Source of the DNA: a virus
Length of the DNA: 64,000 bases
IMG/VR virus record: IMGVR_UViG_3300030329_004647
Span: 1 to 64,000 of that record
Reading direction: 5' to 3' (one strand)
Shown: positions 1 to 64,000 of the stretch, piece by piece
Layout: every line of letters begins with the position of its first letter
Numbering within the stretch: the stretch's first letter is position 1
Notes under the pieces: model-generated
Seen by the model: the letters and a program-made list of their open reading frames with translations, nothing else
The model's database searches: none
What the model was told of the DNA's origin: nothing
Position numbers and translations under genes: made by a program

Positions 1-10
1 AAATTTTTAT

Positions 11-18
11 TATATTTG
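11..18 (+). promoter_or_regulatory. Bacteroidota-type -7 promoter element (TATATTTG), leaderless arrangement
   Basis: TATATTTG matches the Bacteroidota -7 consensus TAnnTTTG and is followed by TAGT and then the ATG of uvsE. The expected transcription start lies on or one base before the ATG, so the mRNA would be leaderless. The -33 region is outside the window. The same TATnTTTGTAGTAT string recurs at 1185, 4018 and 7113. Confidence 0.75.
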
Positions 19-22
19 TAGT

Positions 23-946
23 ATGAATTTAGGATATGCATGTATTAATATGACTTTAGGTAATCAAAAACCAAAAATTACAACAAATAGGTCAATGATT
101 AAAAAAACCTTTCTAACGAAGGGTATGGAATACGCTGGAGAACTCGCTCTACTTAACTCTAGAGATTTATGTGAGATAGTAAAATGGAATGTGGAGAATG
201 GAATAAATTTCTTTAGAATATCTTCAGACATATTTCCATGGGCTTCTGAGTATAATATAGAAGACCTGCCTCAATATCACAGAATCAAAACAGTTCTTTC
301 TGGTTGTGGAAATTATGCTAGAGATAATGGTATTAGGTTAACTTCACACCCAGGCCCATTCAATGTCCTGGTTTCACCTAGAGAACATGTAGTACAAAAT
401 ACTATAACTGACTTAACCAATCACGGTAAAGTTTTTGATTTACTTGGTTTGGATAGAACTCCATACAATAAAATCAATATACATTGTAACGGTGTTTATG
501 GAGATAAAAAATCAGCGATGGATAGATTCTGTAAAAACTTTGAGTTACTCCCTGAATCAGCCCAAACACGTCTTACAGTTGAGAATGATGATAAGGCAAG
601 TATGTATTCGGTAAAAGACTTGATGTACATACATGAACGTATTGGTATTCCTATTGTATTTGACTATCATCACCATAAGTTTTGTACTGGTGACATGACA
701 GAACAAGAGGCACTTGAGTTAGCAATCTCAACATGGCCTAAAGGAATTACACCAGTAGTACATTACTCTGAATCAAAATCATTACACGAAAGTAATGAAA
801 AATTAAAACCACAAGCTCATTCTGATTACATTAATAACTTACCAGATACCTATGGTAACGATGTTGATATTATGGTAGAATCCAAAGCGAAAGAATTATC
901 TATCATCCCTCACTTAAGATTTAACACAGATTTAACAATTTCTTAA
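23..946 (+). CDS. uvsE: UV damage endonuclease (UvsE/UVDE family)
   Basis: This 307-residue protein resembles UvsE/UVDE, a metal-dependent TIM-barrel endonuclease that nicks DNA 5' of UV photoproducts and other lesions and starts excision repair. The family pattern is present: the N-terminal LGYACIN motif, NGINFFRISSDIFPWAS around residues 60-75, TSHPGPFNVLVSP around residue 107, TVENDDKASMY and the metal-site DYHHHKF near residue 215. The length is normal for the family. The ATG follows a TATATTTG element by four bases, which supports this start. It opens the DNA and nucleotide metabolism block and probably protects viral or host DNA in sunlit water. Confidence 0.93.
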   Translation: MNLGYACINMTLGNQKPKITTNRSMIKKTFLTKGMEYAGELALLNSRDLCEIVKWNVENGINFFRISSDIFPWASEYNIEDLPQYHRIKTVLSGCGNYARDNGIRLTSHPGPFNVLVSPREHVVQNTITDLTNHGKVFDLLGLDRTPYNKINIHCNGVYGDKKSAMDRFCKNFELLPESAQTRLTVENDDKASMYSVKDLMYIHERIGIPIVFDYHHHKFCTGDMTEQEALELAISTWPKGITPVVHYSESKSLHESNEKLKPQAHSDYINNLPDTYGNDVDIMVESKAKELSIIPHLRFNTDLTIS

Positions 947-979
947 CATCGAATGCTCCAACTCCTATTACTTATTAAT

Positions 980-1069
980 ATGGAAACGGAAGTGAAAAAA
1001 ATAGATATAACTCCAGTTTTGTACGTCATAGTTATGATTGTAATGTTCACTATCGGAACATTGTTATAA
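980..1069 (+). CDS. Small single-span membrane protein
   Basis: A 29-codon ORF encodes a charged start (METEVKKIDITP) followed by one hydrophobic stretch (VLYVIVMIVMFTIGTLL) that ends at the stop. The layout is that of a minimal type II membrane peptide. It lies 33 bases after uvsE and before a terminator, so it may share the uvsE transcript. There is no homology call, and so short an ORF could arise by chance. Confidence 0.4.
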   Translation: METEVKKIDITPVLYVIVMIVMFTIGTLL

Positions 1070-1126
1070 CATTAGTAGGCCTCAGTATACGGAGGTTCAA
1101 CGACCAAAAGGGTTCCGAAAGTGTTT
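1070..1126 (+). other. Possible structured leader/3'-UTR element
   Basis: Between the small membrane ORF and the terminator lies a stretch unusually rich in short inverted repeats for this AT-rich genome. CCTC-AGTATACG-GAGG can form one hairpin and GACC-AAAA-GGGTTC a second. It contains GGTTCAACG but cannot be folded into a complete tRNA. It may simply be the base of the terminator or a small structured RNA. Confidence 0.25.
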
Positions 1127-1149
1127 AAAGAGGTTTTACCTCTTTTTTT
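1127..1149 (+). terminator. Rho-independent terminator after uvsE
   Basis: AAGAGG-TTTTA-CCTCTT forms a six-pair hairpin followed by a run of T residues. It closes the uvsE unit and precedes the next promoter by about 35 bases. Confidence 0.8.
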
Positions 1150-1161
1150 ATGCCTTTTGGT

Positions 1162-1192
1162 TTGGTAAAATGAAAAGATTTATTTATCTTTG
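1162..1192 (+). promoter_or_regulatory. Bacteroidota-type promoter (TTG-N20-TATCTTTG)
   Basis: TTG at 1162-1164 is separated by 20 bases from TATCTTTG at 1185-1192, which is followed by TAGT and an ATG at 1197. This decides the start of the next gene: the longer in-frame start at 1170 lies upstream of the -7 element and could not be on the transcript. Confidence 0.8.
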
Positions 1193-1196
1193 TAGT

Positions 1197-1592
1197 ATGA
1201 ATGATAGATACAACACCAAAGGTCCTAACTTAAATTTTGAGCATGACAAGGTACTTAGTTTATTTAATGAACTACTATATAAAGGTCAAATTTTAGAATG
1301 GAGAGAACAATCCAGCTCCAATTACTTTAGAGACAATTGGGGGAAGTTCAAAGTAACATCTATTAAAGTTAATAGTTGGGGCTCTATATATGTGAATCTT
1401 AGATTAATAGATGGGGAATATTACAATAGACCATTAATTAATGAGTTCACCGAACAAAAAACACAATACAAAAACAATCAAACAAAGAATCAGTGGAAAT
1501 GGGACAACCTAACAGGGCTGGTATATAAGGAATTAAGACTCATGGGAATTCCAGGGGGTAAAATTTTTATTAAAAGACTAACAATAAAATGA
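1197..1592 (+). CDS. Hypothetical protein
   Basis: A 131-residue basic protein with no domain I recognise. The start is set at 1197 because the -7 promoter element lies at 1185-1192, only four bases upstream, making a leaderless message. A longer reading from 1170 would begin inside the promoter. The C-terminal half contains QWKWDNLTGLVYKELRLMGIPGGKIFIKRL. The stop overlaps the next ATG (ATGA), so translation is probably coupled. It is the first gene of a unit running into the cca-like and ppk2 genes. Confidence 0.75.
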   Translation: MNDRYNTKGPNLNFEHDKVLSLFNELLYKGQILEWREQSSSNYFRDNWGKFKVTSIKVNSWGSIYVNLRLIDGEYYNRPLINEFTEQKTQYKNNQTKNQWKWDNLTGLVYKELRLMGIPGGKIFIKRLTIK

Positions 1593-1879
1593 AATTATTA
1601 ATTTGTAAAATATGTAACTCAGTATTTAATTTGACTAATAAGTCAAAATCTTGTGAGTGCGGGAAAACTAAAGGTAAGTACACGGATAATATTAACGCGG
1701 TGTACAGTGGTCCAGGTATCCCTATAGGGTTTGGTAATAATAGTTTATTAAACGCGATGAGATTACAAAATTATTTAAATAAAATAGAAAAAGACAACCC
1801 AAAGGTTTGTTGTAAAGGTGAAGAGTTCACAGCATTTACCATACCTCAATGGGCTGATACAATAAAAAAAGAAAAATGA
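1589..1879 (+). CDS. Small zinc-binding-type hypothetical protein
   Basis: A 96-residue protein with four N-terminal cysteines (CKICNSVF, then CECGKTKGKY around residues 6-29), a typical zinc-knuckle arrangement seen in many short phage proteins. The C-terminal part holds another CC pair and is otherwise unremarkable. Both ends overlap neighbours by ATGA, so it sits inside an operon between an unknown gene and the nucleotidyltransferase. Function unknown. Confidence 0.75.
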   Translation: MKLLICKICNSVFNLTNKSKSCECGKTKGKYTDNINAVYSGPGIPIGFGNNSLLNAMRLQNYLNKIEKDNPKVCCKGEEFTAFTIPQWADTIKKEK

Positions 1880-2619
1880 AAACAAAAATATTTGAAATAG
1901 GAGGATGTGTTAGAGATGAACTACTAGGTTTACACACCAAAGATATTGATTTTACTGTGGTTATTGACCAAAGAGGTGAAAACTTAAGTGTAGACGAAGG
2001 TTGGGCATTTATGAAACACTTCCTCCTCAATGAAGGATTTAAGATTTTTTTAGAAACTAAAGATTGTTTTACTATTAGAGCGATGTTCCCTAAAGGACAT
2101 CAACATGAGGGACTTGTTGCGGATTTTGTAATGGCTAGGAAAGAAGTGGGTTACATTCCAGGGACCAGAAAACCAATCCTAGAGTTAGGTAGTTTAGAAG
2201 ATGATATGATAAGAAGAGATTTTACAGTAAATGCAATGGCTAAAGACGAACATGGAGAAATTATAGACTTATTTAATGGTCAACAACATCTGAAATGGAA
2301 ATTACTAATGACACCATTAGACCCTATGACTACTCTTATGGATGACCCACTCCGATTATTAAGAGCTTTAAGGTTTAGTATTACCAAAGGATTTACAATA
2401 GATGGTGCAGTTCGGAGAGCAATGTTTCAACCTAACTTAATGGATAAGTTAGAAAATGTAGTCTCACAAGAAAGGATAAGAGAAGAGGTTACAAAAATGA
2501 TGAAACATGACACCCTCTCTAGTCTCAGATTATTCCAAGAAATCGATAAAAGAGAACCAAGATTATTAGAAATTATATTTGGGGGTGATATGTGGCTATT
2601 ACCATCAACAAAAAAATAA
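1876..2619 (+). CDS. CCA-adding enzyme / poly(A) polymerase family nucleotidyltransferase
   Basis: This 247-residue protein has the class II tRNA nucleotidyltransferase head and neck. GGCVRD (residues 9-14), the metal-binding DID pair (23-25), RRDFTVNAMA near residue 115 and DDPLRLLRALRF near residue 155 are all in place. The family adds CCA to tRNA 3' ends or A-tails to RNA. Cellular enzymes usually run to about 400 residues or more, and the C-terminal body/HD region is absent here, so it is a compact phage form. No tRNA gene is visible in the window, so the substrate may be host tRNA damaged during infection or tRNAs encoded elsewhere. It overlaps the preceding gene by ATGA and lies directly before ppk2. 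Confidence 0.88.
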   Translation: MKTKIFEIGGCVRDELLGLHTKDIDFTVVIDQRGENLSVDEGWAFMKHFLLNEGFKIFLETKDCFTIRAMFPKGHQHEGLVADFVMARKEVGYIPGTRKPILELGSLEDDMIRRDFTVNAMAKDEHGEIIDLFNGQQHLKWKLLMTPLDPMTTLMDDPLRLLRALRFSITKGFTIDGAVRRAMFQPNLMDKLENVVSQERIREEVTKMMKHDTLSSLRLFQEIDKREPRLLEIIFGGDMWLLPSTKK

Positions 2620-2622
2620 GAT

Positions 2623-3474
2623 ATGATAAAATATAAATTAGAAGAATACACAGACACCCTAACACTAAGACAATACAGAAAAGAAAAAACACTATTACAA
2701 GTGGAACTTCTTAAACTACAGGAATGGGTTATTAAAGAAAAGAAAAAGGTGGTTATTGTGGTAGAAGGTAGAGACACCGCGGGTAAAGGAAGTACCATTA
2801 AAAGATTTGTAGAAAAATTAATAGAACGAAAAAGTTCAGACAACCCAACATATAGAGTAGTATCCCTAGGGATTCCTAGTCCAGAAGAATCTAAAAATTG
2901 GTTTGAAAGATATGAAAAACATTTACCTAAGGAATCTGAAATTGTATTTTTTGATAGAAGTTGGTATAATAGAGCAATAGTAGAACCCGCGATGGGATAT
3001 TGTAGTGAGGGACAGTATAGAGATTTTATGGGTAGAGTTAATGAGTGGGAAAGTGAGTTAACACAAAAAGGGTTGATACTGATAAAATTTTATTTGGATA
3101 TCGATAAGGACAACCAACAAGAACGTATAACAGAAAGACAGGAGAGCCCATTAAAATATTGGAAGTTTTCTATGAATGACTTAGCAGCTTTAGGTAAGTG
3201 GGAAGCTTTTACAAAATACCAAAGCCAGATGTTTGAAAAGACATCCACCAAAAATAACCCATGGGTGGTCATAAACTCTAACAATAAACTAATAGCGAGG
3301 TTAACCGCTATTAGATATGTTTTACAGAATATAAACTATTTGGAAAAAATTCCACTTAAAGAAAAAAGATGGTCAGAAAGATTAAAAGAAATAAAAATTA
3401 AAGGAGTAGTCTTTAAAGACTTAACTGTTAAACAATACAATATATTAAAAGAATTGACACATGAAAAAAACTAA
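2623..3474 (+). CDS. ppk2: Polyphosphate kinase 2 (PPK2) family protein
   Basis: PPK2 enzymes transfer phosphate from polyphosphate to nucleoside mono- or diphosphates. This 283-residue protein has the family layout: an N-terminal helix rich in Leu/Lys, the Walker A GRDTAGKGST (residues 49-58), a Walker B-type lid segment beginning FDRSWYNRAIVEPAMG (110-125) and the usual total length. Which class it belongs to (AMP or ADP phosphorylation) cannot be decided by eye. The position between the CCA-type enzyme and a P-loop kinase, with a 14-base overlap into the latter, points to nucleotide supply during infection that does not depend on host ATP. PPK2 is not a standard phage gene. Confidence 0.92.
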   Translation: MIKYKLEEYTDTLTLRQYRKEKTLLQVELLKLQEWVIKEKKKVVIVVEGRDTAGKGSTIKRFVEKLIERKSSDNPTYRVVSLGIPSPEESKNWFERYEKHLPKESEIVFFDRSWYNRAIVEPAMGYCSEGQYRDFMGRVNEWESELTQKGLILIKFYLDIDKDNQQERITERQESPLKYWKFSMNDLAALGKWEAFTKYQSQMFEKTSTKNNPWVVINSNNKLIARLTAIRYVLQNINYLEKIPLKEKRWSERLKEIKIKGVVFKDLTVKQYNILKELTHEKN

Positions 3475-4009
3475 AATTATTAATTTTTTTGGTGGTCCTG
3501 GAATTGGTAAATCCACACAATCTGCAGGTCTATACTCACTTATGAAAAAAAATAACATGAGTGTAGAACTAACTTATGAGTTTCCTAAAATACTTGCTTG
3601 GGATGAAAATTTATCAGCTATTAAAGACCAGTTATATATAACGGCAAATCAACATAGAAATATAACCCGATTGTATGGTAAAGTAGATTATATTATTATA
3701 GACAGTCCTATATTATTTGGTATGGTTTATAAAAACAAATACGGAACCTCCTACCCTCAAGGAATATATGGAGAGTCTTTTGATATATTTCTACTAGACC
3801 TTTTTAATCAATATGACAATATTAATATACTTCTAAAAAGAAAAGAATTAAACTACCAAGATACAGGTAGATTCCAAGGATTAAACGAATCTAAAGAAAT
3901 AGACGATATATTAAAAAATCTTTTAGAAACTAATAGTATTCCTTATTTGGAGTTTGAGGTTTCCGATAACCTAACAAAAAAACTTTATAATAATTTATTT
4001 AATTCATAA
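3461..4009 (+). CDS. P-loop nucleotide/nucleoside kinase-like protein
   Basis: A 182-residue ATP-binding protein with Walker A GGPGIGKST (residues 11-19) and a hydrophobic strand DYIIIDSP near residue 77, as in phage deoxynucleotide/thymidylate-kinase-like proteins. A lid-like segment with Lys/Arg (LLKRKELNYQDTGR) follows near residue 127. The precise substrate cannot be called. The start overlaps ppk2 by 14 bases in another frame, so the two are probably co-translated. The gene ends just before a new promoter at 4018. Confidence 0.75.
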   Translation: MKKTKIINFFGGPGIGKSTQSAGLYSLMKKNNMSVELTYEFPKILAWDENLSAIKDQLYITANQHRNITRLYGKVDYIIIDSPILFGMVYKNKYGTSYPQGIYGESFDIFLLDLFNQYDNINILLKRKELNYQDTGRFQGLNESKEIDDILKNLLETNSIPYLEFEVSDNLTKKLYNNLFNS

Positions 4010-4017
4010 AAAAGTGT

Positions 4018-4025
4018 TATATTTG
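4018..4025 (+). promoter_or_regulatory. Bacteroidota-type -7 element (TATATTTG), leaderless arrangement
   Basis: TATATTTG is followed by TAGT and the ligase ATG at 4030, the same arrangement as at 11 and 1185. No TTG is visible at the expected -33 spacing, so an activator or a relaxed -33 may be used. Confidence 0.7.
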
Positions 4026-4029
4026 TAGT

Positions 4030-5322
4030 ATGGATGAAATTAAAGATTTAAAAAAAATACAAGAATTGGTAGATAGACTAAAGTCTACAAACTCAACTAA
4101 TGACAAAATTGATATTATTAAGGAGTATGGGGATGACTCTATGATTAAACAACTTTTAAAATATGTTTATTCTCCTTTTAAACAATATTATATAAAAAGC
4201 ACACAGTTAAAAAAACTAAAAAAATTATGTAACCCTACCTATTTTGGTAGTCTTTTTTGTATGTTAGATAATCTAACTAATAGAGTCTGGACAGGGCATA
4301 CAGCTATTGGATATGTTAATGGGTATGTTAAAAGTTTTCCAGAGTATAAAGAATTAATTTATTGTATAATCGATAAAAATTTAAAGACAAGAACGGGAGC
4401 GGACCTAATCAATAAAGCAATCCCTAAATGTGTACCAACATTTAAAGTAGCTCTTGCTAACTCTTACGACAAACAAAAGGGTAAAGTTGATTTTAATACA
4501 CAGACATGGTTCGCTTCCCAAAAGTTAGACGGAGTTAGATGTCTTGCTGTGGTTGATGAAAACGGTAAATGTAATTTTTATTCACGACAAGGTAAGACTT
4601 TTGATACTCTAGATGTGGTTAAAAACGAAATAGAGAGTCTAGGATTAACTAATGTGGTTTTTGATGGTGAAGTGTGTATAGTGGATGAAAATGGTGTAGA
4701 GAACTTCCAAGACATCATGAAAGAAATAAAAAGAAAGGACCACACCATTAAAAATCCTAAATATAAAATATTTGATTATCTTACATTAGATGAGTTTGAC
4801 AACCAACTAAGTACAAGAAATTTAAGTGTAAGATTAAGTACATGTGTAAAACCTAAATTAGGTTGTGTTGAAATGTTAGAACAGTGGAAAGTTGAGTCAG
4901 AAGACCATTTCCAAGAATTAGCAGAACTCGCCACTAAAAATAATTGGGAAGGTTTAATGTTACGTAAAGATTGTGGTTACAAGGGAAAGAGAACAAATGA
5001 GTTATTAAAAGTAAAAAAATTCTTTGATGAAGAATATGTTGTGAAAAGTGTGGAAAGCGCTATTCACAGAATTATTATAGGAGGGATAGAAGCTGAAGTT
5101 GAAATGTTAAGTAATGTTATTATCGAACACAAAGGATGCGATGTGGGAGTAGGTTCAGGATTCAATCAAGAAGAAAGAAAACTGTACTTTAAAAATCCTG
5201 AACTTATAATTGGAAAGACAATAACCGTCCAATATTTTGAAGAAACAATTAATCAAGACGGATGTCACTCACTTAGATTTCCTGTTGTCAAACACATTTA
5301 TGAAAACGGAAGAAACGTATAA
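4030..5322 (+). CDS. ATP-dependent DNA ligase
   Basis: A 430-residue ligase that seals nicks using ATP. The adenylation-site motif I is KLDGVR with the nucleophilic Lys165. Motif III-like FDGEVC, motif IV EGLMLRKD and motif V LLKVKKF follow in order. The first 150 residues form a divergent N-terminal helical region and the C-terminal portion should be the OB domain. It has its own promoter with a near-leaderless start and abuts the phosphomannomutase gene (3-base gap). It belongs to the replication/repair set with uvsE. Confidence 0.93.
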   Translation: MDEIKDLKKIQELVDRLKSTNSTNDKIDIIKEYGDDSMIKQLLKYVYSPFKQYYIKSTQLKKLKKLCNPTYFGSLFCMLDNLTNRVWTGHTAIGYVNGYVKSFPEYKELIYCIIDKNLKTRTGADLINKAIPKCVPTFKVALANSYDKQKGKVDFNTQTWFASQKLDGVRCLAVVDENGKCNFYSRQGKTFDTLDVVKNEIESLGLTNVVFDGEVCIVDENGVENFQDIMKEIKRKDHTIKNPKYKIFDYLTLDEFDNQLSTRNLSVRLSTCVKPKLGCVEMLEQWKVESEDHFQELAELATKNNWEGLMLRKDCGYKGKRTNELLKVKKFFDEEYVVKSVESAIHRIIIGGIEAEVEMLSNVIIEHKGCDVGVGSGFNQEERKLYFKNPELIIGKTITVQYFEETINQDGCHSLRFPVVKHIYENGRNV

Positions 5323-5325
5323 ACT

Positions 5326-6024
5326 ATGAATTATTTATTTGATGTAGACGGAACACTAACCCCTAGTCGATTACCTATTGATGAGGGGTTTGAATCATTC
5401 TTTCTTAGTTGGATGAAAGGTAAAAACGTTTATTTAGTAACAGGTTCCGATAAAGACAAAACAATAGAACAAGTTGGAGAAGAGATTTGGAATAGTTGTA
5501 CCAGAGTATATCAGTCATGTGGTAATGCCGTTTATGAAAAGGGAAAATTAATAAGACAGTTAGATTTTGTATTAGATACAAAATTAAAAAAACTTTTAAA
5601 CGAATTTTTATTGTGGTCTAGTTGGGAAGATAGATACCAAACTAACATCGAAGAACGTATAGGTCTTATAAATTTTAGTGTTGTAGGTAGAGATTGTCCT
5701 CAGGAGGTTAGAGAAAGATATTATAAATGGGACCTAAAAGCAAAAGAAAGAGAAACATTTTGTCAAATTATTGAAGAAAAATTTCCTGAAATCGAAGCAA
5801 GTGTAGGTGGACAAATATCAATAGACATATATCCTAAAGGTAAAAATAAAGCACAAGTTTTGGAAGAAATTGATGGTGAAATAACATTTTTTGGTGACAA
5901 GTGTGAACCAGGAGGCAATGATTATCCTATAGTTAAAATGTTATTCCCTTTAATAGATGAACACACAATACACTCCGTAAAAAATTGGAGAAATACCTGG
6001 GAAATATTAAAAAATAGGTTATGA
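5326..6024 (+). CDS. Eukaryotic-type phosphomannomutase-like HAD enzyme
   Basis: A 232-residue HAD-superfamily protein. The N-terminal FDVDGTLTPSR carries the nucleophile/acid Asp pair (residues 6 and 8). GLINFSVVGRDC, the GGQISIDIYPKG segment and PGGNDYPIV near the C-terminus match the eukaryotic-type phosphomannomutase family, which interconverts mannose-6- and mannose-1-phosphate for GDP-mannose synthesis. Length is close to the family norm. In a phage it could feed glycan or DNA decoration, and an RmlD-like sugar reductase occurs at 38.4 kb. A related sugar phosphatase activity is the alternative. Confidence 0.85.
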   Translation: MNYLFDVDGTLTPSRLPIDEGFESFFLSWMKGKNVYLVTGSDKDKTIEQVGEEIWNSCTRVYQSCGNAVYEKGKLIRQLDFVLDTKLKKLLNEFLLWSSWEDRYQTNIEERIGLINFSVVGRDCPQEVRERYYKWDLKAKERETFCQIIEEKFPEIEASVGGQISIDIYPKGKNKAQVLEEIDGEITFFGDKCEPGGNDYPIVKMLFPLIDEHTIHSVKNWRNTWEILKNRL

Positions 6025-6060
6025 GTACAGAATTAATTGAAATCTTAAGTGTTGTTAACA

Positions 6061-6071
6061 TATTTATAATA
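6061..6071 (+). promoter_or_regulatory. TATTTATAATA element (putative phage-specific promoter)
   Basis: TATTTATAATA lies 9 bases upstream of the 6081 ATG. It is one of more than a dozen copies placed just upstream of genes in coding orientation and lacks the TTTG of the host-type -7 box. Confidence 0.5.
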
Positions 6072-6080
6072 AAAAACTAA

Positions 6081-6335
6081 ATGGCACGATTAACTAACGA
6101 ACATTTGCATAGTGAAATAAAACTAGTCAAACAAGATGTGGTCTATATTAAAGACACTCAAGCAAAAATGCAAGAAGATTTAACAATGATTAAAAAAGTT
6201 TTATTAAACCCAGACAATGGAACAATCGCTAGAGTTAATCGAAACACTGATTTCAGAAAAAAAGCAAATGCTGCCTTATGGTCAATATGGGTAGCTATGA
6301 TAGGTGTAATAGCAAAGTTGATGTTCTGGAATTAA
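6081..6335 (+). CDS. Coiled-coil protein with C-terminal membrane anchor
   Basis: An 84-residue protein with a predicted N-terminal coiled coil (EIKLVKQDVVYIKDTQAKMQ) and one C-terminal hydrophobic helix (ALWSIWVAMIGVIAKLMFW). The layout recalls XhlA-type hemolysin/holin accessory proteins, but the sequence does not prove it. It follows a TATTTATAATA element. Two small membrane or metal-binding genes come next. Confidence 0.7.
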   Translation: MARLTNEHLHSEIKLVKQDVVYIKDTQAKMQEDLTMIKKVLLNPDNGTIARVNRNTDFRKKANAALWSIWVAMIGVIAKLMFWN

Positions 6336-6362
6336 TTATGTAATTTTACATAAAATTCTTTT

Positions 6363-6584
6363 ATGGGAAATGTTAACAGGGTCAATATTATTATAGACCA
6401 AATACAAAAACTTCAAAGAGAACTAGAACAGCACCAAGATAAGTGCCCTCATCTCCACAAAACTATTAGATATGTTAACGGTAATGACGTACGCTGGGTA
6501 TGTGATGACTGCAAACTACCAACAGACTGGCCTAGTGAAAAAGATTTAAAAAAATGGATAAACAGTGAAAAAATACAAAAATAA
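6363..6584 (+). CDS. Small metal-binding hypothetical protein
   Basis: A 73-residue protein that starts with a coiled-coil-like helix and then shows CPHLH and CDDC spaced by about 20 residues, a CxH/CxxC zinc-binding pattern common in short phage proteins. The C-terminus overlaps the next gene by 20 bases. Function unknown. Confidence 0.75.
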   Translation: MGNVNRVNIIIDQIQKLQRELEQHQDKCPHLHKTIRYVNGNDVRWVCDDCKLPTDWPSEKDLKKWINSEKIQK

Positions 6585-6864
6585 ATATTTTCGAGAAGTT
6601 TTAGAAAAAGACTTGAAAGAACAAGGCTTAGGTGTTAATATTCACTGTAAAGATGATGGAATTTACTTAACAGTACCACCATATCCAGTTACTGGAGATA
6701 AATTCAGTGATAACTATGGTAGGGAAATGTTAAAAGAAGATTATGATACCGATAAAATGGTGAAAAAAATAAAAGATTTAACAGTAGATTATGGTATTAA
6801 TATAAGTTTAAAACAAGCAGTCTACGGTGATAATATTAAAATACAACTTAACGTAAATGAATGA
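6565..6864 (+). CDS. Hypothetical protein
   Basis: A 99-residue protein, probably starting at a GTG inside the preceding gene (20-base overlap). It mixes charged helices with a hydrophobic C-terminal strand and contains LTVPPYPVTGDKFSDNYG. I recognise no domain. The 8-base overlap with the next gene points to co-translation. Confidence 0.65.
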   Translation: MKKYKNKYFREVLEKDLKEQGLGVNIHCKDDGIYLTVPPYPVTGDKFSDNYGREMLKEDYDTDKMVKKIKDLTVDYGINISLKQAVYGDNIKIQLNVNE

Positions 6865-7081
6865 TAAACCCCTTTATATTACCCTTATAGCTTTACTAAT
6901 AGTCTTCGGTATTGTTTGGTTATTTAGTGCATTTATATTATGGATAATGTATTCACTGTGGTGGTTAATAACAAATCATATGGTAGATAATGTAGTATTT
7001 TTTAAATGGACAACCTTATTAACAGGAATACTAATGTTGATTCCAATGATATCCAGTATCCTCCCACCAAAAAATAATTAA
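6857..7081 (+). CDS. Two-span membrane protein
   Basis: A 74-residue protein with two hydrophobic segments, one near residues 6-30 (LYITLIALLIVFGIVWLFSA) and one near 53-67 (TTLLTGILMLIPMISSIL), joined by a Trp-rich stretch. This is holin- or superinfection-protein-like topology, but no family is recognised. It ends the small-gene cluster before the promoter at 7091-7120. Confidence 0.65.
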   Translation: MNDKPLYITLIALLIVFGIVWLFSAFILWIMYSLWWLITNHMVDNVVFFKWTTLLTGILMLIPMISSILPPKNN

Positions 7082-7090
7082 CAAAAAGGT

Positions 7091-7120
7091 TTGTAGTTCA
7101 AATTTATTTTCTTATTTTTG
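7091..7120 (+). promoter_or_regulatory. Bacteroidota-type promoter (TTG-N19-TATTTTTG)
   Basis: TTG at 7091-7093 and TATTTTTG at 7113-7120 are separated by 19 bases, a near-perfect Bacteroidota promoter. TAGTAT follows without an ATG, so TAGTAT appears to be part of the promoter consensus itself. The downstream ATG is at 7155, giving a leader of about 30 bases. Confidence 0.8.
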
Positions 7121-7154
7121 TAGTATAAATAAAGACTAACTTAAATAATAAGAA

Positions 7155-7937
7155 ATGAATAACACATTAAATCAACCTTTAAACAAAGAAGACCTTCAGT
7201 CTCTCGCACCTTCAATATTTACAAATACACCTTCTAAAAAAGTCTCTAGTAAATACACTTTTATATCTACCGAAAGAGTAGTTGACGACTTAAACGTGCT
7301 GGGTTGGAAACCTTTCCAAGCTTCACAAAGAAAATCTAGAACTAAAGAAGATAGTTTATTCACCAAACATTTGGTAAGATTAAGAAATAATACTATAGGT
7401 AAAATAGGTGATTCTATTCCTGAGGTAGTTTTAACAAATTCTCACGATGGAAGAAATGCCTTTAGTCTACACGCGGGTTTATTTAGGTTGGTATGTTCTA
7501 ATGGTTTGGTAGTAGCTGACACTACCTTTGAACAAGTTAAAATAAAACACCAATGGTACTCCTTTGACGAAATACAAAGAGTTACTAGTAGTATGATAGA
7601 AAAAGTACCAAGTCTAGTAAAACATATGAGTGCGTTAGATAGGATAGAATTATCTCTAGAAGACCAAGTTATGTTTGGTAAAAAGGCTATGAAATGTAGA
7701 TGGAAAGCAGGTAATGAAAAACTAGATGTAGAAGACTTATTGGAAGCGGTAAGAGTAGCTGATTCAGGTAACTCATTATGGAAAGTATTCAACACCGTTC
7801 AAGAAAAACTTATCAAGGGTGGTTTAGTCTATAACAACCAAAAAGAAAAATATCAAAAACTTAGACCTATAGTTAATATTGACCAACAGATTAATATTAA
7901 TAAAAACTTATGGGCACTTACTGAAGAATACCTGTAA
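7155..7937 (+). CDS. DUF932-family phage/plasmid protein
   Basis: A 260-residue protein with the DUF932 pattern: an N-terminal FISTERVVDDLNVLGWKP segment and the central conserved HAGLFRLVCSNGLVV near residue 112. The family occurs in phages and plasmids. Its biochemical role is not established. It is driven by a strong host-type promoter and lies directly upstream of the PcfJ and AAA genes, with which it probably forms an early transcription unit. Confidence 0.85.
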   Translation: MNNTLNQPLNKEDLQSLAPSIFTNTPSKKVSSKYTFISTERVVDDLNVLGWKPFQASQRKSRTKEDSLFTKHLVRLRNNTIGKIGDSIPEVVLTNSHDGRNAFSLHAGLFRLVCSNGLVVADTTFEQVKIKHQWYSFDEIQRVTSSMIEKVPSLVKHMSALDRIELSLEDQVMFGKKAMKCRWKAGNEKLDVEDLLEAVRVADSGNSLWKVFNTVQEKLIKGGLVYNNQKEKYQKLRPIVNIDQQININKNLWALTEEYL

Positions 7938-7941
7938 TAAG

Positions 7942-9666
7942 ATGGAAGAAAGAGTACTCCAGAAATATAAGTGGGAAAACTTTACTCTTGAGGAATTCGC
8001 TGACCATAACCCCATTCCATGTGATTTTAAATGGCAAAGGGGTTATACAGCGAATTTAGCTCCATCAGGTCAGGAACCAGAAATCTATACGTTTAATAGG
8101 ACTAAAAGACTTTATGAGACCACTGAAAAAGAATGGATTAAAAAGTCAGTCAACCTTTTTTGCACCGCTAGAGTTAGTAGAGTCACTTTAATTTTATCTG
8201 AAATTATAGAAAATGGTAAACCTATTAAATTAAGAGTGTGTGTTTATTATTTTACTAAAGAAAGAAAAGTAGGTAAAAGATATTTTTGGAAGAAAGCAAA
8301 TAGCGTTTATTATACTGTAAATCTAAAACAAAAAAACTTTTATGTGACTAAAAAAAATAAGTCAGGAAGACACACAAATACCACCACCACTAAAAACCCA
8401 ATAAAGTTCTTTAAAAGAGATGAGTCACTCCTAAATGGTATATTTCTACACCTTAATATACCTACTAATTTTGATAATTCTATAATACCTTATGTAGAAT
8501 TAGGTACCTACGAAACCGACGCTATGATAATGAAGCAAGAAGTAGAAACCGCCGTAGATAAAATTCTAAGTAAGTTTAAGAATAGATTAGAAGTAAAAAA
8601 TATAGGGATGAAATGTGACCTATATACCATTTTATGTAAATGGTTTATAAACAAAAGAAAAATTAAAGTACCAAACAATTGGAAGGATTATATGAGATAT
8701 TATTATCCTGGTATAAAAGAATTAAAAAAACACAATAATAAACTTATACAAACCATACTTTCGAGTTATGGATTAAAGTCTAAATCTAGTATTAGTTTAC
8801 TCCACACTAACGACTTTATTTGTCTAGATACGTACAAAATCATTAAAGATTTGGTAGGTAAACACAACATATCAAAAATCAATACTAGTTTATTTAAAGA
8901 CGAACACCTTCTAGGATTAAGTAACACAGAACAAAGATTTAAAGCTCTTAATTTAAGTAAAAAAGAGATAAAAAATATTATTAACTTACTTAACGATATT
9001 GCACATAATGGTGACCCATATGTTTTAAGAGATTTTATAGCTGACCATATCTCTATGAGAGAACAATTAAAACGAAAGACAGGAAAAACATACAGGATAA
9101 AAGCTGATACAATAAAATTGTATAACAATGAACATAGTAAATGGAGTACTAAATTATCAGAAATAAGAAAGGGGGAAAACATAGAGTATCTATATGACAA
9201 CAATTTTATTAAAATAATAACATCTCCTTATACAGATGAAGTAGGTCAAAAATTTATAATAAAACTATTAAAAACAGGACTAGATTACACTGAAGAGGGG
9301 TTAAAACAAAAAAATTGTGTTGCCACTTACATAGATAAATTTGATAGGTGTATAATATCTGTAAGAACTATGGATGATGAGAGAGTTACCTTAGAGTATG
9401 TTATTCCTCATGAACACAACCCACCCAAACTAATACAAGCTCGAGGAAAACTTAATACAATTATTCCAGATAAATTCAATAAGGTTGTACATGAAATAAC
9501 ACAAAGATTTTTACATATACACAATACTAATATATGGAAACCTACACAAATTGAAGTAAATAATTTAGTAACTGGTCTAAAAGAGATAAAAGAAGTATCA
9601 AAACCTTTAACAATTAAAAATGATTTCTTATTATATGAAGAGGAATTCGAAGATTTACCATTTTAA
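7942..9666 (+). CDS. PcfJ-domain protein
   Basis: A 574-residue basic protein whose C-terminal third has the PcfJ-like core: LKQKNCVATYIDKFDRC near residue 455, then a strand pair ending in LIQARGKLN. PcfJ domains are widespread in conjugative elements and phages and have no settled biochemical function. I start it at the ATG at 7942, four bases after the DUF932 stop, instead of an upstream start inside that gene. Its conserved Cys core broadly resembles the KWCxA core of the proteins at 17058 and 18848, which may be a distant relation. Confidence 0.8.
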   Translation: MEERVLQKYKWENFTLEEFADHNPIPCDFKWQRGYTANLAPSGQEPEIYTFNRTKRLYETTEKEWIKKSVNLFCTARVSRVTLILSEIIENGKPIKLRVCVYYFTKERKVGKRYFWKKANSVYYTVNLKQKNFYVTKKNKSGRHTNTTTTKNPIKFFKRDESLLNGIFLHLNIPTNFDNSIIPYVELGTYETDAMIMKQEVETAVDKILSKFKNRLEVKNIGMKCDLYTILCKWFINKRKIKVPNNWKDYMRYYYPGIKELKKHNNKLIQTILSSYGLKSKSSISLLHTNDFICLDTYKIIKDLVGKHNISKINTSLFKDEHLLGLSNTEQRFKALNLSKKEIKNIINLLNDIAHNGDPYVLRDFIADHISMREQLKRKTGKTYRIKADTIKLYNNEHSKWSTKLSEIRKGENIEYLYDNNFIKIITSPYTDEVGQKFIIKLLKTGLDYTEEGLKQKNCVATYIDKFDRCIISVRTMDDERVTLEYVIPHEHNPPKLIQARGKLNTIIPDKFNKVVHEITQRFLHIHNTNIWKPTQIEVNNLVTGLKEIKEVSKPLTIKNDFLLYEEEFEDLPF

Positions 9667-9676
9667 AAAAATAAAT

Positions 9677-10744
9677 ATGAATAACACACAAATACAATTT
9701 TACGAACCAACATTTGCTGGAAATTTTCCATTAATGAATTATTACATTCACACGTTTAATAAAATTGCAAATATAGCAGATTTTTCAGAGTGTTTTAGAG
9801 AAGATGTTTTACAAGAAATAGAATCATCTCCATACCTGGAAAGGATTAACACTATCGAAGAAATTAATTTTGTTAATAATCAAAAAAACGAAAGAAAAAA
9901 TATTATTTACAAAGCTAAAACACAATATGGTGATGGTAAATATATGTTAAGTATTTCACATCATTCAGAGGAGTCAATTTGTAACGCTACTTTACTTTAT
10001 GATAAAAAAACAGAAGTAGAATTTTTAATTAAACTATTAAAGAAATTTTCTACAGTTAGAGAAAAAGAAGTGGGCCTTATAATCAAAGACGAATTTGGAT
10101 TAGCTGTTAGAGGTTTTAAAGTTAGTGCGGGAAAAGATTTTAAAATAGAAGACAATTACAATGAAGATTTTTTAAAAATTGATAAAAAAATTAAAAAATG
10201 TTTATCAGCTAAGAATAAAAGTGGACTACTTCTTCTTCATGGTAAACCAGGTACTGGCAAAACTACCTATATTAAACATCTAGCAGATAGTTTAAAAAAA
10301 CAAATAATTTTTGTTCCACCTATGATGGCAGGGGCAATCGGGGACCCAGGATTTATACCCTTACTCCTCAAAAATCCTGATAGTATTTTAATTATAGAAG
10401 ACGCTGAAAATGTGGTTAAAGATAGGAATGTGACAGGAAACGCAGATGTGGTATCTAATATACTAAATGTAACTGATGGTATTTTAGGAGAGTGTCTTAA
10501 GATACAGATTATAGCTACATTTAATACCGCAAAAACTCAAATAGACGCAGCTCTTCTAAGAAAAGGAAGACTATTAGCAGAATACAAGTTTGATAACTTG
10601 AGTGTAGAAAAAAGTAACAAATTACTAAAAAAACTTGGAAAAAAAGCTAAGACAAAAGAACCAATGTCTTTAGCAGATATTTATTACTATAATGAAGATA
10701 GTACAAGTACTAATAACAATAATAAAATAGGATTTTTTAATTAG
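9677..10744 (+). CDS. AAA-family ATPase
   Basis: A 355-residue protein with one AAA module. Walker A is GKPGTGKT near residue 187, Walker B SILIIEDAE near residue 235, and a sensor/Arg-finger region includes ALLRKGRL near residue 295. The N-terminal 170 residues form a separate unknown domain. The layout fits a substrate-remodelling ATPase. A role with the upstream PcfJ and DUF932 proteins is inferred from adjacency only. The start at 9677 is chosen because earlier in-frame codons lie inside the preceding gene. Confidence 0.85.
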   Translation: MNNTQIQFYEPTFAGNFPLMNYYIHTFNKIANIADFSECFREDVLQEIESSPYLERINTIEEINFVNNQKNERKNIIYKAKTQYGDGKYMLSISHHSEESICNATLLYDKKTEVEFLIKLLKKFSTVREKEVGLIIKDEFGLAVRGFKVSAGKDFKIEDNYNEDFLKIDKKIKKCLSAKNKSGLLLLHGKPGTGKTTYIKHLADSLKKQIIFVPPMMAGAIGDPGFIPLLLKNPDSILIIEDAENVVKDRNVTGNADVVSNILNVTDGILGECLKIQIIATFNTAKTQIDAALLRKGRLLAEYKFDNLSVEKSNKLLKKLGKKAKTKEPMSLADIYYYNEDSTSTNNNNKIGFFN

Positions 10745-10751
10745 ATAAGAT

Positions 10752-10919
10752 ATGATAAATTGGATAAATGGCTTTAACGCTGGTAACAAAAAAGAAAAAT
10801 ATAGTTTAACATTTAGACTAGGAACATTTACACTGTTCGAACTAAAAGTATCACCTTATGGTAACCCAAATGGTACGGTGCTAAGATTCATGATAATGAA
10901 TTTAGGATTTGAAATTTAA
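10752..10919 (+). CDS. Small hypothetical protein
   Basis: A 55-codon ORF starting 7 bases after the AAA gene and ending 5 bases before the glutaredoxin ATG, so it fills the gap exactly. The product starts MINWINGFNAGNKKEKY and has an alternating beta-strand-like pattern (SLTFRLGTFTLFELKVSPYG). Position and composition favour a real gene of unknown function. Confidence 0.65.
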   Translation: MINWINGFNAGNKKEKYSLTFRLGTFTLFELKVSPYGNPNGTVLRFMIMNLGFEI

Positions 10920-10924
10920 AAACT

Positions 10925-11194
10925 ATGGAAATAATAATTTATTCTTTAGAAAGTTGTCCTCATTGTGTGGAACTAAAAGAAATGTTAGAAGATGAGGGAT
11001 TATCTTTTAAGGTTAAAGATATTGATGTACACAAAAAAGAGTGGGAACAAATTAGAGAACACACAAAAGTAGATTATGTTCCTACTGTACTAATGGTTGA
11101 TAAAGAGAATAAAACTGGTTCAGTTATAGCCCCAGACCGTGATTATGACGAACTAACTGAATGCGTACAAAAAGTCAAAAACAAACTTCTCTAG
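10925..11194 (+). CDS. Glutaredoxin-like thiol oxidoreductase
   Basis: An 89-residue thioredoxin-fold protein with the redox motif CPHC at residues 11-14 and the conserved cis-proline segment VDYVPTV. It probably reduces disulfides, for example of a ribonucleotide reductase, although no such gene lies in the window. Length and motif placement are normal for phage glutaredoxins. It precedes a TATATTTATAG element that begins the next unit. Confidence 0.9.
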   Translation: MEIIIYSLESCPHCVELKEMLEDEGLSFKVKDIDVHKKEWEQIREHTKVDYVPTVLMVDKENKTGSVIAPDRDYDELTECVQKVKNKLL

Positions 11195-11205
11195 TATATT
11201 TATAG
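11195..11205 (+). promoter_or_regulatory. TATATTTATAG element (putative phage-specific promoter)
   Basis: A TATTTATA-type element 10 bases upstream of the 11216 ATG, in coding orientation. Confidence 0.5.
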
Positions 11206-11215
11206 TTAAAACTAA

Positions 11216-12781
11216 ATGTCAATTATATTAGAAAACAAAAATAAGAATTCAATTTTTTGGGACACAGTAAAAGATTTAAATGTTAATCTTAAATTTGTGG
11301 GCACTTTTGGATTTGGCATAACTGGACTGTATGGTATTGTACAAGATTTATTATTTAGAACCTTCCCAACACTTACCGAACAAGAAATAATACTCATTTT
11401 TTTAGCTTCTCTTACTTATTTTAGTTCTCATTTAATTGATAATGTTTCAGAATTAAGAAACAAAATTAAAGATAAAAAATTAGAAAAGTATGTTAATAAA
11501 ACCACAGAGGTTTTAAAAAGTTTAGAAAATGTAGGAATACAAGTTGCGAAATCAGCTGGATTTACCATAGGTTCTATGATGGAGTTAGTTGGATATGTGT
11601 TTTTATTGATTCCATTTTTAGACACGGTAACCCAAATAATACAAAATAATAGTTTTGATTTATTTACTTTAGGAACTTATTTAAAGTCTATACTTGCCTC
11701 TATAGGTATTTTTTATGTTAAAAATTTATTTAATTCTTTAGTTTTAAAATTAGCTGGGGGTAAAAAAGATGAGTTAAAAGAAAATTTTATTAAAGATATG
11801 TCACTACTAGAACATGATACGAAAAATGTCTTTAATAGGTGGAAGAAAGAAACAGATAGGGGAGGTGTAGCCCAACGGATTAATGAGGATGACCTTTACT
11901 ATTTTTTAATAGAAGACCCAAGTGAAGATAAGAGATATGTTGATTGGATGGCTAATCAGTTTGTAAGCGGGTATTGGTTAAACGTAAATAGAGAATACCT
12001 AGTTAGATTAATTAAATTATTTCATCACAATTTAGAAAGATTAACCCCTAAAAATGTAAGTAACCTAAAGGATACCTCAATCCCTGAAAAATATTTGTTA
12101 AAAATAATAGACAATCCAGATAATATAGAAAGTTACGCGGGATACCCTCACCTTGAAAAGGTATTATCTCTACTTGCAAAAAGTCAATTTAATTTATCCG
12201 AAGTTGAATTAGGGTTGGGTGAGTTTGAAGAAATGGTAGGTGAATCTAAAAAAGCTGATTTAATTATAGAATCACAAGGACTAGATATTGATGAAGCTTA
12301 CGATGTTTATTTTAATAGTCCAATCAAACACATAAAAGAACACAAAGACCCCAGAATAAACCAACCACTTCAAATAGGTGACGTAGTGGAACTAATATAT
12401 ATGGATGACCCATATAACCCTATATCACCACTAACAAGAGGTGTGGTTATGGGATTTGAACCTACTCCTGGTGAAGATAAAATTCTAGTTCGTTGGATTA
12501 TGGACGCAGAAAATGAAGAGTTTAGAAATTTTCCTATGATACCCGAGGCAGATGTTTGGAGAAAAATAGAACCATCTACGGAGTCTATAACAGAAGGGAA
12601 TCTATATGAATATGATAATGGTATGTTTGGAATTAAGTTTAAAATTTCACCCAATAAAAAGAAAGTATATATTAAGGAGGGTAAATACTACGGTGTTAAA
12701 GCTACTAAAAAACAATTAAAAGAAGACCTATTCCAAAAAATGATACATTTGTTATTAAAAAAAGAAAAATTGGTCTACTAA
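11216..12781 (+). CDS. Multi-span membrane protein with soluble C-terminal domains, paralogue of cargo-like proteins
   Basis: A 521-residue protein with about four hydrophobic segments in the first 165 residues (for example FVGTFGFGITGLYGIVQDLL and MELVGYVFLLIPFL). Residues 215-260 contain EDKRYVDWMANQF, which resembles the KYLDW/KYLMWM segment of the proteins at 17058 and 18848. Residues 382-445 contain LQIGDVVELIYMDDP, an SH3-like unit like those repeated in the giant proteins at 41862 and 45839, followed by a second unit (ITEGNLYEYDNGMFGIKF). It therefore joins modules of the proposed injected-protein set to a membrane domain. It ends tail to tail with rpsU, overlapping by 4 bases. Confidence 0.75.
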   Translation: MSIILENKNKNSIFWDTVKDLNVNLKFVGTFGFGITGLYGIVQDLLFRTFPTLTEQEIILIFLASLTYFSSHLIDNVSELRNKIKDKKLEKYVNKTTEVLKSLENVGIQVAKSAGFTIGSMMELVGYVFLLIPFLDTVTQIIQNNSFDLFTLGTYLKSILASIGIFYVKNLFNSLVLKLAGGKKDELKENFIKDMSLLEHDTKNVFNRWKKETDRGGVAQRINEDDLYYFLIEDPSEDKRYVDWMANQFVSGYWLNVNREYLVRLIKLFHHNLERLTPKNVSNLKDTSIPEKYLLKIIDNPDNIESYAGYPHLEKVLSLLAKSQFNLSEVELGLGEFEEMVGESKKADLIIESQGLDIDEAYDVYFNSPIKHIKEHKDPRINQPLQIGDVVELIYMDDPYNPISPLTRGVVMGFEPTPGEDKILVRWIMDAENEEFRNFPMIPEADVWRKIEPSTESITEGNLYEYDNGMFGIKFKISPNKKKVYIKEGKYYGVKATKKQLKEDLFQKMIHLLLKKEKLVY

Positions 12782-12966
12782 ATTTCGTCGGACACCATTC
12801 TTTGTTTGTATATCGCTTTTTGTTTCATTTCTCTAAGTCTGTCTGATTTTTTGGTAAAAGCCTTTTTATCTCTTAGAGTTTTTAATTGTTTTGTCAATTT
12901 TACTTTTCTTCTAAGTGTTTTTAAGGCTCTGTTTAAATTATTTTTTTCTATTTTAACTATTAACAT
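12778..12966 (-). CDS. rpsU: Ribosomal protein bS21 homologue
   Basis: A 62-residue basic protein matching bS21 along its length: VKIEKNNLNRALKTLRRKV at the start, LRDKKAFTKKSDR in the middle and AIYKQR near the end. bS21 binds the 30S platform next to the 3' end of 16S rRNA. In Flavobacterium, bS21 with bS6 and bS18 helps occlude the anti-Shine-Dalgarno sequence, and host rpsU carries a strong Shine-Dalgarno used for autoregulation. The bases before this ATG are AT-rich with no AGGAGG, so the phage copy would escape that control. It is probably incorporated into host ribosomes to favour viral messages. It lies downstream of clpP on the same strand. Confidence 0.93.
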   Translation of the reverse strand: MLIVKIEKNNLNRALKTLRRKVKLTKQLKTLRDKKAFTKKSDRLREMKQKAIYKQRMVSDEI

Positions 12967-12990
12967 TTAATTCATTTTAATTTATTAGTA

Positions 12991-13662
12991 CTATTTTTTC
13001 TTTTTACTACCAATAACTTCATCAATCAAACCGTATTTAAGAGATTCATCCGCTGTCATCCAATTGTCTCTTTCTGCATCTTTCATTACTTGTTCCGCGT
13101 CTTTATCACAGTACTCTCCGAGTAACTCAAATAATGTTTTATTTATTTTTTCCCACTCCATAAAATCAATTCTAGCGTCTTGTATGTTTCCTATAGAACC
13201 ACCACTAGATTGGTGTATCATACTTCTAGAAAACCTAAGTGAAGCTCTTTTACCCTTTGCTCCCGCTCCTAAAAGTACAGCACCCATACTAGCTGCCATA
13301 CCTGTATTGATAGTAGCAATATCACATTTAACATAATTCATGACATCTATAATACTTAGTCCGGATTTTACAGAACCGCCTGGAGAGTCTATATGCATTA
13401 CAATATCACTTTTACTATCTAGATTGTCTAGAAACATAAGTTGTGCTTGTACTATTGTAGACATCCCATCATTAATTGGTCCTGCACACCAGATAATACG
13501 TTCCATCATTAATCGAGAGAATATATCCATTTGGGTTACTCTCATTTCTCTCTCCTCTAGGATAAAAGGAGTCATACTACTTTCATAGTCGTGTAACGCT
13601 AAAGAAGACACTCCTAAGTGTTTCGTTGCGTAACTTTTAAATTCATTTTTTACATTCAACAT
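12991..13662 (-). CDS. clpP: ATP-dependent Clp protease proteolytic subunit
   Basis: A 223-residue ClpP-family serine protease. Its catalytic triad is visible: Ser125 in GMAASMGA, His150 in SMIHQSSGG and Asp199 in AERDNWMTA. The family DSPGGSV strand is at residues 92-98. The N-terminus is about 25 residues longer than typical mature ClpP. No Clp ATPase is encoded nearby, so it may pair with a host unfoldase or act in head or protein processing, as ClpP-fold proteases do in some phages. It lies between rpsU and metK in a leftward operon. Confidence 0.93.
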   Translation of the reverse strand: MLNVKNEFKSYATKHLGVSSLALHDYESSMTPFILEEREMRVTQMDIFSRLMMERIIWCAGPINDGMSTIVQAQLMFLDNLDSKSDIVMHIDSPGGSVKSGLSIIDVMNYVKCDIATINTGMAASMGAVLLGAGAKGKRASLRFSRSMIHQSSGGSIGNIQDARIDFMEWEKINKTLFELLGEYCDKDAEQVMKDAERDNWMTADESLKYGLIDEVIGSKKKK

Positions 13663-13675
13663 AATATTATTTTTT

Positions 13676-14734
13676 TTATAAAGGTACGAAAAATTTTAAC
13701 TTATTCAAATTTTCCCACATAAAATTTGATTCACCAGATAACTCACCAAAGTAATTATTCATACAGGCATTTTTATATATAGGTTTAGATAACTCTAAAT
13801 CATTTATTATTTCAGGCATAGAAAAAGGAAAAACATCCAATATTAAACTTTTTAACCAACGTTCTTCTACAATAAGTGTTCCAAAACAATTCATAGATAT
13901 AGATATCGGTTTATCTTTAGAATCTCCCCACGCAATAGATATTAAACATTCATTTGCAAAATTTGCTCTCACCACATGTTTAGCTATATTTCTAGCTAAC
14001 AAACTTCCAGTTCTACTAAAAAAAGATGGGTCTTTCCCTACAAAATTTGGATTGGATAATTTAAGCCCATTTCTAGTAACTAAAGAGGGATTCCAAGACA
14101 AAGAAGTGCCTACGGAAACATCTGGACAAAGTTTTTTATGGGTTACTGTTCTGATATTTGGTGCTTGTCTCCCCAACTCAACACTTTTAAACACATCTGA
14201 AACTAAAGACTCAACATTTTTAATAGTTTTACTATTTTCTAAATCTAGAATCACATCGGTAAATTTAGTATTAAATCCATCAACCTCTGAAACTAACACA
14301 CACTTACCACTACGGGATATTCCTTTTTCCCAAAGGTTATGTGTAAGAAGTTGTCCTACTTTATCTTCTTTACTAATAAATTCCGCGGTTTCGGAATTTG
14401 CATAACCATACGTCACACAAGAAGGTCTTACTACTTCATCTGCAACATCATTTAAAAAACTTACATGTCTTATGGATGTGGTACCAAAATAAGATGTGTC
14501 CCCTGTGTAACCAAGAGTATCAGCTACTTCTAAAACACACTCATCAGTATCTATTTTGTTTTCAGAAAAAACTTCTCCACTAATAATAGATATTTGATTT
14601 TTGATAGTCGTTCTTACATCTAGCTTAACATCTTTAGATTTTTTTATATGACCATCTAATATTGTTTCAGAGATTGTGGATGAAACTCGGTCAGGATGTC
14701 CCGGCAAAAGATATTCAGTTATTTTTTTATACAT
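13676..14734 (-). CDS. metK: Divergent S-adenosylmethionine synthetase
   Basis: A 352-residue MetK-like protein that would make SAM from methionine and ATP. GHPDR (residues 17-21) corresponds to the ATP-site GHPDK, with Lys replaced by Arg. TYGYANSETAEF, SGKCVLVSEVDGF, NFVGKDPSFFSRTGSLLA and the following RNIAKHVV match family blocks in order. It is shorter than cellular enzymes (about 380-430 residues), and the usual GDxGLTGRK segment is missing or reduced to LVTRNGLKLSNP. Activity is therefore uncertain: it may be a streamlined enzyme or a repurposed binding protein. The phage also encodes a SAM-dependent methyltransferase at 23948. Confidence 0.85.
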   Translation of the reverse strand: MYKKITEYLLPGHPDRVSSTISETILDGHIKKSKDVKLDVRTTIKNQISIISGEVFSENKIDTDECVLEVADTLGYTGDTSYFGTTSIRHVSFLNDVADEVVRPSCVTYGYANSETAEFISKEDKVGQLLTHNLWEKGISRSGKCVLVSEVDGFNTKFTDVILDLENSKTIKNVESLVSDVFKSVELGRQAPNIRTVTHKKLCPDVSVGTSLSWNPSLVTRNGLKLSNPNFVGKDPSFFSRTGSLLARNIAKHVVRANFANECLISIAWGDSKDKPISISMNCFGTLIVEERWLKSLILDVFPFSMPEIINDLELSKPIYKNACMNNYFGELSGESNFMWENLNKLKFFVPL

Positions 14735-14799
14735 TTTAAATTATTTAATCAAAATATAATAAAAATAACTGAATAGTCTAAATGGTAGAGATAAAAAAT

Positions 14800-15414
14800 T
14801 TATACAATATCTTTTGACTCAATCAAAGTATAAGTAAAGTTGTTGCTCCAAGTATCTCTTGCTTTTCTCATAATTTTCATAAAAAGAGTCCAATCATCAT
14901 TTGCTGCAATTACTTGACACCCTGCTGACCACTTATCTACTTTAGTAGATTTTTTACCAGCGTACTTGGTAGCTCTATGTATATTAATCCCAAATAAACC
15001 AGTCATAGTATTGTCATCACTTAAATCATAAGTACCATCTTTGTTAGCGTCTCTATAGACAGTAACAGGTCTTTGTTGGCCTAATGCTTCGTATCTTCCT
15101 TGGTGTTTTCTAATTTTATGAGAACCTTTGTATTGCCCCTCCTTAAGAACAGCGACCCCTTCCTTGCGCATTATATTCTCCACCCAATGCGTGCCGGGGT
15201 CTGTAGTACACTCAAAGCAGTAGAATTTCCATTCACCCTCTTTTTTGTATGAAACAGTTATACAGTCGTCAAAACGATTAGTGACTTTGTTTTTGGTTTC
15301 AGAGTTTCTGATACCGACGATATTAACATTATAATCGCCATTTTCGAACCATTTGTAACCTTTTTCTTTTACAGCAGATTCGATTTGTTCCCTTGTGTAA
15401 CAAGTTTTACTCAT
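14800..15414 (-). CDS. L,D-transpeptidase (YkuD)-like / cell-wall-active protein
   Basis: A 204-residue protein. GLFGINIHRA (His146) and KWSAGCQVI (Cys166) give the His and SxGC signature of YkuD-type L,D-transpeptidase catalytic domains, which cut or form peptidoglycan cross-links. The segment DANKDGTYDL near residue 122 looks like a calcium-binding DxNxDG loop. No signal peptide is visible, so it may be an endolysin-like or virion enzyme exported by other means. The family assignment rests on the active-site motifs only. Confidence 0.6.
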   Translation of the reverse strand: MSKTCYTREQIESAVKEKGYKWFENGDYNVNIVGIRNSETKNKVTNRFDDCITVSYKKEGEWKFYCFECTTDPGTHWVENIMRKEGVAVLKEGQYKGSHKIRKHQGRYEALGQQRPVTVYRDANKDGTYDLSDDNTMTGLFGINIHRATKYAGKKSTKVDKWSAGCQVIAANDDWTLFMKIMRKARDTWSNNFTYTLIESKDIV

Positions 15415-15450
15415 AATTTTTTATTTTTGTTAAGTTCTTATTTTATTTAT

Positions 15451-16545
15451 CTAACTGGTTCTCCAGTTTAGTTCATCAATAAATATTTCGTTGAAGTGAT
15501 TTTCCACTTCAGTGTTGTCAGGGTATTCAGAAACTCGTGGACACAGAAGTCCTCCATTATAGTCATTCTCTTCCATTGCCGTAACTAAAGTACCAAACCA
15601 ACTACCTTCTTCTAAATAAGGGTCAGCATAACTCTCCCATTGTTTAATAACATCCCAGAATTTATCGGTAATATCTATTTTATATTTCCAATTAGGCACC
15701 TCAACCAATTGACCTTCTTTATTTCTTCTACGACTACTCCCAGACTGAACACTTTCTCCCTGAGGTAAAATTTCTCTAACTGCATCAACATAGGTGTTAT
15801 AATATTCCCCAAGAGAAATATCATTATAAGCCGTATCAAACGTATCCCGTATAGCTCCTTCCACTTCTTCTAGCTCTTCGGTGTTTCCTATTAATACTGA
15901 CATATTATATCTGTCTTTAGCTACACTCATTATTCTATCTGGTGTGAGAATAAAACCACTCTTTCTATCACCTAATTTGTCAGCATCAACCCAAGAACCA
16001 AACTCTTCTCTAAAAGAAGAAACTTCCATATTACTAAAGTTTTCTAGTAAAAAATCTACAAGTTTTTGATAGTTTTCCTCACTCATTATGGAGTCTTCAT
16101 TAACATTTCCTACTATGTCTTCTAAACTCATACTGCCATAATGAGGTTCCCAATCTAAACCTTCTTCAGAAAATATTTGTTCAGCTAGGTCCCTACAAGG
16201 TATGTCTTGTCTATAATAACCATCTGTACTAAACAACTGTGACAAATCATTCTCATTATCTAGATATAAAAAATATTTATCACCCTCTTGTTTAACATCC
16301 CCAATATCCCTTGAAACCAAATCAAAAGCTAACTTTTCATAAGGCTTATAACTACTATCAACTAAGGGAGGGACTATTTTTAAATAATTGTCTTCGTCAA
16401 ATAAATCTACAAGTTGGTCTAGTTGGTCATTCTTCTTATAATAATCAAAAATAGAATATATATCATGACCAAATAGTTTTTCAGCATCCTCTATCGTGTC
16501 AAGTTGCTCGTAGACTAAATTCTTTATGATGTTTACCAGTTTCAT
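15451..16545 (-). CDS. Acidic hypothetical protein with cargo-type N-terminus
   Basis: A 364-residue acidic protein beginning MKLVNIIKNLVYEQ, similar to the basic amphipathic N-termini ending in (L/I/V)xE of the 53-60 kb proteins, although here the site is VYE. The body is rich in Asp, Glu, Tyr and Leu, with no recognised domain. A TATTTATAGGATATG element overlaps its start. By the N-terminus it is a candidate internal head protein, the only one of that group on the minus strand. Confidence 0.7.
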   Translation of the reverse strand: MKLVNIIKNLVYEQLDTIEDAEKLFGHDIYSIFDYYKKNDQLDQLVDLFDEDNYLKIVPPLVDSSYKPYEKLAFDLVSRDIGDVKQEGDKYFLYLDNENDLSQLFSTDGYYRQDIPCRDLAEQIFSEEGLDWEPHYGSMSLEDIVGNVNEDSIMSEENYQKLVDFLLENFSNMEVSSFREEFGSWVDADKLGDRKSGFILTPDRIMSVAKDRYNMSVLIGNTEELEEVEGAIRDTFDTAYNDISLGEYYNTYVDAVREILPQGESVQSGSSRRRNKEGQLVEVPNWKYKIDITDKFWDVIKQWESYADPYLEEGSWFGTLVTAMEENDYNGGLLCPRVSEYPDNTEVENHFNEIFIDELNWRTS

Positions 16546-16559
16546 ATCCTATAAATATT
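16546..16559 (-). promoter_or_regulatory. TATTTATAGGAT element (putative phage-specific promoter)
   Basis: Read leftward, TATTTATAGGAT runs directly into the ATG at 16545. This is a minus-strand copy of the element seen before the plus-strand cargo genes. Confidence 0.5.
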
Positions 16560-16573
16560 TCCTCTAATAAAGA

Positions 16574-16598
16574 AAAAAGTCAGATTACTCTGACTTCT
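16574..16598 (-). terminator. Hairpin terminator
   Basis: Read leftward, AAGTCAGA-GTAA-TCTGACTT is an eight-pair perfect hairpin followed by a T-rich run. The stop codon of the small gene at 16585 lies in its loop. It separates that unit from the promoter of the next leftward gene. Confidence 0.85.
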
Positions 16599-16737
16599 TT
16601 AAAACATTATCTCTTATTTCAAGGTACCGTTTGATAGCTTTTTTAACTTTTTCAGTTCTAGACTTATCTACTGAAGGTGGTTTATATTGTGAGTTAGAAA
16701 CCTTTGACTTTTTATTTTTTTTACATCCACATCCCAT
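16585..16737 (-). CDS. Small Cys-rich basic protein (MGCGC start)
   Basis: A 50-codon ORF encoding MGCGCKKNKKSK followed by a basic helical tail ending LKKSE. It begins three bases after the stop of the upstream leftward gene and terminates inside a strong hairpin, so it looks like the last cistron of that unit. The double CxC-type N-terminus could bind metal. Function unknown. Confidence 0.6.
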   Translation of the reverse strand: MGCGCKKNKKSKVSNSQYKPPSVDKSRTEKVKKAIKRYLEIRDNVLKKSE

Positions 16738-16740
16738 AAC

Positions 16741-16965
16741 TTATTTTTTAATAAATTCATCAAACGCTCCATTTTTAGCAGTTTCTAAAAAAAGGTCAAA
16801 TTGTTCTTTAGTGAACCTAGTATAACCCTCCTCTTTACCACCGATTATAACGGTATCATTATCTTTATTAATATCTATACTGGGACATTTACAACTCCCA
16901 CTACCACAAAAAGTTATTTGTAAACTATTGTGTGTTTTTTCATAAGGTAAATTATTGTACATCAT
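16741..16965 (-). CDS. Small hypothetical protein (GSGSCKCP motif)
   Basis: A 74-residue protein containing FCGSGSCKCPSIDI, a TVIIGGKEEG turn and FTKEQFDLFLETAKNGAFDEF. The last block faintly resembles the C-terminal FTxxEWxxFLxxxKxGEFD pattern of DUF397 proteins, but this is only a resemblance. A TATATTTATC element lies 14 bases upstream. It is followed at once by the MGCGC gene. Confidence 0.65.
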   Translation of the reverse strand: MMYNNLPYEKTHNSLQITFCGSGSCKCPSIDINKDNDTVIIGGKEEGYTRFTKEQFDLFLETAKNGAFDEFIKK

Positions 16966-16978
16966 ACTGTATTTTTTA

Positions 16979-16988
16979 GATAAATATA
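16979..16988 (-). promoter_or_regulatory. TATATTTATC element (putative phage-specific promoter)
   Basis: The leftward copy upstream of the 16965 gene. It forms a divergent pair with the rightward copy at 17035, about 50 bases away. Confidence 0.5.
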
Positions 16989-17034
16989 TTATTGATTAAT
17001 TATGTGTAAACCTTATACGGATAAAAATGATTGG

Positions 17035-17048
17035 TATATTTATTATAA
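17035..17048 (+). promoter_or_regulatory. TATATTTATTATAA element (putative phage-specific promoter)
   Basis: A TATTTATTATA-type element 9 bases upstream of the 17058 ATG, in coding orientation. Confidence 0.5.
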
Positions 17049-17057
17049 ACGCCTAAG

Positions 17058-18845
17058 ATGAATCTATTTGAAAATATAAAAATTTTATTAAAAGAAGATA
17101 GAGTTAGTGATGTGCTAAAAAAATATAGTAAAAACCCTAACCTATCCCAAGACCTTTTTGATGTTATAGTACAAGGTAGTAGTGAAATCGCGGGTAACCA
17201 AAAATACTTAGATTGGATTGTTAGTAGATGGTTAAAATCTAGAGCAGATAATCCAGAAACAGTTACATCATCTAAAGAAAGTGCACAAGAGGTTATCGAC
17301 GCGGTAAGAACCTTTGATAAGGTAAGAAATACTTTAGACATTAAGAACTTATACGATTATAAAACCATCACCCAATTATTTGATACTTTAAGAGCGGTAC
17401 AAAAAAAAGCAAGAAGAAATGTAAGTAGTAGAGAGGACGCTACTAAAGTTTTTGAAAATGACCAGTTTACTATTATGGTGCCAGAAAGTAAAGAAGCTTC
17501 GTGTTATTATGGTGCTGGTACAAAATGGTGTGTCGCGTCTACCGATACTGATTCTCATTATAACAATTATAAACAGTCTGGAGAACTTTACTACATAATT
17601 GATAAAACAAAACCTACATCGGACCCGACATACAAGGTAGCTCTTAATAAAAAATTAACAGGGGAGGAAGATTATTGGAATGCTATAGATAAAATGATAA
17701 CAGATACATCACTTATTGATTCTATAGTAAATAACGAAGATTTAATGAAGACAATAAGAGTACATTTTGAAGGTATTCATGGAGAAAGAGCAGCTCAGGC
17801 AGAAAGAGAAAGAAAACAAAGAGAACAAGAAAGAGCAACACAAGATGCAGAAAGAAGACAACGAGAAAGACAAAGGAGAGCACGTTTAAACGCTGAAGCA
17901 CAGACTAGAAGAGAAAATGGTGAATGGGAAGAATATGATTTAGCTCATGCATTGATGACATATTTAATTGAAAATGGTGATTGGGAAGGAAGTAGTAAAG
18001 AAGAAATACAAGACCAAATAGACACTCTAAGAGATGAAATGGAAAATGACCCAGAAGTTATAAATGACCCAGATGGTCCAAGAGCTCAGGAGTACGGGGA
18101 AGATTTAAATAATTTAGAAGAAGAATTAGAAGAGGCAGAAGATGTTTATGAGTTAATCCCAGAACCTTATGAGACTGAGGACTATGCAGGATTTGAATAT
18201 GGTGGAGCTGAATGGTTAGTGGCGACAGAGGAGGGTGCTGATGAATATGCATATGAAAGAGTAGAAAGTTTAATAGACGATATAGGATATGAAGGATTCA
18301 ATGAAGGATTTGTAGACAATCATATAGATGGTGACCAAATGGCAAATTATTATGAGGAGTGGTTTAGAGATGAGGTAGAAGAAGAACCAGACAGTTATTT
18401 AGATAATGATATCTATGGTGATGATATGGAGTTAACAAGTGAAGCAAAAGAAGAGATTGAAAAAATAAAAGATGTAATAGGGGAGTTTAATGAGGAACTA
18501 GAAGAAACCGATGACCCAATCATGAGGGAGGAACTAGAAGATAAAATACAAGATTTAGAAAGTGAGATAGAAGACCTTGAAGACGATGAAGATTCTTATG
18601 AATTTACAGACGAGGCAAAAGAAAGATATGTAGAGGGTAGAATGGACGATATAAGATATGACCCTGCTGCTTTTATGAGAGACTATGGGATGGAAAGAGA
18701 AATCGAAAACTTTATAGACCAAGAAAGTTTTATTGAGGACGTAATAAACTCTGATGGTAGAGGTCATACTATTTCTTCCTATGACGGTGAAGAAGATGAG
18801 GTAGAGTATGAAGGAGAAACATATTACATATATAGAATGAATTAA
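17058..18845 (+). CDS. Putative internal head (cargo) protein with YYGAGTKWC domain
   Basis: A 595-residue acidic protein starting MNLFENIKILLKED, which fits the (L/I)xE cargo-type N-terminus. Residues 25-110 contain NQKYLDWIVSRW. Residues 150-215 carry the core SCYYGAGTKWCVAS, then YNNYKQSGELYYIIDKTKP and an ED-YWNAID strand. A highly charged coiled-coil-like section rich in Arg/Glu follows (residues 240-300), then a long acidic region and a C-terminal Tyr-rich strand pair. The protein at 18848 is a paralogue with the same N-terminal two-thirds. It follows a TATTTATTATA element and leads into the tail fibre, so it is probably a virion component. No enzymatic motif beyond the conserved Cys core is recognised. 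Confidence 0.8.
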   Translation: MNLFENIKILLKEDRVSDVLKKYSKNPNLSQDLFDVIVQGSSEIAGNQKYLDWIVSRWLKSRADNPETVTSSKESAQEVIDAVRTFDKVRNTLDIKNLYDYKTITQLFDTLRAVQKKARRNVSSREDATKVFENDQFTIMVPESKEASCYYGAGTKWCVASTDTDSHYNNYKQSGELYYIIDKTKPTSDPTYKVALNKKLTGEEDYWNAIDKMITDTSLIDSIVNNEDLMKTIRVHFEGIHGERAAQAERERKQREQERATQDAERRQRERQRRARLNAEAQTRRENGEWEEYDLAHALMTYLIENGDWEGSSKEEIQDQIDTLRDEMENDPEVINDPDGPRAQEYGEDLNNLEEELEEAEDVYELIPEPYETEDYAGFEYGGAEWLVATEEGADEYAYERVESLIDDIGYEGFNEGFVDNHIDGDQMANYYEEWFRDEVEEEPDSYLDNDIYGDDMELTSEAKEEIEKIKDVIGEFNEELEETDDPIMREELEDKIQDLESEIEDLEDDEDSYEFTDEAKERYVEGRMDDIRYDPAAFMRDYGMEREIENFIDQESFIEDVINSDGRGHTISSYDGEEDEVEYEGETYYIYRMN

Positions 18846-18847
18846 TT

Positions 18848-20386
18848 ATGAAGGGATTAGATAAAATATTATTAGAAGGTAGGGTTGAAGATGCTAAGAA
18901 CTTACTGAACAAAACTTATGACGACATGGATTACGTCGAAGATATTGTTAGTGACTTTGTAGATGGAGACCCATCAGGTAATAACAAATACTTAATGTGG
19001 ATGGCAAAAGCTGTACAGGAGGAATATATGAATATAACCGATATTATAGAGTTGGTTACAGACTATCATAAACTTTTACCCAAAATCACCAATGCTTTAG
19101 CGATAAAAGTATTCGGTGCAGAGGCAGACTCAAACGCGATAGTTTCACCCAAAAGTATAGACTCCTACAAAACAGTAGAAGATTTATATAAAATAGTTGA
19201 TGCCGCGAAACAACTAGAAAGTAGAAAAGAAGTAGCGACCCAAGCAAAATCAGGAGCTAATAAAATATATGAAGATGAAAGATGGTTAGTGGTCAGACCA
19301 GACACTAGAGATGCATCCTGTTATTATGGTGCAGGCACAAAATGGTGTACCGCTATGAAAAATGCTGAACATTTTGATAACTACAATAAAAAAGGAAGAC
19401 TTTATTATTTGATTGATAAAAGTAGAGACCTAGGAAGATATTATAAAGTAGCTTTATACAAAGAGTTCGGTGCGGGGGGAAGAGATGAGTATTGGAATGT
19501 GGGTGAATGGTATGATGAATTAGATGATAGACTAACTAGTGATATGTTAGAGGTAATAGTAGCTTTACTACCTGAAAAGTTAGGTTCCCGTATTCTGCAA
19601 GACTTTAGAAAAGAGGAGGAAGAAAACGTACTATCAAGACCAACAGCACAAGAATTTGGTAAGAAATTTATAACATGGGTTGGAAATAAATACCCAGATG
19701 GGGACTTAATAACGAGTTTAAGTGGTCCATGGGCATTACAAGCATTTGTTCATGAAGGTGAGGAACCTTATATCTCACTGTCCGCAAGAAAATATGAGGG
19801 ATATGTTAATGTGGCTATTTTTGATGATGCTAATCCAGATGAAATAGTTGTAGATTTAAATGTTGAAGCATCTGCACATGAAAGAGAGAATTACTTTGAA
19901 ATGTCCGAGAGCGTAAGATACGGTACCCCTGAATTTGAGAGTAAATTTTGGAGATTCGACCTCAATGACGAGTTTACCGAAAGGAATTTTGAAACGTTCT
20001 ATACTCAGTTAATATATTGGTGGATTAAAAATAAAATTTTAAATAGTGATAAGGTAATAGAAAGAGTGGATTTAGATGAAGTATACTGGCAACAAGGAGG
20101 ACATAGTGGACGAAGTTTAAGATTTCATTATCCACCTCGAAAAGGAACAATGACACAATTATTTACAGATTATGTAATTAATAATCCAGGAAGAACAAGA
20201 CAACAATTTTATCAAGACGTTCTCAAAAAAAATCATACACCAGGTCATAATACTACATTTTTTGGTGGAATAATATCTTCAGGTATTGTAAGAGGAGAAA
20301 GAGGTCCTGGGAGAGGAAGAGGAATGCAATTCTACAAAGGACCTAACTACGATGCGTGGACTCAAGGGAAATTAAAAAGAGTATAG
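18848..20386 (+). CDS. Putative internal head (cargo) protein, paralogue of the preceding gene
   Basis: A 512-residue protein starting MKGLDKILLEGRVED, again with an (L/I)xE N-terminal peptide. NKYLMWMAKAV near residue 40 and SCYYGAGTKWCTAM near residue 157, followed by YNKKGRLYYLIDK, align with the preceding protein. The C-terminus differs: it ends in a basic segment (NPGRTRQQFYQDVLKKN, then GRGRGMQFYKGP) that looks like a winged-helix or nucleic-acid-binding unit. It lies 2 bases after its paralogue and directly abuts tail fibre 1. A duplication followed by exchange of the C-terminal module is the simplest reading. Confidence 0.8.
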   Translation: MKGLDKILLEGRVEDAKNLLNKTYDDMDYVEDIVSDFVDGDPSGNNKYLMWMAKAVQEEYMNITDIIELVTDYHKLLPKITNALAIKVFGAEADSNAIVSPKSIDSYKTVEDLYKIVDAAKQLESRKEVATQAKSGANKIYEDERWLVVRPDTRDASCYYGAGTKWCTAMKNAEHFDNYNKKGRLYYLIDKSRDLGRYYKVALYKEFGAGGRDEYWNVGEWYDELDDRLTSDMLEVIVALLPEKLGSRILQDFRKEEEENVLSRPTAQEFGKKFITWVGNKYPDGDLITSLSGPWALQAFVHEGEEPYISLSARKYEGYVNVAIFDDANPDEIVVDLNVEASAHERENYFEMSESVRYGTPEFESKFWRFDLNDEFTERNFETFYTQLIYWWIKNKILNSDKVIERVDLDEVYWQQGGHSGRSLRFHYPPRKGTMTQLFTDYVINNPGRTRQQFYQDVLKKNHTPGHNTTFFGGIISSGIVRGERGPGRGRGMQFYKGPNYDAWTQGKLKRV

Positions 20387-23300
20387 ATGGGAAATTATGG
20401 TTATTTAAGATACGCACCTGAACTACTAAGAAGAACATTTAGTTATTTAGAATTTTGTTCTGGATGTGTTTTCGAGTCAGATATAGACTATACAACTTTT
20501 AGTGGTACAGCTATGGGTTTATATTCGAGTGGATTTACACCTTGTGATAAACAAGCTATTGATTACACTACTTTTTATATACTAGACCTAGTCAATGCAT
20601 CGATAACAGGTTCTACTTTTGACAATGAGTATTGGACAGGAAATAGTGGTAACATAATAGCTTCATCCACTACCGTTACTAATGTAGGTATTGGTACGGT
20701 TTCTCCTAATACTAAATTAACGGTTAATGGAGTTGTGTCAAGTACTACAAGTATGGCAGCTCACAATTTTGTATCTACGGGTGCCAGTAACCCATCCGCG
20801 GGATACACATTTAACTCACTATATTTAAGATTCCAGACTGCATATACTAGTACTTACATAGGATTCAGTGTTCCAAGTGGTTTTGACACCAACAGTACGA
20901 AAAACACTGTAGTTGGTCATGGAGCTATGGGAAATGCGACTTTAAACACCGCCACTGATAATACTGGTTTGGGGTATAGAACTTTCTATGATATTACTAG
21001 TGGTGATAGAAATGTAGCTATAGGAAAAACAGCTTCATATAATTTGACAAGTGGTGGTGATAATGTACACGTAGGAGCAAACGCTGGGTTCACAAGTAGT
21101 GTGGGTAATTATAATGTATTTATCGGTTCAGCTGCTGGTTATTATAGTGATGGGGTTGGAACCAATGCTAATACAGCTGTTGGTAGGAATGCTATGCTTA
21201 ACAGTAAGGCTGGTAAACACAATACCACTATGGGACACAACTCCATGTATGGAAATGGGGCATTTCCAGGTGGTACAGGTAATACAGCTATGGGAAGTAA
21301 TAGTTTATCCGCTATACGTGATGGTAAGTATAATACCACAATTGGTTTTGATGCGGGAGACTCGATTACTACGGGAAGTGGTAACACTACTTTAGGTGCT
21401 GGGGCAGGTGATAATATAGTAAATGGTTCTCATAATATTGCTATTGGGAGTGGAACTACTATTTTAGACGGTAGTGAAAGTTGGAGACTAAATATAGGTA
21501 ACATAATTTATGGTAGAGATTTATCTAGTATAAATAGTATAAATGCTGTAGGTATAGGAACACAAGACCCTACAAATAGACTACATGTTGTTGGACATGA
21601 AGAAGAAGACAATCCACTACGACTAGAAACACTCAGTACAGGAAGAGGTAATATAGTTGTAGCTGACGCACAAGGAGTTCTATATAAATCTCAAACCAGT
21701 AGTGGTCATACAGCAGGATTCTGGACTGCAGCTACTGGTGTAATATCGAATAGTGGGTTAACTGGTAACAGTGTAGCGGTAGGTACCAACTCACCTAATT
21801 CTTTATTTGAAGTAAAAGACTACATTACGTTTTATACTGGGTCCTCAGAAGCAAACACGTTCATAGGTTATCATAGTGGAATGAACTACAATGACGATAT
21901 GGAAAAAAATGTAGGGATAGGACACCAAGTCATGGCCTTAGCTGCAAAAACAACAGGTATAAATGCACCTCAGGAAAATACAGCTGTTGGATACCACTCT
22001 TTAAAACACATTACACAGGGAAAACTGAATACCGCTATAGGTACAGACTCATTACAAGAGTTAACTACAGGTCAATATAATGTAGGTATAGGTGCAGGAG
22101 CAGGAAGTGGAGTAACCACTCAAGAATACAATATTGCAATAGGTAGTCTGACTTTACGAAACATGGATGGTACAGCAGCAGGAAGACCTGCTCGTCACAA
22201 TATAGCGATTGGACATAATAGTCAAACCTACAACCCTTTAGGTGTTTTTAACACATGTGTTGGTGGTTTTACTTTAGGTAACACATTTGGTAATGCAGGT
22301 GGTAGTGGTAACACTGTAATGGGATATGGTGCTCTAAAAACCCAAGGTGGTAATTATAATGTTGCTATCGGTTTAGAAGTAGGTAGGGCTGTAACTGTGG
22401 GGAGTGGGAATACTCTACTGGGTTATAAAGTAGCGGACAACCTTACAACAGGAAACCATAATATTATAATAGGATACGATATAGACGCGGTTGAGATTGA
22501 TACAGACAACTCATTAAATATAGGAAAAGCAATCTATGGAACAGGAATAGGTTCGTATGGTGCTAAGATAGGGATAAATACCACTACACCTAACATCGTA
22601 GGACTTCAAGTAGCTGGTGATATTAGTGGTAGTACGATTAGTGCCAATACTAGTGTGTACGCTCAAGAAACAATGACAGCTCAAACTATTGCTTCAGTTA
22701 CCACACTATCGGCTATGGGTGACACTCACACACATGGGGACATCTATGTGGACGAAGATAAAAAAATCTATTTCGACTCAACGGACACTTATATATACGC
22801 AAACACTAATACCTTCGAAAATTTATTAATAGGAGCGGATAATAATATAATACTAGAACCAGATAATGACTTAACAATTAAAGTGGGAGGCACACAATAC
22901 GCTAGGTTTTTTGGTGCAGAGAAAAAAGTTAGAATAGGTACCACATCTAGTACATCACCAATAGCAGAATTAGAAGTAGTGGGTACGGTAAGTGCCGACA
23001 CTGCTATAATAAATGATAAAGTGGGTATTGCTACGGGAACTCCTATGACCGCTTTACACGTCGTTAATGATTATGGAAACGGTATCGGTACACCAGATTG
23101 GGGGTTGGACGAGGGTCAAGGTGGTGGAGAAGTTTTAAAATATGGTAGATTTAATAGTGCAATAACGGCAGAAGGACTAATTGTTATGTTAGTTAATAGT
23201 GGTGGTACTTCCGCGTGGTATAAAGCAGATGCTAGAAACCCTGCTGATACTAGAATTGCTCACCTAGTAGGTGTCGCGTTAGATACTTACGATAGTGGTG

Positions 23301-23572
23301 ACGTTAATAAAACAGCTACAGTTTTACTTAGAGGTTTTGTTAGAATTGATAGTACTTTATGGAATGGAACAACAGCTAACAGTAGTAGAGGTTCACAAGT
23401 TTATGTTTCTCCAGACGCTAATGGTGAATGGACTAATGATGTGTCTGATTTTGATACAACTAACGATGTAATGCGTGGAATGGGTAATTTAATTGTAAGA
23501 GACCCTAGTTCACCTAATGATTATTTTATTTGGTTTAATCCAGACCAAAACTATATTAAAATTCAAGCTTAA
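20387..23572 (+). CDS. Tail fibre / adhesin protein 1 (YadA-like repeats)
   Basis: A 1061-residue protein dominated by repeats of the NTAIGxxAG type (for example GNYNVFIGSAAG and GNTTLGAGAGDN) at about residues 165-380 and 490-710, as in the left-handed beta-roll of trimeric YadA-like adhesins and phage fibres. Collagen-free spacer sections such as ISGSTISANTSVYAQ follow. The last 150 residues (RFNSAITAEGLIV to FNPDQNYIKIQA) form a domain shared with the fibre at 35344. The protein starts at the base after the upstream stop and is followed 2 bases later by a Cys-rich gene. It is probably a trimeric receptor-binding or decoration fibre of the virion. Confidence 0.85.
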   Translation: MGNYGYLRYAPELLRRTFSYLEFCSGCVFESDIDYTTFSGTAMGLYSSGFTPCDKQAIDYTTFYILDLVNASITGSTFDNEYWTGNSGNIIASSTTVTNVGIGTVSPNTKLTVNGVVSSTTSMAAHNFVSTGASNPSAGYTFNSLYLRFQTAYTSTYIGFSVPSGFDTNSTKNTVVGHGAMGNATLNTATDNTGLGYRTFYDITSGDRNVAIGKTASYNLTSGGDNVHVGANAGFTSSVGNYNVFIGSAAGYYSDGVGTNANTAVGRNAMLNSKAGKHNTTMGHNSMYGNGAFPGGTGNTAMGSNSLSAIRDGKYNTTIGFDAGDSITTGSGNTTLGAGAGDNIVNGSHNIAIGSGTTILDGSESWRLNIGNIIYGRDLSSINSINAVGIGTQDPTNRLHVVGHEEEDNPLRLETLSTGRGNIVVADAQGVLYKSQTSSGHTAGFWTAATGVISNSGLTGNSVAVGTNSPNSLFEVKDYITFYTGSSEANTFIGYHSGMNYNDDMEKNVGIGHQVMALAAKTTGINAPQENTAVGYHSLKHITQGKLNTAIGTDSLQELTTGQYNVGIGAGAGSGVTTQEYNIAIGSLTLRNMDGTAAGRPARHNIAIGHNSQTYNPLGVFNTCVGGFTLGNTFGNAGGSGNTVMGYGALKTQGGNYNVAIGLEVGRAVTVGSGNTLLGYKVADNLTTGNHNIIIGYDIDAVEIDTDNSLNIGKAIYGTGIGSYGAKIGINTTTPNIVGLQVAGDISGSTISANTSVYAQETMTAQTIASVTTLSAMGDTHTHGDIYVDEDKKIYFDSTDTYIYANTNTFENLLIGADNNIILEPDNDLTIKVGGTQYARFFGAEKKVRIGTTSSTSPIAELEVVGTVSADTAIINDKVGIATGTPMTALHVVNDYGNGIGTPDWGLDEGQGGGEVLKYGRFNSAITAEGLIVMLVNSGGTSAWYKADARNPADTRIAHLVGVALDTYDSGDVNKTATVLLRGFVRIDSTLWNGTTANSSRGSQVYVSPDANGEWTNDVSDFDTTNDVMRGMGNLIVRDPSSPNDYFIWFNPDQNYIKIQA

Positions 23573-23574
23573 TT

Positions 23575-23946
23575 ATGCCAGACATTGAAGATTTAAACTC
23601 AAAAGATTTTTGTGATAATGTTGTTTCAATAAATGGAATGCAACTAGCTAATATCGTTTCTATTAATACGTTATTACAAGATTGTGTAACTTGTGCTGAA
23701 ATCATTCTAGGACCATCTCATTTTAGTTGTGGTAGAGCGTGTGTAGCAGAATGTACTGCACACTACACAGATGGTGATACCGCAGCTAACCTAGTAACGG
23801 GGGACCATATATATGAAAATGAGGAATGTACTTGTCCAGGTAACACAAGTAATATATATTATTCCAATAAATGTGGGGGAAGAAGTGGTGTTTGTTATAC
23901 CATTAATCCGGCGGATTGTGAAATTATTAGTGTAACCTCTTGTTAA
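23575..23946 (+). CDS. Cys-rich fibre-associated protein 1
   Basis: A 123-residue protein with 14 cysteines, including DCVTCAEI, CGRACVAEC, ECTCPG and CGGRSGVC. It is clearly paralogous to the protein at 37388: both open with a DFC/DMC-xx-V-x-x-x-NG segment, share a central TDG-loop and end with YYSN-CG-RSG and a terminal SC. Each follows a fibre gene immediately. Likely roles are a disulfide- or metal-stabilised fibre tip/adhesin or a dedicated fibre chaperone. No signal peptide is seen. Confidence 0.75.
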   Translation: MPDIEDLNSKDFCDNVVSINGMQLANIVSINTLLQDCVTCAEIILGPSHFSCGRACVAECTAHYTDGDTAANLVTGDHIYENEECTCPGNTSNIYYSNKCGGRSGVCYTINPADCEIISVTSC

Positions 23947-23947
23947 T

Positions 23948-24493
23948 ATGATTATGAAAAGTTATACGTTTTTAGAGGATAAAATATTAGATGAGACAAG
24001 TGCCGAAGTAATGATGTCTTGGGAGACACCTATGATGAAAAAACATGCAGAAGTAGTAACTGAAAATGGTGGTGATATTTTAGAAATAGGTTTTGGGATG
24101 GGAATTTGCTCTGATTTTATCCAACAACACACAATTAATTCACATACTATTATTGAAATACACGACCAAGTATTTGAAAAACTTTTAGAATGGGCAAAAG
24201 ATAAACCTAATGTTATACCAGTTAAAGGGGATTGGTTAAATAGTATACCCCCTAAAAAGTATGATGGTATAATGTTTGATACTTGGAAAGATAATAGGAA
24301 TATTAAATTTAAAAAAATAATACGTAAATACGTTAAAGAAGGAACTATTTTTACATTTTATAATTCTTATCAAAGTGAATGTAATGGATATAATTATGAC
24401 GCAGAATATACGGTCTTAGATGTTGAACCCGATAAACAAGATAAAAAATACTTCACACATAAAAAATATTATTTACCCAAAGTAATTTTTTAA
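23948..24493 (+). CDS. GAMT/RMT2-like SAM-dependent methyltransferase
   Basis: A 181-residue class I methyltransferase. MMSWETPMMKKHAEVV (residues 22-37), the SAM-binding ILEIGFGMGICSDFIQ (44-59), the acidic strand IIEIHDQVFEKLLEW and the KYDGIMFDTW block match the guanidinoacetate N-methyltransferase / arginine delta-N-methyltransferase 2 family. Its substrate would be a guanidino group on arginine or a small metabolite. It lies next to the fibre and Cys-rich genes, so modification of a virion or host arginine is possible. The metK-like gene could supply SAM. The start may be at 23948 or the second Met at 23954. Confidence 0.82.
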   Translation: MIMKSYTFLEDKILDETSAEVMMSWETPMMKKHAEVVTENGGDILEIGFGMGICSDFIQQHTINSHTIIEIHDQVFEKLLEWAKDKPNVIPVKGDWLNSIPPKKYDGIMFDTWKDNRNIKFKKIIRKYVKEGTIFTFYNSYQSECNGYNYDAEYTVLDVEPDKQDKKYFTHKKYYLPKVIF

Positions 24494-24838
24494 TTATTTC
24501 CAAAAAATTTGAATAGAAACTAAACACACGGATAAGATTAATGAAATCATAGTTTTAGTGTTGATTCCTTCACCTTTTAAAACCCAAGTTAATATAGAAA
24601 AAATAATAATTCCACAGGCAAACGCTATAAATCTTTGAGGCCATAAAAGACCACCAAAACCAGCTACACCTTGTCTAGTCGCCTCTAAAAATATCCAACT
24701 AATAGGTAATCCAAAAAGTATTAAAATCCATTCATATTTTTTAAAAGAGTCCCAAACAAATTGTCCATTTAATTGTAACCAGACCATTGTTTGAGCAACT
24801 AAAAAAATCAATATAGCAAAAAGTATGTTCTTATTCAT
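24494..24838 (-). CDS. Four-span conserved membrane protein
   Basis: A 114-residue protein with about four hydrophobic helices (starting LFAILIFLVAQTMVWLQ, then WILILFGLPISWIFLEATR, IAFACGIIIFSILTW and MISLILSVCLVSIQIFW). Conserved QF-WDSFKKYEW and GLLWPQRF loops resemble an unnamed small membrane family I associate with marine viruses. It is convergent with the methyltransferase gene, touching it end to end. Function unknown. Confidence 0.75.
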   Translation of the reverse strand: MNKNILFAILIFLVAQTMVWLQLNGQFVWDSFKKYEWILILFGLPISWIFLEATRQGVAGFGGLLWPQRFIAFACGIIIFSILTWVLKGEGINTKTMISLILSVCLVSIQIFWK

Positions 24839-24847
24839 GAGTATTCT

Positions 24848-24855
24848 TATATTTG
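24848..24855 (+). promoter_or_regulatory. Bacteroidota-type -7 element (TATATTTG)
   Basis: TATATTTG lies 21 bases upstream of the 24877 ATG and just beyond the start of the divergent membrane-protein gene. No clear -33 TTG is seen. Confidence 0.6.
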
Positions 24856-24876
24856 TTTTAAAAGTGTTAAAAAATT

Positions 24877-25065
24877 ATGAAAATATCAACATATATACTT
24901 GAAAATGATTTAGAAAAACTTTATAAATTCTTAGAGAGGAAAATTACTACTCCCCCTGTCGTGTATTTTAATACTCAAATTTCAGATATAAATTTTACGA
25001 AAGAAGTAGTAAACGTCCATATAAACTACAATGATTATGTCAGAATCAAAGACCAACAAAATTAA
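24877..25065 (+). CDS. Small hypothetical protein
   Basis: A 62-residue protein beginning MKISTYILENDLEKLYKFLE and continuing with two beta-strand-like stretches. It opens a three-gene overlapping cluster driven by a TATATTTG promoter. The overlap with the next gene is 35 bases. No family recognised. Confidence 0.65.
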   Translation: MKISTYILENDLEKLYKFLERKITTPPVVYFNTQISDINFTKEVVNVHINYNDYVRIKDQQN

Positions 25066-25297
25066 TTTAATCATAGAGGAAAATCCAGAAGCCCTATTAG
25101 CCGATGGTTTTGATAAAGCGATAATAGGAATGTGCCACCAAGCTGCACAATCTCCTGTTGTAGCATATGATTATGAAAAATGTATAAATATTTTAATGGA
25201 GGATATGTCTAGAAGAGACGCGTTAGAATATATGGAGTTTAATGTAGTAGGTGCATATATGGGACTAAATGGTCCTGTATTTATAAAAGTGTTATGA
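25031..25297 (+). CDS. Conserved phage hypothetical protein
   Basis: An 88-residue protein with ENPEALLADGFDKAIIG, VAYDYEKCINILM and MEFNVVGAYMG blocks, a pattern I recognise from short uncharacterised proteins of large tailed phages. It overlaps both neighbours, so translation is probably coupled. Function unknown. Confidence 0.75.
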   Translation: MIMSESKTNKINLIIEENPEALLADGFDKAIIGMCHQAAQSPVVAYDYEKCINILMEDMSRRDALEYMEFNVVGAYMGLNGPVFIKVL

Positions 25298-25572
25298 AAA
25301 TAGTTAGTGATAATTTAGAAGAAGCTATAAAATTAATAGAGACTCCTACCCATGAAATGTATCTTCACATATTTGATTCCTTCATTATGTATCATTTTTC
25401 TAAAAACGAAATAGAAGTAACAAAGTTTGTAGTTAAAGAACCTTATTTAGTTATTGATTTTATTATTAATAAAAAAAATTACAAAGCTGTTGGTGAAAAA
25501 TTACTAACTTATTTTGAAAAAACTGAAGAATTTGAATATTGTAAATCTGTTTTCGATATTTTAAAAAACTAA
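25294..25572 (+). CDS. Hypothetical protein
   Basis: A 92-residue protein overlapping the preceding stop by ATGA. It has an N-terminal helix (MKIVSDNLEEAIKLIE) similar in style to that at 24877 and alternating hydrophobic strands (YLVIDFIINKKNYKAV). No family recognised. Confidence 0.65.
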   Translation: MKIVSDNLEEAIKLIETPTHEMYLHIFDSFIMYHFSKNEIEVTKFVVKEPYLVIDFIINKKNYKAVGEKLLTYFEKTEEFEYCKSVFDILKN

Positions 25573-25578
25573 TCTTCC

Positions 25579-25588
25579 TATTTATATA
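25579..25588 (+). promoter_or_regulatory. TATTTATATA element (putative phage-specific promoter)
   Basis: A TATTTATATA copy 10 bases upstream of the Nudix ATG. Confidence 0.4.
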
Positions 25589-25598
25589 AAAAATTAAA

Positions 25599-25979
25599 AT
25601 GAAAACAAAAACTGCTGGAATACTTGTAATATGTAAAGAAAACTCAAAACTTTTTTTAGTGAAAAGAGCTCCACATCATTTTTATCATGCCAATGAATGG
25701 TCCATACCATCAGGACATTTAGATGATGGTGAAAAATACAAAGAAGCTGCGATAAGAGAACTTAAAGAAGAGACACAAATAGAAAATGTTGAAGACATAT
25801 CTTTTTTAGGTGCATTAGAAAATGAAGAAAGAAGGTTTGAAATTTTTAAAGGATACGTTCCTAATGAAATCAATCCAGTATTAGACCATGAACACACCGA
25901 TTACGGTTGGTACTCTATATATAATATTCCTTCACCCATGGGACAAAGTTTAAAAAAAGTAATACAAAGAGCTTTGTAA
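25599..25979 (+). CDS. Nudix hydrolase
   Basis: A 126-residue Nudix-fold hydrolase with a complete Nudix box starting at Gly39 (GHLDDGE, then REL-KEET at residues 53-59). Such enzymes split nucleoside-diphosphate-linked compounds such as damaged dNTPs, NAD(H) or RNA caps. The substrate cannot be read from the sequence. It is close to the minimal family length and preceded by a TATTTATA-type element. Confidence 0.9.
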   Translation: MKTKTAGILVICKENSKLFLVKRAPHHFYHANEWSIPSGHLDDGEKYKEAAIRELKEETQIENVEDISFLGALENEERRFEIFKGYVPNEINPVLDHEHTDYGWYSIYNIPSPMGQSLKKVIQRAL

Positions 25980-26022
25980 AAACATAACCACAAAGATAAA
26001 AGTCCGTAAACTTCATTGATGA

Positions 26023-26036
26023 TATTTATCATATAA
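26023..26036 (+). promoter_or_regulatory. TATTTATCATATAA element (putative phage-specific promoter)
   Basis: An element of the phage-specific type 9 bases upstream of the secreted-protein ATG. Its presence suggests that the envelope module is transcribed under the phage programme. Confidence 0.5.
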
Positions 26037-26045
26037 AAGACAGTT

Positions 26046-29000
26046 ATGCGAAATTTTCTATTAATTATATTATGTTTTATATCGTTTGGAGTTGTAGCAC
26101 AGAACGATTCGTGGTTAAACCTACAAATCCAATTTGATAACTATCCTGAAGAATTAGACTGGAAATTATTTCAATTAGACACTTTAGCACCGAACAATAT
26201 TCTTGTCGCAGAGGGCGGACCTTACTACTCAACACCAAACCAACATTTACTTAATGTTTTTATACCTAACTTACATTCTAATGAAACTTACATATTAGAA
26301 GTCCATGACTCATTTGGGGACGGGTTAAGTTGGCCTAATAATGGGTATGTTTATTTGTCTAATATTTGTACGGACACCATATCATATGTGGAGGGAGACT
26401 TTGGTCCTTTTTTTACAGACACATTAACTGTTTCACCATGTAATTCCCCACCATTAGGTTGTCCAGATACATTAGCACTTAACTACGATTCTCTTGCGCA
26501 ATACACAGACATGAGTGTATGTACTTATCCTCCTTGTACTTCAGGTTTAGACACTCTATATGTTGAACCTATATGTGATAATGGGGTTTCAAAATTATAC
26601 TGGCAGTGGTCAGACCAAACAGATACAAATCCTAATTGTGGGATTATCGGTTATTATAGAGGAACAGACCTAAATAACCTCCCTTTTTATCCTTGGCCAA
26701 GTAACTGGCCCCAAGGAGGATTAACAACAACTATTAACCAAACATCACAAGGACAAATGCATTATTTTTATGCGATGTTAGGTGATTCTACTTTAACTGA
26801 CACTCTATCCATAATGCCTATACAATGCATATTAGGATGTACCGACCCTACAGCGATGAATTATAATCCATGGGCAAATGAAGATGACGGTAACTGTCAA
26901 AGCGCACAAGGAAGTTGTAATTACGGAGAAACATGTGTGAGAGTAATAGTAACACCAGATTCTTATGGAGAAGAAACTTATTGGTCACTAACCGATACTA
27001 TTACAGGAACCGTATTAGGTTCTGTGAATCCTGGTTTCTACTCAACACCAGGAGTTCCAGTAACCACTAATGTATGTGCACCTGAAAATTCAGTATTAGA
27101 ATTTACATTAAACGACCAATATGGAGACGGTATGTGTGGAACTTGTTGGGGTGGAATAGATGGTTCGGTGTTAGTAGAAGCTTGTGGTGATACTATAGCA
27201 CACATTGGACCTCCTACACCTATGGATTTTGGAAGTGATACAACGTTTGTTGCGGTTCCAGCACCAGTGTGTACAACAACAGGACCTACAGTAGGTTGTA
27301 TGGACCCAGGTTATGTCGAATACCTCCCAACAGCAACACAACAAAATCCAGGAGATTGTGTAACACCCGTTCAGTTGGGTTGTGTTGACCCAATGGCTTT
27401 TAATTATGACTCCACAGCCAATCAACAACTTATAACACCTAGCTGTACTTATACGTTAAGGTTATTAGATGGTGCTGGTGATGGATGGTTCGGTTCTTGG
27501 ATAGGAATCACACAAGGAGATTCTATTATTGGTGATTTTACTATGACACAAGGAGACACTCTAGACATTCCAATAGTATTAGACGCAATAAAACCAGCAA
27601 AAATATATTTCTTTACACTAGGAAATTCAGTATCAACAGCTAGTCAATGTGGTGTTCAACTAATAAACCCAATGGGACAAGTTACATTTTACGCTGGTTC
27701 TAATCCATGGACAGACCCTATTATTCCATTTCCTTTTATATACACCACAATTCAAGATTGTGGAAACAGTTGTGTACCTACAATTCCAGGATGTATGGAT
27801 TCTACCGCATACAATTATAATCCAGGAGCAAATGTACCAGATACAGTGTTTCCGTGTTTTTACAATCCAGGGTGTATAAGTCCTGCTTATTTAGAATACC
27901 ATACTTATTTAGATTCTGTTGGTGTTGCTCCAGATTTTCTGGACCCATTTTCTTGTCAGAACCTTGCAATTTTTGGTTGTATGGACTCAACTCAATTTAA
28001 TTACGACCAATATGCTACTGTTAATTGGACTTCCGCGACCGATTCATCAGACCCGTGTGTCCCTATGATATATGGTTGTACAGACGCCACAGCTTTAAAT
28101 TATGACCCATTGGCTAATACAGAAAATTATACGTGTATACTACCAATATATGGGTGTACGGATTCAACAGCTTTTAATTTTAACCCATTAGCGAATACAA
28201 ATAATGGAACTTGTATTGCTGTAATAGAAGGGTGTACTGACCCTACAGCTATGAATTATAATCCTAACGCTAATACAGATGATTTTAGTTGTATAGCTTA
28301 CATTTACGGTTGTACCGACTCCACGATGTGGAATTATAATCCATTAGCAAACACAGATAACGGAACCTGTGAACCTTTTGTTTATGGTTGTACGGATGTT
28401 ATAGCAGCTAACTTTGACCCATTAGCAAACACAAATAACAATACATGTTATTATAATCCAGGTTGTACCGACCCACTTTATGTAGAATTTTATAATCAAG
28501 GATTTACCGCTGACTTTGACGATGGTAGTTGTTTGACCCTAGTTGTATATGGTTGTACCGATAACACTATGTTTAATTATGACCCAACCGCAAATGTAGA
28601 TAATGGTAGTTGTGAACCTTTTGTGTATGGGTGTATAGACTCTACTATGTTTAACTATGACCCATTAGCTAACACGGATAATGGTACGTGTGTACCTTTT
28701 ATTTACGGGTGTATGGACGCCACAATGTTTAATTACGACCCATTAGCCAATACAAATCAAGTGAGTGAAACAGATATCTCCAACCCATGTATACCAATTA
28801 TATATGGATGTACCGACTCAACAGCATTTAATTATGACCCTTATGCAAATACAGATAACGGAACTTGTGAAGCAGTGGTATACGGATGTACAGATGAATA
28901 CGATTTTCCAGCATACCTAGATTCAACTTATATAAATTATTTACCAGGATTTTCAACGGTTACCACTTACAATGTTGATGTCACAGCAAATACAGACGAC

Positions 29001-29417
29001 GGGAGTTGTCTATATTATGATGAAAATAGTGTAACAGGACCAGGTACACCTTATTGGTTAAATGATTCATGTTACGCTTGGGTAGTATATGATGTTGACC
29101 CATACTGTATGACAAATCAATGGGATGCTTTTTGTCAATCACAATATGATTATTGTGAATTTGGAACACCAATTGGATTAAATGAAATGACACGTGACCA
29201 AGTTTTGATTTTTCCTAATCCAACTAATGACTTAGTAACTATTAGGTCTAAAGAATCAGTAGATGTAAATATTTATGACTTCTTAGGTAATTTAATATTT
29301 GAATTAAAATCAATACAAGAAGAAAAGGTGGACCTGCGACCTTATTCTTCCGGTATTTATAATATACAACTTACTTACAAAGGTATAATTATAAATCATA
29401 AAGTAGTTAAACAATGA
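26046..29417 (+). CDS. Secreted multi-repeat protein with type IX secretion sorting domain
   Basis: A 1123-residue protein with a cleavable signal peptide (MRNFLLIILCFISFGVVAQ). About 18 copies of a Cys-flanked repeat follow, with consensus GCTDSTAFNYDPLANTDNGTC, densest at residues 675-960. Between the early copies lie PPC-like or beta-sandwich insertions containing DGLSWPNNGYV and DGWFGSWIG. The last 75 residues (QVLIFPNPTNDLVTIRS to KVVKQ) form a type A T9SS sorting domain. Such proteins are exported and anchored on the surface of Bacteroidota cells and are usually chromosomal. The next gene overlaps it by ATGA. In a phage it would decorate the infected cell surface. Confidence 0.88.
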   Translation: MRNFLLIILCFISFGVVAQNDSWLNLQIQFDNYPEELDWKLFQLDTLAPNNILVAEGGPYYSTPNQHLLNVFIPNLHSNETYILEVHDSFGDGLSWPNNGYVYLSNICTDTISYVEGDFGPFFTDTLTVSPCNSPPLGCPDTLALNYDSLAQYTDMSVCTYPPCTSGLDTLYVEPICDNGVSKLYWQWSDQTDTNPNCGIIGYYRGTDLNNLPFYPWPSNWPQGGLTTTINQTSQGQMHYFYAMLGDSTLTDTLSIMPIQCILGCTDPTAMNYNPWANEDDGNCQSAQGSCNYGETCVRVIVTPDSYGEETYWSLTDTITGTVLGSVNPGFYSTPGVPVTTNVCAPENSVLEFTLNDQYGDGMCGTCWGGIDGSVLVEACGDTIAHIGPPTPMDFGSDTTFVAVPAPVCTTTGPTVGCMDPGYVEYLPTATQQNPGDCVTPVQLGCVDPMAFNYDSTANQQLITPSCTYTLRLLDGAGDGWFGSWIGITQGDSIIGDFTMTQGDTLDIPIVLDAIKPAKIYFFTLGNSVSTASQCGVQLINPMGQVTFYAGSNPWTDPIIPFPFIYTTIQDCGNSCVPTIPGCMDSTAYNYNPGANVPDTVFPCFYNPGCISPAYLEYHTYLDSVGVAPDFLDPFSCQNLAIFGCMDSTQFNYDQYATVNWTSATDSSDPCVPMIYGCTDATALNYDPLANTENYTCILPIYGCTDSTAFNFNPLANTNNGTCIAVIEGCTDPTAMNYNPNANTDDFSCIAYIYGCTDSTMWNYNPLANTDNGTCEPFVYGCTDVIAANFDPLANTNNNTCYYNPGCTDPLYVEFYNQGFTADFDDGSCLTLVVYGCTDNTMFNYDPTANVDNGSCEPFVYGCIDSTMFNYDPLANTDNGTCVPFIYGCMDATMFNYDPLANTNQVSETDISNPCIPIIYGCTDSTAFNYDPYANTDNGTCEAVVYGCTDEYDFPAYLDSTYINYLPGFSTVTTYNVDVTANTDDGSCLYYDENSVTGPGTPYWLNDSCYAWVVYDVDPYCMTNQWDAFCQSQYDYCEFGTPIGLNEMTRDQVLIFPNPTNDLVTIRSKESVDVNIYDFLGNLIFELKSIQEEKVDLRPYSSGIYNIQLTYKGIIINHKVVKQ
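28065..28890 (+). repeat. Tandem coding repeats (about 63-85 bp units)
   Basis: About ten successive imperfect units encode the GCTD...NYDPLANT...C repeat of the secreted protein. Recurrent DNA words include TATGGTTGTAC, AATTATGACCCATTAGC and AATACAGATAA. Units diverge at third positions, so they are not a fresh expansion. They are prone to recombination and to short-read misassembly. Confidence 0.8.
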
Positions 29418-30016
29418 GACACATAAACACATTTGTAAAAGCTAACCTCACAGTAGTTTACTTAGGAATATTATTAATATTTTTTGCACTGATGTTAACT
29501 GCTTGTGAAAAAGACCCAATAGAACCCTATAATCCTCCTGAGGCTATTAATCCAGATGAAATAAAAGGCAATTGGGAAATAACTAACTTTTATTTATTAG
29601 AGGAAGGGTTTAGAATTGATTTATCTGCGTGGGTAGTATATGTAAATGATTCTGTAGCAGATATAGGTACTATAATCTTTAATGACGAAGGAAACGCAAA
29701 TTTTGATTTGATATATGGTACCAGAGCAGAAGGTTATGACTCCCAAATGAGATGGGGAGATAACTTTAATTCCGCTTTACAAGACAGTTCTACTTTAGGT
29801 TGGAACTGGAGAGCTGAAAAACCTTTGTGTAACACCACTGAGTATAATTATGATTATAACCCAGCACAATATTTTTTAGGAATGAACTTAGAAGATTGGA
29901 CTACAACTTATAAAACAGAAAATAAATGGATAATTGAAAATACAAGACATTATAATGATGAATTAGAATTGACGGGAGAACACTTCCAGTACCGTCGTTT
30001 AACTTTAGAAAGATAA
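29414..30016 (+). CDS. Outer-membrane lipoprotein, lipocalin-like
   Basis: A 200-residue protein with an N-terminal hydrophobic helix and a lipobox (FALMLTAC, Cys at about residue 31), so a probable lipoprotein. The next residues EKDPIE fit a Bacteroidota lipoprotein. The mature part opens with IKGNWEITNFYLLEEG and ends in FQYRRLTLER, the kind of beta-barrel pattern seen in lipocalin-like lipoproteins of this phylum. It overlaps the T9SS protein by ATGA and lies in the same operon as the TonB-dependent receptor. Confidence 0.75.
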   Translation: MRHINTFVKANLTVVYLGILLIFFALMLTACEKDPIEPYNPPEAINPDEIKGNWEITNFYLLEEGFRIDLSAWVVYVNDSVADIGTIIFNDEGNANFDLIYGTRAEGYDSQMRWGDNFNSALQDSSTLGWNWRAEKPLCNTTEYNYDYNPAQYFLGMNLEDWTTTYKTENKWIIENTRHYNDELELTGEHFQYRRLTLER

Positions 30017-30020
30017 ATTT

Positions 30021-30407
30021 ATGACAACTACAAAAACACAAGGATTTTTACAAAAAATTGACCCACAAATGTGGTTAACTTTAATAGGCTTTGTATTCAC
30101 CCTAGGACTTATTTATGGAGAGTTTCAACAAATGAAAAATCAAATACAAATATTTGAAGAAAAACAAAAACTTTTTGATGAAGATTTTGAGAATGAAACC
30201 AAAATGGTACTTGAAAAATTTGAAACATTAGAAGAAAAACTACAACTTGAAATTGAAACGGTAGAACAAAGATTAGATAAAAAGATTAAAACAATAAATA
30301 CTCTAGAAGATAAAGTATTTGATATTACAAAAGAAATAGATGTTGAGTTTAAGAAAATAGAAATGCAAATAAAAAATTTAGGAGGCCATGATATAACTAA
30401 AGAATAA
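30021..30407 (+). CDS. Membrane-anchored coiled-coil protein
   Basis: A 128-residue protein with one N-terminal transmembrane helix (MWLTLIGFVFTLGLIYGEF) and a long Glu/Lys coiled coil through residue 120. It has no recognised domain. Wedged between a lipoprotein and a beta-barrel, it could span the periplasm or trimerise as an energising or spacer component, but this is only inference. Confidence 0.7.
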   Translation: MTTTKTQGFLQKIDPQMWLTLIGFVFTLGLIYGEFQQMKNQIQIFEEKQKLFDEDFENETKMVLEKFETLEEKLQLEIETVEQRLDKKIKTINTLEDKVFDITKEIDVEFKKIEMQIKNLGGHDITKE

Positions 30408-30408
30408 T

Positions 30409-31521
30409 ATGAAAAATATACTTTTAATATTAACTCTATTACCACTTCTTTCTTTTGGACAAACAGACTCACTTAATTTACAACTTAAACAGGATTGGTT
30501 TAAAACCAACGTATTTGATGGGCTAGAGATTTATTTAGCGGGTAGTTATGGTAGACCTAATGATTTTTCTGACCAAACACTATTAGATGATTATGGATTT
30601 ACTATAGGTTTTAAGAAAAAAGCTAGTGAACTGTGTATAACTTGTCCAAAAAATGAATTTGGTAGAAAAGATGAAGAATTAAAAGCAGATGAAGATAAAG
30701 AATCATATGCTTTTAATAAACAAGGTTTAGAGTATAGAATTACCTGGAGTTATTTTAGAGACGATAATAAACCCTTTAAAGAAGACAGACAGTCTGTTAG
30801 ATACACTAAATTATTTAAAAAATGGGGTGTATGGGCTGAAGTAGACCATAGAAATACTATTTTTGATGATATTTCAGAATCAGGGTCCAATCAAGAATAT
30901 GTAAAAGGAGGTATAAGATTATTATTTAGAGCAACAGATTGGTTAAATATTACTGGTGGGGTAAATGCTAGAACAAACCCATTCGTATCATATACTAATG
31001 AGTTTATTAATTGGTATGAGGGAGCTTCTTGGGATACTGAGTCGTCTGCACAAAACGTATTTTATGATTTTAATGGTGATGGTAGTTGGGAAGATACAGA
31101 ATTAGTAGGTACTTACACAGAAATATTAGACCCTGTGTTAAATGAACCTTATGTTACAAATGCATATAATGCAAAAAAAGAAATTTGGGTTGCATCATCA
31201 TCACCTGTAATAGGTTTAGATATTCTTACCGAATCAAGCATCTACTTTTTTAATTTATTTGTTAACATTTATCCTTACCCTTATGATGTCATCACACCTG
31301 AAGTTGAATATGTTTACTCTGGTAATGACGTGGAATTAAAAGCATTTGGTATGGAAGCTGATTGGGCTCCTACTGAATCAATTACAGAATTTGATGCTGG
31401 GTTAGTTATAGGTTTAAAACTTGGTAAAAACTTTTCCGCTGAATTAAACGGAGAAATATCTAATTACTATGGAGTCTATAACTACAGGACTCAAATTGGA
31501 TTAAAATACAAATTAAAGTAA
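30409..31521 (+). CDS. Exported beta-barrel-like outer membrane protein
   Basis: A 370-residue protein with a signal peptide (MKNILLILTLLPLLSFGQ) and alternating aromatic strands to the C-terminus, which ends in the aromatic-rich YNYRTQIGLKYKLK expected for an outer membrane barrel. An internal DFNGDGSWEDTE looks like a calcium-binding loop. It starts 2 bases after the coiled-coil gene and stops 1 base before the TonB-receptor gene, so the five genes look like one operon. Confidence 0.75.
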   Translation: MKNILLILTLLPLLSFGQTDSLNLQLKQDWFKTNVFDGLEIYLAGSYGRPNDFSDQTLLDDYGFTIGFKKKASELCITCPKNEFGRKDEELKADEDKESYAFNKQGLEYRITWSYFRDDNKPFKEDRQSVRYTKLFKKWGVWAEVDHRNTIFDDISESGSNQEYVKGGIRLLFRATDWLNITGGVNARTNPFVSYTNEFINWYEGASWDTESSAQNVFYDFNGDGSWEDTELVGTYTEILDPVLNEPYVTNAYNAKKEIWVASSSPVIGLDILTESSIYFFNLFVNIYPYPYDVITPEVEYVYSGNDVELKAFGMEADWAPTESITEFDAGLVIGLKLGKNFSAELNGEISNYYGVYNYRTQIGLKYKLK

Positions 31522-31522
31522 A

Positions 31523-33928
31523 ATGCAAATCAACAAGTATCCCACCGCGACCATCTTTGGTGTATATATTCTATTTCTATTATTTCTACTATTCAACTCA
31601 ACACAATTAGTAGCTCAAACTATAACCATACAAGACCAACAAACCTTAGAACCCATCCCCTTTGCGAATATTTCGTCCTACCAGTTGTTAATAACAGAAA
31701 CAGCTAATGGGTTTGTTACAGATTCAGTTAGGGTTGGTACAACAACAGACATCAATGGTCATGCTGATATTTCAGACTGGTCCGATGATATGTTACTACA
31801 TATATCATTTCTTGGTTATGAAAAAAGAAAGATAACTAAAGGAGAGATATTAAAAAAGAATAATGTTATTTTCTTAAGAGAGACCGCACAGTTTTTAGAA
31901 CAAGTGGTAATATCTGCTAGTAAGTTTAGAGAAAAAAGAGAAGATGTGGCTTATTCTATAGAATCTTTAGATAGAAAAACCATAGAAAACGCAAATGTAA
32001 CACAAACTCCAGACCTTCTTACAAAAACTAATGGAGTAACAATTCAAAAGTCACAATTAGGTGGAGGTTCCCCAATCATAAGAGGATTTGAAGCTAATAG
32101 AGTTCTATTAGTAGTTGATGGTGTTAGAATGAATAACGCGATTTATCGTTCTGGTCACTTACAAAATTCTTTAACAATTGACCCTAATGCAGTAGAAATA
32201 GTGGAAGTGGTATTTGGTCCTTCATCCACGATTTATGGGAGTGATGCGTTAGGAGGGGTAATACATTTTTATACACGTAAACCACAATTTAGTAAGAATG
32301 ATAAAATATTTACCCAAACAAAGGTTGTGAGTCGTATGTCTCTTGCTGATGAAGGAATGTCTACTCATATAGATTATAACATAGGAGGTAAAAATGTTGC
32401 TAATTTTACCAGTTTAACATATACTAGTTTTGGGGATTTGAGGATGGGTCAAAACAGAAATCATGGGTATGATGATTGGGGGTTGGCAAACTATTACATT
32501 AACGAGAACGACGAAATGGTGGAAAATGAGAATTCTCATATACAAGTAGGTACAGGTTATGAACAATATGATTTACTTAATAATCTTACATGGAAAGCAA
32601 CTCCAGAAATAATTTTAAGATGGAACACCCAACTATCCACTACTACAAATATACCTAGATATGATAACCTACAAGATTATAATGATGGTGAGTTAAAATG
32701 GAGTGAATGGCACTACGGACCTCAGACTAGATTTTTTACTTCACTACAAGGTAATGTATATAAACAAACTAAATTTTATGATAATTTTAGAGTAACATCC
32801 GCATATCAATTCATTAAAGAGGATAGAATAACAAGAAAGTATCAATCAGAGGATTATAATAACACATATGTAGATGTACACGTATCCAGTATTAATTTTG
32901 ACCTTTCAAAGAAAAAACTTTTATACGGGTTTGAGTTTGTTAATAACCAAGTAATATCTACCTCAACGGCAGGAACTCAACCAAGATATCCTTCAGGTGG
33001 AAGTGACTTAACATCAATCGCAGCTTATACAACATATAAACATCACTTTTCAGAAAAATTCTTAATTGCGGGTGGGTTAAGATATTCTTCCATATTTGCA
33101 AACATGTCTTTTAACAATGATGACCCTGTATTTGTTACTGATGAAATAAATGCAACAAACGGCGCACTTACGGGAAATATAAATAGTGTTTGGAAACCAG
33201 GGAATGGGTGGAAATTCGATGTTGTTGGAAGTACAGGTTTTAGAAGTCCAAACATTGATGACTACGGTAAAGTCTTTGTTAAAAGAGGTGACATGGTTAT
33301 CCCTAATCCAGACCTTACACCAGAATATGCTTATAATACAGAAGGTACTTTGACTAAAACTTGGTCCAACATATCCTTAGCTGGAACAATATATAATACA
33401 TGGTTAAGAGATGCTATCACCAAACAAGATTTAGGGTATAGTCAAATACATGAAGACGAAGAAGTAAATGTGCAAACCCTGATGAATACTGAGGAAGCCT
33501 ATGTTAGAGGTATTTCTTTAGTTGGGAAATACGAACCAGTAGAAGAACTTTATTTTGAATCCTCATTTAACCTACAAAAAGGATATGATATATCAAATGA
33601 TGAACCTCTTGGTCATATTCCACCCGCATATGGTAAATTTTTAACTAGATTTAAACTTAAAAAATTTGAAGGAAGGGTTTGGTACGATTACGCTTTACCT
33701 AAATTATTAGAGAATTCTAATGGGGCGACGGACAATATTGATTTAGCGACTGATGAAGGTTGGCCTTTTTGGTATACACTTAATTTAAGTATGACCTATA
33801 ATATAAACAAAGGTCTTACAATGCAAATAGGGTTGGAAAATTTAATGGACCTACACTATAGAACATTCGCTTCTGGTCTTTCAGCACCAGGAAGAAATGT
33901 GATAATAAAAGCACAATATAAATTTTAA
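31523..33928 (+). CDS. TonB-dependent outer membrane receptor (heme/hemoglobin-receptor-like)
   Basis: An 801-residue receptor with a signal segment (residues 1-32), a carboxypeptidase-regulatory-like domain (34-115, including PIPFANISSYQL), a plug (about 133-245) with SPIIRGFEANRVLLVVDGVR and IYGSDALGGVIHF, and a full barrel. TGFRSPNIDDYGKVF near residue 575 and the C-terminal RTFASGLSAPGRN are typical of heme/hemoglobin-type receptors of flavobacteria. The reading frame is intact. Such receptors import iron compounds or other nutrients using TonB energy. The ligand here is inferred from motif similarity only. A complete receptor gene inside a phage-like gene neighbourhood is exceptional. 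Confidence 0.9.
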   Translation: MQINKYPTATIFGVYILFLLFLLFNSTQLVAQTITIQDQQTLEPIPFANISSYQLLITETANGFVTDSVRVGTTTDINGHADISDWSDDMLLHISFLGYEKRKITKGEILKKNNVIFLRETAQFLEQVVISASKFREKREDVAYSIESLDRKTIENANVTQTPDLLTKTNGVTIQKSQLGGGSPIIRGFEANRVLLVVDGVRMNNAIYRSGHLQNSLTIDPNAVEIVEVVFGPSSTIYGSDALGGVIHFYTRKPQFSKNDKIFTQTKVVSRMSLADEGMSTHIDYNIGGKNVANFTSLTYTSFGDLRMGQNRNHGYDDWGLANYYINENDEMVENENSHIQVGTGYEQYDLLNNLTWKATPEIILRWNTQLSTTTNIPRYDNLQDYNDGELKWSEWHYGPQTRFFTSLQGNVYKQTKFYDNFRVTSAYQFIKEDRITRKYQSEDYNNTYVDVHVSSINFDLSKKKLLYGFEFVNNQVISTSTAGTQPRYPSGGSDLTSIAAYTTYKHHFSEKFLIAGGLRYSSIFANMSFNNDDPVFVTDEINATNGALTGNINSVWKPGNGWKFDVVGSTGFRSPNIDDYGKVFVKRGDMVIPNPDLTPEYAYNTEGTLTKTWSNISLAGTIYNTWLRDAITKQDLGYSQIHEDEEVNVQTLMNTEEAYVRGISLVGKYEPVEELYFESSFNLQKGYDISNDEPLGHIPPAYGKFLTRFKLKKFEGRVWYDYALPKLLENSNGATDNIDLATDEGWPFWYTLNLSMTYNINKGLTMQIGLENLMDLHYRTFASGLSAPGRNVIIKAQYKF

Positions 33929-33933
33929 AAATA

Positions 33934-34107
33934 ATGAATTGGAATAAAATTGGACTTAAAGTAATGGATTACTTGAAAGACTATGGACATCACGCACTTC
34001 TATTATTCGCTGGTTGGGAGTTAAAATCAGCTGATTGGATGGTGTTTGCTTGTTCTATCACAATCTGGGCACTTGTTAACGAAGTTAGAAAGTATACTAG
34101 AAATTAA
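33934..34107 (+). CDS. Small membrane protein (paralogue A)
   Basis: A 57-codon ORF 5 bases after the TonB-receptor gene. The product reads MNWNKIGLKVMDYLKDYGHH followed by a hydrophobic ALLLFAGWELKSADWMVFA and a basic tail. It aligns with the next gene (YLKDYGHHALLLF against YIKNYAGHLLLFG, and WALVNEVR against WIVWREWR), so the two are tandem duplicates. Small holin- or anchor-like proteins are possible. Confidence 0.65.
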   Translation: MNWNKIGLKVMDYLKDYGHHALLLFAGWELKSADWMVFACSITIWALVNEVRKYTRN

Positions 34108-34110
34108 TAA

Positions 34111-34123
34111 TATTTATAATAAA
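34111..34123 (+). promoter_or_regulatory. TATTTATAATAAA element (putative phage-specific promoter)
   Basis: A consensus copy 9 bases upstream of the 34133 ATG. It shows that the longer in-frame start at 34046 would include the promoter and can be rejected. Confidence 0.55.
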
Positions 34124-34132
34124 AATAAAAAA

Positions 34133-34321
34133 ATGGATACAGTATTAAATTATATCAAAAATTATGCAGGACACTTACTATTATTTGGTTACACTTGTGA
34201 AGTTATAAGTGGTGACCATTTAGTCGCACAAGCTTTACTATTAGGATGGATAGTATGGAGAGAGTGGAGATGTAAATGTTCAGCTTGTAAAGGAGATAGT
34301 ACGTGTTGTAAAAGTAAATAA
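34133..34321 (+). CDS. Small membrane protein (paralogue B)
   Basis: A 62-residue protein starting MDTVLNYIKNYAGHLLLFGY, with a hydrophobic middle and a Cys-rich basic tail (CKCSACKGDSTCCKSK) that its paralogue A lacks. The start is set at 34133 from the upstream element. It forms a run of small membrane proteins with its neighbours and may belong to lysis or membrane remodelling. Confidence 0.7.
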   Translation: MDTVLNYIKNYAGHLLLFGYTCEVISGDHLVAQALLLGWIVWREWRCKCSACKGDSTCCKSK

Positions 34322-34324
34322 ATT

Positions 34325-34513
34325 ATGACTATAGCTAGAATTATTATCACTATGGGGGTTCTAGCAATATTTGCATGGTTAGTTTACCTTATATTTTTTG
34401 AGGAGGTTACGGGTACCACTCGTGACCTTCTTTTTATTTTGGTAGGTGGATTCCTCAGTTCATTCCAAAATATAATAGACTATTGGTTTAAAAAAGAAAA
34501 AAAACATGTCTAA
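34325..34513 (+). CDS. Two-span holin-like membrane protein
   Basis: A 62-residue protein with two hydrophobic helices (IIITMGVLAIFAWLVYLIFF and DLLFILVGGFLSSFQNIIDY) and a Lys-rich C-terminus (FKKEKKHV). Size, topology and charged tail are those of a small holin, but no family match is certain and the endolysin is not adjacent. Confidence 0.6.
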   Translation: MTIARIIITMGVLAIFAWLVYLIFFEEVTGTTRDLLFILVGGFLSSFQNIIDYWFKKEKKHV

Positions 34514-34838
34514 CGGAACAGGATACAACACATCACAAGGAGGGACGGATTGCACATGGATTACTGCTGATGATTTATGGAGTCAAGCATTTTATACTTG
34601 GTTAAACGCTTGTTATTCTGATGGAGGAGGTAAAACAGCTCAACTTACAAGAATAAGAAAGGGTAAAAAAGATTTCCAAAGAAAGTTTATAAAACTTTTA
34701 TGTGAAATAAAAGGGGAAACATATGAGGAAACAAAATATTTTCGTCCTAACATCAACGTAACCGCAAAAGATGTGGACTTAGTGGGAAAAGAATTGAAAA
34801 AGATAAATTTAAATATATTTATAAATAAAAAGAAATAA
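34506..34838 (+). CDS. Hypothetical phage protein
   Basis: A 110-residue protein opening with a Gly/Ser/Thr-rich stretch (MSNGTGYNTSQGGTDCTW) and continuing with a basic helical part (TRIRKGKKDFQRKFIKLLCE). It overlaps the preceding gene by 8 bases and touches the next. Position before fibre 2 suggests a small structural or assembly protein. No family recognised. Confidence 0.65.
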   Translation: MSNGTGYNTSQGGTDCTWITADDLWSQAFYTWLNACYSDGGGKTAQLTRIRKGKKDFQRKFIKLLCEIKGETYEETKYFRPNINVTAKDVDLVGKELKKINLNIFINKKK

Positions 34839-35308
34839 TGTATACACTTTTTTCAGACAAACCAAACCTATTCGAATGTACTATACAACTTGAGGGTGCA
34901 AGCCTATCTCAAGCAAGTGCACGATTAATTATTGAGAGTGATGAAAACTCTTTAGTATTTGAAGGAGAAATAGATAAAAATGGGGTATGTCTCATTCCTA
35001 TTAAAAAACTTAAAAGTGTTGTTAGTGAAAATGGGAATATGAAACTAGAGGTTATAGCGGATGATATGTATTTTAATCCCTGGTCATCTGATTATGAATT
35101 GACACAGTCTAAAAAAGTTACAGTTGAAGTTAAAAACCCGACAGAAAAACCGAAACTTTTTGAAAGTAATAAACCAAAAGTTAACGTGACCTTTAAAAAA
35201 CCAATCAAGAAACAAAAAGTTTCACGAAAAACCGTTTCAGAATCAAAATCTAAGTCAACTTTCACCAACAAAGACCTAGAAAAACTTCTAAAACGTCTAC
35301 GTGGATAA
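34838..35308 (+). CDS. Conserved phage structural-type protein
   Basis: A 156-residue protein. Residues 1-95 form a beta-rich domain (LFECTIQLEGASLSQASARL, then a KLEVIADDMYFNPW block) that I associate with uncharacterised proteins of large marine myoviruses. Residues 96-140 are a Lys/Pro/Ser linker and the last 20 residues a basic helix (FTNKDLEKLLKRLRG). It is one base past the preceding gene's stop and upstream of fibre 2. A scaffold- or head-related role is possible but unproven. Confidence 0.65.
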   Translation: MYTLFSDKPNLFECTIQLEGASLSQASARLIIESDENSLVFEGEIDKNGVCLIPIKKLKSVVSENGNMKLEVIADDMYFNPWSSDYELTQSKKVTVEVKNPTEKPKLFESNKPKVNVTFKKPIKKQKVSRKTVSESKSKSTFTNKDLEKLLKRLRG

Positions 35309-35343
35309 TTTACTTTCATAACTATAGGGATAACTTTTAAGTT

Positions 35344-37386
35344 ATGGCAGATTTATCCAATCTTAAAATATCAAGTACCTTTCCAAGAGTCTTACAAAGA
35401 GACCCTGACACTGGTCAGTTACAAAACTTGGTGGGAAATAAACCAACTAATCTTATTATTCAAGATACTACATTAAGATATGTAGATGGTAATCAACAAA
35501 ACAATTATATATTAACATCTGACGCTGATGGTAATGCAAGATGGGCAGTTAATTCTGGTGGTGGAGGAAGTACCGATATCTATTGGTCAGCAAATACCAC
35601 AAACACCACACCTAGTATAACACCATCTGGGACTAGTGTAGCTACACCTATTTTAGTTAAGAATGACATAAGTGGAGCTACTGATTTATATTTAGGTAAT
35701 TCTACCGCTAATGTTGTAGATACCTATACAGCTTCTACTATTTCTGCTTATGATAAACTAACAATTAAGGGAAGACGTGTTGACAATGATTTTATAGTAT
35801 TACAACAGGATGAAGTTAAATTGTTTCTGGATGGAACGGAATCAATAGTGTTTAGAAGTGGCACTCACCCTAGTGGGAGTGCTGACTACATTTTTAATTC
35901 TGCTAGCCAAGATATTGATTTCGCGATTAATGGACCTACAAATACAAACTTCAAAGTCAGTGTTTCGAGAGATGCTATAAGGATGAAAGACCACGTAACA
36001 GTTGGAGGAGCATCTTTTGTTTCTTGGAATAATATGGAAAATTGGGGACTTGCGGTAACAGGAACATCATACTTAGTATCAGGAGGAACCAACGGATTAG
36101 ATAAAAACGCGATAACAACGAGTGGTAATACTCACATACACGGTTCACTTAGTGCCAACACAAATGTTACTGTAGATGGAACTCTATCCGCTAACACCAT
36201 CTCAAGTAAGAATATAAATGAATCAATTCTAACAATCCAATCTGATGAGGTAAAAATAGCAAGTCACGGTGGAAGTCCTGAATATCTAAATATTAAAGAT
36301 GATGTTATTAAATTTTATATTGATAATTCAGAAGCGGTTACCTTTGACAAGTCAAACTCACAATATCTCTTTAACGCTGCTCAACAAGATTACGATTTTG
36401 TAATTGGTGGAAGTACAGGAATTAACACATTCCAGGTAGACGTAAGTGCGAACCTAGCTAGATTTAGAGACCACCTAACAATAGGTACTTCTCTTGGTAT
36501 ATCCAGCCAAATAGGGATAAGGTTTGGATTATCAGTAACTGGAACTTCTTATTTAATTTCAGGTGGTACTCAAGGTGCTGATAAAAACGCAATAACAACA
36601 AGTGGAAATACACATATACATGGTGTGATGAGTGCTAATACCGCTGCATATGCACCTTTCTTAACGACAGACTATGTTATAGCAAATTCGTCAAATGGTC
36701 TGTGGTTAAAAGAAGACGGTGGTAGAGGTATAGAAATTCAAGATGGAGGAAATATTGCAATTGGTGGTACAGGACAAAACGCCAATGAACAATTAACAGT
36801 TAGTGCGGGAATATCTGGAGTTACCGTTTATTCCAAAACTGATATGTACGCGGGAGTTACAGGTAGAATGAGTGGTGGTACAGTAGTAGCTGCTACGAGT
36901 TTATCAGCGATGAGTGAGACAACCATAGACGGTAATCTTAATTTAAATGGTTATGTAAAATATAAACAACCCGCATTTTTGGATAATAATGCTGGTTCAG
37001 GAGAAATAGCATATTTTGGTATTGCACAAGGAGGTTCAACCACTAAAGGAAAATTATACTATCTCCAAACAAATGGTGCTTGGGATGAAGTTCAGGCAAA
37101 TGCTTCTAGTAATGATGGTAATAGTCAATTATTAGGTATTGCTCTAGGTTCCACACCAGCTTCTAATGGAATGTTGTTAAGAGGGTTTTTTGATATGAAT
37201 AGTCATTTTACTGGTACTTTTGATGAGGGAATACCAGTATATATTGATGATAATAACTCGGGTTACATAACAGTCACCCAACCAGCTGGAAACAATGAAT
37301 TTGTTAGAGTAGTAGGATATTGTACCAATACCGCAAACGTTATTTATTTTAATCCAGATGGAACTTACATAACAGTGAACGCGTAA
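35344..37386 (+). CDS. Tail fibre / adhesin protein 2
   Basis: A 680-residue fibre-like protein rich in Ser/Thr/Asn/Gly. It contains two long direct repeats of about 190 residues (each with DEVK, a YIFNSASQDIDF or YLFNAAQQDYDF strand, GTSYLVSGGT or GTSYLISGGT, and ITTSGNTHIHG), short beta-helix segments, and a C-terminal domain (EIAYFGIAQGGS to FNPDGTYITVNA) related to that of fibre 1. It starts MADLSNLKISSTFPRVLQRD, a baseplate- or fibre-attachment-style N-terminus. The Cys-rich partner follows after 1 base. Likely a trimeric receptor-binding fibre. Confidence 0.82.
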   Translation: MADLSNLKISSTFPRVLQRDPDTGQLQNLVGNKPTNLIIQDTTLRYVDGNQQNNYILTSDADGNARWAVNSGGGGSTDIYWSANTTNTTPSITPSGTSVATPILVKNDISGATDLYLGNSTANVVDTYTASTISAYDKLTIKGRRVDNDFIVLQQDEVKLFLDGTESIVFRSGTHPSGSADYIFNSASQDIDFAINGPTNTNFKVSVSRDAIRMKDHVTVGGASFVSWNNMENWGLAVTGTSYLVSGGTNGLDKNAITTSGNTHIHGSLSANTNVTVDGTLSANTISSKNINESILTIQSDEVKIASHGGSPEYLNIKDDVIKFYIDNSEAVTFDKSNSQYLFNAAQQDYDFVIGGSTGINTFQVDVSANLARFRDHLTIGTSLGISSQIGIRFGLSVTGTSYLISGGTQGADKNAITTSGNTHIHGVMSANTAAYAPFLTTDYVIANSSNGLWLKEDGGRGIEIQDGGNIAIGGTGQNANEQLTVSAGISGVTVYSKTDMYAGVTGRMSGGTVVAATSLSAMSETTIDGNLNLNGYVKYKQPAFLDNNAGSGEIAYFGIAQGGSTTKGKLYYLQTNGAWDEVQANASSNDGNSQLLGIALGSTPASNGMLLRGFFDMNSHFTGTFDEGIPVYIDDNNSGYITVTQPAGNNEFVRVVGYCTNTANVIYFNPDGTYITVNA

Positions 37387-37387
37387 T

Positions 37388-37747
37388 ATGGCAGAACAAG
37401 GAGGAATAGACGGTAGAGATATGTGTTCTTCAGTTAAAGATATGAACGGTGTGTTACTAGCTAATATTAAAGGAATTGGAGGTAGAGATAGGACAGCATG
37501 TACAACTTGTGAGTCAGTTAGTTTAGCAGGTAATAGAATTGCATCGACAGCGTGTGCTCTTGCTTGTGATACCTTCTTCACGGATGGAACCCCCTCTAAT
37601 CTACAATTAGGGGATAAGATATTTAGTAATGCGGAATGTACTGAATTAGCAGCAAGAAATTACTACTCTAATAGGTGTGGAGCAAGAAGTGGTAATGTTT
37701 ATTTAATTGATTCTAATGGAGCAATAACTAATATTGCTTCATGTTAA
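37388..37747 (+). CDS. Cys-rich fibre-associated protein 2
   Basis: A 119-residue protein paralogous to 23575, with about 10 cysteines (RTACTTCESV, ACALACDTFF, NRCGARSGN) and the same order of blocks: NGVLLANI, FTDGTPSNLQLGDKIF and NYYSNRCGARSG. Like its paralogue it immediately follows a fibre gene, so the pair forms a second copy of the same cassette. A cap, tip or assembly factor for the fibre is the best guess. Confidence 0.75.
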   Translation: MAEQGGIDGRDMCSSVKDMNGVLLANIKGIGGRDRTACTTCESVSLAGNRIASTACALACDTFFTDGTPSNLQLGDKIFSNAECTELAARNYYSNRCGARSGNVYLIDSNGAITNIASC

Positions 37748-37750
37748 TAA

Positions 37751-37763
37751 TATTTATAGTATA
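37751..37763 (+). promoter_or_regulatory. TATTTATAGTATA element (putative phage-specific promoter)
   Basis: Lies 6 bases before the ATG at 37770 and excludes the longer in-frame start at 37734. Confidence 0.5.
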
Positions 37764-37769
37764 AAAGAT

Positions 37770-38336
37770 ATGGGGTTAGATATTTCAGCAGTTTCAAAAT
37801 TACAACCAGTAGATTTACCAGAAGGCATAGAACTATGGAGTGATGAGTATTATGATTGGGAGGATAAACAACCTAGTAGTGTATGGAATCTTCATCCTCA
37901 TACCTATTTTGAGGAACAATTCCAAGGTCTAGAAGAAGGGCCACATATTTTTTTAGGTCCTACTTATACTCATAGAGCAGGTTCTTATTCAGGTTACAAT
38001 CAATGGAGAGATTGGTTAGCACAAGCAGCTTACGGAAAACGTATAGAGGATGTGTGGAACGATATAGATTCTAGTGGTTATGGTGGTCCATTTGCTGAAC
38101 TAATTAACTTTCCTGATAATGAAGGTACTATAGGTCCTGTAGCATCTGAAAAACTTTACCGTGACTTTGTTATGTTAGAAGATGATATAATGGATGAGGT
38201 GGATTCATGGTATCTAAAACAACATCCCACAAATACAATAGGTCTAGAGGATTTTAAGTGGTTCCAGTCAAAATACAAAGATTGGAAAGAAACATTCAAA
38301 ATAGCATCTGATGATGGTGCTGTATTTTTTCATTAA
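37770..38336 (+). CDS. Conserved hypothetical protein (MGLDISA family)
   Basis: A 188-residue acidic protein starting MGLDISAVSKLQPV. It contains HRAGSYSGYNQWRDWLAQAA near residue 68, FPDNEGTIGP near residue 111 and EDFKWFQSKYKDW towards the end. This is a recognisable but functionally uncharacterised family shared by phages and bacteria. The start is fixed by the element at 37751. A hairpin with a T-run follows. Confidence 0.75.
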   Translation: MGLDISAVSKLQPVDLPEGIELWSDEYYDWEDKQPSSVWNLHPHTYFEEQFQGLEEGPHIFLGPTYTHRAGSYSGYNQWRDWLAQAAYGKRIEDVWNDIDSSGYGGPFAELINFPDNEGTIGPVASEKLYRDFVMLEDDIMDEVDSWYLKQHPTNTIGLEDFKWFQSKYKDWKETFKIASDDGAVFFH

Positions 38337-38347
38337 AAACTTTTATT

Positions 38348-38377
38348 AAGTATTGGAATATTAACATACTTTTTTTA
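38348..38377 (+). terminator. Weak hairpin terminator
   Basis: AAGTAT and ATACTT can pair across a 12-base loop, followed by a run of T residues. This separates the MGLDISA gene from the RmlD-like gene. The stem is short and AT-rich. Confidence 0.4.
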
Positions 38378-38396
38378 TGTTTATTAAAAAACATAA

Positions 38397-39119
38397 ATGA
38401 AAGAAGTTTGTATATTAGGAGACGGCCAATTAGGAAAAGAAATACAAGAACAAACAGGATGGAAATGTATTTCTCGTAAAAAAGATGGTTTTGACATAAC
38501 CAAACCCGAAGAATGGGATAAACATTTATTAAAAGTAGAGTTTGGTGCAATCCAACATTGTCCTTATAGTGTTATTGTAAATTGTATAGCAGATACAGAT
38601 ACATACTCAAATAAGAGAGATTCCCATTGGAATATAAATTATAAAGGAGTTGATGACTTAGTAGAATTTTGTAATAAATGGAAAATTAAATTAATACACA
38701 TATCTACTGATTATCTTTATGGTGGAGGTCTACCCAATAAAACAGAAAATGAGGTCCCATCTCATTGTGAAAACTGGTATAGTTATACTAAATTATTGGG
38801 AGACGCTCACGTACAACTAAAATCTAAAAATTATTTAGTAATACGATGTTCTTTTAAACCTTCCCCTTTTCCTTTTGAAAAAGCTTTTAATGATGTAACT
38901 GGAAACTTTGACTATACCGATAAAATTGCTAAATTAATTATTAAACTTATAACTAATAAAGCAACAGGAATATTTAATGTTGGTACAGAAGCTAAAACAT
39001 TATATGAATTGGCTATTAAAACTAATCCAAAAGTCCTCCCAACCACTAGGAGAGGAACACCTTTCCCTAATTCCGTGTTAATGAACATATCAAAAATGAA
39101 AAATTTCTTGAAAATTTAG
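38397..39119 (+). CDS. RmlD-like NAD(P)-dependent sugar reductase
   Basis: A 240-residue short-chain dehydrogenase of the extended RmlD/dTDP-4-dehydrorhamnose-reductase type. ILGDGQLGKEIQ forms the Rossmann glycine motif (residues 6-17), VIVNCIADTDTY the second strand, HISTDYLYGG the active-site Thr/Asp region and YSYTKLLGD the catalytic YxxxK. It is shorter than cellular RmlD (about 290 residues), with part of the C-terminal substrate lobe reduced. With the phosphomannomutase at 5326 it hints at phage-directed sugar nucleotide or glycan modification. Confidence 0.85.
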   Translation: MKEVCILGDGQLGKEIQEQTGWKCISRKKDGFDITKPEEWDKHLLKVEFGAIQHCPYSVIVNCIADTDTYSNKRDSHWNINYKGVDDLVEFCNKWKIKLIHISTDYLYGGGLPNKTENEVPSHCENWYSYTKLLGDAHVQLKSKNYLVIRCSFKPSPFPFEKAFNDVTGNFDYTDKIAKLIIKLITNKATGIFNVGTEAKTLYELAIKTNPKVLPTTRRGTPFPNSVLMNISKMKNFLKI

Positions 39120-39129
39120 TTTTTTTTTA
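39098..39129 (+). terminator. Possible terminator
   Basis: AAATTTC-TT-GAAAATTT at the end of the reductase gene is followed by a T9 run. The stem contains only A/T pairs plus one G/C pair, so the call is weak. Confidence 0.35.
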
Positions 39130-39160
39130 TTAAATTGTATTATATAAAATAGTATAAAGT

Positions 39161-39535
39161 ATGCAAGGAAAAACTAACAAACAAAAAGAAGACGCGATGA
39201 GAGGATTCGTGATAGGAATATTTGGAATTATAGTGGTTCTTATTTTTTTATCTTTTAAAAATGAATTCACTAAAATGAAACAACAAAAAATAAATGAACT
39301 AAATAAAAGTGGGGTATATACTACACACTTAGATTCTATTTTTAAAAAAGATAGTTTAAGATTAGATAGTTTATCGTTAAAGTTAGATAAACTTAATAAA
39401 ACTCTGGATAGTTTAGATTTAATTTTTCCAGACACTGTAGATACTTTAGAAGTTGATAATTGGAACCAAGGTGATTGTCCTGGTGATGAGTACAAAATGT
39501 GGATAGGTGAAAATGGAGATACTATATGGGAATAA
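39161..39535 (+). CDS. Membrane-anchored coiled-coil protein
   Basis: A 124-residue protein with an N-terminal transmembrane helix (GFVIGIFGIIVVLIFLSF), a Leu/Asp/Ser coiled coil (LRLDSLSLKLDKLNKTLDSL) and an acidic C-terminal tail ending MWIGENGDTIWE. Topology suggests a spanin-like or periplasmic protein, but no lipobox partner is adjacent. The stop overlaps a 23-codon ORF by TAATG. Confidence 0.65.
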   Translation: MQGKTNKQKEDAMRGFVIGIFGIIVVLIFLSFKNEFTKMKQQKINELNKSGVYTTHLDSIFKKDSLRLDSLSLKLDKLNKTLDSLDLIFPDTVDTLEVDNWNQGDCPGDEYKMWIGENGDTIWE

Positions 39536-39606
39536 TGATAGGAATTGGATTTGTAATACTACTAATATATGGTTATAAAACTGGATTTAGTGATGGACAA
39601 GAATAA
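39535..39606 (+). CDS. Tiny membrane peptide
   Basis: A 23-codon ORF overlapping the preceding stop codon (TAATG). It encodes MIGIGFVILLIYGYKTGFSD plus three residues, a single hydrophobic segment with a polar tail. The coupled position is the only support. Confidence 0.35.
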   Translation: MIGIGFVILLIYGYKTGFSDGQE

Positions 39607-39619
39607 AATAAAATAAAAA

Positions 39620-39829
39620 ATGGGACAATGGGAAGATTTTTGGTGGGAAACTCACTATGAATTAGAAAAACTGGGATTAAAAAAAGAATTTGATGCACAG
39701 TTAGAAAAAATGAACTACCAAGACAAACATAAATATAAAGATGCTAGAGCGAGATGGAGTTACGCTTTAGATAAAATAAAAAAATTAAATGATAAAAAAG
39801 AAACAAAAAATGTTCAGGAAGAAAAGTAA
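39620..39829 (+). CDS. Small hypothetical protein
   Basis: A 69-residue, very charged, Trp- and Lys-rich helical protein (MGQWEDFWWETHYELEKLGL...). It precedes and overlaps a small membrane protein gene by 20 bases. No family recognised. Confidence 0.6.
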   Translation: MGQWEDFWWETHYELEKLGLKKEFDAQLEKMNYQDKHKYKDARARWSYALDKIKKLNDKKETKNVQEEK

Positions 39830-40193
39830 ATATGATAGAAGAAGAGCTTTAGATTGTAAGTTAGTAGAAAAAAGTAAAAAAAATGCTGGTTATTACAAAT
39901 ATATGGTTACTATCGGAGAGAAAGACGGAACAACACATAAACAACCAGCCTACGGGAGGGATATGCAAGACGCGTTATCTAGGCTAATTAATACGGAAAG
40001 AACAGTTAAGGTTGAAAAGAAATTAGAAACTAATATGTTTTGGGTGTTCTTAATATGGGTAATCGTTATGGGTTGGCCCGCAGTAGTTGCAGACCATCAA
40101 ACCCCTTGGTTTTTAGCTTATTCATTTGCATCAGTACTTTTGATGTTTATTGGAGCAGCTGCGTGGTATAATTATTTAAGTAAAAATAAATAA
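39810..40193 (+). CDS. Two-span membrane protein with basic N-terminus
   Basis: A 127-residue protein (start at the ATG at 39810, with an alternative in-frame ATG at 39789). A basic soluble N-terminal half (KYDRRRALDCKLVEKS) is followed by two hydrophobic helices (MFWVFLIWVIVMGWPAVVAD and SFASVLLMFIGAAAWY). No family recognised. It belongs to the 39.1-41.8 kb run of short ORFs. Confidence 0.65.
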   Translation: MFRKKSKYDRRRALDCKLVEKSKKNAGYYKYMVTIGEKDGTTHKQPAYGRDMQDALSRLINTERTVKVEKKLETNMFWVFLIWVIVMGWPAVVADHQTPWFLAYSFASVLLMFIGAAAWYNYLSKNK

Positions 40194-40195
40194 AA

Positions 40196-40420
40196 ATGGA
40201 TTTAGGACAACAAACACAAATATCAATTGATATGGATAAAACCACACCTTACGTATGTGAAAAATGTGGAGGTGAGTTTTTTGAAGAAATTATTTGTATG
40301 AGAAAAGTATCTAAACTTCTAAGTGGGTCATTAGACGACAGTCTAATACCAATGAAAACATATAGATGTTCAGAATGTAAACATATAAATGAAGATTTTA
40401 AATTAGATAAAACAAAGTAA
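40196..40420 (+). CDS. Zinc-ribbon hypothetical protein
   Basis: A 74-residue protein with CEKCGGEFF (residues 20-28) and CSECKH (58-63), two CxxC knuckles of a zinc ribbon, separated by an acidic-hydrophobic loop. This is a common small phage protein type of unknown role, possibly a transcription or protein-interaction module. Confidence 0.75.
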   Translation: MDLGQQTQISIDMDKTTPYVCEKCGGEFFEEIICMRKVSKLLSGSLDDSLIPMKTYRCSECKHINEDFKLDKTK

Positions 40421-40421
40421 A

Positions 40422-40487
40422 ATGATTTGGTACACGACAACAACATGGGGAGATTATGAAGTAGTCTACCAATATATAGAAGATTAA
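40422..40487 (+). CDS. Tiny ORF (21 codons)
   Basis: An ORF encoding MIWYTTTTWGDYEVVYQYIED, fitted between two genes with 1- and 3-base gaps. The fit is the only evidence, and a chance ORF cannot be excluded. Confidence 0.3.
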   Translation: MIWYTTTTWGDYEVVYQYIED

Positions 40488-40490
40488 AGT

Positions 40491-40697
40491 ATGGGATTTC
40501 ATAAACGTTATATAGATAACAATCAGATTATAGAAATGTATAAAGTAGGAGGTATAGAGAAAGTGTACGATTGGTACACTAAAGGAGTTGATGCAATAAT
40601 TACAGAAACGGGATTAGCTTCAGACATTAGTGACTTGATTGGACATAAAGACGATAAAGATAAAATAGATACACTAATAACAAATTCAAAATCATGA
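40491..40697 (+). CDS. Small hypothetical protein
   Basis: A 68-residue protein with a helical N-terminus (HKRYIDNNQIIEMYKVGG) and acidic C-terminus. It overlaps the next gene by ATGA, so translation is probably coupled. No family recognised. Confidence 0.6.
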   Translation: MGFHKRYIDNNQIIEMYKVGGIEKVYDWYTKGVDAIITETGLASDISDLIGHKDDKDKIDTLITNSKS

Positions 40698-40948
40698 AAG
40701 AAAGAGAAAGATTCTATATTGTAATTAAATGGCACTACAACCCAACAACAAATGAAGTTGGGAAGAAAAAGAACTTACCCGTATTAATGTTTGATTCCAA
40801 TGGTGACCCGTTAGAATTTAATTCTTTGGATTCAGCGAATGAATTTTTAGAAATAATGAACATAAACACCAACCAAGGATTTAGATATGAAGTTAGAGAA
40901 ATAGGTAGGCGTTTTACCGAAATAAAAACCACACAACACGACACTTAA
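40694..40948 (+). CDS. Small hypothetical protein
   Basis: An 84-residue alpha/beta protein (FYIVIKWHYNPTTN, then DSANEFLEIMN and FRYEVREIG). It is translationally coupled to the preceding gene by ATGA. No family recognised. Confidence 0.6.
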   Translation: MKERERFYIVIKWHYNPTTNEVGKKKNLPVLMFDSNGDPLEFNSLDSANEFLEIMNINTNQGFRYEVREIGRRFTEIKTTQHDT

Positions 40949-40951
40949 ATA

Positions 40952-41044
40952 ATGAGAAAGTTTTTTAGAAATATAAAAGCGTGGTGGATAAAATTTAAAA
41001 GAAAACACATAATAAGAAGAGCACCAGATAATTGGGATATATGA
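40952..41044 (+). CDS. Small basic peptide
   Basis: A 30-codon ORF encoding MRKFFRNIKAWWIKFKRKHI followed by a short tail. Its stop overlaps the ATG of the HAD gene (ATGA) and its start is 3 bases after the preceding stop. The strongly basic, amphipathic sequence resembles a membrane-active or nucleic-acid-binding peptide. Confidence 0.5.
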   Translation: MRKFFRNIKAWWIKFKRKHIIRRAPDNWDI

Positions 41045-41421
41045 AAACAATAATTTGCGATATTGACGGTACATTAGTTACCTATAAAAAAGATACATTA
41101 GGGATTGTAAAGACACCCCATGATGTATTACCTGGAGTTATAAAACACATGAATAGATGGGAAAATGAAGGGTGTAAAATAATTTTAATGACAGGAAGAA
41201 GAGAAAATCTTAGAAAAATAACAGAGGAAGAGCTGACAAAATTAGGCATACCATTTGACCAATTAATTATGGGATGTGCAGATTCGGGAAGGGTTCTAAT
41301 AAATGACGAAGGAAGTAAAGTAAAGGCACATGCAGTTTCACTTCCTAGAGATAAAGGGTTTAATGATTACGACTGGAGAGAGGTAGGTCTTACAAAATTA
41401 AAATTAAGAAAAAACAATTAA
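41041..41421 (+). CDS. HAD-superfamily phosphatase
   Basis: A 126-residue minimal HAD protein starting MKTIICDIDGTLVTYKK, with the nucleophile Asp7/Asp9 pair (DIDGT), motif II LMTGRREN near residue 47 and a late acidic ADSGRVLINDEGSKVKAHAV segment. It is similar to small phage HADs related to the phosphatase half of polynucleotide kinase. The substrate is unknown. The start at 41041 makes an ATGA overlap with the basic peptide. The earlier TTG reading is unnecessary. Confidence 0.8.
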   Translation: MKTIICDIDGTLVTYKKDTLGIVKTPHDVLPGVIKHMNRWENEGCKIILMTGRRENLRKITEEELTKLGIPFDQLIMGCADSGRVLINDEGSKVKAHAVSLPRDKGFNDYDWREVGLTKLKLRKNN

Positions 41422-41424
41422 TTA

Positions 41425-41649
41425 ATGTCAATAAGGAGGTATAATAGAATATACGATTTCGTAATTAAAAACGAGGATGAAAGATATAAGATAGCTACAG
41501 AATGGTGTAACCCCAAAGAATTGCCTCCGTATATATTATTAGATAAATTAATTAAACACTTTGAATCTTTAAACCAATATGAAAAGTGTTCTACACTATT
41601 AAAAATTAAATGTTGGCGTGCAAAACAAGATAAAAAATACAATTTATAG
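41425..41649 (+). CDS. Small hypothetical protein
   Basis: A 74-residue protein, mostly helical, with YKIATEWCNPKELPPYILLD and a C-terminal Cys/Trp/Lys-rich tail. It follows the HAD gene by 3 bases. The next ORF begins inside it. No family recognised. Confidence 0.6.
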   Translation: MSIRRYNRIYDFVIKNEDERYKIATEWCNPKELPPYILLDKLIKHFESLNQYEKCSTLLKIKCWRAKQDKKYNL

Positions 41650-41845
41650 ATACCTAGATAACAACCTTTTACCTAGTTTGTTAGAAAGACCTACAGACTT
41701 TTCTTATCACTTATCTCTTTTCACAATAAACAACCAAAAATCATTTTTAAGAAAATGGGCGTCCACCCATAACTTGTTACTACACTTTGATATTAAAGGA
41801 AAAATCACTTGGTTAGATAAAACTGGTTCCTCACTTCTGATGTGA
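41618..41845 (+). CDS. Small hypothetical protein
   Basis: A 75-residue protein probably starting at a GTG within the preceding gene. It contains IYRYLDNNLLPSLLER and a WASTHNLLLHFDIKGKITWL strand pair. Since no internal ATG is available, the start is uncertain. It ends 2 bases before the element that precedes the giant gene. Confidence 0.5.
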   Translation: MQNKIKNTIYRYLDNNLLPSLLERPTDFSYHLSLFTINNQKSFLRKWASTHNLLLHFDIKGKITWLDKTGSSLLM

Positions 41846-41847
41846 TG

Positions 41848-41861
41848 ATATTTATTTGTAT
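41848..41861 (+). promoter_or_regulatory. ATATTTATTTGTAT element (putative phage-specific promoter)
   Basis: The element runs directly into the ATG at 41862, so this giant gene may have a very short or no leader. Confidence 0.45.
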
Positions 41862-44800
41862 ATGAAATCCAAAACTACATACTATACAGACGACTGGAAG
41901 GAGAAACTCGTAGATGACTTCTATACTGAATATTACCCCAAACCAAGACTAGAACAATCTATTTTTAAGTATTTAGATAATTTATATTATATAAGTGAGG
42001 ACGAAATATTTGGTACTATCTATAGAAAATCTGACGATTACTTTATGGGTAAAACTCAAATCACCGATGATTTACAAAATTTATTTGGTTTAACCTTACC
42101 TAATCTTTTAAAGATAGGTCCAGGGGAAGATGATTATATTGAACCCGCTAGAAATCCAATCCCTAGAAGGGTTTTAAATAATTGGATGAAAAGTAAACGA
42201 AATACAGAAAGACTTCAGAAAGAATCAATAGTAAAAGATAGTATTGTTTGTGATAATTGTGGATGGAACTGGAAAATAAAAGATGGTGGTGATGATTTAT
42301 ATATTTGTCACAAATGTAATCATAATAACACCCCTTTAAATGAACATAAAGAATCTAAAATAAATCCACAGTTAATGATAGGTGATGAAATCACTGTAGT
42401 TGATGTTGATGAAAGTTTTGGTACACTCCATACACCAGAACGATATAAAGATTATGTGGTTATAGGTAGACGACACAGACAACCAGAAAATTGGGAAGGA
42501 CCCGATGCGGATACTAGTTATTATGTGATAGAACCATTAAGTGGTTATAGTGATAAGGAAACATTAGGTCGTATGTTATCTGGTGGTGGAAGAAAAAGAG
42601 AAGAACAACTCCACCCAACAGATAAATGGATGTTAAGAAAAGGATTTTTAAGAGGAGAACATTTAACTGAACAAAAATCACTAAAAAATAATTTACTTAA
42701 TGTAGAATTAGAAGAAGGTGATAAAATACTTGTAGTGAGTAGAAAGGAGACACCAGCAGGATATAGAGAACCCTTACCAGACCACGACGTAGAGTTATTC
42801 ACCACCTATGTGGTTATAGAGAAAAGATATAGTGGGCATAAAGCAAAACACCCTTACCATTATTTCTTATTACCAGAGGAACAGTATGAGATTTTTATAA
42901 ACGACCCATATGATGATAGTGTAGATAAATCGGTAAAATCATTATTCCCTTGGATACACGATTGGATTTTAGATAATGAAGATATAATGACTGAACATAA
43001 AGAATCAAAAATTAATCCTGAGTTAGAAGTAGATGACATCATAAGAATAATTGATGTTGATGGGGAACATGATAGAAAACCAGAAAAATTTAAGTTATAT
43101 AGAGTAGCGTATAAGGGAAATAAACCAATTGGACATGGGTACTCGTGGGAAACAGAACCTAGAATATGGTATGATATAGTACCAACAGACCTTGACTACG
43201 ATACAGTAAGAACTTTTGATTCAAGGGGCACACCAATGTATCACAGTAAAAGTTTATATCCTGGAGATACATGGATTAAAATGGATGAAGTTATTAGTGA
43301 ACAGAGTGCTGATAGTCCAGGTGACAACATAAGTGATGATGATGAAGAATACGTAGACAATACACCGTTTACCAAAAAAGAAATTTTAATCTTAAATCAA
43401 TTACACAAAAAATTAACTAAAGATGAATTACACTCTCTTGTTATTGATACACCAGGAAAAGGAAGTTCGGATTACTACCAACACCAAGCTAAGTTTTGGG
43501 AAGTTATGAAATTATTTGGGATGGATTATAAAAATGACGCTCCCTACCAGACTAGAATTTCACAGTACGCTAAATGGGCATTAGACAATTGGACTCCAGA
43601 AGGTGATTATGGAAAGATTGGAAATCCCCTAAAAGTACCACTTAAATGGTACAATGTATCGAGAGAGGAAACAGGTACTCAAGTAGAGTATAAATCTGGT
43701 GAGGCAGAGGTACTAGGGTTTGATTATGATAATGCAGAAGAGAGAGCTAATAATGAATTTTGGGAATGGGGTGGAGAAATGGAACCATTTGATTATGGAG
43801 ACTATGAGGCACACGATAGTGAAATTACAGGTATTGACTTTGTTAGATTGGATGAAGCGAAAAGAATAGTGAAGGTGTTAAATGAACAAGATGAATCAGG
43901 TTTAGAAAGACAAATAATTCAAGCGGAAACTGAAGACTTCCAAGAACTTATGTATGAGGTTTTGAGAAGAGTTAGACAGATTCCGTTGGATAAAACAGTA
44001 TCACCTAGAAGAATTAAAGAAATTTTAAGTGATGACGGAGTAAGTTTCGACCTCTATCAAGGAGCAGACCTTAATGAGGAAATACATAGAGAATACAATA
44101 GAGTAAGATTTTATGAATATAGTCAACAACTTTTAAAAGCTGCACATTCAAAAGGAGTAAGAGGTCACTATTTTGAAGGTTTATTAGCAGGATTATTTAA
44201 TGGTGAAGTTGTTAGTCCGATGGAAGGGGAAATGACCGACCCAAAAGAAGATGTCCTTATTAATGGTATTAACTACTCAGCTAAATTGGTACGTGCTCAA
44301 GATAAAAAATGGGGAACATCCAGTTTACTAGGGGGATTTAAAAAAGCAATAATTCAAAGACTAGTGGATAGAGACATCGAAGTACCTGATGAATTATTGA
44401 AACGAAAGTTAGAGGTTAAAACTCTTAATGAGTTAGTAGTTTTATTTCCCGAAGGAGACCCAGATAGAGAGTCTTTTCAAGTTAGACATATGGAATTGTT
44501 TTTAAAAGATTCATCTGTAGACAGAAAGTATAAAGAGATAACAATGAACTATGCTTTTACCAGTAAATCAGAAGAGGAAATAGGTATAGAATTACATTGG
44601 ATTTTTGGATTAATATGGGGTACCAATGAGACTTTTGAAGGAGAAGAATTACCTACTACTAATTTAAAATATTATTTAATGGATACTCCTAGTTTAATAG
44701 ATGGAATACTCGATGGTGATATTCATTTTACAAAAGGTAGAAACATTAGGGAAATTAGAATATCGGAAAAAAGCATGATAGACTCAAATGGGGCTAGTGA

Positions 44801-45815
44801 ACACTCAATCATATTTCCAGTGATTACAAGACAAGACCTTAAAAATTTATTATATGACGAAAAGTCAGAAGAAATGGTTTATAAGGTAATGGGTATATTT
44901 AAAGACTTCAGACCAGGTACTGAAAAATATATGCATCATAAAATAGCTGATGTAATCGCTGATAATCCACAAGAGTTTATTAAAAGGTTACAAGATTTAT
45001 TTCCAGAAAAGAAAATCACAAAAGAAACTTTTTCCAGAATTATAGAAAATATAGATACTACAGAAATAAAATATGCTATAGACCAACAATATAGAACTGA
45101 ACCTGATTTAAAATCTGATATTATACAATCAATACTTGGAGACGAAGAAACAACTGAGGATACTTTTTATTTAAACCCACAAGGTGTAGAATTAAACGTA
45201 CCACCAATCAAAATAGCACAAAAGGTTAGTGATATTAATGATTATGGTGAGATTAATTTTGAAATGCAGGGTGGAAACGGTATCGCTTATTTTACAGATA
45301 AAGACTTAGTAATAAAACTTACAACTGATGAATCTGAATATCACACAGCGACTAAACTACTAGGAACAGAAAATAAACATATTGCTAATGTGTTAGAAAG
45401 TGCAAAAATTAACACTTCACATATAAAAGGTGACCTTTTTATGATAGTAACAGAAGCTTTACATATGACCAAAGAGATGGAAGAAATATGGCACAAATGC
45501 TGTTGTTCAGAAACAGACCCAATTTATATAGATTATACTCAAGAACCAGCTAGACCTATATCACCAGTATCAGAACATGCAATATGTCAACCTATATATG
45601 ATAATATTATATCAATAATTAGTGATTTAACGTCACATGGAATAACTTGGAGTGATATTGGGATAGATAATCTAGGTATTAAAAATGGAAAACTAGCCTT
45701 AATAGACTTAGGAGATAGTCAAGGTGGGTCACTTAAAGGTAAAATACTAACATTAGAAAGGAGAAATGATTTAATACAAAGAGAACTTTTATATGAAGAT
45801 GTATTCCCTAACTAA
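41862..45815 (+). CDS. Giant multidomain putative cargo polyprotein A
   Basis: A 1317-residue protein. A zinc ribbon (CDNCGWNW and CHKCNHN) lies near residues 128-152. Three SH3-like units with the pattern xLxxGDxIxxVDVD occur at about 165, 278 and 384. A helical KLTKDELHSLV / FWEVMKLFG unit with acidic tail (GDYEAHDSE) lies at about 505-670. A possible PD-(D/E)XK nuclease core spans about 766-809 (GHYFEGLLAGLFNGE, then DVLINGINYSAKLV). A protein-kinase-like C-terminus includes GGNGIAYFTDKDLVIKLT, ITWSDIGIDNLGI and LALIDLGDS at 1135-1285. Modules are separated by LNE-H (159), LTE-Q (268), MTE-H (376), ISE-Q (478) and LNE-Q (673), matching T4-type prohead protease sites. A virion-packaged, protease-processed polyprotein is inferred. 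Confidence 0.75.
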   Translation: MKSKTTYYTDDWKEKLVDDFYTEYYPKPRLEQSIFKYLDNLYYISEDEIFGTIYRKSDDYFMGKTQITDDLQNLFGLTLPNLLKIGPGEDDYIEPARNPIPRRVLNNWMKSKRNTERLQKESIVKDSIVCDNCGWNWKIKDGGDDLYICHKCNHNNTPLNEHKESKINPQLMIGDEITVVDVDESFGTLHTPERYKDYVVIGRRHRQPENWEGPDADTSYYVIEPLSGYSDKETLGRMLSGGGRKREEQLHPTDKWMLRKGFLRGEHLTEQKSLKNNLLNVELEEGDKILVVSRKETPAGYREPLPDHDVELFTTYVVIEKRYSGHKAKHPYHYFLLPEEQYEIFINDPYDDSVDKSVKSLFPWIHDWILDNEDIMTEHKESKINPELEVDDIIRIIDVDGEHDRKPEKFKLYRVAYKGNKPIGHGYSWETEPRIWYDIVPTDLDYDTVRTFDSRGTPMYHSKSLYPGDTWIKMDEVISEQSADSPGDNISDDDEEYVDNTPFTKKEILILNQLHKKLTKDELHSLVIDTPGKGSSDYYQHQAKFWEVMKLFGMDYKNDAPYQTRISQYAKWALDNWTPEGDYGKIGNPLKVPLKWYNVSREETGTQVEYKSGEAEVLGFDYDNAEERANNEFWEWGGEMEPFDYGDYEAHDSEITGIDFVRLDEAKRIVKVLNEQDESGLERQIIQAETEDFQELMYEVLRRVRQIPLDKTVSPRRIKEILSDDGVSFDLYQGADLNEEIHREYNRVRFYEYSQQLLKAAHSKGVRGHYFEGLLAGLFNGEVVSPMEGEMTDPKEDVLINGINYSAKLVRAQDKKWGTSSLLGGFKKAIIQRLVDRDIEVPDELLKRKLEVKTLNELVVLFPEGDPDRESFQVRHMELFLKDSSVDRKYKEITMNYAFTSKSEEEIGIELHWIFGLIWGTNETFEGEELPTTNLKYYLMDTPSLIDGILDGDIHFTKGRNIREIRISEKSMIDSNGASEHSIIFPVITRQDLKNLLYDEKSEEMVYKVMGIFKDFRPGTEKYMHHKIADVIADNPQEFIKRLQDLFPEKKITKETFSRIIENIDTTEIKYAIDQQYRTEPDLKSDIIQSILGDEETTEDTFYLNPQGVELNVPPIKIAQKVSDINDYGEINFEMQGGNGIAYFTDKDLVIKLTTDESEYHTATKLLGTENKHIANVLESAKINTSHIKGDLFMIVTEALHMTKEMEEIWHKCCCSETDPIYIDYTQEPARPISPVSEHAICQPIYDNIISIISDLTSHGITWSDIGIDNLGIKNGKLALIDLGDSQGGSLKGKILTLERRNDLIQRELLYEDVFPN

Positions 45816-45816
45816 G

Positions 45817-45830
45817 TATTTATTTATATA
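45817..45830 (+). promoter_or_regulatory. TATTTATTTATATA element (putative phage-specific promoter)
   Basis: Lies 8 bases before the 45839 ATG, directly after the stop of giant gene A. Confidence 0.5.
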
Positions 45831-45838
45831 TCAAATAT

Positions 45839-48800
45839 ATGGCCAATACTACATTACATAAAAACAAAATATCTAGAGAAGACCTATTAAGCTTCTACAA
45901 TACCCCAATACCACAGATAGGGGACAGAATACAAATTTTAGAAACCACTAACGTTGTTGAATCAGGTGAGGTTTTTAATGTTAAAGGTGTACACAGAACA
46001 TCCCAAGGTGTCTTTATAAAATTACAAGAAATTAAAGATAGGTTACCTTTATATTTACATGATGAAGAGACGGTAGAAAATACAACTAAAATTCGTATAT
46101 TAAATCCAAAAAATTTCAACAGCCCTCCACAGTCTTTACTAGAAAAAGGTGATTTTATAATGGTAGAAAATACCCCTTCACCTTTATATGTACTTAAACA
46201 AGACAACCATATTGTAGAAACATTAAGTTTACATCCACTAGGTTTGGATATTAAGAAGATAAATTTAAATGAAAGAAAACATAAATTGTTAAAAGAAAAT
46301 GAGGAAAAGACAACTAAATCTAAAATTTATGACAACCCTGAAGTAAAGGTTGATGACAAAGTACAAATTTTACATGTTCACCATCCTAATAGTTTTAATA
46401 AAAAGTATATTGGTGAAACAGGTATAGTAAAAAGAATTAGTCAGAATGAAAGTGAAGTTCACATAGCGGTAGATTTTGGAGAAGATGATTATAGAAGAAT
46501 AGGTAGTGATGTTGTATACCCTATGTTTAAGATAAAAGGAAAGGTACTAGGTGATTTATACCTACGTGACGGTTCCCCTGAACAAGTTTGGGTAGATAGG
46601 GATTTAGTTAGAATAGTACCAGAACCCATCGTTGAACAAAAAGAAAAAGAAGTAAGTCCTGACCTCCAACTAGGAGATAGAATAATGACTTGGGACATAA
46701 CACCAGACGATACACCACCAGGAGGTCTACGTGCTGAAGATGACTGGGAACCACCCAGTACTTTCATAGCTACAGTAATATCGGTATGTGAAGATTGTTA
46801 TAACCCAAAATATGAAAATGGAATAAAGTATGTGGTAAGGATTGATGATACTGGTGAAGAGGTCGGTCTATATGGGGGTGAAATAGTAGAGGACCAGATG
46901 TCAACTAAATTTTCTACAGAATATACCCCAATAACTTATGAAGGTAGAGATAAGTGGATAAAATTACCTAAGTTAGATATTACAGAAGAATCAGATATAT
47001 TTGGACAAGGATTAATGGACCCTATTGAACCTGAGGAGTTTGAGGGTACGGATAAAGATTGGGAAGAGTTAATTAGTGGTATAGAAGAACCAGCAGATGA
47101 ACCTGAATATGAATATGAAGGAGGTAAAACCGACCCAGAAAAAGGGTTTGTTGCCCCATCTAAAGAAGTTACAGATAATATATGTAAAGTTAAAGGATTT
47201 TGTGAAGCTCAAGGACCTATTACATTTGGTCAACTAAAAGAATTAGTTGAAGAAGCAACATCCAAAAGAATCCAAGCAGATATGGGAAGAGGAGCATTCA
47301 AGACTCTATGGAGAATTGTTCCATTCTTTGTCCCTCAAATACTATTACCAGCTATCGGTGTTACAATAACAAGAGCCATCAACAAATTAGTTACTCCAGC
47401 TTTAAAAGATACAAGAGGGTATAAAGAATGGTGGGGAAAAGTTGTATTAAAAGCTATGGATATTGCAGAAGGAGATTACATCCCTGACCTTGCTATGGGT
47501 GATGACCCTATAAGTAAAGTATTCTTTATTTCTGATGGTTTACTACAAATGATTAAAGATAAATACAAACTTAAATTTGCGAGATATGTTGCAGATGTTG
47601 CAGCATCCAAACCAGATGATGAACCAGTTCCAGATTGGTTCGTGGATAATTTACTAAGAGATTACTTAAATCAAAAATTCTTATTAGACCCACCATTACC
47701 CATAAGACAATCAACGAATGATTTAGAAGGAATAGAATTGGAGGAAGATTTAAGAAATTGGGGATATAAAGATGGTAAAATAGGACCACTTAAAGAACAG
47801 ACAGAAGTAGAAGTTGTGGATGATAATATAGGGGGTTTAGATAAGGCAGGTGGTTATGTAGAAAATAGAAAATTTACACCCAAAGAATGTAAAATATTAA
47901 AACTACTATCTAATAGATTTGAGTTTGATGAGTTGCAGAAATTAGTAAATGTAGATTCACATGCATTATCTGGTGAATTCCAGAATAAATGGGGAGACAC
48001 CATGAAATTAATTGGAGAACCTCTTGGTTCAAATGAAACATGGGGTAAATCACTTAGATGGGCATCTTGGATTATTGATAATTACGACTATGTGAGTAGT
48101 ACAGGTGATGGGTTTTGTGATATAGAGAAACCCTTAATAAGATATCCATCTATGTACGAAGTACGGGGAGATGATTCAGGATGGGAAAGAATATATAGAA
48201 GTGGTTATATTGAGGTTCCTGCTTTTGATGAGGATGATGCTTACGATAAAGCTGACAACCATTGGTTTGATTACGAACCAGAGATGGAAACCTCTGATTA
48301 TGGTGATTATGAATCCGATGATGATTTAGAATTAGCGGAACCAGAACACATTAAGACTTTAAAAGAACAACAACTACCATTTAATTCAGACAATAAAAAT
48401 ATAGAAAGAGACCATCCTAAAGGTGAACCTGATTGGTCTATTAGAAGAGGTAGACAACATTATGCTATGAATGTTAAGGATACTAAAAGTGAACCAGTAA
48501 CAGCACTTAATAATTATCTAGTTAAAAACTCACCATTTAACTTTTTAGGTTTTGATTATTATCTAACCGCAGTTCCAGGTAGAATGCCAAACCAAGCTAA
48601 TGTAGATATATTTGTACCTATGTTGGATACAGGATATAATGCTGATAAATTATGGACTACAAGATTTTCACCAGTGGTTAATTTAGATATACATGATGAT
48701 GAGGGTCCATACTTAGAATCTACAATTGAATTTCTCCACCAAATTAGAGCAGATGAAAAATGGCCAGAATATTATATGTATGATGAGGTTAGAGATAAAT

Positions 48801-51202
48801 TTCCTGACCAAGTTAAATCATACGAAGAAAGAGAAAGTGACTACATAAATACACCAGGAGTAAATTACAATAATTCATGGAAAAAGAGAGAAGATTTACT
48901 AGAGGACGAATTAGTTGAGTTAGGTAAATTATTTGGTATTGAACAAATTTTAATCAATAGACAACCATTCTACCCTTGGAAAAGAAAAAAAGATTCTTAT
49001 GGTAATGAAGATATTAGACCAGGAGAAACAGTCCCTAGAGAATACCCAAGACCTATAAAAGAACACGAAGAAAGGGATAGTGAATTTAAACAAGCGGTTC
49101 AAGATGTGGTGTATAAAGTTTATCCTCACATTGTAGAAAACTTAGGAATACCAGATGAAGGAGTTCCTGGAGTAGAATTGTGGGAAGATATCTACGCAAG
49201 ACTTAGTGGGATTGAAGATATGAGGGGTGAAGCTAGTGATACCACTAAAGCAGAATATGTGGATGAAGAGAATATGATATATATCTATTACCCAAATATG
49301 GAAAGTATAGAAGATATAATACGTTCCTTATTACACGAACATACACATTCATTACAAGACCCAGACCGTACAGGACAAAGAGCTGGAGGATATGATTATG
49401 ACCCTAATGAAATAGAAGCTACTGAGGCAGAATCTAATTGGAGAGACTACCTTGTATATGTACAAGAAGACTTAACGGAACAGTCAACAGGAGAACAACC
49501 TATTTTTACAAAGAGATTTCTTACAATTTTAAACTACTTTTTCACCATGAATGATATTAATAGTGCTGAAACTTTCCAAACAGCTTTTAATAGAGAATAC
49601 CCAGGAACAACATGGTACCCAAATTGGTTATATATGGTGTTAATACACAATAGAGATAAATTTGGACTATCGAGTATAGAGAAAGCTGTTAGTACTATAA
49701 AACCAGAGGATTGGGAATTCCCATCAATATGGTCTTATGAAGTAAGTTATTGGGATGAAGGTTATGAAGGTGAAGAAGATGAAGAGTGTGATAGTGATGG
49801 TAGAGGAGAAGAAACTTATGAGGAGTGTGAAGAGTGTCTACGTGCTGTAAAAGAAGTTGAAGATGAAGAGGGGTATGTGGAAGAAGTGAAGTGTGACGAA
49901 TCTGAGCACCCATACTATGACGATGAGGATTGTCGTTGTACAGATTTTGAAGTAATGAAATATACAGTTTGGTATAATCAAACTAGGTATGTGAATTTTT
50001 TAAGTTTAGAACCTTTAGAAAACACCAATGATGTAGGTTACACGTATGGATATGAGGATTGGGATGAAGTAGACTCAGACATAGATTATAACCGAACAAT
50101 TATTACTTCAGAAGAGGAAGAGACTGATTGGGATGATTCACATTTAGAAGAATATAATCTTGAAAGAGAAGGTGATATTATTGGAGTAGATGCTGATGAG
50201 TATGATTCATCGTACGTAAAAAAATACCTAAAAGACTTAGTATCCAAAGTTACAGGTCGTTCAAATCTCGAGGAACAATATGATATGATATCTACCGAAG
50301 AAATAACACAATTAAATAATTTTAAGAATCATATTTGGGATAGTTTAAACCAATTATTTCAAATCAAACCAGACCAAGACGGAGATTTTGATTTTGAGGG
50401 TAAACCTGTTGGGTTATTTCATATTGGGTCGGGAGAAAGAATCCCAATAGAAAATATTTTTGAACCAATCGCTGAAATGTTAAGACTACCTGAAATAACT
50501 AAAAAAGAGATAGCTGTTATGACTGAAGTAATTGTAAGTTGGATTAACCTTAACATGTCTCAAAAAGCACCTTTATATGAGAGATTATTGAGGGAAGAAA
50601 AAGTAGTAGGATTTGATTCACCTAAAAATAACTTTGTAGTTATAGCGGGAGGTCCAGGTGCTGGTAAAAGTTTTATAACTAAAAATTTAGTTAATTTAGA
50701 TGATGTTAAAGAATTTAATGTTGACCAAGTGAGGGTTATGACAGCAAAAAAATTATGGGGAGACGAATGGGAAGAAAATATATCTACAGAAGAAGGATAT
50801 CAAAAAATATTAGATATGACCTACACAACTTCTGACCCTAGAAATCTAACAGTTAAATTTCTTAAAAACTTTTTAACTCAAAAAAGAGAACAACCTGTAA
50901 ATGTTATTTATGATGCTGGTGGGGGACAAGAACAAGTTATGAAAGATGTACATAAAATAGCAAAAGACTCTGGATTTAATACTACATTAGTATATGTCAG
51001 AACTCCTTTAGATGTTGCACAACAAAGAAATTTAGAAAGACCAAGAAGTTTACCTTCTGATATGGTAGCCCAGTATCACCAAAAAGTTAAAGATAATATG
51101 AGAAACATGATTCCTATTTTTGATAATGTTTGGACGGTAGACAATAAAGAACTGATAGATTTATCCAATAGACCTTCGGATAATATAGAAAAGATAAAAT
51201 AA
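45839..51202 (+). CDS. Giant multidomain putative cargo polyprotein B
   Basis: A 1787-residue protein with three SH3-like GDxIxI units (near residues 20, 175 and 277), a hydrophobic domain (TLWRIVPFFVPQILLPAIGV near 490), two or more copies of the helical-plus-acidic DYGDYE unit (near 690-835 and 1220-1400), a zinc-metallopeptidase-like region with HEHTH at 1166-1170 and a following EIEATEAE, and a zeta-toxin-like kinase at the C-terminus (Walker A GGPGAGKS at 1604-1611). Linkers LKE-N (151), IVE-Q (264), LKE-Q (651), LKE-Q (841), LTE-Q (1212), LEE-Q (1477) and LRE-E (1584) match (L/I)xE cleavage sites and fall between domains. It is best read as a processed head-cargo polyprotein that delivers several activities. 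All enzymatic calls rest on motifs. Confidence 0.75.
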   Translation: MANTTLHKNKISREDLLSFYNTPIPQIGDRIQILETTNVVESGEVFNVKGVHRTSQGVFIKLQEIKDRLPLYLHDEETVENTTKIRILNPKNFNSPPQSLLEKGDFIMVENTPSPLYVLKQDNHIVETLSLHPLGLDIKKINLNERKHKLLKENEEKTTKSKIYDNPEVKVDDKVQILHVHHPNSFNKKYIGETGIVKRISQNESEVHIAVDFGEDDYRRIGSDVVYPMFKIKGKVLGDLYLRDGSPEQVWVDRDLVRIVPEPIVEQKEKEVSPDLQLGDRIMTWDITPDDTPPGGLRAEDDWEPPSTFIATVISVCEDCYNPKYENGIKYVVRIDDTGEEVGLYGGEIVEDQMSTKFSTEYTPITYEGRDKWIKLPKLDITEESDIFGQGLMDPIEPEEFEGTDKDWEELISGIEEPADEPEYEYEGGKTDPEKGFVAPSKEVTDNICKVKGFCEAQGPITFGQLKELVEEATSKRIQADMGRGAFKTLWRIVPFFVPQILLPAIGVTITRAINKLVTPALKDTRGYKEWWGKVVLKAMDIAEGDYIPDLAMGDDPISKVFFISDGLLQMIKDKYKLKFARYVADVAASKPDDEPVPDWFVDNLLRDYLNQKFLLDPPLPIRQSTNDLEGIELEEDLRNWGYKDGKIGPLKEQTEVEVVDDNIGGLDKAGGYVENRKFTPKECKILKLLSNRFEFDELQKLVNVDSHALSGEFQNKWGDTMKLIGEPLGSNETWGKSLRWASWIIDNYDYVSSTGDGFCDIEKPLIRYPSMYEVRGDDSGWERIYRSGYIEVPAFDEDDAYDKADNHWFDYEPEMETSDYGDYESDDDLELAEPEHIKTLKEQQLPFNSDNKNIERDHPKGEPDWSIRRGRQHYAMNVKDTKSEPVTALNNYLVKNSPFNFLGFDYYLTAVPGRMPNQANVDIFVPMLDTGYNADKLWTTRFSPVVNLDIHDDEGPYLESTIEFLHQIRADEKWPEYYMYDEVRDKFPDQVKSYEERESDYINTPGVNYNNSWKKREDLLEDELVELGKLFGIEQILINRQPFYPWKRKKDSYGNEDIRPGETVPREYPRPIKEHEERDSEFKQAVQDVVYKVYPHIVENLGIPDEGVPGVELWEDIYARLSGIEDMRGEASDTTKAEYVDEENMIYIYYPNMESIEDIIRSLLHEHTHSLQDPDRTGQRAGGYDYDPNEIEATEAESNWRDYLVYVQEDLTEQSTGEQPIFTKRFLTILNYFFTMNDINSAETFQTAFNREYPGTTWYPNWLYMVLIHNRDKFGLSSIEKAVSTIKPEDWEFPSIWSYEVSYWDEGYEGEEDEECDSDGRGEETYEECEECLRAVKEVEDEEGYVEEVKCDESEHPYYDDEDCRCTDFEVMKYTVWYNQTRYVNFLSLEPLENTNDVGYTYGYEDWDEVDSDIDYNRTIITSEEEETDWDDSHLEEYNLEREGDIIGVDADEYDSSYVKKYLKDLVSKVTGRSNLEEQYDMISTEEITQLNNFKNHIWDSLNQLFQIKPDQDGDFDFEGKPVGLFHIGSGERIPIENIFEPIAEMLRLPEITKKEIAVMTEVIVSWINLNMSQKAPLYERLLREEKVVGFDSPKNNFVVIAGGPGAGKSFITKNLVNLDDVKEFNVDQVRVMTAKKLWGDEWEENISTEEGYQKILDMTYTTSDPRNLTVKFLKNFLTQKREQPVNVIYDAGGGQEQVMKDVHKIAKDSGFNTTLVYVRTPLDVAQQRNLERPRSLPSDMVAQYHQKVKDNMRNMIPIFDNVWTVDNKELIDLSNRPSDNIEKIK

Positions 51203-51205
51203 TAG

Positions 51206-51218
51206 TATATTTATAATA
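51206..51218 (+). promoter_or_regulatory. TATATTTATAATA element (putative phage-specific promoter)
   Basis: A full consensus copy 22 bases upstream of the 51241 ATG. Confidence 0.55.
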
Positions 51219-51240
51219 AAAACATTAAACTAATAAAATT

Positions 51241-51732
51241 ATGAAAAAAGAATTCACTAAAAAAGAAGCAAAACAAAGAAAAAAAAGAGCCGACAAATGG
51301 TTTGCTGCTCACGGCATAAACCCAAATACTAAAGGTAATATGTACCAAGACAGAATATTGGATTTAGCTCCAGTACCTCAGTGGAAGGATGATACAGATG
51401 GTGTAATTAATTTTCCTTGTAGTATTAGTGTACAATCTTATTTATTTTATACTCATATTGAAGTAAATTTTACTGACACTACTACTAATATATCTTATAG
51501 ATTTGAAGGTGGTTCAGGTGGAATAGGTGTAGGAAGTTGTACTTCATTTGGTGATATATATTTTGGTAATTTAGAAACATTATTAAAAGCTACTACATTT
51601 GGTGTGTTTTTTGGGGCAGAAGGAGCTGGTGCGGTTCAAGTAACTTGGGGGACGAGTGGTAATGCTACCGCTGTGTGTTCAGGTGAAGGAGCGGGTGCCT
51701 TTGGAGGTAGTGGTTCTTGGAAAACAATATAA
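51241..51732 (+). CDS. Glycine-rich beta-barrel-like protein
   Basis: A 163-residue protein: a Lys-rich N-terminal helix (KKEFTKKEAKQRKKRADKW), a spacer and a Gly-rich beta domain (FEGGSGGIGVGSCTSFGDIY, then a GAFGGSGSW end). The beta domain loosely resembles the VapA-type barrel of Rhodococcus virulence-associated proteins in glycine pattern and length, but this is a weak visual match. No (L/I)xE peptide is seen. It follows a consensus TATATTTATAATA element between the giant protein and the OmpA-like cargo gene. Confidence 0.6.
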   Translation: MKKEFTKKEAKQRKKRADKWFAAHGINPNTKGNMYQDRILDLAPVPQWKDDTDGVINFPCSISVQSYLFYTHIEVNFTDTTTNISYRFEGGSGGIGVGSCTSFGDIYFGNLETLLKATTFGVFFGAEGAGAVQVTWGTSGNATAVCSGEGAGAFGGSGSWKTI

Positions 51733-51751
51733 TTTATAAAAACAAACCAAT

Positions 51752-52615
51752 ATGAATAATTTATTTACCTTATCAGAACAAGAAAAAAATAGAATTAGAG
51801 GACTTCATTTAACTGAATCTAAAGATAAAAGACTCACATCTGTATTATGTGAACAAAAAAGTGTTTCAGTACCAAGTAACTGTGTAATGGTAAGCTTTGG
51901 GAGAGGTGAATCTCAAATTGACACAGAAATAGATAGAAATATTGTGGAATTATTAGACAAGGGTATGATGAGAGACCGACCTTTTATTACTATAGAAGCT
52001 GGTACCTCAGGTACAGGAAGTGACGCTGCTAATAGAGAAGTAATGGATGATAGAATTAATGAGGCAATATTATTAGTGATTAAAGCAGCAAAAAATTTGG
52101 TTGGTCCTAGAGGATTAAATTATGCTGAATCAGCAATTCAAAGTAAAATCGATAGACAATACTCATACAACACCATTGAGCCTGGTTCTGTTATAGGAGA
52201 CGAACAAGTTCCAACTGATGAGGACGACCCGTTCTTTAACCAATTTCAATACGTTAAAATTTGTTTTAATGAAGTTTTAGAGACGCCTGAATATGATAGT
52301 ATCGCGGATGAGTTCGTTGAAGCTACCATAGACACCACTTTTGGATATGATGAGGGTACCGTATATTCTATTTTAACAAAGTTACGTGATAAAGATGATT
52401 TTGATGAATTTAACGCTGAATTAAAAAGAGGTAAGTTAAAAATGGACTTTTATGAAATATCTTGCGATAAACTAAGTGCTGATTTAACACCTGGTTGGAT
52501 GGACAAAATATTAGGTACCAGTGGAGAAGTAACTTTAGCTACAGAAATTGGTCCTAGTGATACAACTATTAACGCTCACTTACAGAGACTAGGAGTTCCA
52601 CCAATCAATTGTTAG
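51752..52615 (+). CDS. Putative cargo protein with OmpA-like domain
   Basis: A 287-residue protein starting MNNLFTLSEQEKNRIRGLHL and continuing TES, an alternative (L/I)xE-ending N-terminal peptide, with a second possible site LCE-Q near residue 33. Residues 40-150 have the OmpA-like pattern (VSFGRGESQIDTEIDRNIVE, then ITIEAGTSGTGSDAANREVM), suggestive of peptidoglycan binding. Residues 185-230 contain FGYDEGTVYSILTKLRDKDD, an annexin-like helical repeat. It ends tail to tail with a leftward HAD gene. It could be a virion protein acting at the cell wall. Confidence 0.65.
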   Translation: MNNLFTLSEQEKNRIRGLHLTESKDKRLTSVLCEQKSVSVPSNCVMVSFGRGESQIDTEIDRNIVELLDKGMMRDRPFITIEAGTSGTGSDAANREVMDDRINEAILLVIKAAKNLVGPRGLNYAESAIQSKIDRQYSYNTIEPGSVIGDEQVPTDEDDPFFNQFQYVKICFNEVLETPEYDSIADEFVEATIDTTFGYDEGTVYSILTKLRDKDDFDEFNAELKRGKLKMDFYEISCDKLSADLTPGWMDKILGTSGEVTLATEIGPSDTTINAHLQRLGVPPINC

Positions 52616-53043
52616 ATAGTTTTAATAACCTCTAAGTCTATATTAGGATAATCTTTAATAGTTTCTTTTAGTGAGTTGATATGTTTATCCTTATCCTCCC
52701 AGTATTTTACTCTCGTACAATTAGGATATTTTTTAAGAATTTTTTTAAGTCTATTACCTTTATTACGGTCACCATTCTCAATTAAGTAATAATCCTCAAA
52801 CTTATATCCATACTCTTTTAATAAGTTTTTTAGTGAATTTTTTACTTCTAAAACTCTATTAGATAAGATAAAAAGATGACCACTTTTATCTTTTAAAGCT
52901 TTTTCATAATCTCTTTTAGTGTCCTGTATCACTTCAAACTCTAAGTCAGAATTTAAACTTTCACTTTTATCCATATATTCTATAGATTCTTGATAAGGTA
53001 TTTTTAATATTGTATTGTCAAAGTCGAAAAGGTATATTGTCAT
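52612..53043 (-). CDS. HAD-family phosphatase (HAD_SAK-like)
   Basis: A 143-residue HAD protein beginning MTIYLFDFDNTILKIP (Asp7/Asp9 nucleophile pair), with motif II FILSNR near residue 60 and KYWEDKDKHINSLKE near residue 114. The DFDNT...SNR...EDK.H order recalls the HAD_SAK domain associated with RNA-repair Swiss-army-knife proteins, though here it stands alone. It is leftward, transcribed from a TATCTTTG promoter, inside an otherwise rightward cargo block, and overlaps the OmpA-like gene tail to tail by 4 bases. Confidence 0.75.
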   Translation of the reverse strand: MTIYLFDFDNTILKIPYQESIEYMDKSESLNSDLEFEVIQDTKRDYEKALKDKSGHLFILSNRVLEVKNSLKNLLKEYGYKFEDYYLIENGDRNKGNRLKKILKKYPNCTRVKYWEDKDKHINSLKETIKDYPNIDLEVIKTI

Positions 53044-53062
53044 ATGATATTTTTATTTATTA

Positions 53063-53070
53063 CAAAGATA
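53063..53070 (-). promoter_or_regulatory. Bacteroidota-type -7 element (TATCTTTG, leftward)
   Basis: Read leftward, TATCTTTG lies 19 bases before the ATG of the HAD gene. A rightward phage-type element at 53076 lies back to back with it, so the two promoter classes diverge here within 25 bases. Confidence 0.6.
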
Positions 53071-53075
53071 CTAAA

Positions 53076-53087
53076 TATTTATTATAT
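53076..53087 (+). promoter_or_regulatory. TATTTATTATAT element (putative phage-specific promoter)
   Basis: The element abuts the ATG at 53088, so the longer in-frame start at 53010 is excluded and the mRNA may be nearly leaderless. Confidence 0.5.
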
Positions 53088-53339
53088 ATGAAAGCAAGAA
53101 TCAAAAAAATATTAAGAGAGTTTAACATGGAGATATTGGATAGTGAACCATATAAAGATGGTGAATTGGTTCTAGAATATGTAGATATATATGATTATCC
53201 TAGATATGTTATTTTTCACGAAACTGGTGATACAGAAGAAGGTAATACTGACGGTGAAATAGTAGTGGAATTAGATTCTAGATTTGTGGATGCAGAGATG
53301 GCAAAAGTAATAATGCAATACATAGCTGGTAGAAAGTGA
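53088..53339 (+). CDS. Small putative cargo protein
   Basis: An 83-residue acidic protein starting MKARIKKILREFNMEILDSE. The first 11 residues are the basic amphipathic peptide ending in LRE that recurs in this block. The remainder alternates acidic and beta-like stretches. It overlaps the next gene (GTGA), which starts at GTG. The start at 53088 is set by the promoter-like element and by the conserved peptide. Confidence 0.7.
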   Translation: MKARIKKILREFNMEILDSEPYKDGELVLEYVDIYDYPRYVIFHETGDTEEGNTDGEIVVELDSRFVDAEMAKVIMQYIAGRK

Positions 53340-54706
53340 AGAACTTAATTAAACAAATATTAAAAGAACAAACAGAATCATCAAACCGAGATGAAAAAGT
53401 GGACAACTTAGGACTACCTCCAAATACAAAGTATGATTTTGAGTCAAGAAGTTACATTTCCGTACCTAGAATTTCACGTGCACTTTTTCTTAAGGTAGTA
53501 AGGGGTTTAGTTGATAGTGTGACCAAAGAAAAAGCAATAGAAATAGCTGTTTCTATGGGACATATTGACAGTGATTTATTCTCGGATACTCTTAAATTAT
53601 ATGGGATAGACATTAGAGCCGACCGATTATTAAGTGAAAAATTATTTTGGGCAACATATGATAATTGGGATAGATTTAATAGTGATAACCCACCTCAATC
53701 ATACAACGAATTAGAATTAAGACCTATAAAAAAATACGAAGTTCCAGTAACTGACTATGTTAGTAGAAGTGTTGCTATAGATTATACAGTAACAGAATTC
53801 GCTTATAGTGCCAAGGATGTTAAGGAACTAATACGGAATAATGTTGATGCTGAATATGTTTACTACGAGTGGGAGGACTCTCGTGATTATCGAGAAGAAG
53901 TAGGTGAAGAAGACACTACAGATACTGATGTAGGTGAACCAAAAGAAGTAGCGTTTATAAATGAATCTAGAAATAAAAAAATTATAAACGAAAATCCTAG
54001 TCCACATGAAAATGAATTAATAGATGGTTTAAGAAAAATATTACATAAACAAAAAGAAGCTCATTCCGAAGACGCTTGGTATGATGATATACAACACTTA
54101 TTTAAAAAACTAAACATACCATTAGAAGAACAAAGAAAACCTTTACAAGAAGGTAACCTTCACGGCCTTCCAGTTTATGAGTTCGATAAAATAGACAATA
54201 AAATAGTACAAAATCTACTTAAACAGTATACGTGTTTTGAGATAGACCAAATGAATAGATATAGTGAAGAGTATGTACACGGTCAACTTAGTGATACGTT
54301 AAAACTATACGGAAGACATTTAACTCCAGCTTACGAATATTATCCTAAACAGTTAGTACAATTTATTGTAGATAAAGGATGTCCAGATGATTATACTCAG
54401 TTTATGGGAGAACGATTACCAGATATTAATCAGTATGCAATCGACATGACATATACCGAAACAGATGTAGTCGCAAAAACAGCTGAAGTAATAATACATG
54501 ATACAAACTTCCAATCAGCGATGTGTGCTGCTAGAGATAATTTTTGGGATTATGACCCTGATACGTATGATACTGAGGTAATAGATAGTGATTACCAAGG
54601 TAATGAAGAGTGGACAAGTGTAACTGTAAATGGTACAACAAAATGGAATATACACGGTGGTTCCAAAAATGATGATAACTACAACCCAACGGATGTAGAT
54701 TGTTAA
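53336..54706 (+). CDS. Putative cargo protein with duplicated helical/acidic unit
   Basis: A 456-residue protein starting MKNLIKQILKEQTES (GTG start) with the LKE-Q site. It contains two copies of the unit also found in the giant proteins: helices with SDLFSDTLKLYGID near residue 80 and HGQLSDTLKLYGRH near residue 320, each followed by a strand-rich region and an acidic/Tyr tail (EWEDSRDYREEVGEE; FWDYDPDTYDTEVIDSDYQG). Internal sites INE-S, INE-N and LQE-G (near 205-275) separate the copies. No enzymatic motif is seen. An internal-head structural or effector role is inferred. Confidence 0.72.
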   Translation: MKNLIKQILKEQTESSNRDEKVDNLGLPPNTKYDFESRSYISVPRISRALFLKVVRGLVDSVTKEKAIEIAVSMGHIDSDLFSDTLKLYGIDIRADRLLSEKLFWATYDNWDRFNSDNPPQSYNELELRPIKKYEVPVTDYVSRSVAIDYTVTEFAYSAKDVKELIRNNVDAEYVYYEWEDSRDYREEVGEEDTTDTDVGEPKEVAFINESRNKKIINENPSPHENELIDGLRKILHKQKEAHSEDAWYDDIQHLFKKLNIPLEEQRKPLQEGNLHGLPVYEFDKIDNKIVQNLLKQYTCFEIDQMNRYSEEYVHGQLSDTLKLYGRHLTPAYEYYPKQLVQFIVDKGCPDDYTQFMGERLPDINQYAIDMTYTETDVVAKTAEVIIHDTNFQSAMCAARDNFWDYDPDTYDTEVIDSDYQGNEEWTSVTVNGTTKWNIHGGSKNDDNYNPTDVDC

Positions 54707-54715
54707 ATAAAAAAA

Positions 54716-54726
54716 TATTTATAATA
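54716..54726 (+). promoter_or_regulatory. TATTTATAATA element (putative phage-specific promoter)
   Basis: An exact consensus copy one base before the ATG at 54728. Confidence 0.55.
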
Positions 54727-54727
54727 G

Positions 54728-56170
54728 ATGAAAACCCTAATTAAAAAAATATTAAGAGAAACAAAAGTTAAACTACTTAATGAAAAAACAATGGATTACT
54801 TTCCAGTGGGGAGTGATAACTTTAATGTGGGTTACGATAGAGAAGGTCTAGGAAGAGGTGTTAGACCAAAAGTTTTGGATAAAGATGATAGTATCCAAAA
54901 CAGTGATTATAGTACTAGACATAAAGGAATAGATATATTTGGACCTAAAGGAGAGCCTGTGGTATCACCAGTAGATGGTGTCGTTTCCAAAATAAATAAA
55001 AGAGATAGAGGTAAAGGTGGTAAAACCATTACAATTCTTAGAGATGATGGTTTATCTTTTTACTTATCACATTTAGACACAGTAGGAGATTTTGAATATG
55101 ACGAACCTATTAGTGCGGGACAACAAGTTGGTACTTTAGGAAATACTGGAAACGCTAAAGGAACTCACCCTCATATTCATTTTTCAGTTTATGGGCCAAA
55201 AGGGTATTGGAGAGACAATAGAGACCCCTGGCCTTATTTAAAAAGTACTTTAGGTACAATTGTTAGTAAAACACCAGAAGATGATTATATTCCAGGTGAG
55301 GAAGAAGAATATCAAGAAGATGTTATAGTGATGTGGGACGGTATGAAGAAGGGTAGAAGAGAGAAAAAAGAACAAGTTAGAGAAATACAACAATTACTCA
55401 TAGATAGAAATTATGTGCTGCCTAGATTTGGTGTAGACGGTAGATTTGGTCCAGAAACCTTATCAGCAGTAAAGGCCTTCCAAAAGGATTACATGAGTGA
55501 AGTGAATGGTGAAGTTGGTTCCGAAATGATAGAGTTATTGAAAAATGAAGAGAATATAAATAAAAATCCTGAAATGAATGACCCAATCAAAGTAAAAGAA
55601 TTAAGTAAGGATAAAGAATATAAAAACTTTTCACCAGAAGTATTAGACGCGATAGAACAAGCTAGTAACACATATAACATATCTCTAGAATTATTATTAA
55701 CTATAGCTAGTATTGAGTCTAGTGGAAACCCAAGTGCTAAAAATAGTAAGAGTGGGGCTTCAGGACTATTTCAAATCTTACCTAGATATTTTGATAGTTA
55801 CGGAGTTACAGAAACTACTGTTTGGGACCCATATGTAAATGCCGATGCAGCAGCAAATAAATTAAGTAAAAAACAACAAAAACTAACAAAATTTTTAGGA
55901 CGTGTACCAACAGAAAGTGAACTGTATGTATCACATAATCAAGGCACAACAGGTTTTAAAGTTATCTATACTGCGTGTCAAAACTTTAGTGACCTAGATG
56001 GTGATGAGAGTTTAAAACAAGCAGCGGAAAGTTTAGGATATAACAAAAATTATGGTTACAAAATTTATAAAAACATGAGAGGTAATAAAGGAAGTGACCC
56101 TTGTACTTTTTTAAACTCTTGGGCAAATATTTATGCTTCTAGAGAGAAACAAATTAATCACCTAGTATAA
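54728..56170 (+). CDS. Three-domain virion peptidoglycan hydrolase (M23 peptidase, PG-binding, lytic transglycosylase)
   Basis: A 480-residue protein beginning MKTLIKKILRETKVKLLNEK, with two candidate processing sites (LRE-T and LNE-K). Residues 58-170 are an M23/LytM endopeptidase (HKGIDIFGP His/Asp zinc ligands, then THPHIHFSVYG). Residues 215-260 are a PG_binding_1 repeat (VREIQQLLIDRNY to TLSAVKAFQKDY). Residues 300-440 are a soluble lytic transglycosylase (catalytic Glu in LLTIASIESSGNPSA, then SGASGLFQILPRYF). Together they would cut both stem peptides and glycan strands. The N-terminal peptide suggests packaging in the virion and action on entry. This is one of the clearest functional anchors of the block. 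Confidence 0.92.
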   Translation: MKTLIKKILRETKVKLLNEKTMDYFPVGSDNFNVGYDREGLGRGVRPKVLDKDDSIQNSDYSTRHKGIDIFGPKGEPVVSPVDGVVSKINKRDRGKGGKTITILRDDGLSFYLSHLDTVGDFEYDEPISAGQQVGTLGNTGNAKGTHPHIHFSVYGPKGYWRDNRDPWPYLKSTLGTIVSKTPEDDYIPGEEEEYQEDVIVMWDGMKKGRREKKEQVREIQQLLIDRNYVLPRFGVDGRFGPETLSAVKAFQKDYMSEVNGEVGSEMIELLKNEENINKNPEMNDPIKVKELSKDKEYKNFSPEVLDAIEQASNTYNISLELLLTIASIESSGNPSAKNSKSGASGLFQILPRYFDSYGVTETTVWDPYVNADAAANKLSKKQQKLTKFLGRVPTESELYVSHNQGTTGFKVIYTACQNFSDLDGDESLKQAAESLGYNKNYGYKIYKNMRGNKGSDPCTFLNSWANIYASREKQINHLV

Positions 56171-56182
56171 TACAAAGATAAT

Positions 56183-56413
56183 ATGAAAAAAATTAAATTA
56201 ACAGAAGAAACTCTTGGAAGGATAGTAAAAAGAGTTATAATGGAACAAGAAAAAGAGGAAGGAATTAAACAACTCCATGCCATTCTTAAACGAAAATCAG
56301 AAGGAGAAGATGTGGAGAAAGAACTTAAGGATTTATTTATTAAACACCCTCATTTAGAAAAAATGCTAGGAGCATTAACACCTGAAGGTAAAAAAGAAAA
56401 CATAGGTAAGTAA
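56183..56413 (+). CDS. Small putative cargo protein
   Basis: A 76-residue basic helical protein. The first 22 residues (MKKIKLTEETLGRIVKRVIM plus EQ) form a longer variant of the block's N-terminal peptide, ending IME-Q. I recognise LTExxLxRIVKRVI-type starts from unannotated proteins of marine phages. The rest is a helical bundle-like segment. It sits 12 bases after the hydrolase and 2 bases before the toxin-like gene. Confidence 0.7.
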   Translation: MKKIKLTEETLGRIVKRVIMEQEKEEGIKQLHAILKRKSEGEDVEKELKDLFIKHPHLEKMLGALTPEGKKENIGK

Positions 56414-56415
56414 AC

Positions 56416-57417
56416 ATGAGACAATCAAAAATACTACAAATTATACGGGAAGAAATAGACCACCAAGAAAACGGACTTATTTTTGAGGGAGTAAATTCTT
56501 ATACCCCTACAAAGGGATATAGGAATAACCAACTTATAGAAGTTTATGATAGTAAGGGTAAACAACTTATTAATGAAGGAATGATTGATACTGTACAAAG
56601 TGTTTTAGATTATGCGGGATTTATTCCTGGTATTGGAGACCTTTTAGATGGGGTAAACGCTTTAATTTATATGATAAGAAAAAAGTATTTTTTAGGTGTA
56701 ACTTCTTTAGTTGCGGTTATTCCAGCTGTAGGAAGTGTGATAGCAGCACCATTTAAAGCAGCACACAAATTATTAGGTAAGGCAGCGAATAAATTAGGGA
56801 GTATTTTAGGTAAAATGGTTTCTAATGGTAAGAGTGCAGCTTCAGAATTGATAAAATTGTTACAAAGTGGTGGAACCAAACTTAAAGGGGTGACTGATAA
56901 AATTTATAAAGCTATTTCTAAAAATGTATCTAAAATAAACTCATTCTTAGATAAAGTCATACCAACACTAAATAATAAAATAAAAGATTATTCATGGGGT
57001 TATTTTGCATTACCAAATGCATTTGTTAAATCAGGAAACGCTATCATTAAACAAATGAAACAATTTTTTACACAATTAGGTAAACCAGCGTCCTATCAAG
57101 TTAGTAAAAAAGTAGCAAAGAGTGAGGTAAAGAAAGAACTTAAACCAGAAGAAAAAAAGACTAATTATAAAAACTATATAGCAAAATTAAGTAAAAAATA
57201 CAATGTACTCCGATATGGTAAAGAAAATGATTGGGGACAAAATAGATATGCGTTTTATAATAAAGATTGGCATTTTATTTGTCCAGATGGTTCTACGGGA
57301 AAAGCTTGTACCACTAGTAAAACCAAAGAGTTTACTCATGGTATTGTAAAACTCGCTGACGATAATAAAGCTAAGATAGCTCTAAAAAATTATATGGACG
57401 CTAAAAAAACAGCTTAA
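56416..57417 (+). CDS. Putative cargo protein with pretoxin/translocation-like hydrophobic domain
   Basis: A 333-residue protein starting MRQSKILQIIREEIDHQE, with IRE-E and later LINE-G (near residue 54) as candidate cleavage sites. Residues 57-115 contain VLDYAGFIPGIGDLLDGVNA and then FLGVTSLVAVIPAVGSVI, a hydrophobic hairpin very like the segments that precede toxin domains in polymorphic secreted toxins. A Lys-rich amphipathic region follows, then a C-terminal domain (YNVLRYGKENDWGQNRYAFY, CPDGSTGKACTT). A membrane-inserting role during genome entry is plausible. Toxin activity is not shown. Confidence 0.7.
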   Translation: MRQSKILQIIREEIDHQENGLIFEGVNSYTPTKGYRNNQLIEVYDSKGKQLINEGMIDTVQSVLDYAGFIPGIGDLLDGVNALIYMIRKKYFLGVTSLVAVIPAVGSVIAAPFKAAHKLLGKAANKLGSILGKMVSNGKSAASELIKLLQSGGTKLKGVTDKIYKAISKNVSKINSFLDKVIPTLNNKIKDYSWGYFALPNAFVKSGNAIIKQMKQFFTQLGKPASYQVSKKVAKSEVKKELKPEEKKTNYKNYIAKLSKKYNVLRYGKENDWGQNRYAFYNKDWHFICPDGSTGKACTTSKTKEFTHGIVKLADDNKAKIALKNYMDAKKTA

Positions 57418-58512
57418 ATGAAAGATATAATTAAAAAAATATTAAGAGAACAAATTTCTACTGAATTAGAACAAGACCTTAATGCTTTTCATCCAGATTT
57501 ATTTGAATTAGAAGAAGGTAAAAAGAAGAAGAAAAAAAAGAAAAAAGCTAAGAGAGACGCTTGTTATCATAAAGTTAAAAGTAGATATAAGGTTTGGCCT
57601 TCAGCTTATGCTTCAGGAGCTCTTGTTAAATGTAGAAAGGTTGGAGCAAAAAATTGGGGTAATAGTACAAAAGAAGGGGTTAAGTTAGATGAAGGAATGT
57701 ATGGTATGTCAGAACCATTAGATTATGTTGTAGTAGATATGAGAAATTTAAGACCACTCATGATGAACTATGGAGATGGTCAATATTATGAAAAATGGCA
57801 AACAGAATTAGACGCTCAAAAATCAGCAGACGACTTAAATAGAGCTTACCAAAAAACATATGGTGCGGTAGAAGGACCCCATGTTGTTATGTATAAATCT
57901 GATTACTTTACTGAAAAAAGAAAAGAAGATATGATGGAGGGTAAGAAGAGAAAGTTAACCAAAAAACCTAGTTCAGAAACAAGTTTAAGAGATTGGTTTG
58001 GTAGAAAAGGTGCTAAAGGAAGTACTGGAGGTTGGGTAGATTGTAACGCACCAGATGGGAAAGGTGGTTATAAATCTTGTGGAAGAAAAGAAGGTGAAAG
58101 TAGAAAAAAATACCCAGCATGTAGACCTACACCAGCTGCATGTAAAAGTAAAGGAAAAGGAAAAAAGTGGGGTAAAAAGAGTAAAAATGAATCTATAACA
58201 GAACAATATGGTAATTTTGTTAGATGGGGTGAGTTAATAACCGAGGCAGAGTATAAAGGTAGAAAAGTAAAACTTAATAAACCAACTAGAGGTGATGTTA
58301 AGAAGTTTAAGGTTTATGTTAAAAACGATAAAGGTAATGTAGTTAAAGTTAACTTTGGTCATGGAGGTACTTCGGCAAAAAAGAGAGGAGAAAAAACAAT
58401 GAGAATTAAAAAAAGTAATCCTGAAAGAAGGAAAGCTTTTAGAGCGAGACATAATTGTGACAACCCAGGACCAAAATGGAAAGCTAGATATTGGTCATGT
58501 AAAGCTTGGTAA
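57418..58512 (+). CDS. Putative cargo polyprotein of basic Cys-containing domains
   Basis: A 364-residue, strongly basic protein starting MKDIIKKILREQISTELEQD. A Lys run (residues 35-45) leads to domain 1 (ACYHKVKSRYKVWPSAYASG, residues 47-80). Domain 2 spans about 170-250 (SLRDWFGRKGAKGS, then GGWVDCNAPDG and YPACRPTPAAC), domain 3 about 285-364 (KFKVYVKNDKGNVVKVNFG, RARHNCDNPGP, ARYWSCKAW). I recognise these three domains as uncharacterised DUFs of marine T4-like phages (DUF5872/DUF6321-like by memory). ITE-Q and ITE-A sites lie between domains 2 and 3. The high charge fits DNA-binding internal head proteins. Confidence 0.78.
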   Translation: MKDIIKKILREQISTELEQDLNAFHPDLFELEEGKKKKKKKKKAKRDACYHKVKSRYKVWPSAYASGALVKCRKVGAKNWGNSTKEGVKLDEGMYGMSEPLDYVVVDMRNLRPLMMNYGDGQYYEKWQTELDAQKSADDLNRAYQKTYGAVEGPHVVMYKSDYFTEKRKEDMMEGKKRKLTKKPSSETSLRDWFGRKGAKGSTGGWVDCNAPDGKGGYKSCGRKEGESRKKYPACRPTPAACKSKGKGKKWGKKSKNESITEQYGNFVRWGELITEAEYKGRKVKLNKPTRGDVKKFKVYVKNDKGNVVKVNFGHGGTSAKKRGEKTMRIKKSNPERRKAFRARHNCDNPGPKWKARYWSCKAW

Positions 58513-58514
58513 CT

Positions 58515-59108
58515 ATGAAACTCCTAGATGTGTTATCGGAACAAATAGAAAGTAATTCTAATCAAGTAGAAAAAAGACTTAGAACACTATTCAGTGCAAT
58601 GCAGGACATCAAAGGAATAGACAACGTCGTGGGGTGTATATCATCAGAAAAATCTAGAGAAAATTGTATGGGTCGTCAGGGGTATATTGTAACCCAAACT
58701 GAGGTTTTGTCATTATTAAGATTATTTGGATATAATGCTTTGGATAAGATGAGATTTGACCAATTTGACATGTTTTATTGGTTAGCTACTTGTTTTATAG
58801 CGAACGGTGGTTACGCAAGGACTTTTAGTCAAGGACCTCTAGAGGCAGTTAATTTAGAAATAAATGTGAGAGAAATGCAAGCTGAATATGATGAAGAACG
58901 TATAGAAACAAGAGAGGGATGGGGTGATTTATATGATATGAGTGATGATGAGGATGCTAAACAATATTATTTAGATAATTTTGAGAGTTTAATGACGGAT
59001 AATGAACACCTAGATGATGATTGGGGTGATATAATAGATGTAAGAAACCCACAGGTAGTTGCACATAGAATAATAAAACTCAACCCTGAATGGATAGGAC
59101 TAAAATGA
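58515..59108 (+). CDS. Putative cargo protein
   Basis: A 197-residue acidic protein starting MKLLDVLSEQIESNSNQ (LSE-Q site). It contains the LLRLFGYNALDKMRFDQFD helices and a WGDLYDMSDDEDAKQYYLDN acidic segment similar in kind to the repeated units of the giant proteins. The start at the ATG at 58515 is chosen over a TTG within the preceding gene. Its stop overlaps the next ATG. Confidence 0.7.
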   Translation: MKLLDVLSEQIESNSNQVEKRLRTLFSAMQDIKGIDNVVGCISSEKSRENCMGRQGYIVTQTEVLSLLRLFGYNALDKMRFDQFDMFYWLATCFIANGGYARTFSQGPLEAVNLEINVREMQAEYDEERIETREGWGDLYDMSDDEDAKQYYLDNFESLMTDNEHLDDDWGDIIDVRNPQVVAHRIIKLNPEWIGLK

Positions 59109-59821
59109 AAGATTTAATTAAAAAAATATTAAAAGAAGAATTGTTAACTGAATCTGCGTTTACACAAGAAATTGCTGTAGACCTATGGAAAAATGTTCTT
59201 GCGTATCCACAAAATAGAACTAAAAAAACTTATGATTACTTAGATTATGTTGATGGAGAAACAGCATTTGGTGCTTTACACTGGACTACCAGTGGATTTC
59301 CACAACTCTATGAGATTATGGGTAATACTATAACTAAACATTATTTTGGTAAAACTGTAGAAGAAATGATAGAGTTTAGTAAGAGTGTAAATGGTGAAGA
59401 ATTAGAGTATGAATGGTGGGAAGACGGTATGAACGACTTTATAAATGGACCTTACAACGAATCCGTCCAAAATCAAGCAATCCATGATAAATTCAGTCAA
59501 AAATTTGCTAGGAGTAAATATGGTGGTGTAATAAATAAATGGACAACACTAAGAGAATTTGCTATAGGAATGTCTTTAATTAATTCTGCTCCGGCGTGTT
59601 TTTTAAGAGGAAAACAATATGGGTGGGACGCTGAAGAAATGATGAGAGATTATTGTAAAGGTACTGGAGAGAAAAGTAATATTCCATCTTCTGAAGAATC
59701 CGGCTGTTATAAAACAAGGGGGTGTAGAAGTAGATGTGAAAACATCAATAAATTTTATCCAGCGCCTAGTAAAAGTGGTTATGTCTGGTCTGACGAAGAA
59801 CATGATAAGTATTGTTCATGA
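59105..59821 (+). CDS. Putative cargo protein, possible glycan hydrolase
   Basis: A 238-residue protein starting MKDLIKKILKEELLTESAFT, with LKE-E and LTE-S sites. The body contains TYDYLDYVDGETAFGALHWT (near residue 42) and NKWTTLREFAIGMSLINSAP, a pattern faintly reminiscent of lysozyme-fold chitosanases, and a C-terminal Cys cluster (CYKTRGCRSRCENI). The enzyme call is speculative. It overlaps both neighbours by ATGA. Confidence 0.65.
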   Translation: MKDLIKKILKEELLTESAFTQEIAVDLWKNVLAYPQNRTKKTYDYLDYVDGETAFGALHWTTSGFPQLYEIMGNTITKHYFGKTVEEMIEFSKSVNGEELEYEWWEDGMNDFINGPYNESVQNQAIHDKFSQKFARSKYGGVINKWTTLREFAIGMSLINSAPACFLRGKQYGWDAEEMMRDYCKGTGEKSNIPSSEESGCYKTRGCRSRCENINKFYPAPSKSGYVWSDEEHDKYCS

Positions 59822-60354
59822 GACGGTTAATCCAAAGAATACTCCTAGAAGAAACAACCTCTAAAGTTTTATTAGTTTTCGGTGGTATAAATCAAGCTAC
59901 TCCAGAATGGATGGGGAATCAAATTCCTAGTAGAATTAAAAATCAGTACGATAAAATAATCCTCAAAAGTTATAGAAGTAGAGATTTGTTAGAATCAATA
60001 GACTCTCTTAAAGAAATGAAAAACACCAATATTAGTGTAGTAGGTTTTTCACAAGGAGGTCTCAATACCTACAGATTAGCCAATAGTGGTGTAAAGTTAG
60101 ACTTTCTAGGTTTAATAGACCCATCAGTTAAAAGTGACTGGTCATTAAAAGGATTTCCTTCCGGTCGAAATTCTGTGTTATTCTACAATAATAAAAACTG
60201 GGGTAAACAGTACTATGACAAATACATTGTGTGGAGAAATGAATTAGCGGAAGAGATGAGAAGTAGTGGTATGGAAGTAGTAGAAGAAGATTTAAATCCA
60301 CATATAAATGACCATATGTTATTCCCTAGAGAATTTTTTAATAGGTTTATGTAG
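59818..60354 (+). CDS. Alpha/beta hydrolase-like putative cargo protein
   Basis: A 178-residue protein starting MRRLIQRILLEETTSK, again an (L/I)xE peptide. The body is a small alpha/beta hydrolase: strand KVLLVFGGIN, nucleophile elbow VVGFSQGGLN (Ser near residue 78), an acidic LIDPS turn and a late His (INDHMLF). The full triad order Ser-Asp-His is present. A lipase, esterase or peptidase acting on the cell envelope is possible. It is the last gene of the rightward cargo operon and overlaps the preceding gene by ATGA. Confidence 0.75.
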   Translation: MRRLIQRILLEETTSKVLLVFGGINQATPEWMGNQIPSRIKNQYDKIILKSYRSRDLLESIDSLKEMKNTNISVVGFSQGGLNTYRLANSGVKLDFLGLIDPSVKSDWSLKGFPSGRNSVLFYNNKNWGKQYYDKYIVWRNELAEEMRSSGMEVVEEDLNPHINDHMLFPREFFNRFM

Positions 60355-60465
60355 TAAAAGGGGTAGGGGAAATTCAATGGTTCCGGTTGTTGTTTTATTA
60401 TAGATAATTCGAGTATCGACAATCCCCTCAGGTTTACCACTACGTGGTCGTTACATTCACTTCGT
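60355..60465. other. Structured intergenic region between convergent operons
   Basis: This spacer has nested inverted repeats. AGGGGA (60365-60370) pairs with TCCCCT (60423-60428), TTGTTG (60387-60392) with CGACAA (60417-60422), and GATA with TATC inside. Next to it ACCAC-TAC-GTGGT (60436-60448) is a perfect hairpin. It could be a two-way terminator or a small structured RNA. It was tested as a tRNA and does not fit. Confidence 0.4.
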
Positions 60466-61038
60466 TCATTTCACTAAACTTTCGGGAATTATCAATTCTC
60501 CAATTATCATTAGAAATAAACATATTATCAGAAAAATAATTCCCATCATAAAATATAGTTTTAAATTTAATATTGTACCAATAAATTTATTATCCCTATA
60601 GTGACCAGAAAAAGCATCTAGTTTTTCAGCTTGTTTAAAAACAGAAACCTTAATATCTAAATCTATTCCTTCGTTTAAGAATATTAACATAGCAGCTCTG
60701 TGAAAACCATCTAATATATTCCCATCTTCATTTACGGTGATATAATGATATTTTTCTGGGTCATAACCATTATCTAAAATACTATTATATAATTCTTCCC
60801 AGTTATATGTGGTTCTACCTTTTTTCCTAGCATCTTTAGTTAAAGATATTATGTTTTCTTTTTTTCCCTCTACATTTTCTGATATAAACTTTAAATGAGC
60901 TCTAAGTGTGTGATTCTTTTCTTTTAGTTCTGATAGTTTATATGTACGGTATTCAGAATGCATTTTACTAAAGAAATCAACTTTAATATTTTGCCAATAC
61001 CCCCTTTTAAGTTTTTTCCATATAGATTTTATACTCAT
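60466..61038 (-). CDS. Membrane-anchored ParB-like protein
   Basis: A 190-residue protein. Residues 15-135 contain a ParB/sulfiredoxin-like core ending in ITVNEDGNILDGFHRAAML, whose DGFHR matches the DGxHR nucleotide-binding motif of ParB-like proteins. The C-terminus is a long hydrophobic helix (LYFMMGIIFLIICLFLMIIG). ParB-like enzymes bind CTP or ATP and act as clamps, nucleases or kinases. A membrane-tethered version is unusual. It is the last gene of a leftward operon of membrane proteins and overlaps its upstream neighbour by ATGA. Confidence 0.72.
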   Translation of the reverse strand: MSIKSIWKKLKRGYWQNIKVDFFSKMHSEYRTYKLSELKEKNHTLRAHLKFISENVEGKKENIISLTKDARKKGRTTYNWEELYNSILDNGYDPEKYHYITVNEDGNILDGFHRAAMLIFLNEGIDLDIKVSVFKQAEKLDAFSGHYRDNKFIGTILNLKLYFMMGIIFLIICLFLMIIGELIIPESLVK

Positions 61039-61409
61039 TTTAATAACTTTTTTAGTTTTCTAGTTATATCTTTTATCTGTGTTTTTAATTTTCCACGATT
61101 ATTTTTTACTTTCAATAGTTGTTTAAACACCCACTCCAAGGTAAGATAACATAAAATAGGCCACACAATCGACCAAACTATATACAATACAAACCAACTG
61201 TCAGTTAAATCAGTATTACTCATATCAACATATTTACCCCAGGATAATGATATTATATCTATTAGACACATTAATACCATCACAGGTATTACTAATCTTC
61301 TAAATGTTTTTACAGGATGAAATTTAAAGGACCTTTTTAAGTTCTTTATTCCAGACCATAAGGTATCCAATATGTACTCCGTGTCTATGTCTCTACCTTT
61401 CCACTTCAT
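61035..61409 (-). CDS. Two-span membrane protein
   Basis: A 124-residue protein with basic ends and two hydrophobic helices (LVIPVMVLMCLIDIISLSW and WFVLYIVWSIVWPILCYLTL). The C-terminus is a Lys-rich helix (LKVKNNRGKLKTQIKDITRK). No family recognised. It is in the leftward operon with the ParB-like protein. Confidence 0.65.
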   Translation of the reverse strand: MKWKGRDIDTEYILDTLWSGIKNLKRSFKFHPVKTFRRLVIPVMVLMCLIDIISLSWGKYVDMSNTDLTDSWFVLYIVWSIVWPILCYLTLEWVFKQLLKVKNNRGKLKTQIKDITRKLKKLLK

Positions 61410-61416
61410 ATCTTTA

Positions 61417-61491
61417 CTAATCCCAAAACTCTGTAATAAAGTCCATAAAATCGTCCCACCATTCTCCTAATTTATCTAATAAATTCTCCAT
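61417..61491 (-). CDS. Tiny acidic amphipathic peptide
   Basis: A 24-codon ORF encoding MENLLDKLGEWWDDFMDFIT plus EFWD, a strongly amphipathic acidic helix with four Trp/Phe positions. It fits between two operon genes with 4- and 7-base gaps. It may interact with the membrane or with a neighbouring protein. Confidence 0.45.
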   Translation of the reverse strand: MENLLDKLGEWWDDFMDFITEFWD

Positions 61492-61495
61492 ATAA

Positions 61496-61795
61496 TTATC
61501 TATTTCCTGTTATAATGTTAAGTAAATACTTAAGAGCAAAGATGGTTATAAATAAACCACTTATCACTAATAAAGCGTCCCACAACTTTAACCACAATGC
61601 TGGGTCAGTAATACCATCAGGACATGTATTACACGGTGTTCCATCTCCAAAGTCTTCGTTAATTTGTTTAGTAATATTATACTCTTCAAATGGGTTCCAA
61701 CCAAAGGTAAAACTTATGATACTTAGAACCAAAGGTAGTAACATAAATATGGAAAAATTAATCCAAAATAGTTTAGTTTTTAATAGTTTTATCAT
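61496..61795 (-). CDS. Two-span membrane protein
   Basis: A 99-residue protein with two hydrophobic helices (FWINFSIFMLLPLVLSIISF and ALLVISGLFITIFALKYLL) flanking a loop with CNTCPDG. It is the first gene of the leftward operon. The TATATTTG element lies four bases before the ATG, so the mRNA is predicted leaderless. No family recognised. Confidence 0.7.
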   Translation of the reverse strand: MIKLLKTKLFWINFSIFMLLPLVLSIISFTFGWNPFEEYNITKQINEDFGDGTPCNTCPDGITDPALWLKLWDALLVISGLFITIFALKYLLNIITGNR

Positions 61796-61799
61796 AATA

Positions 61800-61829
61800 C
61801 AAATATACTATATAATTAGGTCAAGTCAA
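61800..61829 (-). promoter_or_regulatory. Bacteroidota-type promoter (TTG-N19-TATATTTG, leftward)
   Basis: Read leftward, TTG (61829-61827), a 19-base spacer and TATATTTG (61807-61800) are followed by TATT and the ATG at 61795. This is the best full match to the Bacteroidota consensus in the window and again predicts a leaderless transcript. Confidence 0.85.
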
Positions 61830-61839
61830 AGTTTTTTCG

Positions 61840-61847
61840 TATATTTG
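61840..61847 (+). promoter_or_regulatory. Bacteroidota-type -7 element (TATATTTG)
   Basis: A rightward TATATTTG about 45 bases before the 61893 ATG, divergent from the leftward promoter at 61800. No good -33 TTG is seen. Confidence 0.6.
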
Positions 61848-61892
61848 TATATAGAAAGTAAGTAAGTATTAACCCTTTAAAATTTATCAATC

Positions 61893-62216
61893 ATGACATA
61901 CAACAAGATATCCAATCAATACAATGAAATTAAGGAAATAATTAATATAATCAAGGGTAATATTAATTCACTAAAATCACAGTTAGGTATGTGTGAAGCA
62001 CAGATAACATTCGGGGATAAGAGAGTAAAAACAAAATATAGAAAAGAAGAAACTTACTTAGTAAAGAAACTTAAACAAGAGATGTGTGACTTAAGAATGT
62101 ACAAGGACGGTATTACATTACTAAAGAAATATAAAAACGTAGGAGAAATGTTAGGGGTCGTAGTAAAGGTAAAGATATTCTCAAATGACGGGGTATTAAA
62201 AGTAATAACTAAATAA
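61893..62216 (+). CDS. Small helical hypothetical protein
   Basis: A 107-residue basic, mainly helical protein (YNKISNQYNEIKEIINIIKG, then YRKEETYLVKKLKQEM) with a C-terminal strand (VVVKVKIFSNDGVLKVIT). It stands alone with its own promoter and a strong terminator. No family recognised. An early regulatory protein is possible. Confidence 0.7.
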   Translation: MTYNKISNQYNEIKEIINIIKGNINSLKSQLGMCEAQITFGDKRVKTKYRKEETYLVKKLKQEMCDLRMYKDGITLLKKYKNVGEMLGVVVKVKIFSNDGVLKVITK

Positions 62217-62241
62217 TAGTCACTCTATAGAAGAATATAAT

Positions 62242-62294
62242 AAAAGGGAATAAGAACAACTCAATAATGAGTATATATAATATTCCCTTTTTTA
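62242..62294 (+). terminator. Rho-independent terminator
   Basis: AAAAGGGAATA (62242-62252) pairs with TATTCCCTTTT (62281-62291), with a second small hairpin (ACTCA/TGAGT) in the loop and a T-run after it. It ends the 61893 transcription unit. The A-tract makes it likely to work in both directions. Confidence 0.85.
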
Positions 62295-62345
62295 ATGCCT
62301 ATAAGAATAAGGTATTAGTAATTCTTCAACTAACAGACTATATGA

Positions 62346-62555
62346 TTAATTACTTTCTTCTTTATTGTCATTCTCCATATCTTCTAATGTACGACCATCC
62401 CTTTCAGGAATCCATATACTTTCATCCTTCCATACAGAACCATAGTGTTCTTTTATCCATTTGTTATAGTAGTATTCATCATCCATATAATCATCATTGG
62501 AATCATACGTATATCCAGTATCGTTTGATAGAAGAAATTGTTTAGTTTTACTCAT
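62346..62555 (-). CDS. Small acidic Tyr-rich hypothetical protein
   Basis: A 69-residue, very acidic protein with a DSNDDYMDDEYYYNKW segment and a C-terminal charged tail. It is leftward from a TATCTTTG promoter 38 bases upstream. Its composition resembles DNA-mimic or anti-restriction type proteins, but size and motif give no real proof. Confidence 0.6.
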   Translation of the reverse strand: MSKTKQFLLSNDTGYTYDSNDDYMDDEYYYNKWIKEHYGSVWKDESIWIPERDGRTLEDMENDNKEESN

Positions 62556-62592
62556 AGTGTATATGTATATTTCGTTTATAAATAGTTGTATA

Positions 62593-62623
62593 CAAAGATA
62601 CGAAAATAGTCCTAAACAACCAA
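62593..62623 (-). promoter_or_regulatory. Bacteroidota-type promoter (TTG-N20-TATCTTTG, leftward)
   Basis: Read leftward, TTG (62623-62621), a 20-base spacer and TATCTTTG (62600-62593) precede the 62555 gene. Confidence 0.7.
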
Positions 62624-62712
62624 AGAAAATAAGTTTAAAAACATTAGTCTTTTGGTTGAAGGTAAGTACCCCGCTCCTTGCAATATAAAGAGGTTTTTAG
62701 AGAGTTTCTAGA

Positions 62713-62724
62713 TATTTATATATA
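62713..62724 (+). promoter_or_regulatory. TATTTATATATA element without a following gene
   Basis: A phage-type element in the rightward direction. No ORF follows for over 400 bases, so if it is active its transcript would be non-coding. Confidence 0.35.
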
Positions 62725-62770
62725 GTTACTTAACTAACCCATAACCTATTCCATAACCCCCTTATTTTAT

Positions 62771-62810
62771 CGTATTCCACATATTACCACTTTCTACCAC
62801 CATTTACCAC
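62771..62810 (+). repeat. Four 10-bp iteron-like repeats
   Basis: Four consecutive 10-base units (CGTATTCCAC, ATATTACCAC, TTTCTACCAC, CATTTACCAC) share the TACCAC end. A 10-base period puts all copies on one helix face, as expected for a row of protein-binding sites. The ACCACTAT word recurs at 62946. Confidence 0.6.
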
Positions 62811-62845
62811 TATAATTCCCTATAGTGATATTGTTAGAGGGAATT
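62808..62845. repeat. Two overlapping, mutually exclusive inverted repeats
   Basis: CACTATA-ATTCCC-TATAGTG (62808-62827) is a perfect 7-pair hairpin. AATTCCCT (62814-62821) also pairs perfectly with AGGGAATT (62838-62845). The two structures share bases and cannot form together, as in an attenuator or switch. Confidence 0.55.
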
Positions 62846-62971
62846 TCACACAATATGACACTATGTATATAGGAGGTAAAAACCGTCAAAGGGTCTGTGT
62901 CGTCCGCGAAGTGTGACTGACATTCTGACAAAGTCAAGTATTTCGACCACTATTTACTAACAAAATTCCCC

Positions 62972-62986
62972 CTGACAATGTGTCAG
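62972..62986. repeat. Perfect hairpin CTGACA-ATG-TGTCAG
   Basis: A 6-pair stem with a 3-base loop, extendable by flanking CCC/GGG to a larger stem, and followed by a short T-run. TGTCAGAA here is also complementary to TTCTGACA at about 62933, giving an alternative long-range pairing. Confidence 0.6.
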
Positions 62987-63150
62987 AAGGGTTTTATAAA
63001 GGGAAAATATATGGTACCATAACGGGTAGTTACTAACAACGACAAATAGTCATGTGTTTTATTTGGCCATGTCAAAAAAAAGTTGTACCTTTAGGTTGTG
63101 GGAGGGTGGGTAGTATACTATTAAAAAGGAGTTTAGGGACAAAAAAAATA

Positions 63151-63540
63151 TCACCATCTGTGATATCTTTTCTTCGGTGGGTATACATCTGTACAACTAG
63201 AGTCCTTACCGAACTTAATCGTCTTAAGTTTTACACTAGTAGGGAATCCCCATAGACGGGTCCAAGAACTTACTAAGTTACCCACACCATTATATTCTCT
63301 ACGTAGGAAAGTTCTAATATCTTTAATCCCATAAGTGTGACATCCTCTCCATCCCCCATTAACACATTGTACTTCAGCATGTACAGTGATATCCACTTCT
63401 GTGTAAGGTCTACCCCATCTTGGGTTTACTTGTCTCGCTCTAGTTACTCTTACGTTAAGGTTTCTAATATACCCTCCGTCGTTCCCCCTCAGCAGGGAGG
63501 TCTGTAGTTTCTTATTTAATTGTCTCTTGGTCATATTCAT
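63151..63540 (-). CDS. Small basic hypothetical protein
   Basis: A 129-residue basic protein (MNMTKRQLNKKLQTSLLRGN, then RGCHTYGIKDIRTFLRREYN and a Tyr/Pro/Lys tail). Alternating strands such as VDITVHAEVQ suggest an alpha/beta nucleic-acid-binding fold, but no family is recognised. It is higher in GC than its neighbours. The ATG lies four bases after a TATCTTTA element, giving a leaderless arrangement. A second promoter lies about 100 bases upstream. Confidence 0.65.
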   Translation of the reverse strand: MNMTKRQLNKKLQTSLLRGNDGGYIRNLNVRVTRARQVNPRWGRPYTEVDITVHAEVQCVNGGWRGCHTYGIKDIRTFLRREYNGVGNLVSSWTRLWGFPTSVKLKTIKFGKDSSCTDVYPPKKRYHRW

Positions 63541-63544
63541 ACTG

Positions 63545-63575
63545 TAAAGATACGAATTTAATTCCGTACTACCAA
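63545..63575 (-). promoter_or_regulatory. Bacteroidota-type promoter (TTG-N20-TATCTTTA, leftward)
   Basis: Read leftward, TTG (63575-63573), a 20-base spacer and TATCTTTA (63552-63545) are followed by CAGT and the ATG at 63540. Confidence 0.65.
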
Positions 63576-63641
63576 AATAATATGGGGTTTTTTTAAAATA
63601 AAAAGCAGGGTGTCCCCTTATGGTCCGTCCACATCTTAATA

Positions 63642-63672
63642 CAAAGATACAAAAAATATTTTAACTATACAA
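63642..63672 (-). promoter_or_regulatory. Bacteroidota-type promoter (TTG-N20-TATCTTTG, leftward)
   Basis: Read leftward, TTG (63672-63670), a 20-base spacer and TATCTTTG (63649-63642). It is a second, upstream promoter for the 63151 gene with a leader of about 100 bases. Confidence 0.65.
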
Positions 63673-63699
63673 ATTTTTAGGGTAGTATTTAAATTGGGA

Positions 63700-63880
63700 C
63701 TGACGGGTAATAACATTAACACTAAGAATAATAATATACCCCCTGCTTCCCCTATATATAATCTCCAAATGGCTCCCCCCTTATATATCCCCTATGCTGC
63801 CCCCTTATTTAGGGGGCCCCTCCCCCCGCTCCGTATCCCCTCTTACATATAGGTTTTGGGCGGGTGTTTAGGGGGGTCAA
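63700..63880 (-). repeat. C-run cluster (G-quadruplex potential on the minus strand)
   Basis: At least eight runs of four to six C occur within 180 bases of an otherwise AT-rich genome, interleaved with TATATA spacers, and they enclose a 7-pair hairpin (63799-63817). On the minus strand these G-runs could form quadruplexes. Confidence 0.55.
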
Positions 63881-64000
63881 TGCTCTCTGTGAAATATGAC
63901 CCTATATTTTAATTTAATGCTTATACCCTTAAAAAAATTTTTATAGAATTTTTTAGAAAAAATGGACTTCTTATTATAGATTAGTTATTATTACTTTATA

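What the first reader, a model, noticed from the sequence alone, without database searches (positions are those of the whole stretch)
41862..51202. Two giant polyproteins with domains separated by (L/I)xE-(Q/H/E/N) sites
Seen: protein A (1317 aa) has LNE-H, LTE-Q, MTE-H, ISE-Q and LNE-Q at residues 159, 268, 376, 478 and 673. Protein B (1787 aa) has LKE-N, IVE-Q, LKE-Q, LKE-Q, LTE-Q, LEE-Q and LRE-E at 151, 264, 651, 841, 1212, 1477 and 1584. The sites fall between recognisable modules and are often followed by a KESK-like linker. Inference: each is a cargo polyprotein cut inside the head into separate modules, including zinc ribbon, SH3-like repeats, PD-(D/E)XK-like, kinase-like, metallopeptidase-like and zeta-toxin-like domains. 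I know of no described phage polyprotein with this many packaged activities.
Basis: partly seen in the sequence, partly recalled or inferred. Interest (0 to 1): 0.88.

Follow-up and report, generated by a model that had tools for sequence, protein, structure and literature searches.

The report
Protease-punctuated phage cargo polyproteins
A large marine phage, probably of Bacteroidetes, encodes giant proteins that are strings of separate modules joined by the cutting signal of the phage's own capsid-maturation protease, so it probably packs many future host-cell effectors into its head as one chain and cuts them apart there; the sequence evidence is strong, but the cutting itself has not been seen.

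Summary
Confirmed and extended. A (1317 aa) and B (1787 aa) carry every listed site at the stated residue. [LIM]xE-[QH] occurs 12 times in A+B against 2.9 expected (0 of 2000 shuffles); control motifs are not enriched. The 232 kb contig has a T4 gp21-type prohead protease (Peptidase_S77, E 4e-26; T4 gp21 cuts after L/I-x-E), a T4-type capsid protein with INE|A, and many small proteins with capsid-targeting-like N-termini ending in (L/I)xE. In eight polyproteins, module borders found by homology alone fall at these sites (28/119 within 6 residues vs 4.8 expected). Key anatomy: the same modules occur elsewhere as stand-alone proteins whose targeting-like N-terminus ends in (L/I)xE at the same place (P-loop kinase module 12 of 12; module B4 33 of 33 junctions vs 36% by chance). 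Best reading: head-packaged cargo polyproteins diced by the prohead protease. Not shown: packaging, cleavage, injection; A and B lack an obvious N-terminal targeting peptide. 'Zeta toxin' is not supported over a general P-loop kinase. New variant of T4 internal proteins / polyvalent proteins.

The parts
41862..45815 (+). Polyprotein A, 1317 aa; predicted fragments A1-A7 (19.2, 12.7, 12.8, 12.1, 22.6, 45.1, 28.7 kDa)
41862..42344 (+). A1 (res 1-161): unknown N-terminal part + zinc-ribbon mini-module CDNCGWNW..CHKC, ends LNE|H (P3 at 159). Relatives of the ribbon are followed by INE|G, LNE|G, ITE|D
42345..42671 (+). A2 (162-270): SH3-like repeat, ends LTE|Q (268)
42672..42995 (+). A3 (271-378): SH3-like repeat, ends MTE|H (376)
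42996..43301 (+). A4 (379-480): SH3-like repeat, ends ISE|Q (478)
43302..43886 (+). A5 (481-675): module homologous to B5 and to modules in L014, L035, L036, L037, L107; ends LNE|Q (673)
43887..45047 (+). A6 (676-1062): possible PD-(D/E)XK-like module; a relative stands alone in a 635 kb phage (MKYLLPYKIYE|S..); ends IIE|N (1060), a weaker site than the others
45048..45812 (+). A7 (1063-1317): protein-kinase-like module (VIKL, WSDIGIDN, LIDLG); 45% identical module follows LIRE|E / LITE|E in L014 and L107
45839..51202 (+). Polyprotein B, 1787 aa; predicted fragments B1-B10 (17.6, 13.1, 13.3, 30.5, 22.0, 27.6, 16.2, 31.5, 12.5, 23.0 kDa)
45839..46297 (+). B1 (1-153): perhaps SH3-like, ends LKE|N (151); no homologue found
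46298..46636 (+). B2 (154-266): SH3-like by motif, ends IVE|Q (264)
46637..46987 (+).
46988..47797 (+). B4 (384-653): most widespread module (about 50 relatives, many stand-alone with targeting-like N-terminus), ends LKE|Q (651)
47798..48367 (+). B5 (654-843): paralogue of A5, ends LKE|Q (841)
48368..49063 (+).
49064..49480 (+). B7 (1076-1214): HEHTH metallopeptidase-like module, N-terminal module of the 3602-aa relative in L035; ends LTE|Q (1212)
49481..50275 (+). B8 (1215-1479): acidic module with clustered cysteines, partly homologous to L035 583-686; ends LEE|Q (1477)
50276..50596 (+). B9 (1480-1586): small module, homologous to L035 2935-3018; ends LRE|E (1584)
50597..51199 (+). B10 (1587-1787): P-loop kinase (AAA_33) module; 12 of 12 viral-contig relatives are stand-alone proteins with targeting-like N-terminus + LxE|E (one MTE|A)
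51752..60354 (+). Downstream cluster of smaller + strand genes, most with a targeting-like N-terminus ending (L/I)xE (e.g. MKNLIKQILKE|Q, MKDIIKKILRE|Q, MFMRRLIQRILLE|E); one carries M23 + SLT + PG-binding domains

Best explanation
A and B are cargo polyproteins of a T4-like jumbo myophage of (probably) Bacteroidetes. Modules that other phages in the group make as separate small proteins, each with an N-terminal targeting-like peptide ending in (L/I)xE, are here strung on one chain with the same (L/I)xE cut signal kept at each border. The chain enters the prohead with the core (inferred); the gp21-type protease that trims the capsid protein then cuts after each (L/I)xE and frees about 7 and 10 fragments (inferred from the motif), which leave with the DNA and act in the host early in infection (inferred). 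Shown here: motif enrichment, its placement at module borders, conservation of P3 and P1 with free P2, interchange of fused and stand-alone modules, and a protease of the right family plus a conforming capsid-protein site in the same genome.
For: Enrichment with null controls; same in independent polyproteins: 3602 aa 11 vs 3.3, 2007 aa 8 vs 1.8, 1285 aa 5 vs 1.1; ranking all proteins of four contigs by excess sites puts a polyprotein first in three and second in G004. Border test 28/119 within 6 aa vs 4.8 (p 3.6e-14), A+B alone 8/29 vs 1.45 (p 6.6e-5), control motifs null or marginal. Module B10 stand-alone in 12/12 relatives with L-x-E|E (P2 variable) or M-T-E|A; B4 junction [LIVM]xE in 33/33 vs 36% in random windows. 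B1073-1075 = stop codon in two relatives. S77 protease E 4e-26; phrog head maturation protease 6e-44 and major head protein 8e-67 with LINE|A, LINE|Q in G004. N-terminal enrichment of [LIM]xEQ, 3-4 vs 0.6 per 1000 aa. gp21 cuts after L/I-x-E (PMC9026906). All four A sites modelled lie in stretches with pLDDT below 50.
Against: No recognisable N-terminal targeting peptide on A, B or C (L036/L037 relatives have one, MYTLKEIRKILNIQE|Q). The motif is short; a baseplate-like protein (contig 210017-211855) also has 4 vs 0.2 expected. The A zinc ribbon is preceded by QKE|S, not (L/I)xE. Structure models are weak (mean pLDDT 58 and 45; sites B1075 and B1214 fall in low-confidence helices). Two polyprotein-bearing records lack S77, though the one checked (G003) lacks the whole head block and so is a fragment. 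Border events in homologous proteins are not fully independent. No proteomics.
Confidence: 0.8

Rival explanations
1. Polyvalent multidomain proteins that act uncut: the (L/I)xE sites are left-overs of gene fusion between cargo genes that each had a targeting peptide, and are not cut now.
For: Modules are clearly fused and split between relatives; injected polyvalent proteins such as N4 vRNAP can be packaged whole (PMC5512222).
Against: The basic targeting helix is lost at internal borders (mean net charge of the 12 residues before the site -0.57 vs +1.69 in a hand-picked set of stand-alone forms) while P3 and P1 stay fixed and P2 is free; a relic should decay throughout.
Confidence: 0.1
2. 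The chains are processed by their own metallopeptidase-like modules (B7 HEHTH, C5), as proposed for polyvalent proteins, possibly inside the host.
For: B7 and C5 carry HExxH-type motifs; self-processing by such domains is proposed in PMC5512222.
Against: A has no such module but has the same sites; the site equals the one at the N-termini of small cargo-like proteins and in the capsid protein, which by family knowledge is a head-protease substrate.
Confidence: 0.06
3. The (L/I)xE segments are docking signals to the scaffold, not cut sites.
For: In T4 the targeting peptide and the cut site are parts of one N-terminal segment (PMC9026906).
Against: Only the short motif, not the helix, is kept at internal borders.
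Confidence: 0.03
4. Chance: an E-rich, L-rich linker composition produces the motif.
For: Proteins are acidic; the wider motif [LIM]xE is not enriched in A+B (55 vs 55).
Against: Enrichment is specific to P1'=Q/H, borders coincide with this motif only, and both recur in other phages.
Confidence: 0.01

Closest known systems
T4 internal head proteins IPI-III and Alt (targeting peptide cut by gp21 after L/I-x-E)
   Same: gp21-family protease in the genome, (L/I)xE site, short N-terminal targeting-like peptides on small proteins, conforming capsid-protein site
   Different: T4 makes one effector per gene with one N-terminal cut (Alt also a C-terminal one); here several modules share one chain with a cut signal between each pair
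Polyvalent proteins (Iyer et al. 2017, PMC5512222)
   Same: Very large multidomain phage proteins with shuffled, mixed enzymatic modules, predicted to be injected, including metallopeptidase-like domains
   Different: Module borders carry the head-protease signal and modules interchange with stand-alone targeted cargo; in that paper processing is proposed to be by built-in metallopeptidases
phiKZ / SPN3US head and ejection proteins (S80 protease, S/A/G-x-E or A-x-E)
   Same: Extensive processing after Glu of head-packaged, injected proteins
   Different: In SPN3US 13 of 14 mapped cuts remove N-terminal propeptides and one a C-terminal one (PMC10052503); no string of separate effector modules is described there
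T4 scaffold and core proteins gp22, gp67
   Same: Cut by gp21 into several pieces
P1 DarA/DarB and DdrB
   Same: Large proteins put in the head; DarA and DdrB reported as processed (PMC9024508, PMC5512222)
   Different: No repeated border motif of this type in the passages read

Membership tests
T4-type prohead-protease substrate | Genome encodes a gp21-family (S77) protease | tested here: met
   Peptidase_S77 88.7 bits vs cut-off 27, contig 116713-117174
T4-type prohead-protease substrate | (L/I)-x-E at the cut position, enriched over chance | tested here: met
T4-type prohead-protease substrate | Same specificity visible in a reference substrate of this phage | tested here: met
   capsid protein LINE|A, homologue LINE|Q; a motif-level inference, equivalence to the T4 gp23 cut position judged from memory of T4
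T4-type prohead-protease substrate | Cut product observed in virions | not testable with these tools
   no proteomics
T4-type internal head protein | N-terminal targeting peptide | tested here: not met
   A, B and C show none by inspection; L036/L037 polyproteins and the stand-alone module forms do
Polyvalent protein | Several unrelated modules, some enzymatic, in one chain with variable order | tested here: met
Polyvalent protein | Packaged and injected | not testable with these tools
   inferred only
Zeta toxin | Pfam Zeta_toxin above curated cut-off | tested here: not met
   22.0 vs 22.3 bits; AAA_33 43 vs 27; best solved relative L-seryl-tRNA(Sec) kinase 5e-6
Protein kinase | Catalytic loop and DFG-like motif with kinase profile match | tested here: inconclusive
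   motifs present; PDB matches only E 0.08 over 43 residues
SH3-like fold | Significant structural match | tested here: inconclusive
   beta-rich model; SH3/Tudor/nitrile-hydratase matches all E>0.2

The most novel reading that the evidence does not exclude
A lineage of T4-like jumbo phages has turned the capsid-maturation protease into a general dicing enzyme for a modular payload: modules are added, lost and reordered between phages as cassettes bounded by (L/I)xE, either as stand-alone targeted proteins or inside chains of up to 3602 aa, and are released only inside the head.
Probability: 0.7. Interest if true: 0.86.

Novelty: new variant of a known kind. Interest (0 to 1): 0.8.

Why it matters
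It would give a sequence rule for reading the head-packaged payload of large, uncultured phages: cut at (L/I)xE borders and each piece is a candidate injected effector, many without a known family. It suggests a simple way to fix stoichiometry (one of each per chain) and a natural template for multi-protein delivery by phage heads. It also makes the open question of how giant multidomain phage proteins are separated into working parts directly testable.

Tried and rejected
Whole-protein Pfam, PHROGs and phage-record searches gave almost only the P-loop kinase module and module B4. A full-length alignment for AlphaFold failed because SH3-like fragments were misplaced; smaller targets were used. 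The B model and the fold search were too weak to name folds. Profile scans with the A kinase module and the A5/B5 module added few loci. Missing S77 in G003 as counter-evidence was set aside because the whole head block is missing there. Zeta toxin as a label was rejected. The wider motif [LIM]xE alone was rejected as a test in A+B: not enriched.

Full report
Setting. The window is the first 64 kb of a 232,028-base virus record. The contig carries a terminase, portal, a T4 gp21-type protease, an acidic scaffold-like protein and a T4-type major capsid protein. The Bacteroidetes host is inferred from a TonB-dependent receptor and a type IX sorting-domain protein in the window and from the similar head-gene block of Bacteroidetes bS21 phages (PMC9723584); it was not tested further.

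Observation. [LIM]xE[QH] is four times over expectation in A+B with null control motifs, and 3.6 times denser than in the rest of the genome.

The motif has a candidate protease. T4 gp21 cuts after L/I-x-E, and T4 internal proteins enter the head through a roughly ten-residue N-terminal peptide that gp21 removes (PMC9026906). The genome's S77 protease scores far above cut-off. The capsid protein reads ATHLINE|ATAADNSGSF; the I and E are kept in all relatives that reach this region, and the next residue is Q in G004. That this is the position of the T4 gp23 cut is from memory of T4. Small proteins across the contig begin with MKNLIKKILKE|Q-like or LTExxL..VIKE|Q-like peptides, and [LIM]xEQ is about five times denser in the first 25 residues than at 100-400.

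Modules and borders. Relatives of A and B are mosaic: the same modules occur in other orders in a 3602-aa protein (L035), a 2007-aa protein (L037), 1342- and 938-aa proteins (L036), a 1285-aa protein (L107) and a 1546-aa protein (L014). The longest of those are themselves enriched for the motif, most other large proteins of the same loci are not. A blind ranking of all proteins of four contigs puts a polyprotein first in three and second in the fourth, with one unexplained baseplate-like protein also high. Breakpoints of homology, found without looking at the motif, lie within 6 residues of [LIM]xE[QH] in 28 of 119 cases against 4.8 expected; A+B alone 8 of 29 against 1.45; five control motif classes show nothing convincing (lowest p 0.04). 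Breakpoints of homologous proteins are not fully independent, so these p-values are optimistic.

Stand-alone forms. The C-terminal module of B is a separate 217-229-aa protein in 12 of 12 viral-contig relatives; each has a short N-terminus, mostly M(K/R)NLIKxILREE-like, ending L-x-E|E-K-V (M-T-E|A in one), with P2 variable. Module B4 is found in about 50 proteins; among 33 distinct junctions of forms without the long N-terminal extension, all have [LIVM]xE in the 14 residues before the module against 36% in random windows, with control motifs at background. A PAP2 phosphatase module follows TIDE|S in this genome, FLKE|N in L037 and ELNE|S in L035. Module C5 stands alone after MRFRNLILE|D, MITKKTILNE|D or MTKEQILLE|D. 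A relative of A6 stands alone in a 635 kb phage as MKYLLPYKIYE|S, and one of B4 in a 735 kb phage as MDYMKSYKDKLNE|E.

B1073-1075 (IKE|H): relatives in L036 and L037 end with a stop codon at this point, and the next module is N-terminal in L035, so this is a fusion point with a site in it. B381-383 (ITE|E): the same module start follows IDE, LKE, LDE and LNE after different upstream modules. A1060-1062 (IIE|N). Third polyprotein C, contig 90813-95093, 1426 aa, six sites.

Structure. AlphaFold of A118-489 (mean pLDDT 58): all four sites lie in stretches below 50, which hold 39% of the residues. B363-1217 was too weak to use. The question whether all sites lie in linkers is therefore only partly answered.

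Mechanism. Shown: motif, placement, conservation, interchange, protease present. Inferred: entry into the prohead, cutting there, exit with DNA, action in the host. The weak point is entry: A, B and C have no recognisable N-terminal targeting peptide, while the L036 938-aa and L037 polyproteins do. Internal borders keep the three-residue motif but not the basic helix (mean net charge -0.57 vs +1.69 in a hand-picked stand-alone set), which fits a cut signal better than a fossil targeting peptide.

Known systems. SPN3US: 14 cuts in nine proteins, 13 of them N-terminal propeptides (PMC10052503). Polyvalent proteins: 2-15 domains, self-processing by metallopeptidases proposed (PMC5512222). A 2021 survey of 224 jumbo phages and a 2026 review of jumbo phages do not contain the word 'polyprotein'. 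Only openly licensed papers were searchable, so priority is not proven.

Noticed in passing
window 31523-33928: TonB-dependent receptor (Plug 1.2e-23, barrel 2.5e-22, CarboxypepD_reg-like) encoded inside the phage contig, in a block with a predicted lipoprotein (29414-30016) and an outer-membrane-like protein (30409-31521).
   Followed up: partly
window 26046-29417: 1123-aa protein with a type IX secretion C-terminal sorting domain (Por_Secre_tail 3e-10) in a phage contig.
   Followed up: partly
contig (G000) 90813-95093, L016:6813-11093: Third polyprotein (1426 aa) with six [LIMV]xE[QH] sites, no Pfam match.
   Followed up: yes
contig (G000) 80750-82297: 515-aa protein with targeting-like N-terminus, PAP2 phosphatase module after TIDE|S and another module after PLNE|D: a short polyprotein.
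   Followed up: yes
window 54728-56170: Targeting-like N-terminus (MKTLIKKILRE) followed by M23 peptidase, peptidoglycan-binding and SLT domains: perhaps a head-targeted cell-wall enzyme.
   Followed up: partly
contig (G000) 210017-211855: Baseplate-like 612-aa protein with 4 [LIM]xE[QH] sites vs 0.2 expected; unexplained, maybe chance.
   Followed up: no
window 53336-54706: 456-aa protein with targeting-like N-terminus, an internal LEE|Q and what look like two similar halves.
   Followed up: no
L159, L160 (LR756501, LR745206; 735 and 635 kb phages): Modules B4 and A6 occur as single-module proteins with (L/I)xE near the N-terminus; S77-like matches there are below the family cut-off.
   Followed up: partly

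Follow-up and report, generated by a model that had tools for sequence, protein, structure and literature searches.

The internal proteins IPI-III of phage T4 have only their leader in common, and it is this leader that led to their discovery (PMC12373910; PMC5694885). Each of the three was subsequently shown to block restriction enzymes of type IV, and in the T-even phages the leader has allowed injected anti-defence proteins to be found (PMC12373910). In the giant phages SPN3US/phiKZ, the prohead protease strips N-terminal propeptides off head cargo, ejection proteins among it, and gp53 and gp54 have an identical 15-residue N terminus (PMC5694885). Also relevant are the polyvalent proteins encoded by phages and conjugative elements, multidomain proteins with peptidase and kinase domains that are predicted to be injected with the DNA and for which the published proposal is mainly self-processing via internal metallopeptidases (PMC5512222).

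The sequence studied here is IMG/VR record IMGVR_UViG_3300030329_004647, and the window covers positions 1-64,000 of this 232-kb genome. The virus is a large uncultured T4-like phage whose host is probably a marine-type Bacteroidota. It apparently carries short removable tags on about 30-40 otherwise unrelated proteins, and the best reading of their sequences is that this leader system is a variant of the T4 internal-protein system. We propose, with a probability of about 0.8, that the shared N termini are interchangeable capsid-targeting propeptides cut by an S77 protease, the cargo being packaged and most of it ejected. As with T4 IPI-III, whose leaders are cut by gp21, there is a short N-terminal leader on unrelated proteins, an end that fits the gp21 recognition rule (L/I)xE, an S77 protease and a gp23-type capsid. 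The original prediction called the leaders T4-like, which is correct for their end, but the leader sequence is not MKTYQEFIAE and has no homology to it. Unlike T4, the phage has at least three interchangeable leader classes, swapped between orthologs, and tens of cargo proteins per genome, recognizable enzymes included. The propeptides of SPN3US/phiKZ are mostly long (over 100 residues) with an AxE or SxE motif, whereas the leaders described here are short, and a genome-wide interchangeable short tag has not been reported for those phages.

Class-1 leaders are of the MKxLIKKILxE type (MKxLIKKILRE in the block at 51752-60354), with six near-identical copies in the block and about a dozen more in the genome; class 2 (MKxIxLTExxL..VxE) and class 3 (LSExEKxRIRxLH..LxE) also recur. 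The nearest T4 look-alike of class 1 is the gp24 propeptide MAKINELLRE/S (ten residues, amphipathic, LLRE end; a slash marks the presumed cleavage point), but gp24 is a shell protein, whereas class-1 leaders sit on many nonshell proteins. The leader-bearing genes of the window are the following.

11216-11233, plus strand: possible very short leader MSIILE/N of a 521-aa protein (11216-12781); its relative in contig L123 has a class-2 leader, MKIILTEEQYKSLINE/N
16507-16545, minus strand: leader MKLVNIIKNLVYE/Q of a 364-aa protein (15451-16545)
17058-17096, plus strand: leader MNLFENIKILLKE/D of a 595-aa protein (17058-18845), its body paralogous to that of the 18848 protein
18848-18877, plus strand: leader MKGLDKILLE/G of a 512-aa protein (18848-20386)
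51752-51817, plus strand: class-3 leader MNNLFTLSEQEKNRIRGLHLTE/S of a 287-aa protein (51752-52615)
53088-53120, plus strand: class-1 leader MKARIKKILRE/F of an 83-aa protein (53088-53339); MKALIKKILNE in the ortholog of contig L054
53336-53368, plus strand: class-1 leader MKNLIKQILKE/Q, GTG start, of a 456-aa protein without family (53336-54706)
54728-54760, plus strand: class-1 leader MKTLIKKILRE/T of a peptidoglycan hydrolase (54728-56170)
56183-56245, plus strand: class-2 leader MKKIKLTEETLGRIVKRVIME/Q of a 76-aa protein (56183-56413)
56416-56451, plus strand: class-1-like leader MRQSKILQIIRE/E of a 333-aa protein (56416-57417) with hydrophobic segments and without convincing family
57418-57450, plus strand: class-1 leader MKDIIKKILRE/Q of a 364-aa lysine-rich multimodule protein (57418-58512), whose orthologs bear class-1 or class-2 leaders
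58515-58541, plus strand: short leader MKLLDVLSE/Q of a 197-aa protein (58515-59108)
59105-59137, plus strand: class-1 leader MKDLIKKILKE/ELLTE/S of a 238-aa protein without family (59105-59821)
59818-59850, plus strand: class-1 leader MRRLIQRILLE/E of a 178-aa protein with a GFSQGG motif (59818-60354)

Reading of the gene starts confirmed the leaders that the original prediction had named on 13 proteins, and IMG/VR lends them independent support. The one placed at 15451 on the minus strand lies at 16545, since the gene runs from 16545 to 15451. Most of these leaders are class 1 or related, as had been claimed of all, but that of 51752 belongs to class 3 and that of 56183 to class 2; moreover, the set has more than 13 members, reaches far beyond the window and comprises at least three classes. 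The predicted wall hydrolase was recovered at 54728 (Peptidase_M23, PG_binding_1 and SLT domains), with a second possible site, LLNE/K, at residue 19; no close relatives of it were found in IMG/VR. The label of hydrolase for 59818 comes down to the GFSQGG motif, as the protein has no family match and a partial model, in which the leader forms a helix at residues 2-11, gave no PDB match at an E value below 0.001. The toxin-translocation-like label was without Pfam support.

Strict and loose leader expressions were both derived from the same data on which they were scored. The strict one matched 9 of 235 gene starts, none of 1,513 internal methionines and none of 2,000 shuffles of residues 2-25; the loose one matched 20/235 gene starts versus 21/1,428 internal methionines (Fisher p 8e-8). 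Many tagged genes neighbour each other in one block, as might be expected if a DNA-level element (a promoter, a ribosome-binding enhancer or a recombination site over the start codon) made the N termini alike. Yet identical leader residues are written with different synonymous codons, so that conservation is at the protein level and tracks residues and reading frame, and relatives have unrelated leader DNA in the same place. We rejected DNA-level conservation as the cause on this codon variation and regard such an element as barely conceivable.

In IMG/VR, the class-1 leader occurs at the ORF starts of at least 52 body-distinct proteins from at least 35 unrelated families, which bears out the claim of unrelated bodies behind a shared leader, while a codon-permuted control returned a single 12-codon ORF. 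Across 257 Gb of prokaryote genomes, a single contig with clear similarity was found, and this contig is viral. For class 2, the query left the cleavage site unspecified. It gave 59 unrelated proteins in 42 body families, and 36 of the proteins nevertheless have (L/I/M/V)xE at residue 15-16, against an expectation of about 2.

The original prediction, which would have failed on a genome lacking a prohead protease, called for a gp21-type protease in the rest of the genome, and one is encoded at genome positions 116587-117303 (Peptidase_S77, PF03420; E value 4e-26, with a score over the curated cut-off), with conserved ELNHP and GISSRG motifs (catalytic His/Ser). Flanked by portal and capsid genes, it adjoins the genes of a gp22-like scaffold (genome 117402) and of a gp23-type capsid protein, and the latter carries a processing-type site, LINE/A, of the same kind as the leader ends. 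Near residue 60, (L/I)(I/L)(N/S)E/(A/T/S) is kept in the capsid proteins of the phage and of 13/13 related contigs and is comparable to LTE/A of T4 gp23. A cultured relative, judged by its capsid protein, is Flavobacterium phage immuto, which has the candidate leaders MSLINEIKQILSE/V, MQKLAGIITE/S and MKKSQLRQIIKE/A. All large contigs that carry both tags and a full-length gp23 also have S77. Among class-1 contigs with a length of about 95 kb or more, 5 of 16 lack it, as do 8 of 18 class-2 contigs with a length of about 85 kb or more; the contigs without S77 look like genome fragments because full-length gp23 is missing too. Since S77 was also found in 2/6 comparison contigs of at least 95 kb, its co-occurrence with the tag is by itself weak evidence. 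At P1' behind class-1 leaders, E, S, D and N predominate, whereas the capsid protein has A/T/S, so that cleavage efficiency at the leader site is uncertain. Downstream of class-1 leaders, second cleavage sites showed no general enrichment, and we therefore claim one only for particular families.

Class 1 is strongly conserved, cationic and amphipathic, its moment being reached by 2% of shuffles. These properties would suit an amphipathic helix that directs proteins to the membrane of the host or elsewhere in the infected cell, without involvement of the head, but class-2 leaders, which are not such cationic helices, substitute for class 1 on the same bodies, the leader ends in an invariant E, and soluble enzymes carry it; we consider this explanation highly improbable. 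A strongly conserved amphipathic peptide could also dock cargo on a virion component and stay uncleaved, the terminal glutamate being a binding residue; encapsulins show that cargo-loading peptides exist without cleavage. That seems very unlikely to us, given that leaders unrelated in sequence share only the (L/I)xE next to the body, that the same kind of site occurs in the capsid protein and at a polyprotein junction, and that the genome encodes an S77 protease.

Leader swapping would provide a clean test of the propeptide reading, which held up in every computational test. In 11 families, the same body stands behind different leader classes, and the (L/I)xE beside the body is retained. In relatives of 18848, the leaders vary in both sequence and length but invariably end in (I/L)(L/I)xE/G, and the 51752 protein has a second conserved site, SVLCE/Q, at residue 34 (MKNVLTISEEEKNRIRGLHLTE/SKNNRITSVLSE/E in the L054 ortholog). 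One superoxide dismutase appears behind three leaders, MRNLIKKILNE/NIIAE/A, MKIIITESQYNLILE/S and MKIINFYDYLPINE/A; homology to PDB enzymes begins at residue 21, and the metal-binding motifs are intact. In the enzyme of contig L174, the first E is gone (ILRS) and LLTE/A is retained. VanY relatives, being fusions with a short MRSYINE start, were dropped as a clean swap test.

Packaged and trimmed proteins might still be mostly head-core or structural components that work in assembly, with few or none acting in the host. A tagged 66-aa protein at 209331 immediately precedes a probable gp25 and is kept in relatives, and the tagged gene 108607 is just upstream of the terminase gene. Such a role is unlikely for the set as a whole, as the tagged cargo includes superoxide dismutase, M23/SLT and VanY wall hydrolases, PAP2 and a zeta-like kinase, none with an obvious assembly role, and the bodies vary greatly among relatives.

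Two large proteins of the window may be akin to polyvalent proteins, and neither N terminus belongs to any of the three leader classes.

41856-45815, plus strand: 1,319-aa candidate polyprotein with internal LNE/HK, LTE/QK, MTE/HK and ISE/Q between modules
45839-51202, plus strand: 1,787-aa candidate polyprotein with a C-terminal AAA_33/zeta-toxin-like kinase (50597-51199)

In contrast to polyvalent proteins, their modules lie between prohead-protease-type sites and are separate tagged genes in relatives. The zinc-finger module of the first (about 42222-42362) follows a class-1 tag in contigs L119, L057 and L113. The kinase of the second sits behind an internal LLRE/EKVVGF, matched in relatives by stand-alone tagged kinase genes (LLKE/EKVV, LLLE/EKVI and FLSE/EKVI). 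The 1,787-aa protein also has a HEHTH metallopeptidase-like motif and a membrane module common to L060, L123 and L211. A kinase-like motif in the 41856 protein had no Pfam match, and the model of its C terminus was discarded (mean pLDDT, 42).

Our working model is that the leader docks each protein onto the prohead core at head assembly, most likely on the gp22-like scaffold, and that the S77 protease cuts behind the terminal (L/I/M/V)xE; the capsid protein is presumably cut by it in the same way. The freed bodies would remain in the head alongside the DNA, and most would be ejected into the next host to act early, among them the wall hydrolases, superoxide dismutase, PAP2 phosphatase, zeta-like kinase and many proteins of unknown function; further internal cuts may release single effectors from the large multidomain proteins. 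We regard as evenly balanced whether this amounts to a modular delivery code of aquatic T4-like phages, in which unrelated interchangeable leaders, all with one protease site at their end, would load each virion with dozens of cargo proteins, among them whole enzymes such as superoxide dismutase as well as polyproteins that the prohead protease cuts into effectors inside the capsid. The model predicts that a prohead protease is able to process polyproteins into effectors and that superoxide dismutase can travel in phage heads. Because removable tags apparently load proteins into the head, the cargo of such phages may be readable from sequence alone. If the leaders work like those of the T-even phages, the proteins that a large group of uncultured phages injects could be listed straight from metagenomes, and hundreds of unknown proteins would gain a place and a time of action.

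The virus record is 232,028 bp long, and the window is its first 64 kb. The six proteins for which near-identical N-termini had been predicted (53088, 53336, which has a GTG start codon, 54728, 57418, 59105 and 59818) carry them, as read from their gene starts. The other proteins in the original prediction all exist, but the minus-strand gene starts at 16545 and those at 51752 and 56183 bear different leaders. Class-1-type leaders recur in the genome outside the window, and reading of the whole genome gave two further recurring classes:

80750, class-1-type, MKSIIQKLLRE
88836, class-1-type, MQLGLVRVLLE
96777, class-1-type, MKKIIKKILKE
98622, minus, class-1-type, MKTLPKKLQRLIKE
108607, class-1-type, MYNRKKIIYRLLKE
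163389, minus, class-1-type, MTLYNIFKNIILE
176690, minus, class-1-type, MRNLIKKILNE
209331, class-1-type, MKPLIKKVLRE
56183, 64766, 69361, 72877, 84958, 185366, class 2, MxxIxLTExxLxxLIxxVxE
78674, 102970, 126834 (minus), class 2, weaker forms
51752, 65699, 67319, 67871, 68415, 70008, class 3, LSExEKxRIRxLH or NRIRxxMGL..LxEQ
78998, 83314, 86140, 95971, 120721, 123945, class 3, further genes

Leader-bearing genes total about 30 to 40, varying with the strictness of class definition.

A strict leader pattern matched 9 of 235 gene starts in this genome, none of 1,513 internal methionines and nothing in 2,000 shuffles; since it had been derived from the same data on which it was scored, independent tests were made. 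Searched in IMG/VR as degenerate codons, the class-1 leader gave at least 119 matching stretches, against a single 12-codon ORF, on three contigs, for the control with permuted codons. The matches listed are located at gene starts, a median of 4 codons past a stop, and front at least 52 body-distinct proteins of at least 35 families. Run against 257 Gb of prokaryote genomes, the pattern found 11 stretches. Those with clear similarity are two genes that share a contig in a Prochlorococcus single-cell genome, and this is a virus contig also present in IMG/VR; the remainder look like chance or unrelated proteins. A class-2 pattern specifying residues 1-9 only yielded 59 body-distinct proteins of 42 families, 36 of which carry an (L/I/M/V)xE whose E falls on residue 15 or 16, against an expectation of about 2.

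Leader swapping is the strongest evidence in the case, with more than one leader class within eleven body families among the fetched loci (↓, putative cleavage point). Homology of the superoxide dismutase at 176690 (minus) to PDB enzymes starts at residue 21, and its metal-binding His, His, Asp, His motifs are seen in the alignment. In its viral orthologs the leader is either class 1 with an LLTE↓A-like site behind it, or else MKIIITESQYNLILE↓S, MINFDTVYGILE↓G or MKIINFYDYLPINE↓A; at the related locus L174, the class-1 E is gone (ILRS) and LLTE↓A is retained. The final 200 residues of the 1,787-aa candidate polyprotein at 45839 are an AAA_33/zeta-toxin-like kinase, a separate leader-bearing gene at seven related loci; the stand-alone junctions LLKE↓EKVV, LLLE↓EKVI, FLSE↓EKVI and LMTE↓AKVV align with the internal LLRE↓EKVV. 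The zinc-finger module inside the candidate polyprotein at 41856 stands behind class-1 tags in L119, L057 and L113, and in L211-L215 lies within another large protein, fused to the 45839 membrane module.

The original prediction proposed a search of the rest of the genome for a gp21-type prohead protease, and one was found:

116587-117303, S77 prohead protease, E 4e-26

Gene order around it (portal, protease, scaffold, capsid protein) is T4-like, and its His motif ELNHP and Ser motif GISSRG are common to T4 gp21. This phage and 13 relatives keep (L/I)(I/L)(N/S)E↓(A/T/S) near residue 60 of the capsid protein; at the corresponding place, T4 gp23 has LTE↓A and Flavobacterium phage immuto VSE↓A. 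Immediately 3' of the capsid gene, an 868-aa protein (120721-123327; L004 16721-19327) starts with a class-3 leader and has another segment resembling class 3, LSEVNRIREIMGLKILTE↓Q, in its interior, which gives it the look of a fusion of two tagged proteins.

S77 occurs in 13 of 30 class-1 contigs of at least 50 kb, precisely the 13 with full-length gp23, and in 10 of 18 large class-2 contigs, including all those with gp23. The tag-bearing contigs without S77 appear to lack the head region. Since S77 also occurs in 2 of 6 comparison contigs of at least 95 kb, the co-occurrence fits but is not strong evidence taken alone. Short gp23-like ORFs (~145 aa) were seen at G002:C1:185783, G006:C1:118719 and G009:C1:41829 and in G018, G023 and G029, some beside a second fragment, with a full-length capsid gene present or absent. 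S77 protease and gp23 genes are each present twice in G073 (268,739 bp), and G047 (241,978 bp) has two gp23 genes side by side. The S77 match extends over ~630-aa ORFs at G064:C1:50212-51849 and G072:C1:52406-53980, probably prohead proteases with a large insertion or fusion.

Most tagged bodies matched no family searched; those that did include:

54728, M23+PG_binding+SLT
80750, PAP2
176690, minus, Fe/Mn superoxide dismutase
163389, minus, WYL
70008, VanY carboxypeptidase
95971, DeoC-like aldolase

The supposed hydrolase at 59818 has a GFSQGG motif, but family and fold searches gave no match, and the domain search of 56416 gave no translocation domain.

Polyphosphate kinase 2, ClpP and S-adenosylmethionine synthetase genes lie at 2623-3474, 12991-13662 (minus) and 13676-14734 (minus), genes resembling those for DnaK and Clp ATPase at 101041 and 98675, and an 823-aa protein at 75811-78282 (minus; L002) is phosphoenolpyruvate synthase-like by eye. 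Two proteins encoded within 26046-33928 point to a Bacteroidota host: one, of 1,123 aa, has a sorting domain for type IX secretion (Por_Secre_tail, 3e-10), and the other is a TonB-dependent receptor that is complete (Plug 1.2e-23, barrel 2.5e-22).

The T4 precedent is that leaders attach to the core of the prohead and are removed by gp21, which cleaves behind (L/I)xE; the trimmed bodies remain with the DNA and are then injected (PMC5694885, PMC12373910). By analogy, this series of events is the best reading here: the leaders would bind the scaffold and be cleaved, and the tagged bodies would be packaged in the head, ejected and then act in the host. The leaders, protease, site and swapping are the steps that the sequences show. 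T-even phages were already known to have capsid-targeting leaders and to inject batteries of proteins, and phiKZ-like phages to have propeptides on their ejection proteins. As far as the papers searched show, what is new is the leader family with its interchangeable classes, how many cargo proteins there are and of what kinds, and the polyprotein arrangement. A cultured relative, Flavobacterium phage immuto (L011, L012, L013), has candidate leaders of its own, among them MSLINEIKQILSE, MQKLAGIITE, MQFLAGIITE and MIKLIDLLTE, which make it suitable for a proteomics test.
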